Of a DNA stretch of 64,000 nucleotides, positions 1-64,000 are shown in pieces (the first letter of the stretch is position 1; each line of letters begins with the position of its first letter). Position numbers and translations under genes: made by a program. This DNA comes from Argopecten irradians (Eukaryota > Mollusca > Bivalvia > Pectinida > Pectinidae): positions 69,110,469 through 69,174,468 of the forward strand of contig NC_091134.1 of assembly GCF_041381155.1 (NCBI RefSeq), written 5' to 3'. Under the pieces are notes generated by a model, which saw nothing but the letters and a program-made list of their open reading frames with translations, made no database searches and was not told where the DNA came from.

Positions 1-28
1 AGTCACCATCGCAACGTTTCCATTATAG

Positions 29-3000
29 ATTCGAAGACGAGGCGAGGAGACAGCCAACCAATACGTTCATGAGAAAGAAACAATCTAATTGGATAAAGAG
101 TCGTGACTCCGTAGCGGAGTTTCTAAACGCCGATCCAGATGACGTCGTCCTTGTTCCAAATGTCACTTCAGGTAATTAACTTACATTATATATAATAATA
201 ATAATAAAAGTACTGCCAGAGGTTTCTTCATAATTCCAATTGTTCTGAAATCAGAACGATTTTTTAAGTGTTCCAGCAAAATTAATGTAGTGTAACTTTC
301 TTATTTTTGGAGAAAATCGACTTTTTGTGTCCGTATTTCCCTGATGCAGATATTCACTTTTGCCATACTTGGAAGGTCTTTATCACTACGGTGGTTATTC
401 CCGTTGAAAACAAGCGTTCTGACGCCCTTCGCGGGTAAAGTTCATTTTACGAATTTAAAGTCAACAAAAGAAGCGGAACAATATCAAGAAACAATGCATT
501 TTCAACACTAATATCGACATTAGTCGGGCACAGAACTCGATATCGGATTTTAAGAATTTCCTGTAATAGTTGCAATAGAAAAATATTACGATGTCAGTAA
601 ATAAATGTTTAATTTCTTTCGTTTGATTCAATTTCTAAATTTGATGACTTGATCCCGAACATTCCAGTGACGAGTGAATGAAACGGCAGTCAGTCCCGCC
701 AAACAGTGACGTCACAATCACCGGAATGACGTCGCTTACATATTTCCCACGGTAGTCAAAAGGAGTACACACTCATTCGGTTTAGTGAATGCATCTTTTC
801 TTGATCATCAAAGAAGCGTTTCGCTTTGAGCGAAATCGTGTTAATAACAGGCAATTTGCTTTCGTTTTGAATACCATCTTCTGTATATATAATGAAAAAT
901 TTACAGGATAAACAGAATACACAGTCACCATAAACGATAGCAGCATCGATATTAATTATAGCAAAACAAAAATGTCAAACGTTGGAAATATTGCAAGAAC
1001 ATTCATTATTTACATATTTCATCTAGACTAAATAATTTGCAAATCCCATACACTACCTGCAAGGAGGTGTCCTTGGCCTATCGCTACCCACGATGCTCTC
1101 GATCGTGGTCTTATATTATGTAACTTTTAATGGGATATTAAATCTAGATATATCTGTTTTCAACAGTTAAATTTCTATGAACACTTGTAAAACAAGCAGT
1201 CTGAACTGCTATTCCGAGACCGTAAAATGCAATCTTGGTCATCTCAGCCAAAACACAGGGACACGCAAATAATAAAATTAGGTTAGCTTTTTAATTGTCA
1301 TTATTGTTTTATACACTGTATGTTATATTTAAACGAAAACATATATTTTACCTAAGAAGCCAATGACATATATAATGTAAGTATCGGTTAGCTTGTAAAA
1401 TGAATAATAATATACAAATAACTAATTATTGTCTGTGATGTTTTTTTCGAAGCCAAAAATTGAAATACAATGTTGGTTGTTGTTATCTGTTATCATACAG
1501 GTATCAACGCGATTATGATGTCTATACCACTCAAGTCTGGAGATACCATAATAGTCACTAATCAAGCCTTCGTGTCCACAAACAACGCATGCGCACAACT
1601 CTTATACCATAAAGGTTAGTAAGCATATTGTTCTAGCTAGAGAATTTCAATAATTACTATGATGACATTCAATTCAAAGTAAAATATTTTAATTTTAATC
1701 GGCTGTTATAAAGACGTTAAAATAATTATATCCAATCATTATTTATGCACTATTTATTTATCGTATTTAGTTGTAAAAAAATGTTTTGCTATTCATATGT
1801 CGTTAATTTAGCAGACAGTAAGTTTTTATCAGTTACATATGCCTTTCCCCTACAAACGTATCATCTATACATAGTTTTACATGAATAGCAACCTCGTTTG
1901 AAATTTTGCAAAACCGGCTACGGAGTAGTTGCCTGGCTGAAAACAACCCATTATTTCCTTTATTTAAAGATTCACTTGAATATATTTTTTGTGTTATGGA
2001 GATATAACACAAATATCTGAAGGTACTCTAAATAAACCGCGTGCTATATCTCCTTAACATAAAAATTCTATTCAAATTAATCCTTATAATTCAATTTACT
2101 AAAAATAATCTCTTCAATATTCAAACTTCATTTTGGGACTCTTTTGTCTATGAAACCATTACGCCGTCATCTCAGCCAATCAGAGGCAACGTCACAAACG
2201 CCATTTTTTCCTTTATGGGCTGACAAAGTAAATTTCTAAACCAATGAAAATGCTCGTAACAAGCAAAATTGAATTATTTATATTTCAATGAAATGTTATC
2301 ACAATTGATGTCTCTTAAAAATGTTACTTTTTCAGAATATATACAATTCAATATACTGAATCAAAAATCAAAACTAATTTCATAAAAGAAAGGGAAGTAG
2401 GCATAGCTAATTATGTAACACATCATTGATTAAATCAAGACATATTTTGTCACCAATTTTATCTCCTTAAAAAGAAATAGTTAATCTTATTTGTTTATTT
2501 TGATGTTTAAGGGGAAACATATATCAAATACAATGTATTGAATGAAAATGGCCAGATTTAACTATAAAAAAAACTTTATGTAAAACATTTGATATATTGA
2601 TATGACAATTGTGGTATAGACTATAGGTACTAAATTAAATGCTGTTTTATTAATGAGAGAATTCTTTTCAGTATGAAGCAGACGATCACTTCTGGACCTA
2701 CCCAACCCCGGACATGGATATGTTTGTTAGTCTGCAATCGTTAACTGTTGTTCTCTTTTAATTTTGTTTATTAGTGTACAGTTTAACATTTGGTTTGGTA
2801 AAGTACGAAGGTTACTTTTGATGATTTCTACAATATTATCTCACAAACATTGTCACGAATTCCTCGTTTGTCTAGTGTGCATGAAACTTTGTTTTACAGT
2901 AGCTATAGATTGATATAGAATGGACGGTCTAAAGAATTAGCAATCAAGTATCACAACAAGAAAGTATTTGTCCCATCCTATTTGAGAGGACATATCGGGA

Positions 3001-6000
3001 CTCTACATATGGACACACTGTAGGTTGTATCTCTCTTATCCTATTTTCATCATTTCCCCTTTCTTCTCCTTTGATAGGCATCTGTAGTTTTCCCATAAAA
3101 TCCAGACAGAAAGTTCTACTAGAGTCGCCCATGTTACACTCTCTGATATTTATACAAGCAATGTATTATATAATTGCACTGTTGACGGTGATGCCAGTGG
3201 GACATTGTGAAGATGGAGGTAATCCGTTACCATTATCAAGGAATGATCACATTCCTTGATCAAGTTACCAGCTCGAACTGTAAGATGTTCCGGGTTTTAT
3301 TTTAAACCTATTGTAATGCATTACACCATTATTCTAATGTTTTGACTATAACTTGTAAAATAAATGTAAATGATAATGTAAATAATTTGATTCTAGTTTC
3401 ATATTTGTATTTATCTTTGAAAGTAATTGCATATTTTATCACCGGAATACATGAAATAGAGCTACTTGTTGACATTGTTTTTCATATAGGTATAACGACC
3501 AGGGTAGTGGACATCGTCCCACCCATCAAGGACACAAATCAAGTGGTCAAACTGTACAGGGATTCGCTGGACAGTATTCTAAACATCCGGGCAGTTGTGA
3601 TTGGTATGTTACGTCATATCCTGCGATGCATGTTTCTTTTTATTGTGACTCCATAATGAATGATGTGCATTTTTAAAACATTCTCTTTCAGATAACGATT
3701 TTTATTATTATTTCCCTAGTATGTAAGAACGGAAATGGACGTTCTAATCCTAGTGTTGATGTGAAATACCGTATCCTAGGAATTTTTAGCAATAAGTTTC
3801 AAACACTTTATAGCGAATAACTTCTCCTAACCCCATGGAATCATAATAAGTAAAAAAGTTTTACTTTACATTAAATATACATATGTATGTAAATACTAAC
3901 TAATGGTCTATTTTCAGACTACGTCTCATGTCCGTGTGCGATGATGTTTCCGGTGGCTGAAATCGTCCAACTTTGTCAGAAGTATAATGTTGTTACAATT
4001 GTTGATGGTGCGCATGCTCCAGGACACATCCCCCTAAGTTTGAAAGAAACGAAAGCTGACTTTTTTACAGGTACAATTTTATAGCAATTTTAACCCAAAA
4101 TCAGTAAAATATTTTTGTTTATACATTTATACGGGTTATCAGCATTCCTGGAATTTTCACGTCAATAATTTGTTTAAGCAATGGACCAAAATGAAATAAG
4201 GTCTTTAGTTGTATGATACCTCACACGTCCCATTGCAGGGAGTCATATCGACATCGCTGATCAATCACTACAATAAGAAACATCTAACCAATTTCAAGTA
4301 CAATGTAAGACAGAAACCTACTTTTCTCTTTATTGATTCCACTTTTTTGTTTCAGGTAACTTCCATAAGTGGCTGTTCGCGCCCTGGGGATGTGCCTTCG
4401 TGTGGAAGAACAAGAGGTTGACTTTCCCGCTAAGGTCCCTCACCAGCTCCGCCGCAAATGCTGATATTGCGTCTCAGTTCTGTATGCAAGGAACCAGAGA
4501 CGATAGCTGTTTTTATTCCTTACCCGCGGCGATACAGTATATTAGAACAAAAGGAGGACTTGTGAGTAAAATATATCTATATTTCGACTACAACTGGCGC
4601 GTGCCATTTAACTCCCAGATTATCAAATAAACTGTACAGCTGTTGATTAACATATTAACAATGTAGTTCTATACTGGGTCGCGACCCGTTACCGGGATTT
4701 ACAAATGTAGCTCTATACTGGGTCGCGACCAGTTACCGGGATTTACAATGTAGCTCTATACTGGGTCGCGACCAGTTACCGAGATTTACAATGTAGCTCT
4801 ATACTGGGTCTCAACCAGTTACCGGGATTTACAATGTAGCTCTATACTGGGTCGCGACCAGTTACCGGGATTTTTTCCATATTTTTAACGATTTTGTCAA
4901 AGCTAACGCACAGAAGGCGTTGAAAATATACTTCAGTAACAATAGTCATTGTTTAATTTTGACTATATGTTTTTTGACCAGGCGCCATTTATTTTCACCG
5001 CTTACAGTTGACGATACCTACAGGACCAGTTACCGTGATGTTTTTAAAACCTGCTCATTGCACCAAAACTTAGTATATATTTCAATAAAGCGACATATAT
5101 CTATTTGATATCTTTTAGTGTAATAATATCATCGTAATGCATGGTTATTTTGGGATCCAGTGACATATATCGAAAGCATCAAGGAAAAAACGACTGTCTA
5201 AAGATGCGTTCGATAGGTGACTAGGGAATCACTAAAAGTTCAGCTCTAGGCAGGAGTAAAATAGACAAAAAATGTGTAGACGACCTAAAACTTCAAAGAA
5301 ATTTACTAAATACATATAAATTATTTTGTTTGCAAAAAGGTAAACACAAGACGTATGCACATGGTGAAAACTCTAAGCTTCTGTTTTTTTGCATACTTTG
5401 ACCTACTTTGATACAGACGATTTTTGAAACCGATTGAATAACAAAATAAATGATGATTTCATGAAATTTTAGGATTAATATGCAATTAAGTAATGATTTC
5501 AAGCTATCCCCCGCTGTGATTGATTGTTACAAACTTTGATTTCAAAAGGAAAGCGTAGATTTGTTAACAATATCATTGCAAATGATTTTTTATTTTTTTT
5601 GTTTGTTTGTTTGTTAAATGAACACTTGCATGGCTACTTTAATTAAGCTGTTAAAATTTTTTAAAAGAATTGTGCGAGAGATCACGGTAACTGGTCGCGA
5701 CCCAGTAACGTCCAGATTCATTTTTCCTCCAAATACCAAATCATTTTAAAGCATGTTGGAAAGCGAATGTGCGGTGTTTTTTCCGTCAAAATACGCTACA
5801 GTTTAGGTGTAAAGCCGACCCAAACAACTTATAATCTGTGTAACGGGTTTTGACATGAAGGATTCACTGATGAATCCGGAACAAACTTCAGCACAATATT
5901 TTCATGAGTGTATCTCGGGAAGACGATGACACCGTGCTCATGTCGAGTAAAACCTATATTCAACACCTATTCGTTGTGTGAATTCTATATAAGCAACGGG

Positions 6001-6778
6001 AAAAATAATTTCATTTCATTTGTTAAACAGAATGACTTCGCTTACAATGCTTACATTTCACAGGATACTGACCAATAAGTCTTTTATTTATCTATATTTC
6101 ATACTTTTTCATTTTAGGAGAAAATTTCCGCGTACAACACTCGATTGTTAGAAATGGCGTCTGAGTACCTTGTAAGGCTGTGGCAGACGAGTACATTAGA
6201 CATCCCGACCTCCATGGAGCCGCCATTCCTAAGGATGGTCCGTCTGCCGGAGATTTATGGATTCAGCACCTCCCAGGTATCTAGGGAGAATGTATGACGC
6301 TGACCAAAATGTGATTTAGTTGTTTGTTTTAGAAACAGTTTCTTCTATATAAATGAAAATAAATCACCAACATTATCATATCAATTCTAAATCATTATTT
6401 TGTTACAGTATTTGTTATATATGAATAAATACGAACGTTCATCACAGATCAGAATTTTATTGTATCATATATATACAATATCAATTCTTTTTAGTATTGA
6501 TTAGTATGTTGTGGTTTGTACCTACAGTTGTAGGAAAACCATGTTACACATGTCCCTCTAATAAACAGTTTGGTTATGATTAACAGGACGATAAAAATTC
6601 CCTGATGGACCTTATTTACCACGACCACCACATAGACGTCTGTCTGAAGTCCGTTAACGACCAGCTGTACGTCCGTTTGTCTGTTCACATCTACAACTGT
6701 CTGGATGATTATAAGAAACTTGGGAATGCTGTATTGTTACTGGTGGATAGAGGAAGACGCAGGGACTCTAGATACTGA
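29..6778 (+). CDS. Class V PLP-dependent aminotransferase (isopenicillin-N-epimerase-like), copy A, lacks exon 1
   Basis: Seven exons follow consistent GT-AG phases: 29-171, 1501-1614, 3490-3603, 3918-4070, 4356-4561, 6118-6276 and 6587-6778 (TGA). Their lengths (143, 114, 114, 153, 206, 159, 192) equal exons 2-8 of copy B exactly, so only the first coding exon is missing, upstream of the window. The product carries the fold-type I PLP site: VDGAHAPGH supplies the Asp that pairs with the cofactor ring nitrogen, and TGNFHKW supplies the Schiff-base Lys. The family includes isopenicillin-N epimerase-like and cysteine-desulfurase-like enzymes; the substrate cannot be read from sequence. All seven exons are open, so the copy looks functional. 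It ends DSRY where copy B ends KDYGF. Intron 6 holds a 43-bp minisatellite. Its exon 4356-4561 is almost identical to that of copy B. Confidence 0.88.
2020..2290. repeat. Dispersed repeat, unclassified, copy 1 (intron of aminotransferase A)
   Basis: This stretch shares an ordered series of short matches with 10810-11040, including CCGTCATCTCAGCCAATCA against CCGTTATTTCAGCTAATCA and the following CACAAACGCCATTTT-like block. It is an old, diverged interspersed repeat without a visible ORF. Confidence 0.4.
3235..3260. repeat. Perfect 11-bp hairpin with 4-nt loop (intron of aminotransferase A)
   Basis: ATCAAGGAATG (3235-3245) is followed by ATCA and by the exact reverse complement (3250-3260). 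No surrounding element is recognised. Confidence 0.6.
4658..4873. repeat. 43-bp minisatellite, about five units, each with a GGTCGCGACC palindrome
   Basis: Five near-identical units lie head to tail in intron 6 of aminotransferase copy A. Each has the core CTGGGTCGCGACCAGTTACC. One unit has CTCAACC in place of CGCGACC, which breaks the palindrome. Confidence 0.9.
5686..5708. repeat. Isolated inverted copy of the 43-bp unit core
   Basis: GGTAACTGGTCGCGACCCAG lies here in reverse orientation to the array at 4658-4873. A weaker direct fragment (ACCAGTTACCG) lies near 5024. The pair could be the ends of an intronic element of about 1 kb, but no ORF lies between. Confidence 0.6.
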
Positions 6779-7539
6779 TAGACTGTTTATAATACTTTAT
6801 GTATTTGTATCAACTGAGAGAGGCAGAATATAAGTGCTAAGTGCTTAAGATTATTATTTATATAGGAACTTACATGAGTGTTCATTTCATATGAGATTTT
6901 ATGAAACGAGTTAAAAGAAGTTATCAAAAGAATTTTTTTTCTTTGCGAGCCTTGGCGAACATAAATTAAAACTTCGAGACGAAGTTCATAAAATTTCATA
7001 TAAAATGGACACAAATTTAAGATACTTTTTATCACATAACTACAAATACCTACATAACAAAGAATTTACGTCAAAATATATTCCGAAAATCCAGAAAAGG
7101 CCGCCATTTTGTAACGTCGTCCTCGTAATCGTTTTTCTGTCTAAATATATTATATTCAGTAATCGGCAAATACAGATACATATGCAACAGTTTTATTTTA
7201 TTCTCTCATATTTTATGAATTAATATTTTGTATCAATATTAATTAATATTTGTATAAATATTACATTTTGAATTCTCACCCTTTCACTCATTTAATAGCA
7301 TTTAGATCTGTCATTCAAAAATCCATTATTCTTTCATTCCCTAGAATTTTTTTCTGTCAATTTCACCACACACACATTATTTTACATACAACTTTTTTAA
7401 ACTTTTCAGAAAAAAAAATACAATAAAACGATTGACCATATTTCACTATTTAGATGTTGTTTTAAGGCCTCTATCAAAACAATGATTACAGTGTTTTTAG
7501 TAACATCTGTACATGTCTGTATATTATCTGTTTTAATTT
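6779..7539. other. AT-rich intergenic sequence after aminotransferase A
   Basis: No gene is supported. The short open frames here have no family features. The left part should hold the copy A 3' UTR, but no canonical AATAAA is visible close to the stop. Confidence 0.4.
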
Positions 7540-8590
7540 TCAGTTGTTTTTTATATCGCTCACTACAGAATCAGCGTTTTGTTCTTCATTTTCATTTTTT
7601 TTATTCCTTGCTTTCCAAATTTGCCATTTGGTGTTGAATATTACAAAGTTACACCATTCATTTATATTATCCGCATACTTGGAGATTCCGAGAATTCTTT
7701 CTTTCTCATATATATTAATATAGTTTTGATCATTAATATTGCTTGTTGCAATGGAATCGTTAATCAATTTTCCCATTTAGTTCCAAATTGATTCATTGAA
7801 AAAACAATTGCTAAAGAGGTGATATTGTGTTTCTTCTTCGTTCTTACATAGGTTACATAGACCATTTGATTTTTGCATTGATTTAAGTTTATACTCAGTC
7901 GTTAAATTTCTGTGATAACTTCTCCATTGGAAATCCTTGATTTTTCTATTGGTTATTTTGTCATTTAAAGAGAGCCAGTTTGCATTCCAATTTAAAATCG
8001 TTTTTCTTTCCATTTTTGATGGATTTTATTTCATTACCTTTGTTAAAAATTATCAACTTAATACACTTATTAAAATGCTTGTTTAAAATCAGAAGACTGT
8101 TTTTGTATTTTACTACTAGGTCATCTGAGATTTGGAGAAATTTATTATCATTTTCATTATTGTTTCGCAGTAAGGTTTTCAATTCTGAAGGGATTGCCCT
8201 TCTGTTTTTTGCAAATTCTGATATCCAATTATTTTTAGTCTCTAACTTTTCCAGTAATCGTTCCGATGAAATGAAGTCGTTTTGCTCTGAATCTGTTTCA
8301 GATACAGAAATACTACTTTCATAGTATGTTCCAGGACTGGGTTTCACTATGTATTATTTTGCTTTGAGCATTTCTTTAAAACAGTCTGATTTAATTGTTT
8401 GTAAATTCATTTTCCAGTAAACTTTCCCCTTTTCAATTTCATTTGGTTTTAGAATTATAACTGGAGGTCAGTAGTGGTCATTGTTTGTAAAGGGGGCATA
8501 ACTCTAAGCAAGATTTTAAGACCATATAGTTTATTGATTTACTTGTTAGAAAATAATCAATTCTTGATTGGTCCTTCCTCTTTAAAATGT
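7540..8590 (-). mobile_element. Truncated LINE (L1/Tx1-like ORF2 remnant)
   Basis: Read on the minus strand, 8590-8350 contains SRIDYFLTS, typical of the end of an L1-type apurinic endonuclease, then YWKMNLQTIKSDCF, which resembles the post-endonuclease linker. The next segments (8347 to 7540) hold the C-terminal part, with FQWRSYHRNLTTE and a zinc-knuckle-like C-x2-C-x8-H-x4-C (CNLC...EETQYHLFSNC), as in zf-RVT tails. The reverse-transcriptase core between them is missing, so the copy is internally deleted. At least one frameshift (about 7980-8010) and a stop at 7777-7779 also interrupt it. The element's 3' end is probably a little below 7540 but is not marked by a clear tail. Confidence 0.75.
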
Positions 8591-8623
8591 ATCTAATTTT
8601 GATACTGGGCGTCCTCGTAATCT

Positions 8624-8675
8624 TGACGTCACGTCATTTTTCCTGACGTCATTTTATTGTTTCTGTCTGACGTCA
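8624..8675. promoter_or_regulatory. Cluster of three CRE palindromes (TGACGTCA)
   Basis: Perfect TGACGTCA octamers lie at 8624-8631, 8644-8651 and 8668-8675, spaced 20 and 24 bp, with a CCAAT motif about 15 bp further on. TGACGTCA is the CREB/ATF site. No gene start is identified next to it, so it may belong to a repeat rather than a promoter. A related TGACGTCACAATCACCGG stretch lies near 705-722 in an aminotransferase A intron. Confidence 0.4.
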
Positions 8676-8679
8676 CAAT

Positions 8680-9155
8680 GAATTTCCAGCCAATGAAATT
8701 TGCTCCAGGTCATATTACACTACTGACATATACAAAAAATATTACACGGGCGAAATCACTGGATATCAGGTGGATTATGTGATAAATATGTACATATATA
8801 TATATTTGTTTATTTGTATGTTTTGTTGGTTTATTTAAAGTTCTATTCATACATATATTGTTAGAGGTCAAAGTGGAAGGTTTGCCTTTATTTCAGTCCA
8901 TACTATTTATGTAATACATATAAGCTTGTATCGGAACTATACAATGTTTATCAGGGAAATGCTGAAGCAATCATTACGAAAAAAATGCAAACATGAAACA
9001 AAAGAAAACAATGCGTTTTTGTTTTTGTTACTGAGAACAAATGCCAATATGACTTATCAATTGCACATATACCAGTGACATTTCAGTGAAGCAATTATTC
9101 TATGGTACATGAATACAATGAATCAACTGGATCAGTCCATTTCCGATAGAATATA
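8680..9155. other. Intergenic sequence between the LINE remnant and the clusterin pseudogene
   Basis: AT-rich; I see no gene. It corresponds to the convergent intergenic spacer that lies between copy B and the intact clusterin-like gene. Confidence 0.4.
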
Positions 9156-9912
9156 TCCTGGTGTTGCCATCCGAACGACCCATTCTTTTCAGACTTGCTG
9201 AATGATGGGAGAACTGGAAGCTGCCCAGTCGTGCAGTCGTAGAACTGAGGACATCCTAAACGTCGTCGGTATACCTCTGATGTTAGCAGTTATCGTAACG
9301 TTACCGTAGGAGGCCTTTGTTAGAGTAACCATGACGTCATCAAATTACTCTATCTAAAAATGTAGGGCTTACAGAAAAAAAACTTTTCTATAAATAAAAC
9401 CAAAGCCAATTTCTATAGGAACGGACAAAGAAGTGGTCCCACAAAATTTACAACTATGATATGTGTCATAATGATAGCTTTAGAGATTATTGTTACCTTA
9501 ATCGAAAGCTCTTCAATCATATTCACCATTTTCCCAGTTTGGAAGGCAAACTGAACATATATTCCAGACATTTCCATTTAGTTTTCAATTTTTATTGGCT
9601 ACGTAAGGATTTTTCTGGCGTTGCTCACCTCTCCTCATCCATTGATTTCTGAACGGCCTTGACCTTTTTCATAAGTTTTCCTCCACAAACTTTACATATA
9701 AAACATTATCATGAATGGACGTAGCTTTATAATTTATAGTTCGTATCTAAAATATGTTTGTTACTATGATAACACAAACTATTGAACGTTGGAGTAAGAC
9801 TGTTGTGTCTCTGTTGACATAGTAGCCTTCACCGTGCTGGCGACAAGCTGACAAATCTGACAGCTCCATAGTAGCCTTCACCGTGCTGGCGACAAGCTGA
9901 CAAATCTGACAG
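9156..9912 (-). pseudogene. Decayed 3' fragment of the clusterin-like gene
   Basis: Only the last three exons of the gene at 16652-23382 are recognisable, in the same order and strand. The exon 7 copy is at about 9156-9350 and the exon 6 copy at about 9605-9705. The 31-nt exon 5 occurs twice, at 9882-9912 and 9833-9863, in a 49-bp tandem duplication. Exon 7 has an in-frame TAA near its start, a TGA at the Gln-Gln-Val-Trp position and a lost terminal stop. Exon 6 has lost about 16 bp, shifting the frame. No signal-peptide, alpha-chain or furin-site exon lies upstream, so it cannot make a clusterin. It sits after aminotransferase copy A exactly as the intact gene sits after copy B, so it marks a segmental duplication that broke within the fourth intron (between exons 4 and 5). 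Confidence 0.85.
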
Positions 9913-10179
9913 CTCCACACACAATATGACAGCATTTCAATCTAAATATAGCATGGATCAAACAATCGACATATCATACTTTTAATGATTACAAATAAGT
10001 TTATTGCGAAGAAGACCTAATAACAGATAAAAGTATATGTACTAACACAAATTATTCATTGTTATGTTTACAAGTTGACAAATATACAATGCGGGCATAC
10101 ACGAGCACATATTAAATAACACTTTCATACTGATACTTATCAGGGCCTCTACATGTGTTTCAGGATGTTACAGGGCAAT

Positions 10180-10800
10180 TCAAGGGGTGAAAATATTACA
10201 TTTCACGTGTATCATGTATATCAGATTTTTAACATAAAATTATTATTTATTCAGCCACCTCCATGTCTTAATTATGTTTGTAAGCACATTTGGATGGCTC
10301 ACATCTCCGACACGGCTCACTTGGCCTAAATGATGCTTCTCGTTCGAAAGTCTCGCGCTCCAAATATGGCAACTAGACTATATATGGAATGACCTACACT
10401 TTTTACTGCGAATGAAATATAATGTCAGAGAGATTTTAACATGAATTTTAAAAATTCTGTTTTACCTGTTGAGTGTTTCATTTCGTCACGGTTTCCGGTA
10501 TTAAACATGGCAGCGTATTTGAACAGAACTATATGTGTGTTGTGTTTGCCTTTGATTTTACCACTTATAGTTGATGAAACAATCGAAAGGTTTGTGATTT
10601 GAATATTGATCATAGTTGTCATAACAATAAAGTAACATATGGATATTACTGGAAAAATATATTTTTATCAGCCTAAAAATGCCCGATGTGGATCACATCC
10701 AGGCTTGCAACACTCTCGGCAATGAGGTGGAATTCATACCCTGCCGGGAACGGAGTGGAGGCAAGCTATGAATATTCATTCTAGTTTATGATGAGAACAC
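10180..10800 (+). repeat. Unclassified dispersed element of about 620 bp, direct copy
   Basis: It matches the reverse complement of 17850-18530 along its whole length, including the block with CTCGCGCTCCAAATATGGCAA and the block with TGCCGGGAACGGAGTGGAGG. It has an extra stretch of about 27 bp near 10715-10745. No coding capacity is convincing. It lies between the two segmental duplicates. Confidence 0.7.
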
Positions 10801-10809
10801 GCTGAATTT

Positions 10810-11040
10810 TGTGCTATACATGTAGCTCCATAACATAAAAGACTTTTTTTCTTATGTTTTAAGCTTATCCCGTAAAATTCGGATTTATGGCTATCGTTTT
10901 TCTTTGAAATCACTGTGCCGTTATTTCAGCTAATCACTGGCGGCTTTACAAACAACGCCGTCATTTTATATGATATGAAATGATACCAGAATTGTCGTTA
11001 CAAGTAAGTATATATATTTTAATGATAAATAAAATTAAAA
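10810..11040. repeat. Dispersed repeat, unclassified, copy 2 (upstream of aminotransferase B)
   Basis: Diverged relative of 2020-2290 in the same orientation, with the shared blocks in the same order. It lies between another dispersed repeat and the copy B promoter. Confidence 0.4.
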
Positions 11041-11257
11041 CCACATTAAATGCAAATAAAATTTAAGTAAATGTAATACTATATTGGTAATATAAAATAT
11101 TGATAAAAATGATATCACATATTGATAAGATCAAACCATATGATGATAAAACCATAAAATAAATGAAAACACAAATCCGTATGATATAGGCGTGTCATCT
11201 ACAGCGTTTCATGTGGCTCCATACCCGTAAATACGTTTGTACGCATTGTAAGGTTGT

Positions 11258-11275
11258 CACGTGATTTTCATATAC
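11258..11275 (+). promoter_or_regulatory. Possible core promoter of aminotransferase copy B (CACGTG E-box and TATA-like stretch)
   Basis: A perfect CACGTG palindrome (11258-11263) is followed by an AT-rich CATATAC stretch about 50 bp before the ATG at 11321. Spacing is compatible with a promoter and short 5' UTR, but short motifs like these occur by chance. Confidence 0.25.
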
Positions 11276-11320
11276 TCTACTAAAGGCATTGCACTTTGAA
11301 GCTGAAACGTTTAAGGTACG

Positions 11321-14300
11321 ATGGTTGACCTAGAGGACATTTTCCCAGAGTTTGGATCTAAGTTACGCCAAAAAGACTTTGTACTGGAAGATGGGTATAC
11401 ATTTCTGAACCATGGATATGTAGGAGCTGTTCCTAAAGCAGTGGTTGAAACCCAGCAAAGGTAAGTGTGTATGGTAGGTGTTTAGTAATAATTCCATCAA
11501 TCATTATAACTGTATAATAAACATCAAGTACTAAAATCATCGATTGTTTGGTCCTCAACATTTTCTATTATTCTTATTTCATAAGGATTTTCATGTTAAC
11601 TGAATAAAAATACTTAAATCCGCTTTAAATTTGTAAACTCCAGCCAAACTATATTTCCTTAATAAATGTATAATCCGGGTAATTTTTTATTTTTTCTTTA
11701 AATTTTTATCATTGATCATAATGCTTGTCAACGAATCTTGAAGTTACGTATATTAGACTATCATTAATCTCCTTTGAATATCACATCATTTAGTGTTCAT
11801 TATGCACATATGGGGCCTACATATATTTGTACAGGAGAATATTTTTCTATGCAATATATTCCATTTGAATATATATCTCTGCAAATCTTAATAATGCACT
11901 ATTACATTATGTACTGCCAGAATTTCAAGGCCGATTATATCGTACAAAACCAACTCGAAACCACAGAAATATAATCTTAACAAACAGTCAGTTATCCAAT
12001 GTCAAATAATAGATAATATTTTACGGAGAATCCTCAGAAAGAACTAAGGAGAAAGTTTGTGGGTCTTGAAAGGGAACGTGTGCTCTGGTATGTTGACCAC
12101 ACCAACCAAATATACCTAGACAAAATCGAGGACAGTCAAAATCTCAAACCATGACAGTGATAACGTAAACACGGAACATAAACATACGCAGTGAACAAGT
12201 CGAACCACATATAAAATATGGTATATACTATTAGGAAAAAAAACGCATGATACAATTTTGTATGTACAGTTTTCTCTATGCATCCTTGCGTTTCTCGAAC
12301 CTTCGTCACCAGTCCAAATTTATCATTGCGATATGAAAAGGATCCTTAGAATATTGAACCAGCTGGGATAGTTGTTTGCAATGCTAAAGTGATTTATTAC
12401 TGTTATTAACAAATCCATTTCCAAAAATCCTCATTTTATTTCCAAAAGTCCCCATTATATTCTTTATATAAATATAAACTGGAGTGTTTATTTGGCGTTT
12501 TTATTTGTTTTGTACCTTACCAATATGCGATTTGATAGAAACACGTCAAAGTGATACTGCTTATATTTATCATGTACAAGTCAATACTACGTAGGGTTTG
12601 ATATATAATACGCATACTGCTGATTCATTTAAAATATACTGAAGAAATAATAATAATGAGGAGTATTTAACTATTTCCTTTATAGATTCCAAGACGAGGC
12701 GAGAAGACAACCAACCAATTCGTTCATGAGAAAGAAGCAATCTAATTGGATAAAGAGTCGTGACTCCGTAGCGGAGTTTCTATACGCCGATCCGGATGAC
12801 GTCGTCCTTGTTCCAAATGTCACTTCAGGTAATTAAATAAATAATATACTACATATGTATTCATGTAATGAAAGAACCAAAATGTTGCTGTGAAGTTGTT
12901 TCAAAGAGAACAAGGTCAATGTATGTTGGTTGTTATCATACAGGTATCAACGCGATTTTGATGTCTATACCTTTCAAGGCTGGAGATACCATATTGGTCA
13001 CAAATCAGGTTTTCCTGTCTACACTGAACGCATGCGCACAGCTCTTACACCATAAAGGTTAGTGAACGTACTGTGTTATTTCCCTCCAGGTTTATAGCTT
13101 TTAAATAGTTTGCTAGATACTTTAAACACTTATTGTTCAAAATAAAAGTAAAATAGATTGAATTTATGTGCTATATATACAATTACAATATATATCAAAA
13201 TACGTTGCTCTACAGTTTATTGTATATTCAATTGATTGTTTTATTAATATTTTGTTGAATTTCTTGGCGAATAAAATCTGTCATTGTTATCAAAAATCAT
13301 TTTATCACCGAATACACGGAATGAATCGAGTTATTACTAAATGTTTGCAGCAGTGGTATAAGTCGTGCACTCTGACAACAGTTCTAGTTATCATTGTTTT
13401 CTATATAGGTATAACGAACAGTGTAGTGGACATCATCCCACCCATCAAGGACACAAATCAAGTGGTCAAACTGTACAGGGATTCGCTGGACAGTATTCCA
13501 AACATCCGGGCAGTTGTGTTAGGTATGTTATGTCATATCCTGCGATGCTTGTTTTCTTTTTCTTATGACGTTGTAATGAATGATGTGCATTTAAAACAAA
13601 TCTTCAGATATTGGCTTTATTTTTCATTTCCTTTTACATATATATATACATGTATGTGTATGTTTCTTTTTCCATTGTAAAATTTAACAATAAAACAACT
13701 AAATGACTGTTTGCCGTCCCTAATAATGCTAGTACGACATAACAGCCTCCAGTATCCTATCGATCATAACCTTGTTCCACTTATGTTCAGTTGATCCTCC
13801 ATCTTTCTCTTAATACCTCGCTATGATGCATGATGTGTTTTTGTAAATCAGGTTTGCATTTTTTTGTAAATTAGGATTGCATTACTTCCCTTGTACTGTA
13901 TTATATGAATAGTAAAATAGGAACCAGTTATAAATTACGTATATGTAACTACTAACTGTTTCAGATTATATATCGTGTCCATTTGCGATAATGTTTCCTG
14001 TGACAGAAATCGTCCAACTTTGTCAGAAGTATAATGTTGTTACAATTGTTGATGGTGCGCATGCTCCAGGACACATCCCTCTCAGTTTAAAACAAACAGA
14101 AGCTGACTTTTTTACAGGTACAGATATATTCCAATTCCAACTAGAAATTATATAAACACAAGGATTTCAATAAGCAAATCTGTACAAATCTAAACATAGG
14201 GATTGTTGACATTTCTGAAATTTTACCCTTTAATACATATTTCTTTCAAGAACTCTTTTGTGTTATCCGCAAATACTTAGTTGGAATGAAATGCAAGCCC

Positions 14301-15533
14301 TAACTGCGATTTTAAAGTGTAAGGGACTTTGATTCTTTAGAAAATCATCTGGTCCTCCTGCTGATCATTAATATCCGCTGAGAGTTAGGCCTACACCGAC
14401 GATAAATCACTTCAAAAACACTTCTCCAATTCATAGTAAAACAGAGGTCTATAAATTAAACTGGTTACTTTAGCGATTCCACTTTTTTGTTTCAGGTAAC
14501 TTCCATAAGTGGCTGTTCGCGCCCTGGGGATGTGCCTTCGTGTGGAAGAACAAGAGGTTGACTTTCCCGCTAAGGTCCCTCACCAGCTCCGCCGCAAATG
14601 CTGATATTGCGTCTCAGTTCTGTATGCAAGGAACCAGAGACGATAGCTGTTTTTATTCCTTACCGACCGCAATACAGTATATTAGAAAAAAAGGAGGACT
14701 TGTGAGTAAATATATCTAGATATAATCAACGACCGAAAATAAAACTGACTTTACGTTTGTCGCAAATACCGCTATTTGTTTATATCACATGATAATGATC
14801 ATCAAGTCTTTCTTTATATATATATATATATTTTTTTTAACAGAAAAAAATCTGAAGGCTGCCACGGTTTTGGCCTTGGGGTCAGCCTTCAAAAATATAA
14901 ACAAATGTTCCCACACAGGAGGGCTCTCATTCACCACACAACTTACATACATGTACTAGATGACTCATCACATTCATACCATCAACATAGACATTTATCA
15001 CAAAAACATCACCTTCACTCAATTTTTCATAGTCTTTTATAATTTTTTTTTAATTTTTTCTTTCAAAGGAGAAAATTTCTGCGTACAATACCCGACTTTT
15101 ACAAATGGCGTCCGAGTACCTTGTAAGGCTGTGGCAGACGAGTACATTAGACATCCCGACCTCCATGGAGCCACCATTCCTAAGGATGGTCCGTCTGCCG
15201 GATATCTATGGATTTAGCACCTCCCAGGTATCTAGTTTACAATTACTATAACGAAAGTTTACATGGGCATGTGATCTATACCTGAAGTTGAATGAAACAT
15301 ACATCTGCCCATTTAAGAAACAGTTTGGTTATAATTAACAGGACGATATCCAATCCCTGATGGACCTAATTTACCATGACCATAACATAGACGTCTGTCT
15401 GAAGTCCGTTAAAGACCAGCTGTACGTCCGTTTGTCTGTTCACATCTACAACTGTCTGGATGATTATAAGAAACTTGGGAATGCTGTCTTGTCGCTGGCG
15501 GATAGAGGAAGACGCAAAGATTACGGATTCTAA
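11321..15533 (+). CDS. Class V PLP-dependent aminotransferase (isopenicillin-N-epimerase-like), copy B, complete
   Basis: Eight coding exons: 11321-11460, 12686-12828, 12944-13057, 13409-13522, 13965-14117, 14496-14701, 15069-15227 and 15342-15533 (TAA). They sum to 1221 nt, or 406 residues. The ATG starts MVDLEDIFPEFG and the exon soon reaches FLNHGYVGAVP, the usual N-terminal substrate/cofactor loop of this family. Exon 5 has VDGAHAPGH (Asp200, His203) and exon 6 has GNFHKW, predicting Lys226 as the PLP Schiff-base residue. There is no signal peptide, so it is probably cytosolic. Length fits the family (about 400). Substrate is unknown; an epimerase, lyase or desulfurase role is possible. 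The gene faces the clusterin-like gene tail to tail. A 3' UTR of about 720 nt would end near the AATAAA at 16250. Confidence 0.92.
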
Positions 15534-16249
15534 TGTGGTATAAAAACTGCGTATACTGCTTTGATATTTAGGTTCGTAATTCAGATGATACTACGTACAA
15601 AATGTAAGTATCCTCACACAGGAGGAGATTCATCTAACACGCCATATAAAGATATTCCTGCTTTCAAATTTCTTTGAACATTAGCTTTTTATATTTAGAC
15701 TATTTTGACTTAAACATATTTTTTATTTATAATTTATCTAGAATGTGATTTGACACGGATTTAACTTCTTACACAATTAATAGGTTCTTATAATCTCCAT
15801 ATGTTAATACTAAAACAGTGTTGATTTCATTTTCAAAAAATATTTCAACACTAATTACGAGGCAATATTGCTACGTACTTACAGCTGTCTATGCTATAGA
15901 TTGATGAACGTTAATGTTTAAACATGCTTTATATGGTAGACTTTATGTTTTTTTCTTTTTTTCTTCTTTTTTTATGAAATGCATGTCAATTCCATTTTTT
16001 TATAAAAGGTAATCACCTAAAATAATATTTGTATACTTTGAAGCGTAAATAAGATGCAAGATTACATTAACATCCTTTATCTATCGCCAAAAATGGACTT
16101 CAAGAAATTTCTTTTTTTCCAAAATATTTGTACGTTATTTGTTATAGTTTTGTCAATGTCCAACACTATCCTATACAGTGTATACGTTTGTTTCGACTGA
16201 TTACCATTGTTTTATTATTGTCGTAATATTTTGTGTGTATTTAGATTAC

Positions 16250-16255
16250 AATAAA
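16250..16255 (+). terminator. Poly(A) signal AATAAA, probably of aminotransferase copy B
   Basis: This canonical AATAAA lies about 720 nt after the copy B stop codon and is followed by T-rich sequence. It lies about 260 bp from the opposing clusterin-like poly(A) signal, as expected for convergent genes. Confidence 0.45.
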
Positions 16256-16513
16256 ATTTTTGTTATTGACAGCAAACGTGTTGTGCATTGTTATAAGAAA
16301 AATGGGGAAAACAAATCTTTCTAACAAAACCAGCCCTTTAAATCAAAGTGGCGTAACTGTGGGGATATGTTAAATTATAGATAGCATGGGGAATCATTAG
16401 AGTAGATCTCTTAAAATGTAACCATTGCAAATAATGTAGAAAACGCTTGAAGTGAAAATGAAGTTAAAAATGATAAGATAAACGCAAACATCTGAAAATA
16501 CTAATATACATTT

Positions 16514-16519
16514 TTTATT
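16514..16519 (-). terminator. Poly(A) signal AATAAA (minus strand) of the clusterin-like gene
   Basis: AATAAA on the minus strand, about 135 nt past the clusterin-like stop at 16652-16654, would give a short 3' UTR. Confidence 0.45.
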
Positions 16520-16651
16520 TGGAAGGATACGTAACAAAGACAACATGATTTATCAATTGCATATGCAGCAGGGGCATTACAATGGAACTATTATTCAAAG
16601 GTACATGAAAACAATGAATCAAATGGATCAGTCCACTTTCGGTAGAATATA

Positions 16652-19600
16652 TCATGGTGTTGCCATCCGAACGGCCCATTCTTTCCAGACTTGCTGAGCG
16701 ATGGGAGAACCGGAAGCTGCTAAGTCGTGCAGTCGTAGAACTGAGGACATCCTAAACGTCGTCGGTATACCTCTGATGTTAGCAGTTATCATAACGTTAC
16801 CGTAGGAGGCCATTGTTGGATCAACCATGACGTCATCAAACTCGACCTACAAAAAGATTAAGGCTTAAAAGTAAAACTCTATAAAATAAAACCAAAGCTT
16901 ACAAGGATGGACACAGAGGGAAAAAATTTGCTAGCTGATCACCTTTACCCTAATTAAAACCATAACAAATCATGTTCCCAGATCATTTACGGAAATATGT
17001 TTTTTTGAATTAAAAAGAGTAATTAGAGTATGATTACCATGGTGATGATGTTCTGGGAGTTGATGACCTCTCCGTAAATCTGGTTGAGCTCATCCATTGA
17101 TTTCTGAATGGCCTTTACCTTGTCCACAAGGTTCCTCCCACAAACTGTACATTTAAAATCAGACTATTAATGACCGTACATAGTTATATAATGTATAGTT
17201 CTTATATGCATTTGTTATTATGTAGATATTATACAAATATAGCATTTTGATGAGGTCGAATCATGGTTATATCGACCAAAGAAAACATATTGACCGAGGA
17301 CGTAGTCCGAGGTCGATATTTTTTCTGTGGTCAATAAAACCATGTATTGACCGAAATCAAAATGCTATAATTGTTTTATTATTTTTCTGGATTTTTTACA
17401 TTTTGAAATGAGTGTGAAACTAAATAAGCACGCATTGCAAATTCTGCTTCGTGAAGACAGTTACAATCTTATAATTTTGTAACAAGTTTAGTTTAAAAAC
17501 AACAAATGAAAACAGTATCAATTGATGCACTTCATGCTTTTATTACATGCACCCGTTGCATGCGTGATTGTAAATTGCATACATGTACTGTACATGTACT
17601 CCATTATACCTGTAGCTCCATGGCGGACACAGTCAATTAAATGTATAGTTTGTTCTTCGTTGAAATAATCCACTTCGACGCCAAACATAAATTAAAGATT
17701 CAGATTGACATTAAGATACATTCTCTTATGCTTAGTACTCCATTTCGTAAAATAAAATCGTATACATACAGAAGGATTAGCTTAGGTCTAATGTTGCTAC
17801 TAGCCTAGGTGGAATTTTTAAAATAAACATCAAATGTATTCACTATCCAATGGCTCCAGTAGAACGAATAATCATACACTGCCTCCACTCCGTTCCCGGC
17901 AGTTAGTGTTGCAAGCCCTGATGTGATCCACATCGGGTACTTTGAGACTGATAAAAAAAAATCGGGTAATATCCTTATGTAACTGTATTGTTCTGACAAC
18001 TATAATCAATATTCAATTCACAAACCGTTCAATTATCATGTTTCATCAACTATTAGTGATAAAATCCAAGGCAAACACAACACATGTATAATTTTGTTCA
18101 AATACGACGCCTTGTTTGATTTACCGGAAACCGTGACGAAATGAAACACTCAAAATATGTTTAAAAGTTTTAAAAAGCCAACAAACTAAGAATAAACATG
18201 GTGAAACTGAACAAATGTAAGTATTATATAAAATTTAGAGAAAAAGAATTTTTAAAGTTCATGTTATAAACTTTGTGACATCATATTTCTTTCGTAGTGA
18301 AATTTGTAGGTCTTTCCATATATGGTACTAGTTGCCATATTTGGAGCGCGAGACTTTCGAACGGGAAGCAACATGGCGGCCAAGTGAGCCGTTTCGGAGA
18401 TGTGAGCCATTCAAAAGTGCTTAAAAACATAATTTAGAAATTGAGGTGGGTAAATAAATTTTGTGTTAAAAATGTTTGATATTGTTGAATTTAATTACAA
18501 AATTACATGACACACATGAAATGTAACATTTTCACCGCTGAAGTTTTGCACCACTACGGTCAATGGGACGGAATAGTAGATCTGACGACGACCATCTGTC
18601 AGAAATTTTCTGTCCGTCGTTCAGAGCTTCGTCATCGCAGCTATGGCTCCAGATGCTTAATGAATGTTATTCGATTATTTCCTACTCTCCTACCGTGATA
18701 ATGTTGAAAATTTAAAAGTTTAAACTGTAGTAATCAGCTGGAAGTCATCATCATCTTTGATAGAAACCAAAACAATCAAAGTCGTCTATCACATTTTGTG
18801 GTTACGCTTTAAACTCAGGTCATCAAAGCGTTTGTTTCAAAGCGCCAGGAACACGAAGCGTTTTGGTAACGTAGATGATTATAGTATCTAAAAATAAACT
18901 ACTTCCGGAAAACTCGTTTTTATTGGTGATCTCGTGGCGTATTTTTGACCAATGAGAAGTGACAAAAAATCCAGAAAAATGATAAAAAATTATTAAACAC
19001 TGGTGTAAGGGTGTACATCTGATGAAACAAATGTCAATTTTACCGTGCAGGCGACAAACTGACAAATGGAACAGCTACACAGACAATATAACAACACTGT
19101 AATCTAAATTATATTAAAATATATCAGACCAAAACCAAATGAAATTCATGTATATCTAGACCTAATTCGGGCCAAGGTCTCACACGGGTGCGATAGGTGA
19201 CAACGGAACATTAATATAAGTTAGACGTACTGCGCAACTCTGTCTTAGTAGCGCTTGAGATCATGATGTCAACCTAAAGCATAGGAATAGGATCTGGAAA
19301 TTGGACGAATTGACTCAGAAAAGAAATAAAGATGTGATTACCTGGAAAATAAATCTCCATAATGGATAAAGGACTTTGATCATCAACATTATGACAGCCA
19401 GTAAGGAAAATAATAAGATATCTGCTTGTTATCTTGCCAACAGTCTTATATCAAAAGGAATATAACTACCAAAATAAAACGGGTTTCCGGATTATTGAGT
19501 TTTATTAGTATAATGTCCCATTAAAAGCCAATGTCATGTAAGGAAGTGCCTGGTTTATTAGTGGAGAGAAGCCGACGTACCCGGAGAAAACCACCGGCCA

Positions 19601-22600
19601 GCGGTTAGTACCTGTAGTAATAGTAACTGCCCCACATGGAATTCAAACTCGCGATCTAGAGAGGAGGGCTTATGGTAACATGTCGAGACATCTTAACCAT
19701 TTGGTCACTTGTCAGATTTTGGTTGATGTACCTGTTACCATGGTATCCTGTCGGGTGCTGGGACATGACGAGCATTGCGGGGTCAGACTGGCACAGTTCT
19801 GGGACAAACTGCCGAACAGGAAGCTACACTCCTGGACCGCGCGTCTCCGTCGTCTACCCATAAATGTCCCGTCTGGAATGTGATAAATAATAATGTAAAT
19901 ATTTTACTACAGTGCCATTAACATTATATCATATGGGCATATGTATAAGGAAAAATATAATGTTGATATTCTACTACATAGACATTATCATTACATCATG
20001 TAGGTCAATGTATTAGGAAAAATATAATGTTGATATTCTACTACATAGACATTACATTATATCATATGGGCATATGTATTAGGAAAAATATAATGTTGAT
20101 ATTCTACTACATAGACATTACATTACATCATATGGGCATATGCATTAGATAAAATAATAATGTTAATATTCTACTACATAAACATTACATTATATCATGT
20201 AGGTCAATGTATTAGGTAAATAATAATGTTAATATTCTACTACATAAACATTATCATTACATCATGTAGGTCAATGTATTAGGTAAATAATAATGTTAAT
20301 ATTCTACTACATAGACATTATCATTACATCATGTAGGTCAATGTATTAGGTAAATAATAATGTTAATATTCTACTACATAGACATTATCATTACATCATG
20401 TAGGTCAATGTATTAGGTGAAATAATAATGTTAATATTCTACTACATAAACATATACATGACATTATGTTAAGATCAGCATTTCGATCCGCCATCTAAAA
20501 TATTAATTATAGGGCTACTTTCAGTCATTTATCAGCTTTCACATCATCAAAGAACAAACATTTGATTTGAAAGCATAAAAAGCTTCACAGCATTAATCAT
20601 TCTTGTTGCTCTATTTACTATTTATCAATTAAAAACATCGACAGAGAAAAAATCCACGACGTGGAAAAGAAATGTAGAGAAGGAATAATTCTTGTTTTAC
20701 AAACTAGTACGATTGATTACCAAACATGTGTGACAAAGACTGTGAGAGTTGTTGGCTGAAATCCTGTCCCCATTGTGACATGGAGTCCCCGAAGGTATTA
20801 AGGTTGTGGTTCATCTGGCCAAGGTTAGCATGTAGCTGGCCCATGGATTGCTGAACACCCTGTCCAATGTTGTGTCCCATCGTTGAGAGAGACTGACTCA
20901 GATGCGCCATCGACTGTTGTAACTGTGCTTTCTCTTCATCTGTCATGTTTCGCACGACATTATTGGCTACATGGTTAAGACCCCCCACGAAGCTCCCGAC
21001 CGCCATGTTGCCTAGATCACCATACACCCTACCGAGGTTAATACGAAGATTGTCGCCGATCTGAGAAATCGAGTTCACCATGAATCCTTCAGGGTTCATA
21101 ATAGTAGAGCACGTGCGGGAAAATTGACTTCCGGTCAAAGAACAGACGGTCACCTGACTATGACCGTTGATATTGTTACTAGATACTGACATTCCGCCGG
21201 GCGAGTGCATGCTAAATGTCAGCGATTGGCATTGTTGGAATCTGAAATAAGAAGAAATGACAATCAATATTACATAGTATATATCGTAATTTTAGCATAC
21301 ATCTTGAAAATCTTTTAAAATTTACTTTTTCCTAACAACAAGTGGGGTGCTGTATGGCTATATGTTGACGTCTAGTCAAGCCTGTTAGCCAGTAGGACGG
21401 TAGGCTGACCATTGCGTAAAGTATATGAAAGAAAGAACAATATTTAAAACCCCTCACCACAGACACCAAAGTGAGTATTTCGGTCTGCCGGTAGGGAATG
21501 CATTCTTAATTGATTACAAAGCATACAAATTAACGAAAAAACAAACAATGCCGTTAAAATGTCATCATTAATGGTATGGGAAAAGAAAATATAAATTATT
21601 AATAATCATTAAACATAACAAATTGTTTTAATATTTCAGACATACAATCAGATAAAGGAAATAAATGTGTATTGAGTGACAGGTTGATGAACACTTACTT
21701 TTGCTGACAAACATTGTCGACACACTGAAGACAGTGACCGAGTGAGTCGTTGACCTTTCTCTGACAGCTGGTCAGTTGTGGCTGGATACCAGCCATGTAC
21801 GTTTTACTGGACTCCAGCTCAGTGGTCACTTTGGTCAGTAAAGCCTTTCTCACCTGTCTGTTTAATGCTGAAATAAAACCATATAGTTGATGGCCATTTA
21901 TCATTAATATAAAAAATTTTGATCAGCTCTTCTGAGAATGTAATCGCCGATGAAACATCGATGATAACCAATCTATATAGCATTAAGTGTAACACAATAA
22001 AGCTTAAAAGTAAAGTAAAACACTCTTCGTAACTAAACATGTTTGTATCTTCCAAATTTTCGACTCATTCGATCTTTCTCAAGGGCAAATCGTACGTATT
22101 CTTTAATTTCCAGTTGTTTTCCTTCTAGTTTTCTTATTGTAAATATGATTAAAGGACAATCTATATTTAAGTTAAGTTTGGGTCCAATCGAGGATATCTC
22201 TTGGAATGGGATCAGACCAAACAAAAGGCGCACTGATTAAATCACCTAAAATAGCAAACATCACTAGAAAACATCATTTCGGTCTAAAAAAAAGTGTAAC
22301 AAGTCGGGGTCTGCATTCTTTAAAACATGTGATCAATATGGACTTCAAACATCTTAACTATAGGAAATCGAATTGCCTCGGTAATTGTGTCATGGCATGC
22401 ATATACACCGAGATGTATAATTAGATCTGACAATAACAGCTCTGGTTAACTAAAATATCTTAAATGGGTTTCAGAAATATGATAAACAACTCTACAGTCT
22501 ATTCAGTCTAATTAGGTTTTATCATATTCTTTCATTTGATATCCATTTATCTGTAAACCCTCTCTAAGATTTATCTAACTTGACAAAAATTGTGAAAATC

Positions 22601-23382
22601 ATTCAAAGGCAAGGCCAAAAGTTTGACCATTTGTAAATATCACGATTTTTGGCAATACAGCCAAAATTTCTTTTGGGTTCTTATTTGACTTTATAATGCA
22701 TTGCATTGTAATTCTTGAAGGTTAAAGAGGTTCCATCGCCGAGAGAGAATAAGCGATACAATTATTGATATTTAATCATGTTATATATATATGTCTAATT
22801 AATACAAAAAATTTAAACAATATATTTTGCATTTGGTGCATGCGCTATCAGTACTTCATTTCATATAAGACATACAATCAAGGAATTTTTCAGGACGCAA
22901 TTAATTATTTTATCTTGAGGTAAAAATAAAAGCTCACAATTTTCAATGGTGGTAATGGTGTAAAGTAAGTAACTTTTGTAACTAAAGAAAAATAAAATTC
23001 GTCTGCTCCTGCTTTTTATTGAGAAAATCTTTAAAATTGCAGGTAACCTTTGACATAAATAAATTTCTTTTTTAATCAGTATAAAAACATATAACTTATG
23101 TCTACTTTTAATGCAAAATAAATCAATATTCATTAATTTATTCGTATATTCCTTATCTATTTACCTTATTTATATGTATTATCTTATTTATAAACCTATT
23201 CATTTATATTACTTATTTTGTTTATCTATTTCATTTATTTTTGTTTTGATATCAGATTCATACTTACTATCGAGATTTGCCGGATCCAGCAGCCGCCTGT
23301 GGGGAACTGTGGGTTGAGGTGGTGCCAATGTGGCTCCCCACACCCCACCTAGAATCGCCAGTCCTAAGATTACCCTCAACAT
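16652..23382 (-). CDS. CLU-like: Clusterin-like secreted chaperone, complete seven-exon gene
   Basis: Exons in transcript order: 23382-23268, 21867-21699, 21241-20721, 19872-19739, 19074-19044, 17144-17038 and 16846-16652 (TGA). All phases match; total 1272 nt, 423 residues (vertebrate clusterin is about 450). Residues 1-17 form a signal peptide (MLRVILGLAILGGVWG). Cys73, 84, 87, 92 and 99 follow the clusterin alpha-chain pattern C-x10-C-x2-C-x4-C-x6/7-C. RRRRR at 275-279 is a furin-type site where clusterin is cut into alpha and beta chains. Cys284, 295, 302 and 305 follow the beta-chain pattern C-x9/10-C-x6-C-x2-C; the fifth partner would be Cys320 or Cys325. Residues 180-268 are Gln/Ser/Met/His-rich and amphipathic, and the C-terminus resembles the clusterin C-terminal strand-helix module. 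Clusterin is an extracellular ATP-independent chaperone; that role here is inferred. The 31-nt exon 5 is the least certain, though both copies keep it and its phases fit. Confidence 0.8.
17234..17373. mobile_element. Palindromic MITE / fold-back element, about 140 bp
   Basis: The two halves are near reverse complements. TAGCATTTTGAT at 17240 pairs with ATCAAAATGCTA ending at 17367, and CATGGTTAT pairs with ATAAAACCATG further in. Inverted repeats of about 60 bp meet at a short centre. It has no ORF and lies in the intron between clusterin-like exons 5 and 6. A target duplication is not clear. Confidence 0.7.
17850..18530 (-). repeat. Unclassified dispersed element, inverted copy in a clusterin-like intron
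   Basis: This is the reverse-complement counterpart of 10180-10800, inside the intron between clusterin-like exons 5 and 6. The opposite orientation shows that it did not arrive with the segmental duplication but moved separately. Confidence 0.7.
19490..19705 (-). mobile_element. tRNA-related SINE in a clusterin-like intron
   Basis: Read on the minus strand it begins with an A-box-like GGTTAAGATGTC, then a degenerate B box (GAGTTTGAATTCC), a GGTGGTTTTCTCCGGGTAC body and a tail ending in GGCTTTTAATGGGACATTA. I associate this architecture with a widespread mollusc SINE group; that is from memory, not a search. It ends about 30 bp from the donor of exon 4 (19739). Confidence 0.6.
19895..20460. 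repeat. 67-bp minisatellite in clusterin-like intron 3, about 8-9 units
   Basis: The phrase ATATTCTACTACATA recurs every 66-68 bp (19971, 20038, 20104, 20171, 20237, 20304, 20371, 20439). Units alternate between ATATGGGCATATG and ATGTAGGTCAATG variants. The array starts about 25 bp upstream of the exon 4 acceptor. Confidence 0.9.
22770..23060. repeat. Dispersed repeat of about 290 bp, copy 1 (clusterin-like intron 1)
   Basis: It matches the reverse complement of 45205-45490 over its length, sharing TATATATGTCTAATTAA, GGTGCATGCGC, GCAATTAATTATTTT and TTTTCAATGGTGGTAATGG. No ORF is credible; probably a non-autonomous transposon. Confidence 0.65.
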
Positions 23383-24376
23383 ATCTCCAATATATCTAGA
23401 TAAGAGCAGTGTAAAGCTTTGTCAGACTGTCACGTCTACAAATGCTTTCTGCGTCTCTTATATGGAAGTGATATAGCTAAACCACAATCGGCTAAGGTCA
23501 GACAACTCTACACCAATACATATGGGCCTGGGGCGCATTTCACGATAGTCGTTCACGCCTCAAGATGAACAGCAGACATTATTTGTTTACATGTTGTCTC
23601 TATTTTAAAAAATGAAAAATCTACCTTTCTATCTTTATCGTGTTTGGTATGGTTATGCAATTAACTATCGTGATGTACATATCATTAACAATGAAAATTC
23701 TGTATATTTAAGTCCTACCAAATCATTCATAACTTTCAGTATTGGAAAACCTGACCAATATTTCAGTCATTTATATCATCTAGAACCCCATCGGTGCCCC
23801 TGTAGATGTTGTTGGTGCTCCATAATTGTGTCTGAGTTTTTGTCACCTGCATTTGTCTTCGTTCCCATATTTAACAGCCTACAGTAGACCAGCCTGTAGA
23901 TAAGAACGCCTGTCTGCAGTAGCGCGGTGCACACTCTAGTCCGCCCATCATTCTCTACGTACATCAAAGTGCGATCGGCTAAACACTTCCTCCTGTTGTT
24001 TACATGTTCCATTATGTAATCAATTATTACTCAAGAAAATTTCCTATTGATATAATTAATGCCTAACTAGGCGTATGGCAAAATATGATGTGTACCTAGT
24101 TGTACTAGTTCAGGGTCAACTATAACTAAATACCTAAGCTATGTCGTAATATGTCTTCTTATTTCCTAGAAAGCGTACTGACAATTTATATTTCAGTTGT
24201 GGAGACTAATTGGTGCAAATATCATATTTAAATGATCATCTTATAACATTTAATACAGCCTTAGACAGAAGGACAGAATTTGTGGCATATGTAAGTAACT
24301 GATGTTTTCATACAGAAAATAATAATAATTTCAATCTTATTTTATGTTCAGGTTCTGTTGAAGCTACTTTGTATCT
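23383..24376. other. Upstream region of the clusterin-like gene
   Basis: Contains the TATA-like box near 23460. A 78-codon minus-strand frame at 23776-24012 has no recognisable domain and no clear link to a gene, so I do not call it. The 67-bp satellite begins at the right edge, about 1 kb from the start codon. Confidence 0.4.
23455..23464 (-). promoter_or_regulatory. TATA-like box of the clusterin-like gene
   Basis: CATATAAGAG on the minus strand lies about 75 bp before the clusterin-like ATG, which fits a TATA box with transcription starting near 23430 and a short 5' UTR. Confidence 0.4.
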
Positions 24377-27300
24377 AGTATCATGGCTCACCAAAGATCT
24401 CCAAAACATACATCACGTTAAGCTGCTTGTTTGTTTATTATCTAGTATCATGGCTCACCAAAGATCTCCAAAACATATATCACGTTAAGCTGCTTGTTTA
24501 TATGTTAACTAGTATCATGGCTCACCAAAGATCTCCAAAACATATATCACGTTAAGCTGCTTGTTTGTATATTATCTAGTATCATGGCTCACCAAAGATC
24601 TCCAAAACATATATCACGTTAAGCTGCTTGTTTGTATATTATCTAGTATCATGGCTCATCAAAGATCTCCAAAACATATATCATGTTAAGCTGCTTGTTT
24701 ATATGTTATCTAGTATCATGGCTCACCAAAGATCTCCGAAACATATATCACGTTAAGCTGCTTGTTTATACGTTAACTAGTATCATGGCTCACCAAAGAT
24801 CTCCAAAACATATATCATGTTAAGCTGCTTGTTTATACGTTAACTAGTATCATGGCTCACCAAAGATCTCCAAAACATATATCATGTTAAGCTGCTTGTT
24901 TATATGTTAACTAGTATCATGGCTCACCAAAGATCTCCAAAACATATATCATGTTAAGCTGCTTGTTTATATGTTATCTAGTATCATGGCTCACCAAAGA
25001 TCTCCAAAATATATATCATGTTAAGCTGCTTGTTTGTTTATTATCTAGTATCATGGCTCACCAAAGATCTCCAAAACATATATCATGTTAAGCTGCTTGT
25101 TTATACGTTAACTAGTATCATGGCTCACCAAAGATCTCCAAAACATATATCACGTTAAGCTGCTTGTTTATACGTTAACTAGTATCATGGCTCACCAAAG
25201 ATCTCCAAAACATACATCACGTTAAGCTGCTTGTTTGTTTATTATCTAGTATCATGGCTCACCAAAGATCTCCAAAACATACATCACGTTAAGCTGCTTG
25301 TTTGTATATTATCTAGTATCATGGCTCACCAAAGATCTCCAAAACATATATCACGTTAAGCTGCTTGTTTGTTTATTATCTAGTATCATGGCTCACCAAA
25401 GATCTCCAAAACATATATCACGTTAAGCTGCTTGTTTGTTTATTATCTAGTATCATGGCTCACCAAAGATCTCCAAAACATACATCACGTTAAGCTGCTT
25501 GTTTGTATATTATCTAGTATCATGGCTCACCAAAGATCTCCAAAACATATATCACGTTAAGCTGCTTGTTTATATGTTAACTAGTATCATGGCTCACCAA
25601 AGATCTCCAAAACATATATCACGTTAAGCTGCTTGTTTATATGTTAACTAGTATCATGGCTCACCAAAGATCTCCAAAACATATATCACGTTAAGCTGCT
25701 TGTTTATACGTTAACTAGTATCATGGCTCACCAAAGATCTCAAAAACATACATCACGTTAAGCTGCTTGTTTGTTTATTATCTAGTATCATGGCTCACCA
25801 AAGATCTCCAAAACATATATCACGTTAAGCTGCTTGTTTGTATATTATCTAGTATCATGGCTCACCAAAGATCTCCAAAACATACATCACGTTAAGCTGC
25901 TTGTTTGTTTGTTATCTAGTATCATGGCTCACCAAAGATCTCCAAAACATATATCACGTTAAGCTGCTTGTTTGTATATTATCTAGTATCATGGCTCACC
26001 AAAGATCTCCAAAACATACATCATGTTAAGCTGCTTGTTTGTATATTATCTAGTATCATGGCTCACCAAAGATCTCCAAAACATACATCACGTTAAGCTG
26101 CTTGTTTGTATATTATCTAGTATCATGGCTCACCAAAGATCTCCAAAACATACATCACGTTAAGCTGCTTGTTTGTATATTATCTAGTATCATGGCTCAC
26201 CAAAGATCTCCAAAACATATATCACGTTAAGCTGCTTGTTTGTATATTATCTAGTATCATGGCTCACCAAAGATCTCCAAAACATATATCATGTTAAGCT
26301 GCTTGTTTGTATATTATCTAGTATCATGGCTCACCAAAGATCTCCAAAACATACATCACGTTAAGCTGCTTGTTTGTATATTATCTAGTATCATGGCTCA
26401 CCAAAGATCTCCAAAACATACATCACGTTAAGCTGCTTGTTTGTTTATTATCTAGTATCATGGCTCACCAAAGATCTCCAAAACATATATCATGTTAAGC
26501 TGCTTGTTTATATGTTATCTAGTATCATGGCTCACCAAAGATCTCCAAAACATATATCATGTTAAGCTGCTTGTTTGTATATTATCTAGTATCATGGCTC
26601 ACCAAAGATCTCCAAAACATACATCACGTTAAGCTGCTTGTTTGTATATTATCTAGTATCATGGCTCACCAAAGATCTCCAAAACATATATCACGTTAAG
26701 CTGCTTGTTTGATATTATCTAGTATCATGGCTCACCAAAGATCTCCAAAACATATATCACGTTAAGCTGCTTGTTTGTATATTATCTAGTATCATGGCTC
26801 ACCAAAGATCTCCAAAACATATATCATGTTAAGCTGCTTGTTTATACGTTAACTAGTATCATGGCTCACCAAAGATCTCCAAGACATATATCACGTTAAG
26901 CTGCTTGTTTGTATATTATCTAGTATCATGGCTCACCAAAGATCTCCAAAACATATATCACGTTAAGCTGCTTGTTTATATGTTAACTAGTATCATGGAT
27001 CACCAAAGATCTCCAAAACATATATCACGTTAAGCTGCTTGTTTATATGTTAACTAGTATCATGGCTCACCAAAGATCTCAAAAACATATATCACGTTAA
27101 GCTGCTTGTTTGTATATTATCTAGTATCATGGCTCACCAAAGATCTCCAAAACATACATCACGTTAAGCTGCTTGTTTGTATATTATCTAGTATCATGGC
27201 TCACCAAAGATCTCCAAAACATATATCATGTTAAGCTGCTTGTTTGTATATTATCTAGTATCATGGCTCACCAAAGATCTCCAAAACATACATCACGTTA

Positions 27301-28919
27301 AGCTGCTTGTTTATATGTGATCTAGTATCATGGCTCACCAAAGATCTCCAAAACATATATCATGTTAAGCTGCTTGTTTGTATATTATCTAGTATCATGG
27401 CTCACCAAAGATCTCCAAAACATACATCACGTTAAGCTGCTTGTTTATACGTTAACTAGTATCATGGCTCACCAAAGATCTCCAAAACATATATCATGTT
27501 AAGCTGCTTGTTTGTATATTATCTAGTATCATGGCTCACCAAAGATCTCCAAAACATATATCACGTTAAGCTGCTTGTTTGTATATTATCTAGTATCATG
27601 GCTCACCAAAGATCTCCAAAACATATATCACGTTAAGCTGCTTGTTTGTATATTATCTAGTATCATGGCTCACCAAAGATCTCCAAAACATACATCACGT
27701 TAAGCTGCTTGTTTATATGTTATCTAGTATCATGGCTCACCAAAGATCTCCAAAACATATATCATGTTAAGCTGCTTGTTTGTATATTATCTAGTATCAT
27801 GGCTCACCAAAGATCTCCAAAACATACATCACGTTAAGCTGCTTGTTTATATGTTATCTAGTATCATGGCTCACCAAAGATCTCCAAAACATATATCATG
27901 TTAAGCTGCTTGTTTGTATATTATCTAGTATCATGGCTCACCAAAGATCTCCAAAACATACATCACGTTAAGCTGCTTGTTTATACGTTAACTAGTATCA
28001 TGGCTCACCAAAGATCTCCAAAACATATATCATGTTAAGCTGCTTGTTTGTATATTATCTAGTATCATGGCTCACCAAAGATCTCAAAAACATATATCAC
28101 GTTAAGCTGCTTGTTTGTATATTATCTAGTATCATGGCTCACCAAAGATCTCCAAAACATATATCACGTTAAGCTGCTTGTTTGTATATTATCTAGTATC
28201 ATGGCTCACCAAAGATCTCCAAAACATACATCACGTTAAGCTGCTTGTTTATATGTTATCTAGTATCATGGCTCACCAAAGATCTCCAAAACATATATCA
28301 TGTTAAGCTGCTTGTTTGTATATTATCTAGTATCATGGCTCACCAAAGATCTCCAAAACATATATCACGTTAAGCTGCTTGTTTGTATATTATCTAGTAT
28401 CATGGCTCACCAAAGATCTCCAAAACATATATCACGTTAAGCTGCTTGTTTATACGTTAACTAGTATCATGGCTCACCAAAGATCTCCAAAACATATATC
28501 ACGTTAAGCTGCTTGTTTATATGTTATCTAGTATCATGGCTCACCAAAGATCTCCAAAACATATATCACGTTAAGCTGCTTGTTTGTATATTATCTAGTA
28601 TCATGGCTCACCAAAGATCTCCAAAACATATATCACGTTAAGCTGCTTGTTTATATGTTAACTAGTATCATGGCTCACCAAAGATCTCCAAAACATATAT
28701 CATGTTAAGCTGCTTGTTTGTATATTATCTAGTATCATGGCTCACCAAAGATCTCCAAAACATACATCACGTTAAGCTGCTTGTTTATATGTTAACTAGT
28801 ATCATTGCTCACCAAAGATCTCCAAAACATATATCACGTTAAGCTGCTTGTTTGTATATTAACTAGTATCATGGCTCACCAAAGATCTCCAAAACATATA
28901 TCACGTTAAGCTGCTTGTA
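24377..28919. repeat. 67-bp satellite array, about 68 units
   Basis: Units read AGTATCATGGCTCACCAAAG and onward, repeating every 67 bp with very high identity. Variation is concentrated in one spot (TGTATATTATCT, TGTTTATTATCT, TATATGTTAACT or TATACGTTAACT) plus a CACG/CATG switch. Variants recur in runs, which suggests multi-unit amplification. No ORF spans it. It ends within a unit near 28919. Confidence 0.97.
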
Positions 28920-30650
28920 TGAAAAACACATTAAAACACAATTTAGACGCAAGACGCTAGCTACGTTTTTTATTTTTTGTTGTTGTTGTTGTTGTTGTCG
29001 TCTGACTTTTAAAAATTATAAACATAAACACAAAACAGAAAAGAAACTTAGTTTGTTTACCTATTTGTCTTGAACACATTCCTCTTCCTAAGTCTTTATG
29101 TTTAGTTTTAAAAGAAAAGTATCCGTATATGTCTCATGTATAAATTCCTGTTTATGGTTTTATAAAGTCAGACGCTATCACAATGATAAAACTCTCTGCT
29201 CTAGAAGTTAGTATAATGGATGAATCAGTGTAGTGTACATTGTATATGATTCACGCTTGGATGTGCTCTTTCTTTCAACACATTTATTTTTGCAATGATT
29301 TATATGTTTACATTTCCAAGCAAATGAACATTAACAGTCAACTGAAAGACCATGATGTATACTTATAGTCGGCCAAATTACTTTTAGCCACCAGGCCTAG
29401 AGTACGGTATAGGTAAGATAAATATTACTATATATACCCTTTATGTGAACTTTGGAGTAACAACCCATGTAAACGTAAACCATTTATTTAGAGTTACTTC
29501 CCCTACCATGGACATGTGTTGGTGCTTACATATATTCAGTACAGAAATAATGCCATATAAACTGTAAAATATACCTTTGGTGTGAAGTGTAACCGAATAC
29601 AATACATACCGATTTCATTTTAATTTATTTTATCAAGAGCATAAATATCATCAGAGAAAACTTGAGCTTGGCCATAAGAGAAAAGTGGTCCCTTCACTTA
29701 AAAATGTTAATACGTAAAAATTGATAAAATACCAGGTTGTGGTTACAACAGTTATGAAGGACACATTATCATCAAAGACAATTAAGGGATGGTCACAAGA
29801 CAAAGGTGGTTCCTTCAGTTAGAAATGTTAAAGTGATGATATAAAATTAACTGATTCGCCCGATGTCAGTATAATGTGGGTAGGGTATGTTGCTTGGTGT
29901 CTTCGGTGGAATGCTTCAATGATATAGCACTATTAAAATGGCATTCTAATGCTCAATTATACTCTGGAGGCTGAGTTTAGAAATGTGCGAATTCTACCTT
30001 TATAAAATATGATCCGACACGTGATTGAGGTCAGGATCGTAGATTAGATCCTTAACATCTCTGTGTACTCATACTTCTAGTGTTTACATAGGGTTCACCA
30101 GAAATAATTTACCCTAAACATGCATAAGAAGTAACCCTAAAACTGCATGTGCCCAGATTATTATATTCCAGGAATTGTACGGGATAAACAAGGCATTTGA
30201 TCAATTCTGAGTTAAAACATTACCTTGTCTTATTTATAAATGCACATTTTATTATTGGCAAATGTTCAATTATGCATCTACTTTTTTGACATATGAAAAA
30301 TGGGTTCGATGTTTACAAAACACATATTTGTATAAATGTGTTACATAAATATACATAACAACGCTCATTCTACATTCTAATCCTTGATATCAGAAGAAAT
30401 ATGAAAAATAATATGTGTTTTACCCTTCGTCTAAGTACTCTATACTTATCCTAAATAGTTCGGTAGTGATCGTTTTACTACTCTACTTCATTTCCAAGAG
30501 AAAATTTGCTAATAACGTCACAAAATGGACGAATTATAAAGACAGTCCCGGAATCTTAAAGCGGTCGGGAAAATCACCATTTAACTGTCAAGGATTTCTC
30601 AATGTCTTTCCTTGCTCTGCGTGATATATTGTGAACATAAAATTGATTAA
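28920..30650. other. AT-rich spacer with a TTG microsatellite and a repeat fragment
   Basis: About seven TTG triplets lie at 28978-28998. No gene is supported. A fragment of the dispersed element also found at 46177 and 55515 lies at about 29855-29950. Confidence 0.5.
29855..29950 (+). mobile_element. Fragment of the long SINE-like element, opposite orientation
   Basis: GTTGCTTGGTGTCTTCGG followed by TGATATAGCACTAT is the reverse complement of the central part of the elements at 46177-46711 and 55515-55814. Only about 95 bp is recognisable. Confidence 0.6.
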
Positions 30651-30654
30651 ACAA

Positions 30655-32250
30655 CAAGAGGCCCAGAGGGCCTGTATCGCTCACATGGTTTGTAATGCCA
30701 AGTAATGTTCTGAATACAGGTTCATTGTTTCTTTTCTTAAGGAATTTTAATATTAACCTCTAAATCCCCTATTGGGCCCCACCCCTCCTGCGCCCGGGGG
30801 GTCAGATTCTGTTCCCCTTCTCACAAGGGTGTTTATGGTCAAATTTGGTCACAATCCAAGCAAAACTCCAGGACAAGTAGCGATTTATAGGATTTACCTC
30901 TATTTCCCCTATTGGGCCCCACCCGTCCTGCCCCCGGGGGCCAGAGCCAAAATTTATACAAGATCTGTTCCCCTTTCCAAAAAGGATGTTTGTGGCCAAA
31001 TTTGGTTACATTCCATTCAGAACTGTATGACTAGTAGCGATTTAAAGGATTTACCTCTATTTCCCCTATTGGGCCCCGCCCCTCCTGCCCCCGGGGGGTC
31101 AGAGCCAAAATTTATACAAAATCTGTTCCCCCTCCCCCAAGGATGTTTGTGGCCAAATTTAGTTACAATCCATGCAGAACTCTATGACTAGTAGCGATTT
31201 AAAGGATTTACCTCTATTTCCCCTATTGGGCCCCGCCCCACCTGCCCCCGGGGGATCAGAGCCAAAATTTATACAAGTTCTGTTCCCCTTCCCCCAAGGA
31301 TGTTTGTGGCCAAATTTGGTTACATACCATTCAGAACTCTATGACAAGTAGCGATTTAAAGGATTTACCTCTATTTCCCCTATTGGGCCCCGCCCCTCCT
31401 GCCCCCGCAGGACCAGAGCCAAAACTTATACAAATTCTGTTCCCCTTCCAAAAAGGATGTTTGTGGCCAAATTTGGTTATATTCCATAAAGAACTCTATG
31501 ACTAGTACAGATTTAAAGGATTTACCTCTATTTCCCCTATTTGGCCCCGCCCCTCCTGCCCCCGGGGGGTCAGAGCCAAAATTTATACAAGTTCTGTTCC
31601 CCCTCCCCCAAGGATGTTTGTGGCCAAATTTGGTTACAATCCATGCAGAACTCTATGACTAGTAGCGATTTAAAGGATTTACCTCTATTTCCCCTATCGG
31701 GCCCCGCCCCTCCTGCCCCCGGGGGGTCAGAGTCAAAATTTATACAAGTTCTGTTCCCCTTCCCCTAAGGATGTTTGTGGCCAAATTTGGTTACATTCCA
31801 TTCAGAACTCTATGACTAGTAGAGATTTAAAGGATTTACCTCTATTTCCCCTATTTGGCCCCGCCCCTCCTGCCCCCCGGGGGGTCAGAGCCAAAATTTA
31901 TACAAGTACTGTTCCCCCTCCCCTAAGAATGTTTGTGGCCAAATTTGGTTACAATCCATGCAGAACTCTATGACTAGTAGCGATTTAAAGGATTTACCTT
32001 TATTTCCCCTATTGGGCCCCGCCCCTCCTGCCCCCGGGGGGTCAGAGTCAAAATTTATACAAGTTCTGTTCCCCTCCCCCAGGGATGTTTGTGGCCAAAT
32101 TTGGTTACAATCCATGCAGAACTCTATGACTAGTAGCGATTTAAATGAAATGTTGACGGACAGACGGACGACGGACGACGACGGACGACGGACGACGGAC
32201 GCCGCGCCATGACATAAGCTTACCGGCCCTTCGGGCCAGGTGAGCTAAAA
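30655..32250 (+). mobile_element. Non-autonomous Helentron/HINE-like element 1
   Basis: The 5' end has ACAAG followed by a hairpin (AGGCCC-AGA-GGGCCT, 30659-30673) and TCGCTCAC. The interior is eight to nine tandem units of about 158 bp (30757-32140), then a GACG/GAC microsatellite (about 32150-32202). The 3' end has a hairpin (GGCCC-TTC-GGGCC, 32225-32237) followed by AGGTGAGCTAA. The GCTCAC/GTGAGC pair forms a short subterminal inverted repeat. Hairpin plus CTAA at the 3' end and a tandem-repeat core are the organisation described for Helentron-derived interspersed elements; the class is my inference. Open frames inside follow the repeat and are not genes. It lies directly beside the 3' end of the gene at 32280. 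Confidence 0.6.
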
Positions 32251-32279
32251 ATGATTTTTGTAAAAGGTATCTGTTAAAT

Positions 32280-33169
32280 TCATCGTGAACTAGGAATCTC
32301 AAAGCGGATCATATGTGTGTTCGCTTTCGGAACAGCTAACAATGTTTTCTGTTGAGAGAGATTTAGCGATCTTCTCCTCTTTCGTTCCTCCTCAAACAAG
32401 TTTGGAGGTAACAGACCTGCGCTCTTTGGCACCGATTTAATCTTCTGTCCAAACACCCGACCTCCATGCTGCTTGTGTGTCTCCCGAAGTCGGGAGTATA
32501 TGTCATTTCCAGTGTAAATTACGTTGCCTCCGTTTTCCTCACTTGGCCGTGTTTTAGTCGGAATATTTACTGTGTCCATTTGCGGGATTTTTATTAAGAG
32601 TTTTTCCAGTTTCTCTGGAGCCACTAACGACCGAGGGTGAACGTCGATGTTTGGAAAGTTTTTACTTTGTTGGTGCGCACTCTTGCTTCGTTTGCGGATC
32701 TGAGTACAGTCTTTACAATAATATGATCCTAGTACTTCGCAGTGTGACATTTGCTGACATTTATCGCCAGTGTATGATTGTCTGGCACATACCTGGCCGT
32801 ACCTTCTCTCTCCTCTAGCACTCACTACCCGGTCTCGGATTTTGTTATGGTAACAGGACGTTGTAGCATTGTTGATGATCTGATAGGCTTTACTTTGTAT
32901 AGCATGCTGTGTTGCTTCGTCGTGAACAGGGGTGTTTGGTCGGGCGAAAACTTGACTTTTCTGCTGACCGATCATCTGTGTCAGTATCCGAAGATTAGTT
33001 TGAAACGCGGCCTTTTCTACCTGGGTTTCTAAGCGGCTATCCAGCATCACTAGTCCTAATGGCCGCGTTCGGCCTCTTCGCCGATGCAACATCCGTCCGG
33101 AAGTAGCTGAAGCTGACTGCGCACGCCTCCTTATCGAACCCGAAGTGCCTAGGACATCATCATTTGAAC
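32280..33169 (-). CDS. Terminal coding exon of an unrecognised basic protein
   Basis: An open frame of 890 nt runs from a good acceptor (CTATTTTCAG, ending at 33170) in phase 1 to TGA at 32280-32282, giving about 296 residues of the C-terminus. It is rich in Arg, Lys, Ser and Gln (for example SIRRRAQSASATSGRM and EEERKRRRSLNLS). It has one Cys/His cluster (DKCQQMSHCEVLGSYYCKDC) that could bind zinc, and no membrane segment. I do not recognise the family. Base composition is clearly richer in GC than its surroundings and the frame stays open, so I believe it is a real exon. Upstream exons were not found; they would lie beyond 33.2 kb, possibly beyond the 8.4-kb satellite. The acceptor side holds a direct repeat of about 27 bp (33190-33243). 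Confidence 0.6.
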
Positions 33170-34579
33170 CTGAAAATAGACAGTAAAAAGCAACGTTGAT
33201 GGAATTGTTGGACAAGGTAACGTTGATGGAATTGTTGGATAAGGACTTTAATAAGATGAAAGTAAATCTGGTACAATGCAAACTGTCTATTATCTGTCCA
33301 GTCATATACAGTAGGTATGGAAATGATTCGTGATGGTGCAATGTATTGCTGACCGTAGGACTTTATTTCATGCATACAAAGATAAGAGGATTATTTCTGT
33401 CTACTGTTTTCCTAAATCAATACCGTTTGTGGATAATATGGCTCATGCTGGTGACACAAAGCTTTGTTCCGTCGCCATTCAGCAGACACACACAAATCGT
33501 TTCAAGTTACAATAAACAGATATCAGGCGTAATAACATTTTCAACAGTTTATGTCATATTTCCGTTTCAAAATATTCATAAAATACAATAAACAAACTTA
33601 TGTATGGAACATATGATTGATAAGATTGGAGTAATATATTGTCTCATGGTTGATATGTAATGTTTCACTAAATCATCAATTGATACCCGATCTGTCTTCA
33701 TCCGATCAAAATCCCTCTCATACTAATTGATAAGGATTATTCCTTGACCCACAATTGTGTATCCAAAATCTTTTGTCATCAATAAGTAATAGTTCCTAAC
33801 AGCATAATGATAAAAGAACCATTTGTCCCAGAAAAGCTAGCGTTCTGTTTCATAACGATAAAAACAAATCAAATCCAGTTCAATCTAAAATTTCTTGTGA
33901 TATTTTGATGATAGCAGTTACAATTTCCCTGTAAGACCGTGAAATCGACTGTACAACATTCCCCCAATCTTCGTCAAGTGTACCAACGTGTCTGTATATT
34001 GGACATCAGTCAACATCAGTCACGACCGCCAATGGTCTAAAACATGTAATATCGTGTCCCTTCGGCATGTTAATATGTATGATACCATCACAACCTAGGA
34101 GTATTCACTTATTTTTTTATTCAGATTAGCCAATAATGGTGTTTGAACATTAACACATTTATTTGTAAGATATTAACGGAGTCGGTGAAACAACTTACGG
34201 TAAGTACTACTATTTACTGTAAATGGCTGGTATTATCTCCTAAACTTATACGGTCTACACTTCATGTTTACTTTCTTTATTTACTCTGGTGGTCGATCAT
34301 TTAAACGTTTATTTAAATTACACCCGGTCGGTGGTTCTTTTATTAGATCTTACCGCCCATCAAACACACCGTGTGGACCCAATATCAGACTATAATATTG
34401 GGTATAAAAGCGCCATTGATGTTAACATGTGTACCCTGTTAATGCGGATCTCAATCAAATGTCCTTTTACAACTGACAACTTCACAGGTTTAAAACGTAA
34501 CAGGCATCACCAACCAGGATTTTCTCCTAATGCTGTTGATATGTACACCACTAATATGTCCCTCGGTCGAATTCCGAAG
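33170..34579. other. Intron or flank upstream of the basic-protein exon
   Basis: A direct repeat of AACGTTGATGGAATTGTTGG occurs twice in 33190-33243. Otherwise AT-rich with no exon I can support. The 50-bp satellite starts at the right edge. Confidence 0.4.
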
Positions 34580-37500
34580 TATATCATAGTCTAATGCAAC
34601 ATAAATGTAGAATCTGTTAAAATGTACTGTATATCATAGTCTATTGCAACATAAAGGTAGAATATGTAACAATGTACTGTATATCAAAGCCTTACGTAAC
34701 ATAAATGTAGAATATGTTACAATGCACAGTAATACATAGTCTAATGCAACATAAAGGTAAAATCTGTTACAATGCACTGTATAGCATAGTCTATTGTAAC
34801 ATAAATGTAGAATCTGTTACAATGAACTGTATATCAAAGCCTTACGTAACATAAATGTAGAATCTGTTACAATGAACTGTAATACATAGTCTATTGCAAC
34901 ATAGATGTAGAATCTGTTACAATGTACTGTATATCATAGTCTAATGCAACATAAATGTAGAATCTGTTACAATGCACTGTACATCATAGTCTAATGCAAC
35001 ATAAATGTAGAATCTGTTATAATGTACTGTATATCATAGTCTAATGCAACATAAAGGTAGAATCTGTTACAATGCACAGTAATACATAGTTTAATGCAAC
35101 ATAAAGGTAGAATCTGTTACAATGTACTGTATATCATAGTCTAATGCAACATAAAGGTAGAATCTGTTACAATGCACAGTAATACATAGTTTAATGCAAC
35201 ATAAAGGTAGAATCTGTTACAATGTACTGTAATACATAGTCTAATGCAACATAAATGTAGAATCTGTTACAATGCACTGTATATCATAGTCTAATGCAAC
35301 ATAAATGTAGAATCTGTTACAATGCACTGTACATCATAGTCTAAGCAAACATAAATGTAGAATCTGTTACAATGCACTGTACATCATAGTCTAATGCAAC
35401 ATAAATGTAGAATCTGTTACAATGTACTGTATATCATAGTCAAATGCAACATAAATGTAGAATCTGTTACAATTCACTGTATATCATAGTCTATTGTAAC
35501 ATAAAGGTAGAATCTGTTACAATGTACTGTATATCATAGTCAAATGCAACATCAATGTAGAATCTGTTACAATGTACTGTATATCATAGTCTAATGCAAC
35601 ACAAATGTAGAATCTGTTACAATGCACTGTATATCATAGTCTAATGCAACACAAATGTAGAATCTGTTACAATGCACTGTATATCATAGTCTAATGCAAC
35701 ACAAATGTAGAATCTGTTACAATGCACTGTATATCATAGTCTAATGCAACAACAATGTAGAATCTGTTACAATCACTGTATATCATAGTCTAATGCAACA
35801 CAAATGTAGAATCTGTTACAATGTACTGTATATCATAGTCTTATGCAACACAAATGTAGAATCTGTTACAATGCACTGTATATCATAGTCTAATGCAACA
35901 TAAATGTAGAATCTGTTACAATGCACTGTATATCATAGTCTAATGCAACACAAATGTAGAATCTGTTACAATGCACTGTATATCATAGTCTAATGCAACA
36001 CAAATGTAGAATCTGTTACAATGTACTGTATATCATAGTCTTATGCAACACAAATGTAGAATCTGTTACAATGCACTGTACATCATAGTCTAATGCAACA
36101 TAAAGGTAGAATCTGTTACATTGAACTGTATATCATAGTCTAATGCAACATAAAGGTAGAATCTGTTACAATGCACTGTATATCATAGTCTAATGCAACA
36201 CAAATGTAGAATCTGTTACATTGAACTGTATATCATAGTCTAATGCAACATAAAGGTAGAATCTGTTACAATGCACTGTATATCATAGTCTAATGCAACA
36301 TAAATGTAGAATCTGTTACATTGAACTGTATATCATAGTCTAATGCAACATAAAGGTAGAATCTGTTACAATGAACTGTATATCATAGTCTAATGCAACA
36401 TAAATGTAGAATCTGTTACAATGCACTGTACATCATAGTCTATCGCAACATAAAGGTAGAATCTGTTACAATGCACTGTATATCATAGTCTATTGTAACA
36501 TAAATGTAGAATCTGTTACAATGTACTGTATATCATAGTCTAATGCAACATAAATGTAGAATCTGTTACAATGTACTGTATATCATAGTCTAATGCAACA
36601 TAAATGTAGAATCTGTTACAATGTACTGTATATCATAGTCTAATGCAACATAAATGTAGAATCTGTTACAATGTACTGTATATCATAGTCTAATGCAACA
36701 CAAATGTAGAATCTGTTACAATGCACTGTACATCATAGTCTAAGCAAACATAAATGTAGAATCTGTTACAATGTACTGTATATCATAGTCTAATGTAACA
36801 TAAATGTAGAATCTGTTACAATGCACTGTAATACATAGTCTAATGCAACATAAATGTAGAATCTGTTACAATGTACTGTATATCATAGTCTAATGTAACA
36901 TAAATGTAGAATCTGTTACAATGTACTGTATATCATAGTCTAATGTAACATAAATGTAGAATCTGTTACAATGTACTGTATATCATAGTCTAATGCAACA
37001 TAAATGTAGAATCTGTTACAATGTACTGTATATCATAGTCTAATGTAACATAAATGTAGAATCTGTTACAATGCACTGTAATACATAGTCTAATGCAACA
37101 TAAATGTAGAATCTGTTACAATGAACTGTATATCATAGTCTAATGCAACATAAATGTAGAATCTGTTACAATGTACTGTATATCATAGTCTAAGCAAACA
37201 TAAATGTAGAATCTGTTACAATGCACTGTACATCATAGTCTAAGCAAACATAAATGTAGAATCTGTTACAATGTACTGTATATCATAGTCTAATGCAACA
37301 TAAATGTAGAATCTGTTACAATGTACTGTAATACATAGTCTAATGCAACACAAATGTAGAATCTGTTACAATGTACTGTAATACATAGTCTAATGCAACA
37401 TAAATGTAGAATCTGTTACAATGTACTGTAATACATAGTCTAATGCAACATAAATGTAGAATCTGTTACAATGCACTGTAATACATAGTCTAATGCAACA

Positions 37501-40500
37501 TAAATGTAGAATCTGTTACAATGTACTGTATATCATAGTCTAATGCAACATAAATGTAGAATCTGTTACAATGTACTGTATATCATAGTCTAATGCAACA
37601 TAAATGTAGAATCTGTTACAATGAACTGTATATCATAGTCTAATGCAACATAAATGTAGAATCTGTTACAATGTACTGTATATCATAGTCTAATGCAACA
37701 TAAATGTAGAATCTGTTACAATGTACTGTAAATCATAGTCTAATGCAACATAAATGTAGAATCTGTTACAATGAACTGTATATCATAGTCTAATGCAACA
37801 TAAATGTAGAATCTGTTACAATGAACTGTATATCATAGTCTAATGCAACATAAATGTAGAATCTGTTACAATGTACTGTATATCATAGTCTAATGCAACA
37901 TAAATGTAGAATCTGTTACAATGTACTGTATATCATAGTCTAATGCAACATAAATGTAGAATCTGTTACAATGTACTGTATATCATAGTCTAATGCAACA
38001 TAAATGTAGAATCTGTTACAATGAACTGTATATCATAGTCTAATGCAACATAAATGTAGAATCTGTTACAATGAACTGTATATCATAGTCTAATGCAACA
38101 TAAATGTAGAATCTGTTACAATGAACTGTATATCATAGTCTAATGCAACATAAATGTAGAATCTGTTACAATGCACTGTATATCAATAGTCTAATGCAAC
38201 ACAAATGTAGAATCTGTTACAATGTACTGTATATCATAGTCTAATGCAACATAAATGTAGAATCTGTTACAATGCACTGTATATCATAGTCTAATGCAAC
38301 ATAAATGTAGAATCTGTTACAATGCACTGTACATCATAGTCTAAGCAAACATAAATGTAGAATCTGTTACAATGTACCGTATATCATAGTCTAATGCAAC
38401 ATAAATGTAGAATCTGTTACAATGCACTGTATATCATAGTCTAATGCAACATAAATGTAGAATCTGTTACAATGCACTGTACATCATAGTCTAAGCAAAC
38501 ATAAATGTAGAATCTGTTACAATGTACTGTATATCATAGTCTAATGCAACACAAATGTAGAATCTGTTACAATGTACTGTATATCATAGTCTAATGCAAC
38601 ACAAATGTAGAATCTGTTATGTATAATGTAGAATCTGTTACAATGTACTGTATATCATAGTCTAATGCAACATAAATGTAGAATCTGTTACAATGTACTG
38701 TATATCATAGTCTAATGCAACATAAATGTAGAATCTGTTACAATGTACTGTATATCATAGTCTAATGCAACATAAATGTAGAATCTGTTACAATGTACTG
38801 TATATCATAGTCTAATGCAACATAAATGTAGAATCTGTTACAATGTACTGTATATCATAGTCTAATGCAACATAAATGTAGAATCTGTTACAATGTACTG
38901 TATATCATAGTCTAATGCAACATAAATGTAGAATCTGTTACAATGAACTGTATATCATAGTCTAATGCAAACATAAATGTAGTATCTGTTACAATGCACT
39001 GTACATCATAGTCTAACAAACATAAATGTAGAATCTGTTACAATGTACTGTATATCATAGTCTAATGCAACATAAATGTAGAATCTGTTACAATGCACTG
39101 TATATCATAGTCTAATGCAACATAAATGTAGAATCTGTTACAATGCACTGTACATCATAGTCTAAGCAAACATAAATGTAGAATCTGTTACAATGTACTG
39201 TATATCATAGTCTAATGCAACATAAATGTAGAATCTGTTACAATGTACTGTATATCATAGTCTATTGTAACATAAATGTAGAATCTGTTACAATGTACTG
39301 TATATCATAGTCTATATGTAACATAAATGTAGAATCTGTTATAATGTACTGTATATCATAGTCTAATGCAACAAAATGTAGAATCTGTTACAATGTACTG
39401 TATATCATAGTCTAATGCAACATAAATGTAGAATCTGTTACAATGTACTGTATATCATAGTCTAATGCAACATAAATGTAGAATCTGTTACAATGTACTG
39501 TATATCATAGTCTAATGCAACATAAATGTAGAATCTGTTACAATGCACTGTATATCATAGTCTAATGCAACATAAATGTAGAATCTGTTACAATGACTGT
39601 ATATCATAGTCTAATGTAACATAAATGTAGAATCTGTTACAATGCACTGTATATCATAGTCTAATGCAACATAAATGTAGAATCTGTTACAATGCACTGT
39701 ATATCATAGTCTAATGCAACATAAATGTAGAATCTGTTACAATGAACTGTATATCATAGTCTAATGCAACATAAATGTAGAATCTGTTACAATGTACTGT
39801 ATATCATAGTCTAATGCAACATAAATGTAGAATCTGTTACAATGCACTGTATATCATAGTCTAATGCAACATAAATGTAGAATCTGTTACAATGCACTGT
39901 ATATCATAGTCTAATGCAACATAAATGTAGAATCTGTTACAATGTACTGTATATCATAGTCTAATGTAACATAAATGTAGAATCTGTTACAATGCACTGT
40001 ATATCATAGTCTAATGCAACATAAATGTAGAATCTGTTACAATGAACTGTATATCATAGTCTAATGCAACATAAATGTAGAATCTGTTACAATGCACTGT
40101 ATATCATAGTCTAATGCAACATAAATGTAGAATCTGTTACAATGCACTGTATATCATAGTCTAATGCAACATAAATGTAGAATCTGTTACAATGAACTGT
40201 ATATCATAGTCTAATGCAACATAAATGTAGAATCTGTTACAATGAACTGTATATCATATAGTCTAATGCAACATAAATGTAGAATCTGTTACAATGCACT
40301 GTATATCATAGTCTAATGCAACATAAATGTAGAATCTGTTACAATGTACTGTATATCATAGTCTAATGTAACATAAATGTAGAATCTGTTACAATGCAGT
40401 GTATATCATAGTCTAATGCAACATAAATGTAGAATCTGTTACAATGTACTGTATATCATAGTCTAATGCAACATAAATGTAGAATCTGTTACAATGTACT

Positions 40501-42958
40501 GTATATCATAGTCTAATGCAACATAAATGTAGAATCTGTTACAATGCACTGTATATCATAGTCTAATGCAACATAAATGTAGAATCTGTTACAATGAACT
40601 GTATATCATAGTCTAATGCAACATAAAGGTAGAATCTGTTACAATGTACTGTATATCATAGTCTAATGCAACATAAATGTAGAATCTGTTACAATGCACT
40701 GTACATCATAGTCTAATGCAACATAAATGTAGAATCTGTTACAATGCACTGTATATCATAGTCTAATGCAACATAAATGTAGAATCTGTTACAATGTACT
40801 GTATATCATAGTCTAATGCAACATAAATGTAGAATCTGTTACAATGTACTGTATATCATAGTCTAATGCAACATAAATGTAGAATCTGTTACAATGTACT
40901 GTAATACATAGTCTAATGCAACATAAATGTAGAATCTGTTACAATGTACTGTATATCATAGTCTAATGCAACATAAAGGTAGAATCTGTTACAATGTACT
41001 GTATATCATAGTCTAATGCAACACAAATGTAGAATCTGTTACAATGTACTGTAATACATAGTCTAATGCAACATAAAGGTAGAATCTGTTACAATGTACT
41101 GTATATCATAGTCTAATGCAACATAAATGTAGAATCTGTTACAATGTACTGTATATCATAGTCTAATGCAACATAAAGGTAGAATCTGTTACAATGTACT
41201 GTATATCATAGTCTAATGCAACACAAATGTAGAATCTGTTACAATGTACTGTAATACATAGTCTAATGCAACATAAATGTAGAATCTGTTACAATGTACT
41301 GTATATCATAGTCTAATGCAACATAAAGGTAGAATCTGTTACAATGTACTGTAATACATAGTCTAATGCAACATAAATGTAGAATCTGTTACAATGAACT
41401 GTATATCATAGTCTAATGCAACATAAATGTAGAATCTGTTACAATGTACTGTATATCATAGTCTAATGCAACATAAATGTAGAATTTGTTACAATGTACT
41501 GTATATCATAGTCTAATGCAACATAAATGTAGAATCTGTTACAATGAACTGTATATCATAGTCTAATGCAACATAAATGTAGAATCTGTTACAATGTACT
41601 GTATATCATAGTCTAATGCAACATAAATGTAGAATCTGTTACAATGTACTGTAACATAGTCTAATGCAACACAAATGTAGAATCTGTTACAATGAACTGT
41701 ATATCATAGTCTAATGCAACATAAATGTAGAATCTGTTACAATGTACTGTATATCATAGTCTAATGCAACAAAATGTAGAATTGTTACAATGTACTGTAA
41801 TACATAGTCTAATGCAACACAAATGTAGAATCTGTTACAATGTACTGTAATACATAGTCTAATGCAACATAAATGTAGAATTTGTTACAATGTACTGTAA
41901 TACATAGTCTAATGCAACATAAATGTAGAATCTGTTACAATGCACTGTAATACATAGTCTAATGCAACATAAATGTAGAATCTGTTACAATGTACTGTAT
42001 ATCATAGTCTAATGCAAACATAAATGTAGAATCTGTTACAATGTACTGTAATACATAGTCTAATGCAACATAAATGTAGAATCTGTTACAATGTACTGTA
42101 TATCATAGTCTAATGCAACATAAATGTAGAATCTGTTACAATGTACTGTATATCATAGTCTAATGCAACATAAATGTAGAATCTGTTACAATGCACTGTA
42201 CATCATAGTCTAATGCAAACATAAATGTAGAATCTGTTACAATGTACTGTATATCATAGTCTAATGCAACATAAATGTAGAATCTGTTACAATGTACTGT
42301 AATCATAGTCTAATGCAACATAAATGTAGAATCTGTTACAATGTACTGTAATACATAGTCTAATGCAACATAAATGTAGAATCTGTTACAATGCACTGTA
42401 CATCATAGTCTAATGCAAACATAAATGTAGAATCTGTTACAATGCACTGTACATCATAGTCTAATGCAACATAAATGTAGAATCTGTTACAATGTACTGT
42501 AATACATAGTCTAATGCAACATAAATGTAGAATCTGTTACAATGTACTGTAAATCATAGTCTAATGCAACATAAATGTAGAATCTGTTACAATGTACTGT
42601 ATATCATAGTCTAATGCAACATAAATGTAGAATCTGTTACAATGTACTTTAAATCATAGTCTAATGCAACATAAATGTAGAATCTGTTACAATGTACTGT
42701 ATATCATAGTCTAATGCAACATAAATGTAGAATCTGTTACAATGAACTGTATATCATAGTCTAATGCAATATAAATGTAGAATCTGTTACATTGTACTGT
42801 ATATCATATTCTAATGCAACATAAATGTAGAATCTGTTACAATGCACTGTATATCATAGTCTAATGCAACATAAATGTAGAATCTGTTACAATGCACTGT
42901 ATATCATAGTCTAATGCAACATAAATATAGAATCTGTTACATTTTACCGTATATCATA
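34580..42958. repeat. 50-bp satellite array, about 167 units
   Basis: Units read TAATGCAACATAAATGTAGA then ATCTGTTACAATGTACTGTA then TATCATAGTC, repeating every 50 bp with few length changes. Variants include ACAAATG, AAAGGTAG, AATACATAG, ACATCATAG and TAAGCAAAC. The left 800 bp is more diverged than the middle, and the last units decay again. No ORF spans it. It is the longest array in the window. Confidence 0.97.
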
Positions 42959-45900
42959 TGACCATAGATTTAAGTAATAATACTATTTGATTAAATCTCT
43001 GATATGAAGCACATCATTCCAAGGTCGCAAAACACAGTTGGCAAGTCACATGGAGACTGTTTCATCCGTTGTCAGTACTATGTACTTAACTGGTCGAGTG
43101 TGCTTCTTGCATTCTGTTTCTTTGGCAGCATGTTCAGTGAAATAGCACTTTAAAGAATATTTAAGCTTATAGCGACTGATGGAGAACAGAAAACGAGCTG
43201 TATAATGTAATTTCCATGCTGAAAAGTATCTCGTAATATGATCGTAATTAATTAGGCGGTGCTGACACAAAAGTAGCCGTACCTACCTTATAGAAACAGC
43301 TCCTTTATAGAGATATATCCATGTTCGCTCGCATGTCCTACACCTAGAGGGAGTGACGGTACAACTGACGGTACATTTAACTGTACGCCTGCCTCATAAT
43401 ACTGACTGTGCAGCAACATTGACTGTATACTTATATATCTACGTTATAGAGCTGCACATTGACAGATCGATGGTATTTATCCCTGAACACAAAAAGTTCC
43501 ACACAAATTAAGTCTGCATTCCTCACCACCTAACTACCACCTGCTTACCCTCTCGTACGTTAATGACAAATTACACACGGCCAGGTAAACCTATCTTAGT
43601 GACGTCACAACTATCACAAGTGTTTAAACTGGAACACAGACTTTAGGGTAAAATCCAGAAATTTACAAAATTTTCACTAAAATTTTAGAAAAGTAAAAAA
43701 TAATCATGTTTTATGCGTAATTACCATAAATGCCGTCACAGTTTGTACATGTAAATTAAGACGGTTGAGTTTAGTATTTTACCTGTCTAAAGCTCAGGTA
43801 GATTGGAATTGATTCCTGACACTACAGACTTAATCTCGCTGTTTACCAATAACAGAACACTGTGTTCTGATTTCTATAAGTTGGTGACAAATGGCGAACA
43901 GTGGGAGAGATTTCCGACAACTGATAATGAACGCATGCTCATTTAAAATGATAGATTTTCAACAGTGACACTGCTTTATTTACACAAGTCACGGGCTGGA
44001 GCTTTAATCTCATCAAATATCGCATTCAATTGCACTTTTATGATTTCAATATTATGGGCATGTTGTGCTTAAGGTTGTTGAATTAATTGAAATGAATGTA
44101 TATCTATGCTACCTCATGTGCACGTTTCTAGTTTATTAAGCCTGGTGATCATGTTCTTGAAAAGAACACACAATTGTATACATTATCTGGCTATTAAAGG
44201 CCAAATGACATCATATTTAGAGGAACATGGAACAAGGCTTCACAAAACACGTGGTTCACACATGTTTAAAGACCCGCTACATTTACAAAACGTTTTTTTT
44301 TTTCATTTTCAAGAGGGAAGGTATAACGAGAATGACAATTTTGTAGAGTCGCAAAAGTTCTTAGCTTACCGTTAATACTACACTTATTATGGCCTTCTGA
44401 ACAATTTTATTTTAGATAAATTAAATGTTAATTTTTATAACGCGGTCGTTATCTTTCCCGCCGCCGCACCTTAGTCGACTATCACTGCGTCAGACAGAGA
44501 AAAAAAAGCGAAATGAATCTGCACAGTTATCATAGTTTACACGCAATAATTAGAATCTGGCGGTCCAGAGCTAGAGAATTAATGATATAGCGTCATACAC
44601 TTAACATCATTACAATATACTCACTTGAAGGGAATAATACTGATATGCTTTCTACTTACATTCGGCGAGTATAGAGTAAATATCCATTTTTCTTATTTTT
44701 CAGGCAATGTAGAACTCCATACGACCTCCAGCCGGACGAACTGGTATAATGACTCCGGAACACGTAATCATACACCCTAATTAGATTACTATCGTCGGAT
44801 AGAGAGATATGTATTACCATTGGACACAGGGGTCTGACACAATGCGATGAGATATGTATTACCATTGGACGCAGGGGTCTGACACACTGAGACAAAGAAA
44901 CGCGGCGACAAATCCTATTACACTACCGAAACAAAAAGATATTTCAAATCCTGCAAGCATCAAATTTGGATTTTGGAGGTTTGAAATACTTGATTAATTG
45001 ATACTGGTACATGTATTTAAATTCACGATCCCAGAGCATACCTGTGTTTGTGTGAATACTTAGTGTTGCTCATGATGAGTTTATAAAACTTATAACTACT
45101 GGGTGTCCGATATTCTACCACTAGCTCGCCGCTTCCGAGTCGCAATATAATTCTAACTGTATGTATATGTCAGTTCTGACATTTTGAAAACTTACTGGAT
45201 ATTACGTTAAAGAAGCTTCACAGTTGACAAATGTTACATTTTTTCTCTATCAAAAACAGGATAAGACGAATTAGTATTTTTCCCGTTACAAAAGTTACTT
45301 ATTTTACACCATTACCACCATTGAAAAGTTTGAGGTTCGAATTTTACTTCAAGATAAAAATATTAAAAATAATTAATTGCACCCCGAAAAAAATCCGTGG
45401 CACTATGTTCTATACGGATTGCGCATGCACCAAAAGCAAAATAAATTTTTGATATTATTTTTTATGTTAATTAGACATATATATACACGATTAAAAACCA
45501 ATAATTTTTAAAATGATGAGTATTGTTTATGCTCTTTTTGTGATGGAGCATCTTTAATTTATTGAATGTTGTAAAATACATTGATTTCCACAAACTCCTG
45601 TGACTGTTACACGCCACCCTGGACGGACGGAGTCAGTAGACTGGTTTATACTTGGCACCGTGAATGTGTGTGGTACAACAAAGGAATCACAATTAGTCCC
45701 GGTATCGCTAATTGATTTTTGATTTTAATCAAATTATTTTGCGGGTCAGTTCCCGTCCCGATAATGCCGTACGAGACTTGATCAGACAGGGATCACAACA
45801 CACAGATAAATCTTCATTGTACGTAAAAAAACCTTCTGAGCGTCGATAAGTGTGTTTTATCTCCAATTTGATATCGATTAATCAAACATACCATAGTCTA

Positions 45901-46146
45901 TTAACAAAGGCCACGCGTACATGTCGCAAATAGTTATAACTAAATAGTTTCATTGTTGTATTTTCATATTCTGTATACTAATTAGTAAGAAACACAATGC
46001 CAATCTAACACTATCCTTTGGTTATTGGTTTGTATTTAGAATCACAGTAAATAAACACGGTATCGCTGGTAAATGTACAGTAAATGTCGGTCCAATAAAA
46101 ACAGCAGAGAACTAAATATAGACTTGTAGGTCATGGATAAAGGACG
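42959..46146. other. Intergenic or intronic AT-rich sequence
   Basis: No gene is supported. It holds a two-copy direct repeat of about 47 bp near 44800-44890 (GAGATATGTATTACCATTGG) and the dispersed repeat at 45205-45490. Confidence 0.4.
45205..45490. repeat. Dispersed repeat of about 290 bp, copy 2 (inverted relative to 22770-23060)
   Basis: Reverse-complement counterpart of the clusterin-like intron 1 copy, sharing CCATTACCACCATTGAAAA and GCGCATGCACC. The open frame at 45231-45452 is part of this repeat and shares residues with a frame in the other copy; this reflects the shared DNA and not a gene. Confidence 0.65.
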
Positions 46147-46176
46147 AAGGTTACAAGAATAAATATGTAGGTTACA

Positions 46177-46711
46177 TTTGTTTGTTTGATTAATTAATGT
46201 CCTATTAACAGCCATGGTCATATAAGGACGGTCTCCCATGCATGCTATGTGTTGCGTGTATGTTGTGCGAGGTGCGTGTTTTGGGAGACTGCGGTATATT
46301 CATGTAGTGTCTTCTTGTATAGTGAAACTGTTGCCCTTATATAATATATAGTGCTATATCACTGTAGCATGCCGCCGAAGACACCAAGCAACACACCCCA
46401 CCCGGTCACATTATACCGACAACGGGCGAACCAGTCGTCCCCCTCCCTGTATGCTGAGCGCTAAGCAGGAGCAGAAACTACCACTTTTATAGACTTTGGT
46501 GTGTCTCAGCCAGGGGACAGAACCCAGAGCCTTCCTTGCAGGGGCAAACGCTCAACTCAAGGCCAAAAGTGAGGCGGTGCCAAGGGAGGCATTAGGAAGG
46601 ATAAAGTCAGTTAGTAGAGAAAAGAAAAGAAAAGATCCTAAATTTAGTCGCCTTTTACGATCATGCAATAGGGGCAGCAGGTACAATTCTAACGCCCTAC
46701 CTGCAGGGCAG
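46177..46711 (-). mobile_element. Long SINE-like element inserted in the 31-bp array
   Basis: On the minus strand it ends with ATGACCATGGCTGTTAATAG and a TTAATTAATCAAACAAACAAA-type tail, the tail type of the mollusc SINE group. It also carries GTAAAAGGCGACTAAATT near its other end. It is flanked by ATGTAGGTTACA on both sides (46165-46176 and 46712-46723). This could be a 12-bp target duplication, but the same words belong to the host array. Confidence 0.6.
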
Positions 46712-48077
46712 ATGTAGGTTACAAAAAGTTACGTCGATAAATATGTAGGTTACAAAAAGTTACGTGGATAAATATTTAGATTACAAAAGTTACAAGCATA
46801 AATACTGTCTGTAGGTCACAACAGGTTACAGGGATAAATGTGTAGGTCACAAAAGGTTACAGGGATAAATGTGTAGGTCACAAAAGGTTACAGGGATAAA
46901 TGTGTGGGTCACAAAAGGTTATATAGGGTTACAGGGACAAATATGTAGGTCACAAAAAGTTACAGGGACAAATGTGTACAAAAAGTTACCTGGACAAATG
47001 TGTAGGTCACAAAAGGTTACAGAGACAAAGGTGTAGGTCACAAAACGTTACAGTAATAAATGTGCAGGTCACAAAATGTTAAAGGGATAAATGTGCAGGT
47101 CACAAAAGGTTACAAAAGCTTACAGGGACAAATGTATAGGTCACAAACAGTTACAGAGACAAATATGTGGGTCATAAAGGTTACATGGATAAATATGCAG
47201 GTCACAAAAGGTTACAGGGATAAAGGTTTATGTCACTAAAGGTTAAAGGGATAAATGTGCAATTCACAAAAGGCTACAGGGATAAATGTGCAGATCACAA
47301 AAGGTTACAAAAGCTTACAGGGACACATGCGTTGGTAAAAAAATATACAGGGACACATGCGTTGGTAAAAAAATATACAGGGACAAATGTGTAGGTCACA
47401 AAAGGTTACAGGGACAACTGTGTTGGTCACAAAAGGTTACAGGGACAAATGTGCAAGTCAAAAAAAGTTAAAGGGATAATTGTGCAATTCACAAAAGATT
47501 ACGGGGATAAATGTGCAGGTCACAAAATGTACAATGATACATGTGCAGCTCACAAAAGCTTACAGGGACAAATGTGTAGGTCACAAAAAGTTACAGGGAC
47601 AAATGTGTATGTCATAAAGGTTACAGGGATAAATATGGAGGTCACAAAAGGTTACAAGGATAAATATGCAGGTCACAAAAGGTTACAGGGACAAATGTGC
47701 AGGTCACAAAAGGTTACAGGGACAAATGTGCAGGTCACAAAAGGTTACAAGGATAAATGTGTAGGTCACAAAAGGTTACAGGGACAAATGTGTAGGTCAC
47801 AAAAGGTTACAGGGACAAATGTGCAGGTCACAAAAATTTGTACAGGGTAAATGTGTAGGTCACAAAAGGTTACAGGGACAAATGTGTGGGTCATAAAGGT
47901 TACATGTATAAATATGCAGGTCACAAAAGGTTACAGGGATAAAGGTTTATGTCACAAAAGGTTAAAGGGATAAATGTGCAATTCACAAAAGGCTACAGGG
48001 ATAAATGTGTAGGTCACAAAAAGTGACGGGCATAAATGTGCACTTCTCAAAAGGTTATAGGGATAAATGTGTAGTTC

Positions 48078-48743
48078 AAACAAGAGCTGTTGAAGAACAG
48101 CAAAGCTCGCCTATTCAGAAGAAGTTGATGTTCAAGTATACTATTTAAACATGGAAATATGACAAATTAACAGACTCAAAAACACCCTAAAGGGACCCAA
48201 ATTGGTTGTATTATCACGTTCAGCATCCATACACATTAGGAAAATAAAATCATAAACATTTATGATGACTTATGCTTAAACAATTGACAAAATAGAAACT
48301 TGCTCAAAAACTTTAACATGGAAATATGACAAATTAACAGACTCAAAAACCCCCTAAAGGGCCCCAAATTGGTTGTATTATCACGTTCAGCATCCATACA
48401 CATTAGGAAAATAAAATCATAAACATTTATGATGACTTATGCTTAAACAATTGACAAAATAGAAACTTGCTCAAAAACTTTAACATGGAAATATGACAAA
48501 TTAACAGACTCAAACAACCCCTAAAGGGCCCCAAATTGATTGTATTATCACATTCAGCATCCATACACATTAGGAAAATAAAATCATAAACATTTATGAT
48601 GACTTAAGCTTAAACAATTGACGAAACAGAAATTTATTCAAAATCTTTAACGTGAAATGGGACGCCAACGCTGACGCCGACGCTGACGCCGACGCCGGGG
48701 TGACAACATTAGCTCCCCCTATTCTTCGAAATTGGCGAGCTAA
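48078..48743 (+). mobile_element. Non-autonomous Helentron/HINE-like element 2, nested in the 31-bp array
   Basis: The 5' end is ACAAGA then a hairpin (GCTGTT-GAAG-AACAGC, 48086-48101) and GCTCGCCTATTC (48105-48116). Three tandem units of 167 bp follow (48148-48648), then a GACGCC/GACGCT microsatellite, then a 3' end with TTCTTCGAA and TTGGCGAGCTAA. The terminal GGCGAGC is the inverted counterpart of the 5' GCTCGCC. No target duplication is seen in the flanking array, as expected for Helitron-type insertion. Confidence 0.6.
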
Positions 48744-51258
48744 AAAAGCTTACAGGGACAAATGTGTAGGTCACAAAAGCTTAAAAAAGCTTACAGGGAC
48801 AAATGTACAAGTCACAAAAGGTTACAGGGATAAATGTGCAGGTCACAAAAGGTTAAAGGGATAAATGTGCAATTCACAAAAGGATATAGGGATAAATGTG
48901 CAGGTCAAAAAAGGTTACAGGGATAAATGTGCGGGTTACAAATGTTTTTACAGGGTAAAAGTGTAGGTCACGAAAGGTTACAGTGTAAATGTGCAGGTCA
49001 CAAAAGGTTGAAGGGATAAACGTGCAGGTCACAAAAGGTTACAGGGATAAATGTGCAGGTCACAAAAGGTTATAGGGATAAATGTGCAGGTCACAAAATA
49101 TTACAGTAATAAATGTGCAGGTCACAAAATGTTACAGGGATAAATGTGCAGGTCACAAAAGGTTACAAAAGCTTACATGGACAAATGTATAGGTCACAAA
49201 CAGTTACAGAGACAAATGTGTAGGTCATTAAGGTTACATGGATAAATATGCAGGTCACAAAAGGTTACAGGGATAAAGGTTTATGTCACAAAAGGTTAAA
49301 GGGATAAATGTGCAATTCACAAAAGGCTACAGGGATAAATGTGTAGGTCACAAAAAGTGACGGGCATAAATGTGTAGGTCACAAAAGCTTACAGGGACAA
49401 ATATGTAGGTCACAAAAAGTTACAGGGACAAATGATAAAAGGGCAGGTCACAAACGGTTACAAGGATAAATGTGCAGATCACAAAAGGTTACAATAGCTT
49501 ACAGGGACACATGCGTTGGTCAAAAAAGATACAGGGACAAATGTGTAGGTCACAAAAGGTTACAGTGTAAATGTGCAGGTCACAAAAGGTTGCAGGGATA
49601 AACGTGCAGGTTACAAAAGGTTACAAGGATAAATTTGCAGGTCACAAAAGGTTATAGGGATAAATGTGCAGGTCACAAAATATTACAGTTATAAATGTGC
49701 AGATCACAAAACGTTACAGGGATAAATGTGCAGGTCACAAAAGGTTACAAAAGCTTATAGGGACAAATGTATAGGTCACAAACAGTTACAGAGACAAATG
49801 TGTAGGTCATAAAGGTTACATGGATAAATATGCAGGTCACAAAAGGTTACAGGGATAAAGGTTTATGTCACAAAAAGTGACGGGCATAAATGTGCAGGTC
49901 ACAAAAGCTTACTGGGACAAATATGTAGGTCACAAAAAGTTACAGGGACAAATGTGCAATTCACAAAAGGTTACAGGGATAAAAGTGCAGGTCACAAACG
50001 GTTACAAGGATAAATGTGCAGATCACAAAAGGTTACAGTAGCTTACAGCGACACATGCGTTGGTCAAAAAAGATACAGGGACAAATGTGTAGGTCACAAA
50101 AGGTTACAGGGATAAATGTGTAGGTCACAAAAGGCTACAGGGATAAATGTGTAGGTCACAAAAAGTGACGGGCATAAATGTGCAGGTCACAAAAGCTTAC
50201 TGGGACAAATATGTAGGTCACAAAAAGTTACAGGGACAAATGTGCAATTCACAAAAGGTTACAGGGATAAAAGTGCAGGTCACAAACGGTTACAAGGATA
50301 AATGTGCAGATCACAAAAGGTTACAGTAGCTTACAGCGACACATGCGTTGGTCAAAAAAGATACAGGGACAAATGTGTCGGTCACAAAAGGTTACAGGGA
50401 CAAATGAGTAGGTCACAAAAGGTTACAGGGACAAATGAGTAGGTCACAAAAGGTTACAGGGACAAATGTGCAGGTCAAAAAAGTAAAAGGGATAAATGTG
50501 CAATTCACAAAATGTTACAATGATACATGTGCAGCTTACAAAAGCTTACAGGGACAAATGTGTAGGTCACAAAAAGTTACAGGGACAAATGTATAGGTCA
50601 CAAAAAATTTTACATGATAAATGTGTAGGTCATAAAAGGTTACAGGGACAAATATGTAGGTCACAAAAAGTTACAGGGACAAATGTGCAATTCACAAAAG
50701 GTTACAGGGATAAAAGTGCATGTCACATACGGTTACAAGGATAAATGTGCAGATCACAAAAGGTTACAAAAGCTTACAGGGACACATGCGTTGGTCAAAA
50801 AAAGATACAAGGATAAATGTGCAGGTCACAAAAGGTTAAAGGGATAAATGTGCAATACACAAAAGGATATAGGGATAAATATGCAGGTCAAAAATAGTTA
50901 AAGGGATAAATGTGCAGGTCACAAAAGGTTACAAAAGCTTACAGGAACACATGTATAGGTCACAAAAAGTTACAGTGACAAATGTGTAGGTCATAAAGGT
51001 AATTTACAGGGATAAATATGCAGGTCACAAAATGTTACAGGGATAAATGTGTAGGTCACAAAAGGTTAAAGGCATAAATGTGAAATTCACAAAAGGTTAC
51101 AGGGATAAATGTGTAGGTCACAAAGGGTTACAAAAGCTTACAGGGACAAATGTGTAGGTCACAAAAGGTTACAAGGACAAGTGCGTAGGTCACAAAAGGT
51201 TACAAAAGCTTACAGGGATAAATGCGTAGGTAAAAAAGGTTATAGGGACAAATGTGTA

Positions 51259-53030
51259 TCAGAGTTATAACCATAGACTTCCGACACAAACACTGGCAAG
51301 GAATATTGGCGCCTTTTATTGTTCAATGCGTTGTTAAAATGATAAATTTACAAATAAGGTTTATATTATAGCAACCGATGACTTGGCACAAACTACGCCC
51401 TCGCCCCCTATAAATCTTACTGACCCTCTATGCCTTTATAGGGGGTCAGTAACTGACTTGTATAACGAATTTATCGCATCGAGGACCATTTATTTGATTA
51501 ATTAATTCTTTGTTTCCTATCTGTTTGGTCAAGAATCTGAATGAAATCAAACTGAAATCATACTAGCGCGAATGATAACAAACAATCGCCACAAATAATT
51601 GGCCTAGGCTACATATTTATCCGTGTATTTCTTTCAAGAATTTTCGAATATACTGTATAAGGAACCTGCAGAAGAATAATGAATAATTCATAAATCAACA
51701 ATAATTTCGACATTCCTACAGTAGGCCTACCTCAATACGACACAAGACCGTCTGTATATTGAAAGCATCACAAACAAGAGTGACACAAACATCCATCTAA
51801 CATTTTAAGCACAATCTCCTTGATCATCTGTGCATTTTTGCTGAGATAATCACTTAAAAGTTATGCCGATAAATTGATTCCGAAAAACAAATGACACCTC
51901 CAACGGAGATTGTAGATGAACACAATTATGGGTACTGTTTACCACCACAAGCGTAGATTTTGTGATTTTGGCCTGGTTTTTGAGGTGCCCAGGTGCCCAT
52001 TAGAGCCGAGACGACATTTCGACCGGACAGGGAAATGTCTACCTAGCATATTTGACGTAAATTTCCGTCAATACTTGGCCAATTTTGTTCATCAAGCACT
52101 CAATGGAAAATAAATTATTTCTCTTTAAGGTAAGATATCCGTAAATGTTGTATAGAACCCGTTTATTAAAATAATCACGGTTTTAAAAAAAATAGGTCCG
52201 TTTTTCTCGACCGCCGAGTTCATACCCTTGATACTATAATATATATATGTATACTATTGGTTAAAATTTTTCGTGCCAGGTCCCTGTGGGTACGAACACC
52301 TTCATTTGTTTATAATCACAGTCTAGTAAACGCTTGAATTGTTACGTTTGACTTTCGCCGCGTCATCAACTTTCAAACTGGCGAAGGGGTTTAAACTCGT
52401 ATTTAAAAAAATGTATTTCATGTAATTTGAAGTATTAAAACGATTAAAGTTATTTTTACACAAAAATTGACCATTAATATATAATTTTACGGTAATGAAG
52501 TGGTATATTTAGTTGAAGACAATGTGTTTAAATTTTGAAGCGAGGGCGAGAGCCGCCATATTGCACCATAATAAAATTTACTGACCCCCTATAAAGTGAT
52601 AGGGGGTCACCACGTGACGGCTCTCCGCCAATCATTTGGGGACATTTCTGTCCGAGGTGCGATAATGTATGTTATGGTTCCTTACATCACATTGCACGAA
52701 AAAATACATGAAGTTGTAAAAACAATTGAGATATAAGTAAACAATAGGTAAAGAATACCAAGACGATACCATCCCGAAAAAAAAAAAAAAAAAAAACCAG
52801 ATTGAAGCAAATATTATTTACATAGCTTAGTTCACGGTACGCTACCACTGTTGGTTATGTTAAGGGTACGAATTAAAGTAAGCAGCTGATGGTTAATTAG
52901 AACAAAACTCAAACAAAAGATAACTATGATTTGGACGCTATGCCCATCTAATAATGACATTAGCTACTTATCTAAATTAGAAATGCATTGTATCTGCAAT
53001 ACTAAACTGTTGAATTACCTGCTGTGGTGT
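51259..53030. other. Spacer with two related GGGGGTCA hairpins and an A-tract
   Basis: Hairpins of the form TGACC(CCC)TATA...TAGGGGGTCA lie at 51419-51450 and 52582-52609, each near a GCCCTCGC or GCGAGGGC block. A run of 19-20 A lies at about 52779-52797. No gene is supported; the 65-codon frame at 51916-52113 has no recognisable features. Confidence 0.45.
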
Positions 53031-53037
53031 ACCCAGA

Positions 53038-53058
53038 CCTTTTATACATGCGCATGCG
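53038..53058 (-). promoter_or_regulatory. Possible minus-strand promoter: NRF-1-type site plus TATAAAAGG
   Basis: On the minus strand TGCGCATGCG (53049-53058) is followed directly by TATAAAAGG (53038-53046). About 15 bp further is CAGCAG with a GTAATT donor-like sequence, suggesting a short first exon. It points leftward, toward the basic-protein exon at 32-33 kb, but no intervening exon links them. Confidence 0.3.
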
Positions 53059-53099
53059 TGAAGACCTCCTCGGGGCGGTGTTGGCCATCCTTGTTTGAT

Positions 53100-55514
53100 C
53101 CATTCCAGCATTAAATAAATACACAATAATGGGATGTGAAGTCGAGGAATCTCCTAACAGTACTAGTGATATCCAACAATTCTACACATGCTTGCCAAAG
53201 AGGCCCCCGGTCTCCGCCCTGGATTACGGTATTCGATAATGTGTTTTTATGTCACCGTGATGTAGAATTTACGCTATCTCCACTTTGATAAAAGCATAGA
53301 TAAAACATATCAAATAAAAATAAATTAATTTCAGGCGCTGACGAGTTGGTGTACCAAATGTAGTCAGGCACAAATATTTTGACCTTTCGTTTTCCTCTTT
53401 ACTGATTTACCAATAAAGTTTTTTGATGTGTCAGTATAATCTTTTTGATGTGTCAGTATAATCTTTCATAATCCATTAAAAGCCCTTGTACATACTACCG
53501 GACTGCCATGTAAAATGCTCCTGAATGTTTCTTTAAAGATAAAACTTATGTTCACGACCTAACCACGCAGTCCTATCTCTTCCTATGGTGATCAATGCAA
53601 TGTTTATTGTATCAAACGATTTCCCTTTCATAGCCAGTCGTATAGGAGTTTAAACAGCCAAGGGTATCGATATTAAACTATTGTTGATATAGACTTCGAC
53701 CATTCCACCCTAAAGGGTATTTCTTAAGGACAACCCTGCTTTTTAGAACCTATGGACTAATGAAAAATCCATATGGTCAAAGTACACCGGGAACAAACTG
53801 TGAACTTAAGGTAGAATTATACAGGCCGTTTTACGCCTTCTTTTCATAGGTGTTATTCAATCAGTGAATAGCGGGCGTGCTACAAGTCATGCATTGTGTA
53901 TTTAAGTTGTTTTTGTTTTAATTACACACTAGACTTATAACCATGGTTACTGCACGTTTTACGCGTTATAACTCATTGAGTTACATTTGTTCTTGAATCT
54001 GATACGAAAATCTCACCCAAAACGGTGAGAGTTTTTGGTTGTTAAATCGGGAGAACAAGCTGTAGCTTAACGAGTGAATTGGACAGCTTATTATAATAAA
54101 AATCTTATCACATGGATTGAAAAAATGCAAGCGGTGCATGCAGCACAAGTGTACATTTATTTTTCCTTTAACCATCAGTATACCTTTCTGTATATAGTAT
54201 TTATAGGGAAGGAATGAAGTAATGTTGCCGGGACTACAGTTTGATCTTGTCACGACGTCATCATGGACATGGTATTTAATGGTGGAATGTCATAGTGTTA
54301 TTGACACTTCCTCAATAGGGTTGTGTTCCAATCAACTTCGCTAGCCAAGGGTTCGGTATCGTAAACTACTGTACCCTTGGCTAGCGAATTTGTGTTCCTA
54401 TATAATGCCATTGTAGCGTTGCTGAAAACTTCTGTCGTGTAAATTATATATTAAATCGGCCAAAATGTAATAAATCCCTATTTTAATTTTCTACCCAGTT
54501 GTATATGTCTTTGCAATCATATACAGCCCTTTCAAAGTCGTGTAGACCAAATCTGATTAAAATACTGACAACATATCTGACAACATCCAATTAGGGTTCA
54601 CGTTCTGGTGACCCTTGGAAATGGCCAATCAAATTGCTGCTGCCAGAATCTTGACTGGGGACGAAATAGTTTGAAAAAGCTGTCAAAATTATTTTCGTGT
54701 ATATAGTCATCTCGCCCACAGAGCATAACAAAGCTAAATGTATATATCTACTGGGACGAAATGGAGTTTTCAATTGACATAACAATGTGTAGAAAATGCA
54801 TTTGATCTGTAGTATACGTGTTTACCTTTCTACCTATAAAATGCCTGCAATATATGGGAGAAAGATTGTTCTACACTGTCTGAGAATCTTTCTACAAGAT
54901 ATAGCTTGTACATACACAAAAAGATATGTTCCTAACGCTAAGAACAATTTAGGACGTAACAGCTCAAATATTTGTGTGAACTTTCAACAATGTGTTGTTT
55001 CCATGCATTCATATTGGAAATTTGAAAGTTTAATTAAACACGTGTGTGGATATTTGAGTGAGATGTATAATCCAGTGTAGAGAGGGGTTGATAGGTAATT
55101 AACGTTTACATTCTAACCCGTACCTCTACCACATACACACATAGACTGCTAATGAAATGTCAATAAAACTGAACCTTGAATGAAAATGTTCATTACATTC
55201 TATTCAGCGTAATAATGACCACAATTATTGATTCGTGCAACTTATATTTGAATTGATATACATTAACAGTAAATTGGTATTGTCAATTTTGTTAAAAGGT
55301 CTTCGCTATCAAGTATTAATTGTAGTTGAATTTTGGTGTAAAACTGAGTTTCACATATTAGTAGCAAGTGACACATGCCCTATATAATATTATAGATTAA
55401 TATCTAAGTAAGGCACCTAGAAAATTAAAGGTAGCAAAAGCCTTGTAAATCCAGGTCAAGGCAATGCCACGTTTTGCTCATAAAGGGCATTTTATGGTTA
55501 CTGCCTTCTAAAAT
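53100..55514. other. AT-rich spacer with one perfect 16-bp hairpin
   Basis: TTCGCTAGCCAAGGGT (54337-54352) pairs exactly with its reverse complement at 54373-54388 across a 20-nt loop. GTGTTCC flanks it on both sides. Nothing else in the stretch supports a gene. Confidence 0.5.
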
Positions 55515-55814
55515 TTGTTTGTTTGTTTGATCATTTTAACGTCCTATTAACAGCCAGGGTCATGTAAGGACGGTCTCCAATGTATGCAGTGTGTAGCGTG
55601 TTTGAAGTGCGAGGTGCGTGTTTTGGGAGACTGTGGTATGTTCGTGTTGTGTCTTCTTGTATAGTGGAACTGTTGCCCTTTTTATAGTGCTATATCACTG
55701 AAGCATGCCGCCAAAGACGCCAAGCAGCACACCCCACCTGGTCACATTATACTGACAACGGGCGAACCAGTCGTCCCCCTCCTTGTTTGCTGAGCGCTGA
55801 GAAGGAGCAGAAAA
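55515..55814 (-). mobile_element. Long SINE-like element, truncated, beside the 46-bp array
   Basis: It shares about 300 bp with 46177-46711, including the ACCCTGGCTGTTAATAGGAC tail (minus strand), the GTGCGAGGTGCGTGTTTTGG block (+) and AACGGGCGAACCAGTCGTCC (+). The match stops at GAGCAGAAA, where the 46-bp array begins. Confidence 0.65.
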
Positions 55815-58800
55815 TAGTCACAGGGACTCGACACATAGTTATAATCTGTGTGTGTATCGGGAGTCATTGGAGCATGGGAATTTTGTACAGTTTGTGTATT
55901 TGAAGAGGCACTTAATAATATGAACATGAAAATTATTTTAAGTCTGTATATTTGAAAAGTCGCAGAGGCATGGGAATAAGTTACAATCTGCATATGGAGA
56001 GTCACAGGGGCATGGGAATTAGTTTCAGTCAGTGAGTATTTTGATAGTCATAGGGGCATGAGAATAAGTTACAGTCAGTGAGAATTTGGAGAGTCACAGG
56101 GGCATGAAATTTAGTTACAGTCAGTATGTATTTGGAGAGTCACAGGGGCATGAGAATTAGTTACAGTCTGTGAGTATTTTGATAGTCATAGGGGCATGGG
56201 AATTAGTTACAGTCTGTGAGTATTTGGAGACTCACAGGGGCATGGGAATTAGTTACAGTCAGTATGTATTTGGAGAGTCAAAGGGGCATGAGAATTAGTT
56301 ACAGTCAGTGAGTATTTGGAGAGTCACAGGGGCATGGAAATTAGTTACAGTCTGAATATTTGGAGAGTCACAGGGGCATGAGAATTAGTTACAGTCAGTG
56401 AGTATTTTGAGTCACAGGGGCATGAGAATTAGTTACAGTCTGTGAGTATTTGGAGAGTCACAGGGGCATGAGAATTAGTTACAGTCTGTGAGTATTTGGA
56501 GAGTCACAGGGGCATGAGAATTAGTTACAGTCAGTATGTATTTGGAGAGTCACAGGGGCATGAGAATTAGTTACAGTCTGTGAGTATTTGGAGAGTCACA
56601 GGGGCATGAGAATTAGTTACAGTCTGTGATGTATTTGGAGAGTCACAGGGGCATGAGAATTAGTTACAGTCTGTGAGTATTTTGGAGACTCACAGGGGCA
56701 TGGGAATTAGTTACAGTCTGTGAGTATTTGGAGACTCACAGGGGCATGGGAATTAGTTACAGTCAGTATGTATTTGGAGAGTCAAAGGGGCATGAGAATT
56801 AGTTACAGTCAGTGAGTATTTGGAGAGTCACAGGGGCATGAGAATTAGTTACAGTCTGAGTATTTGGAGAGTCACAGGGGCATGAGAATTAGTAACAGTC
56901 AGTGAGTATTTTGAGAGTCACAGGGGCATGATAATTAGTTACAGTCTGTGAGATTTCGGAGAGTCACAGGGGCATGAAATTAGTTACAGTCAGTATGTAT
57001 TTGGAGAGTCACAGGGGCATGAGAATTAGTTACAGTCTGTGAGTATTTGGAGAGTCACAGGGGCATGAGAATTAGTTACAGTCTGTGAGTATTTGGAGAG
57101 TCACAGGGGCATGAAATTAGTTACAGTCTGTGAGTATTTGGAGAGTCACAGGGGCATGAGAATTAGTTACAGTCTGTGAGTATTTTGAGAGTCATAGGGG
57201 CATGGGAATTAGTTACAGTCTGTGAGTATTTTGATAGTCACAGGGGCATGGGAATTAGTTACAGTCTGTGAGTATTTGGAGAGTCACAGGGGCATGAGAA
57301 TTAGTTACAGTCTGTGAGTATTTGGAGAGTCACAGGGGCATGAGAATTAGTTACAGTCTGTGAGTATTTGGAGAGTCACAGGGGCATGAGAATTAGTTAG
57401 TCTGTGAGTATTTGGAGAGTCACAGGGGCATGAGAATTAGTTACAGTCTGTGAGTATTTGGAGAGTCACAGGGGCATGGGAATTAGTTACAGTCTGTGAG
57501 TATTTGGAGAGTCACAGGGGCATGGGAATTAGTTACAGTCTGTGAGTATTTGGAGAGTCACAGGGGCATGGGAATTAGTTACAGTCTGTGAGTATTTGGA
57601 GACTCACAGGGCATGGGAATTAGTTACAGTCTGTGAGTATTTGGAGACTCACAGGGGCATGGGAATTAGTTACAGTCTGTGAGTATTTTGAGAGTCACAG
57701 GGGCATGGGAATTAGTTACAGTCTGTGAGTATTTGGAGACTCACAGGGGCATGGGAATTAGTTAAGTCTGTGAGTATTTTGATAGTCACAGGGGCATGGG
57801 AATTAGTTACAGTCTGTGAGTATTTGGAGAGTCACAGGGGCATGGAAATTAGTTACAGTCTGTGAGTATTTGGAGAGTCACAGGGGCATGGAAATTAGTT
57901 ACAGTCTGTGAGTATTTGGAGAGTCACAGGGGCATGAGAATTAGTTAGTCTGTGAATATTTGGAGAGTCACAGGGGGGCATAGAGTCTGAATTAGTACAG
58001 TCTGTGAGTATTTGGAGACTCACAGGGGCATGGGAATTAGTTACAGTCTGTGAGTATTTGGAGACTCACAGGGGCATGGGAATTAGTTACAGTCTGTGAG
58101 TATTTTGATAGTCACAGGGGCATGGGAATTAGTTACAGTCAGTGAGTATTTGGAGAGACTCACAGGGGCATGGAAATTAGTTACAGTCAGTATGTATTTG
58201 GAGAGTCACAGGGGCATGAGAATTAGTTACAGTCTGTGAGTATTTGGAGAGTCACAGGGGCATGAGAATTAGTTACAGTCTGTGAGTATTTGGAGAGTCA
58301 CAGGGGCATGGGAATTAGTTACAGTCTGTGAGTATTTGGAGAGTCACAGGGGCATGGGAATTAGTTACAGTCTGTGAGTATTTGGAGAGTCACAGGGGCA
58401 TGGAAATTAGTTACAGTCTGTGAGTATTTGGAGAGTCACAGGGGCATGAGAATTAGTTACAGTCAGTGAGTATTTGGAGAGTCACAGGGGCATGAGAATT
58501 AGTTACAGTCTGTGAGTATTTGGAGAGTCACAGGGGCATGAGAATTAGTTACATCGTGAGTATTTGGAGAGTCACAGGGGCATGGAATTAGTACAGTCTG
58601 TGAGTATTTGATAGTCACAGGGGCATGGGAATTAGTTACAGTCTGTGAGTATTTTGATAGTCACAGGGGCATGGGAATTAGTTACAGTCTGTGAGTATTT
58701 GGATACTCACAGGGGCATGGGAATTAGTTACAGTCTGTGAGTTTTTAAGACTCACAGGGGCAGGGGCATGGGAATTAGTTACAGTCTGTGAGTATTTGGA

Positions 58801-59745
58801 TACTCACAGGGGCATGGGAATAAGTTACAGTCTGTGAGTATTTGGAGACTCACAGGGGCATGGGAATTAGTTACAGTCTGTGAGTATTTGGAGAGTCATA
58901 GGGGCATGGGAATTAGTTAGTCTGTGAGTATTTTGATAGTCACAGGGGCATGGGAATTAGTTACAGTCTGTGAGTATTTGGAGAGTCACAGGGGCATGAG
59001 AATTAGTTACAGTCTGTGTGAGTATTTGGAGAGTCACAGGGGCATGGGAATTAGTTAGTCTGTGAGTATTGTATTTGAGAGTTAGGGGCATGGGAATTAG
59101 TTACAGTCTGTGAGTATTTGGAGATCACAGGGCATGGAATAGTTACAGTCGTGAGTATTGGGGAGTCACAGGGGCATGAGAATTAGTTAGTCTGTGAGTA
59201 TTTTGATAGTCACAGGGGCATGGGAATTAGTTACAGTCTGTGAGTATTTGGAGACTCACAGGGGCATGGGAATTAGTTACAGTCTGTGAGTATTTGGAGA
59301 CTCACAGGGGCATGGGAATTAGTTACAGTCTGTGAGTATTTGGAGACTCACAGGGGCATGGGAATTAGTTACAGTCTGTGAGTATTTGGAGACTCACAGG
59401 GGCATGGGAATTAGTTACAGTCTGTGAGTATTTGGAGACTCACAGGGGCATGGGAATTAGTTACAGTCTGTGAGTATTTGGAGAGTCATAGAGGCATGGT
59501 AATTAGTTAGTCTGTGAGTATTTTGATAGTCATAGGGGCATGGGAATTAGTTACAGTCTGTGAGTATTTGGAGAGTCACAGGGGCATGGGAATTAGTTAC
59601 AGTCTGTGAGTATTTGGAGAGTCACAGGGGCATGAGAATTAGTTAGTCTGTGAGTATTTGGAGAGTCACAGGGACATGGGAATTACTTACAGTCTGTGAA
59701 TATTTGGAGAGTCACAGGGGCATGGGAATTAGATACAGTCTGTCT
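55815..59745. repeat. 46-bp minisatellite, about 85 units
   Basis: Units read GTCACAGGGGCATGGGAATT, AGTTACAGTCTGTGAGTATT, TGGAGA. Common variants are GAGAATT for GGAATT, ACTCACAGG for AGTCACAGG and TTTGATAG for TTGGAGAG. Several units carry small deletions near 57950-58000, 58550-58600 and 59040-59160. No ORF. Confidence 0.96.
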
Positions 59746-60688
59746 CCTTTTAACAGTCAAAAAATATTTCATTAATCACATCACAAATTCTGGTAGAATT
59801 AAAGCAGACAAAGATATTTGGTTCTTTTTTGTTTCTTTAATAAAGAATAACAATTAATACATCAATTATTAATATTTCTTCATAAAAAGTATTCATTCAC
59901 TACTTTCTATTATACAGATAGTATACATGGTAGTTTGGAATTGTCTCATAGGGATTTTTAGTTCAAAGTAAAAGCAAAATATACTAGGGTAACCCTTTGA
60001 CAATACCAAAGTGAAGAATTTGTCTAGATTTAAGGAATATTCTTTCAATGAGCGGATCATAAATCATTGAAACTATCTTCCTGATGCTGTAGTTACGTCA
60101 CCAACAATAGAAATATTTGAACCCCGTTTGGATAAACATTGGGGGCAACTCGACTGATACTTTAATAGTAAGATAGGTGATAATCAACTTACTCATATTG
60201 GGGACAACATATAATCGGAATAGCAGTCTGTATACATAGACATAATGCCTGTGTTCAGTATTATTACAATTCATAGTACATTTATACATACATATATAGT
60301 ATATAATTACTCTGCCTCACCCTCTCTACATTCACGTCAAGCTTCCATCAGGATATCATTTAATAGTGCAATGTATTTGTAAATCTGGTCCATTGACCCA
60401 AATCAGATCCAGACAGTTTATGTTTCCAGAAATGAATTCCTACAATTTTGTAGGTATTTCATGAAGATGTGGTAAAATATTTACATACTTACAATGAATT
60501 AATACGGATGTGCTATTTGTCATGACAAAGTATTTGTAAATTTATGAATTATGTTCTCACAACATCATGGAGAAGCAGCTGCTGCCATGACAACAGTCAA
60601 GGATGAGAAATGTTCAGTTTATGGGATGCATCTTGCCATGAAAACATTTCATCATAAAAAGATTGCATTTACAGAGAAGTAGCCGTGG
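59746..60688. other. Region downstream of PAAF1
   Basis: This should include the PAAF1 3' UTR. No canonical AATAAA is clear on the minus strand close to the stop. No other gene is seen. Confidence 0.4.
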
Positions 60689-63235
60689 TCATGAAGAAAG
60701 TCCGACATGAGAGAGGCTATATTTACGAATTAGTCCATCCCTACAACATGTGTATATATGGCTGCCATCAGATGACACTCGATACAGTGGATCACAGTCC
60801 GCACCTGTAAGCTCCACAGTTGTCTCCCCTTCATTGTTAACATAGCAACAAGAACCATCACCTTGAAGAAAAAAGTTGACTGGATCAAAAATATCAACAA
60901 AATAATCTACAAAAATATACTTATCTTACCATAATCATTAGCATTTTATCTGTAATATTTATATTTCATTGTTTCATATTTCTTCACATTTAATTTATTA
61001 AGTTTTAACAGGATTTTATTTCTACCAGAAATCTATATGAGTTGACACCATGTTTGACTGTTTGACGTCTGACTATATTAACCAAAGTTGTTTACCTGCT
61101 GTGAAGAAGAAGCCCTGAGACAGAGCACACAAGGAAAGGATCGGTCCTCGTGTATCCTTCCATTCCTTTACTGGCACTCTGTACAAATAACACGGATAAA
61201 TGGTGGGTTACAAACTTGTCACATGACATCAAGACAATTCCTAACCATACCAGGGTTATCTCTCCTTTCTCTCATAAATAAAAAATTTTACCATGTAGGG
61301 ATTGTCTCCCCTTACTCAGCAGAAGAACTATCCATTATCACCCCCTAGTCCCCAACTTTTCTCTCATCAAGAGAATAATCTCATCCCTGGTCCCCAACTT
61401 TTCTCTCATCAAGAGAATAATCTTACCCCTGGTCCCCAACTTTTCTCTCATCAAGAGAATAATATCACCCCTGGTCCCCAACTTTTCTCTCATCAAGAGA
61501 ATAATATCATCCCTGGTCCCCAACTTTTCTCTCATCAAGAGAATAATATCCCCCCTGGTCCCCAACATTTCTCTCATCAAGAGAATAATCCCACCCCTGG
61601 TCCCCAACTTTTCTCTCATCAAGAGAATAATCTCACCCCCGGTCCCCAACTTTCCTCTCATCAAGAGAATAACATCACCCCTGGTCCCCAACTTTTCCTT
61701 CATCAAGAGAATAATCTCACCCCTGCACAGGTCCCCAACTTTTCTCTCATCAACTAACCATAATATTGTTGTCTCACCACTAACTATTAACTACAAAAAT
61801 ATACAGAATATGTACCATATAGGGATTGCCTCCCCTTATTCTCATCAATGCAACAAGCAAAGAAACAGCATTATTATGTTCCTTGTGACCTACCTGATAT
61901 TTCTGTAGTCCACCACGGTCACATGACCATCCTGGGTGCCACACACGGCACTGACATCAGACAGGTGACAACAACAGTTTACAGCATCATGTGTTGGCAG
62001 TTCAAACACCTACAACAATAACATCAGAAAAATATCCAAAATGTCAGCAGTTCAAACATCTACAACAATAACATTAGAAAAATATCCAAAATGTCAGCAG
62101 TTCAAACACCTACAACAATAACATCAGAAAAACGTCCAAAATGTCAGCAGTTCAAACATCTACAACAATAATATCAGAAAAACATCCAAAATGTCAGCAG
62201 TTCAAACACCTACTACAATAACATCAGAAAAACATCCAAAATGTCAGCAGTTCAGACATCTACAACAATAACATCAGAAAAACATCCAAAATGTCAGCAG
62301 TTCAAACACCTACAACAAAAACATCAGAAAAATATCCAAAATGTCAGCAGTTCAAACATCTACGACAATAATATCATAAAAACATCCAAAATGTTAGCAG
62401 TTCAAACATCTACAACAATAATATCAGAAAAACATCCAAAATGTCAGCAGTTCAAACATCTACAACAATGACATCAGAAAAATATCCAAAATGTCAGCAG
62501 TTCAAACACCTACTACAAAAACATCAGAAAAACATCCAAAATGTCAGCAGTTCAAACATCTACAACAAAAACATCAGAAAAAGATCCAAAATGTCAGCAG
62601 TTCAAACACCTACAACAATAACATCAGAAAAATATCCAAAATGTCAGCAGTTCAAACACCTACAACAATAACATCAGAAAAATATCCAAAATGTCAGCAG
62701 TTCAAACACCTACAACAATATCATCAGAAAAACATCCAAAATGTCAGCAGTTCAAACATCTACAACAATAACATCAGAAAAACATCCAAAATGTCAGCAG
62801 TTCAAACATCTACAACAATAACATCAGAAAAATATCCAAAAATGTCAGCAGTTCAAACACCTACTACAAAAACATCAGAAAAACATCCAAAATGTTAGCA
62901 GTTCAAACATCTACAACAATAACATCAGAAAAACATCCAAAATGTCAGCAGTTCAAACATCTACAACAATAACATCAGAAAAACATCCAAAATGTCAGCA
63001 GTTCAAACACCTACAACAATAACATCAGAAAAATATCCAAAATGTCAGCAGTTCAAACACCTACAACAATAACATCAGAAAAACATCCAAAATGTCAGCA
63101 GTTCAAACATCTACAACAATAACATCAGAAAAACATCCCCTACCTTTTTGCGACTGTGTAAACCGTAGCCTTGTAAAGTTTTGTTCTCACAGCCCAGCAG
63201 GAGTAACTTCCCCTCTGTAAGGATTTCTCTGTCAC
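60689..63235 (-). CDS. PAAF1: PAAF1, proteasomal ATPase-associated factor 1 (WD40), last four coding exons
   Basis: Exons in transcript order: 63235-63144, 62009-61894, 61178-61096 and 60861-60689 (TGA at 60689-60691). All junctions are GT-AG and phases match, giving 154 C-terminal residues; the N-terminal part is beyond the right edge. The protein shows WD40 blades: GHVTVVDYRNIRVPVKEWK, then ILSLCALSQGFFFTAGDGSC, then ELTGADCDPLYRVSSDG and IYTCCRDGLIRKYSLS. The LTGADCDP and YTCCRDGL segments match my memory of vertebrate PAAF1 C-termini. PAAF1 (yeast Rpn14) binds 19S ATPase subunits and acts in proteasome regulatory-particle assembly. Two of its introns are filled by minisatellites. Confidence 0.8.
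61347..61752. repeat. 42-bp minisatellite in a PAAF1 intron, about 9-10 units
   Basis: Units contain GGTCCCCAACTTTTCTCTCA and TCAAGAGAATAAT; the last spacing is longer because of an extra CACAGG-type stretch. Because 42 is a multiple of 3, both strands stay open (61302-61757 and 61338-61706). These frames lie inside the intron 61179-61893 and are not genes. Confidence 0.93.
61990..63137. repeat. 50-bp minisatellite filling a PAAF1 intron, 23 units, containing the 3' splice site
   Basis: The unit contains GTCAGCAGTTCAAACACC, TACAACAATAACATCAGAAA and AATATCCAAA, repeating every 50 bp. On the minus strand each unit carries TTATTGTTGTAG followed by GTGTTTGAACTGC or ATGTTTGAACTGC, which is the true acceptor at 62010-62011 plus the first exon bases. 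The array runs to within about 7 bp of the donor of the preceding exon (63144), so the intron 62010-63143 is almost wholly array. Confidence 0.95.
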
Positions 63236-63299
63236 CTGTAATCACACATATCATCTTTTGTAGGTACAATCTGTATCATTTTGATGGTCAAAGTAAATT

Positions 63300-63440
63300 G
63301 TAAAACGCTTTCTTATGTGGATATGAAGGAAGAAACCTGAAACCTGAAAAGGTGATGTAAAACCTCCGGCTTGTCGAGGGTTTTACAACATTTTGTGATC
63401 TTGAGGGTACTTTATATCCATATATGAAAGAGTATTTTAC
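63300..63440. mobile_element. Imperfect palindromic MITE / fold-back, about 140 bp
   Basis: GTAAAACGCTTTCTTATGTG at the left resembles the reverse complement of the right end (GTAAAATACTCTTTCATATA). The centre pairs AAAACCTCCGGCTTGTC with GACAAG-adjacent GAGGGTTTT. It lies upstream of the PAAF1 exon at 63144-63235, in the next intron. The 93-codon minus-strand frame over it is a by-product. Confidence 0.55.
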
Positions 63441-63883
63441 TTTCTTGCCTAAACGTTTTTTATTTTTAATTTTACAATTATGATATCTAGCCATTTTTAA
63501 ATAAAACTGTGACTGTAAGTCAATTATCCATTTGTGAAAATTGTGCAATTTTTTTAAGACACATCCCATTGTTTGCCTTCTTTATTATAGTTGATTATAG
63601 TAAAACTGACCTAGTTTCTAAAAACATGTTAAAAATGTACCAAGAAAATAGTAATTTGTTTACATATTAATGTCATGAGGTACATGTAATACTGAGATGA
63701 CATGAGTGTTTTGCATGGGATAAGAGAACAATATTAATTTGAACTATTTCATGTGCCCCTCTAGAGCCCCACTGAGACTCTAGAATACTATATTGTTGAT
63801 CATCACTATACAACATTTCAATGTTGGTTTGATCATTTTATTAGTGACGTCACAAATAACCTTTGAACCTGCCCATTTAAGTA

Positions 63884-64000
63884 AACAAGAGATCCCAGAG
63901 GGATCTTGGCGCCCACCAACAAATGATCTATGTCTGACAACAGAAAGAGGGATTTTTTCTCTGCTTTTCAAACTTTTACTACATACTTTATATGAAATTT
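63884..64000 (+). mobile_element. 5' end of a Helentron/HINE-like element 3, runs off the window
   Basis: ACAAG is followed by a hairpin (AGATCCC-AGA-GGGATCT, 63890-63906) and then TTGGCGCCCACC. The position and loop match the 5' hairpin of the element at 30655, but the stem differs. Only about 117 bp lies in the window. Confidence 0.5.

What the first reader, a model, noticed from the sequence alone, without database searches (positions are those of the whole stretch)
16652..23382. Complete clusterin-like gene in a probable bivalve genome
Direct: seven exons with matching phases encode a signal peptide, five Cys spaced 10-2-4-6, an RRRRR furin-type site, four Cys spaced 10-6-2 and an amphipathic central region. 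Knowledge: vertebrate clusterin has alpha Cys spaced 10-2-4-7, beta Cys 9-6-2-7, furin cleavage between chains, and pairs them antiparallel. Inference: this is a genuine ortholog or ancient relative of clusterin, best known from vertebrates. I cannot say whether it is already described in molluscs.
Basis: partly seen in the sequence, partly recalled or inferred. Interest (0 to 1): 0.85.

Follow-up and report, generated by a model that had tools for sequence, protein, structure and literature searches.

The report
Clusterin-like secreted protein gene
An unidentified, probably animal, genome carries an intact-looking gene for a secreted, two-chain, disulfide-linked protein laid out like clusterin, a vertebrate chaperone that works outside cells; if they are true relatives, clusterin could be far older than thought, but sequence searches alone do not prove the link.

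Summary
A gene-like, spliced minus-strand structure lies at 16652-23382. Six exons join in phase into a 415-residue product. Without it, the C-terminal chain has a fifth, closer cysteine.

Layout: signal peptide, five Cys (10-2-4-6; human 10-2-4-7), Cys pair, long helices, RRRRR, five Cys (10-6-2-11; human 9-6-2-7), then a predicted strand-strand-strand-helix end, the element order of human clusterin's C-terminal domain. In a simple null the two spacings together recur at about 6e-7.

Against: Pfam Clusterin is not listed at an E limit of 10 (human control 3.5e-158); PDB phmmer misses clusterin; HMM-HMM comparison is no better than shuffles; Foldseek on two single-exon models finds nothing significant. 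No relatives were available, and the whole joined product was not folded.

Verdict: a probable, very distant clusterin relative by architecture; not a demonstrated family member. The species, and 'bivalve', were not tested.

The parts
23268..23382 (-). coding exon 1: start codon, signal-peptide-like MLRVILGLAILGGVWGA, 38 codons + 1 base
   Evidence: donor ATA|GTAAGT in top 6.7% of window sites, GC 0.565
21699..21867 (-). coding exon 2: Cys 73, 84, 87, 92 (spacing 10-2-4)
   Evidence: acceptor in top 2.1% and donor in top 3.7% of window sites
20721..21241 (-). coding exon 3: Cys 99 (completes 10-2-4-6), Cys pair 128/139, long helical region
   Evidence: AlphaFold2 of this exon alone: helices at product residues about 153-191 and 196-267, mean pLDDT 62.6
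19841..19855 (-). RRRRR, furin-type cleavage site (residues 275-279)
   Evidence: read; that furin cuts it is inferred
17038..17144 (-). fifth of six coding exons: Cys 317 (fifth Cys of the second chain) and an amphipathic stretch
16652..16846 (-). last coding exon with stop: 64 residues, predicted strand-strand-strand-helix-helix
   Evidence: AlphaFold2, single sequence, mean pLDDT 70.6, pTM 0.51
16514..16519 (-). AATAAA, possible poly(A) signal
17880..17939 (-). alternative frame-compatible exon, rejected: poor splice sites, inside a repeat inverted at 10183-10783
9156..9690 (-). decayed duplicate of parts of the last two exons (pseudogene fragment with in-frame stops)

Best explanation
The gene encodes a secreted protein, very distantly related to clusterin, that works as an extracellular holdase and lipid-binding protein. 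Steps: (1) A signal peptide sends the 415-residue precursor into the ER (read from the sequence, standard inference). (2) Five Cys of the first half (73, 84, 87, 92, 99) pair antiparallel with five of the second half (317, 305, 302, 295, 284), as in human clusterin; Cys 128 and 139 pair with each other (inferred from spacing and order). (3) A furin-like protease cuts after RRRRR (275-279), leaving a 262-residue and a 136-residue chain held by the disulfides (inferred; a 17-residue signal peptide is assumed). (4) The long helices (about 153-267) and the Phe/Met-bearing end next to the cut bind exposed hydrophobic patches of misfolded proteins, or lipids, in body fluid (inferred from clusterin's mechanism in PMC12527946). 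Because RRRRR ends only 4 residues before the first Cys of the second chain, cleavage would leave one long tail, on the first chain, rather than the two that human clusterin has.
For: Ordered match of Cys spacings on both sides of a basic site: 10-2-4-6 and 10-6-2-11 against human 10-2-4-7 and 9-6-2-7 (my human letters matched the 7zet chain over 23-213 and 237-449). For the part after the cut, the best alignment of the six-exon product to human clusterin pairs the second to fifth Cys and the start of the next helix; 15 of 2000 shuffles reach its score. The last exon is predicted as three strands and helices; the human AB domain is a three-stranded sheet around the last helix (PMC12527946 section 6). 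Long helices follow the first Cys cluster. Below-threshold Pfam match of 190-265 to the apolipoprotein A1/A4/E domain, E 1.4e-4 in the 435-residue and 1.6e-4 in the 415-residue form, 22 bits against a cut-off of 90. Phe is 11% of the 36 residues ending at the cut and 14% of the human tail region 204-238.
Against: No Pfam Clusterin match is listed at an E limit of 10 (HMMER's filters drop most matches above about 0.1) for the 435- and 415-residue products or for an N-terminal and a C-terminal piece (the C-terminal piece was of the 435-residue form). Single-sequence HMM-HMM score 17.3; at least 10 of 100 shuffled copies score 18.3 or more. Whole-length local alignment: 24 of 500 shuffles reach the score for the 415-residue form and 155 of 500 for the 435-residue form; N-terminal part 137 of 2000, and its best alignment pairs no cysteines; last 110 residues of the 435-residue form 107 of 2000. 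With Cys masked, the C-terminal chain scores below the shuffle mean (1871 of 2000 reach it) and the N-terminal part only a little above (98 of 2000). Clusterin is not among the 50 Foldseek rows shown for either exon model. The cleavage site lies 4 instead of 57 residues before the second cluster; an extra Cys pair is present; 98 instead of 136 residues follow the last Cys; 2 N-glycosylation sequons against six N-glycans in human. No expression evidence.
Confidence: 0.55

Rival explanations
1. An unrelated secreted, proteolytically split, disulfide-linked protein (for example an apolipophorin-like or matrix protein of body fluid, egg or shell) whose Cys spacing resembles clusterin's by convergence or chance.
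For: No family-level sequence signal to clusterin. Weak apolipoprotein-like helix signal. A loose likeness to clusterin has been claimed for other Cys-rich secreted proteins: cuttlefish egg-case proteins with 50 and 55 Cys (PMC4500399, passages).
Against: Two Cys signatures in the right order around a cleavage site (about 6e-7 in a simple null), a terminal unit with the expected order of strands and helix, and a fifth Cys brought close by a splice argument made on other grounds.
Confidence: 0.35
2. One reading: a 31-base repeat-derived exon is used, placing 19 residues between the fourth and fifth Cys of the second chain. (This concerns the transcript and does not exclude the other explanations.)
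For: Strong splice-site scores for the exon (8.1 and 9.5); frame kept (423 residues); use of SINE sequence as exon is a known process (recalled).
Against: The exon lies in a repeat; the six-exon path needs no extra exon, has a better exon-4 donor (6.5 against 4.3) and a more clusterin-like Cys spacing.
Confidence: 0.15
3. A decaying gene that no longer makes a protein.
For: The locus sits in a tandem duplication in which the other copy is a fragment with stops.
Against: All six exons of this copy are open, with usable splice sites, start, stop and an AATAAA. No selection test was possible.
Confidence: 0.05

Closest known systems
Clusterin / apolipoprotein J (Pfam PF01093; human CLU, PDB 7zet, 7zeu)
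   Same: Signal peptide, two five-Cys clusters with closely similar spacing on either side of a basic cleavage site, long helices between, amphipathic stretch after the second cluster, C-terminal strands plus helix.
   Different: No Pfam or phmmer match; last gap of the first cluster 6 not 7, second cluster 10-6-2-11 not 9-6-2-7; cleavage site 4 not 57 residues before the second cluster; extra Cys pair; 55 not 79 residues before the first Cys and 98 not 136 after the last; two N-glycosylation sequons.
Clusterin-like protein 1 (CLUL1), vertebrate paralogue (recalled)
   Same: Recalled as sharing the clusterin domain.
   Different: No sequence was at hand to compare; not tested.
Apolipoprotein A1/A4/E domain (Pfam PF01442)
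   Same: Weak match at residues 190-265 (E 1.4e-4), in a predicted long helix.
   Different: 22 bits against a cut-off of 90; no Cys clusters or cleavage site in that family (recalled).
Cuttlefish egg-case proteins SepECP1/2 (PMC4500399, passages)
   Same: Mollusc secreted Cys-rich glycoproteins that the authors liken to clusterin.
   Different: 50 and 55 Cys in three domains with motif CX2GX2CCXGCCX8-9C; this product has 12 Cys and no CC pair.

Membership tests
Clusterin (PF01093) | Profile match at the curated cut-off (23.6 bits) | tested here: not met
   Not listed at an E limit of 10 for the 435- and 415-residue forms or the 99- and 153-residue pieces; human control 527.6 bits
Clusterin (PF01093) | First five-Cys cluster with spacing close to the human 10-2-4-7 | tested here: met
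   10-2-4-6, one residue short in the last gap
Clusterin (PF01093) | Second five-Cys cluster with spacing close to the human 9-6-2-7 | tested here: inconclusive
   10-6-2-11 in the six-exon model; 10-6-2-19 in the seven-exon model
Clusterin (PF01093) | Furin-type site between the clusters | tested here: met
   RRRRR at residues 275-279, between the clusters but close to the second; cleavage itself not testable
Clusterin (PF01093) | Five antiparallel inter-chain disulfides | not testable with these tools
Clusterin (PF01093) | C-terminal roll: three-stranded sheet around the last helix | tested here: inconclusive
   Order of elements agrees, but 0 of 575 Foldseek matches reach E<=0.001 and clusterin is not in the 50 rows shown
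Clusterin (PF01093) | Sequence similarity above chance outside Cys | tested here: not met
   Cys-masked alignments: 98 of 2000 (N-terminal part) and 1871 of 2000 (C-terminal chain) shuffles reach the score
Clusterin (PF01093) | Shared intron positions and phases with vertebrate CLU | not tested
   No vertebrate CLU gene sequence was at hand
Apolipoprotein A1/A4/E (PF01442) | Profile match at cut-off (90 bits) | tested here: not met
   22 bits

The most novel reading that the evidence does not exclude
This is an invertebrate (perhaps protostome) member of the clusterin family: the two-chain, five-disulfide extracellular chaperone arose before vertebrates, and invertebrate members went unseen because only cysteines and fold are kept. 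The invertebrate form, with one tail instead of two, would show which part of the chaperone is ancestral. The species was not determined here.
Probability: 0.4. Interest if true: 0.75.

Novelty: new variant of a known kind. Interest (0 to 1): 0.5.

Why it matters
Clusterin is called a conserved vertebrate secretory glycoprotein in PMC12527946 (passage), and the alignment figure there names ten jawed vertebrates (the species of its wider set of 242 sequences were not shown in what I read). A distant invertebrate relative would push back the origin of this extracellular protein-quality-control system. It would also give a naturally rearranged version (cleavage next to the disulfide core, one tail) for testing which tail and which cleavage are needed for chaperone activity.

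Tried and rejected
Relatives: none found in viral contigs (4 stretches matched a pattern, 0 confirmed) or in the bacterial and archaeal genome contigs (7 matched, 0 confirmed); these collections are not expected to hold animal genes, so this says nothing about animals. No genome is held for the window.

Exon 17939-17880, giving a 435-residue product with 14 Cys: rejected for poor splice sites and because it lies in a repeat. That form was used, before I rejected it, in the PDB phmmer search (435-residue form only), in one of the two whole products, and in the C-terminal piece.

Foldseek for exon 3 ranks DnaK substrate-binding domains first (best E 0.01, TM 0.35); set aside because the strand part of that model has pLDDT of about 50 or less and no hit reaches E 0.001. 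Foldseek for exon 7 gave a best E of 0.31.

Literature: ten searches used. Eight papers were opened: PMC12527946 (sections 6 and 7 in full, passages elsewhere); passages only of PMC9892467, PMC7472309, PMC12939704, PMC12313776, PMC10425349 and PMC5489563; passages and outline of PMC4500399. The 'clusterin' mentions in the two bivalve papers opened were clusterin-associated protein 1 (PMC9892467) and human CLU (PMC7472309). One search found 65 papers and listed 40, of which six were opened; the rest of the listings were not opened. One search was spoiled by matches to 'clustering'. I saw no mollusc clusterin in these listings and passages; papers outside the open library were not searched.

SINE identity: it resembles a tRNA-derived SINE of the kind recalled as MetaSINE in bivalves; a paper looked up for that name, by a recalled DOI, is not held and ARAGORN finds no tRNA gene in the window, so only 'SINE-like' is claimed.
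Full report
WHAT IS THERE. The minus strand of 16652-23382 holds a spliced gene structure. Six exons (23382-23268, 21867-21699, 21241-20721, 19872-19732, 17144-17038, 16846-16652) with GT-AG borders join at phases 1, 2, 1, 1, 0 into a 415-residue ORF with a stop. Exons have GC 0.46-0.57, introns 0.26-0.36. The ten splice sites of the six exons score in the top 0.4-15.6% of all such dinucleotides on that strand, with a rough consensus matrix whose frequencies I recalled. An AATAAA begins at 16519. There is no transcript evidence.

The 423-residue product is reproduced exactly with exon 4 ending at 19739 and a 31-base exon at 19611-19581. It lies, however, in a stretch of about 200 bases with a TGGTTAAG A-box-like and a GTTTGAATTCC B-box-like motif (motifs recalled), and the tail of that stretch recurs at 46184-46228 and 55525-55570 (46 bases, 80-83% identity). 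I read it as an intronic SINE. The choice between the models rests on the repeat and on donor strength; only transcripts can settle it.

ANATOMY OF THE PRODUCT. Cys lie at 73, 84, 87, 92, 99, 128, 139, 284, 295, 302, 305, 317; RRRRR at 275-279. Human clusterin has 102, 113, 116, 121, 129 and 285, 295, 302, 305, 313. Two N-glycosylation sequons lie at 78 and 193. AlphaFold2 on single-exon translations, without alignment, gives strands 3-8, 18-24 and 27-33 and helices 10-13, 36-44 and 48-62 for the last exon (mean pLDDT 70.6, pTM 0.51), and for exon 3 two long helices (58-96 and 101-172 of the piece, product residues about 153-191 and 196-267) after low-confidence strands (mean pLDDT 62.6, pTM 0.33). 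Human clusterin has a three-stranded antiparallel sheet wrapped round its last helix and a coiled coil of long helices (PMC12527946 section 6). The agreement is in order and class of elements; no superposition was made.

TESTS OF HOMOLOGY. For: Cys spacing, 624 and 3,889 of 2,000,000 random placements; the post-cleavage part aligns with human clusterin better than all but 15 of 2000 shuffles, pairing four of the five Cys of that chain. Against: Pfam Clusterin is not listed at an E limit of 10, with the caveat that the filters drop most matches above about 0.1, while human scores 3.5e-158; phmmer of the 435-residue form against PDB lists five sequences at E up to 10, none of them clusterin; whole-length local alignment is reached by 24 of 500 shuffles for the six-exon product and 155 of 500 for the 435-residue form; the N-terminal part is reached by 137 of 2000 and its best alignment pairs no cysteines; the last 110 residues of the 435-residue form by 107 of 2000. 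Single-sequence hhalign score 17.3 is exceeded by at least 10 of 100 shuffles. With Cys masked the signal is gone in the C-terminal chain (1871 of 2000) and marginal in the N-terminal part (98 of 2000). Foldseek found no match at E<=0.001 among 575 (exon 7) and 353 (exon 3) matches; only the first 50 rows of each were shown, clusterin not among them. Clusterin homologs are said to share only about 15% identity among themselves (PMC12527946 section 7), so a weak sequence signal at greater distance is expected, but it means the case rests on architecture.

HOW IT MOST LIKELY WORKS. By analogy with human clusterin, whose disordered hydrophobic tails made by furin cleavage are critical for chaperone activity (PMC12527946, passages), the product is probably secreted, cross-linked, cut at RRRRR and used as a holdase or lipid carrier. 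Shown here: order of elements, Cys positions, presence of a basic site. Inferred: secretion, pairing, cleavage, function. The main difference is that the cut would leave a second chain starting 4 residues before its first Cys, with no long N-terminal tail.

SURROUNDINGS. The left part of the window is a tandem segmental duplication. Pieces of a class-V aminotransferase gene lie between 11321 and 14647 on the plus strand (hand-joined pieces: PF00266, E 6.3e-22), with pieces of a second copy between 30 and 4507; blastn pairs the two units further, to 6761 and 15516. The matching second copy of the clusterin-like gene, 9036-9746, keeps only parts of the last two exons (last exon: 179 of 195 aligned columns identical). 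It has a TAA in the codon position just before the conserved stretch of the last exon and a TGA near its end, so it is a fragment. It gives no evidence of purifying selection on the gene.

VERDICT. Convincing gene structure; exon count corrected; clusterin-like architecture well supported; clusterin membership not met on the profile test and left open on fold. Taxon not determined: nothing here tested 'bivalve'.

Noticed in passing
window 30-4507 and 11321-14647, + strand: Pieces of two tandem copies of a class-V aminotransferase (PLP) gene, with a GNFHKW stretch in both; part of a segmental duplication that includes the clusterin-like gene.
   Followed up: partly
window 9036-9746, - strand: Truncated duplicate of the clusterin-like gene's 3' end, with in-frame stops.
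   Followed up: yes
window 10183-10783 and 17860-18539: A repeat of about 600-680 bases present in inverted orientation in the two duplicated units (78-80% identity), possibly a mobile element.
   Followed up: partly
window 24372-28918, 34579-42958, 46713-51204, 55941-59743, 61997-63138: Large tandem arrays with units of about 67, 50, 31, 46 and 50 bases fill much of the right part of the window.
   Followed up: no
window 30807-32145: Array of about 157-base units with several open frames of 99-144 codons, reading repeats such as GPAPPAPGGSEPKFIQ.
   Followed up: no
window 32283-33362, - strand: A 360-codon stop-to-stop frame without any Pfam match at E 0.1.
   Followed up: no
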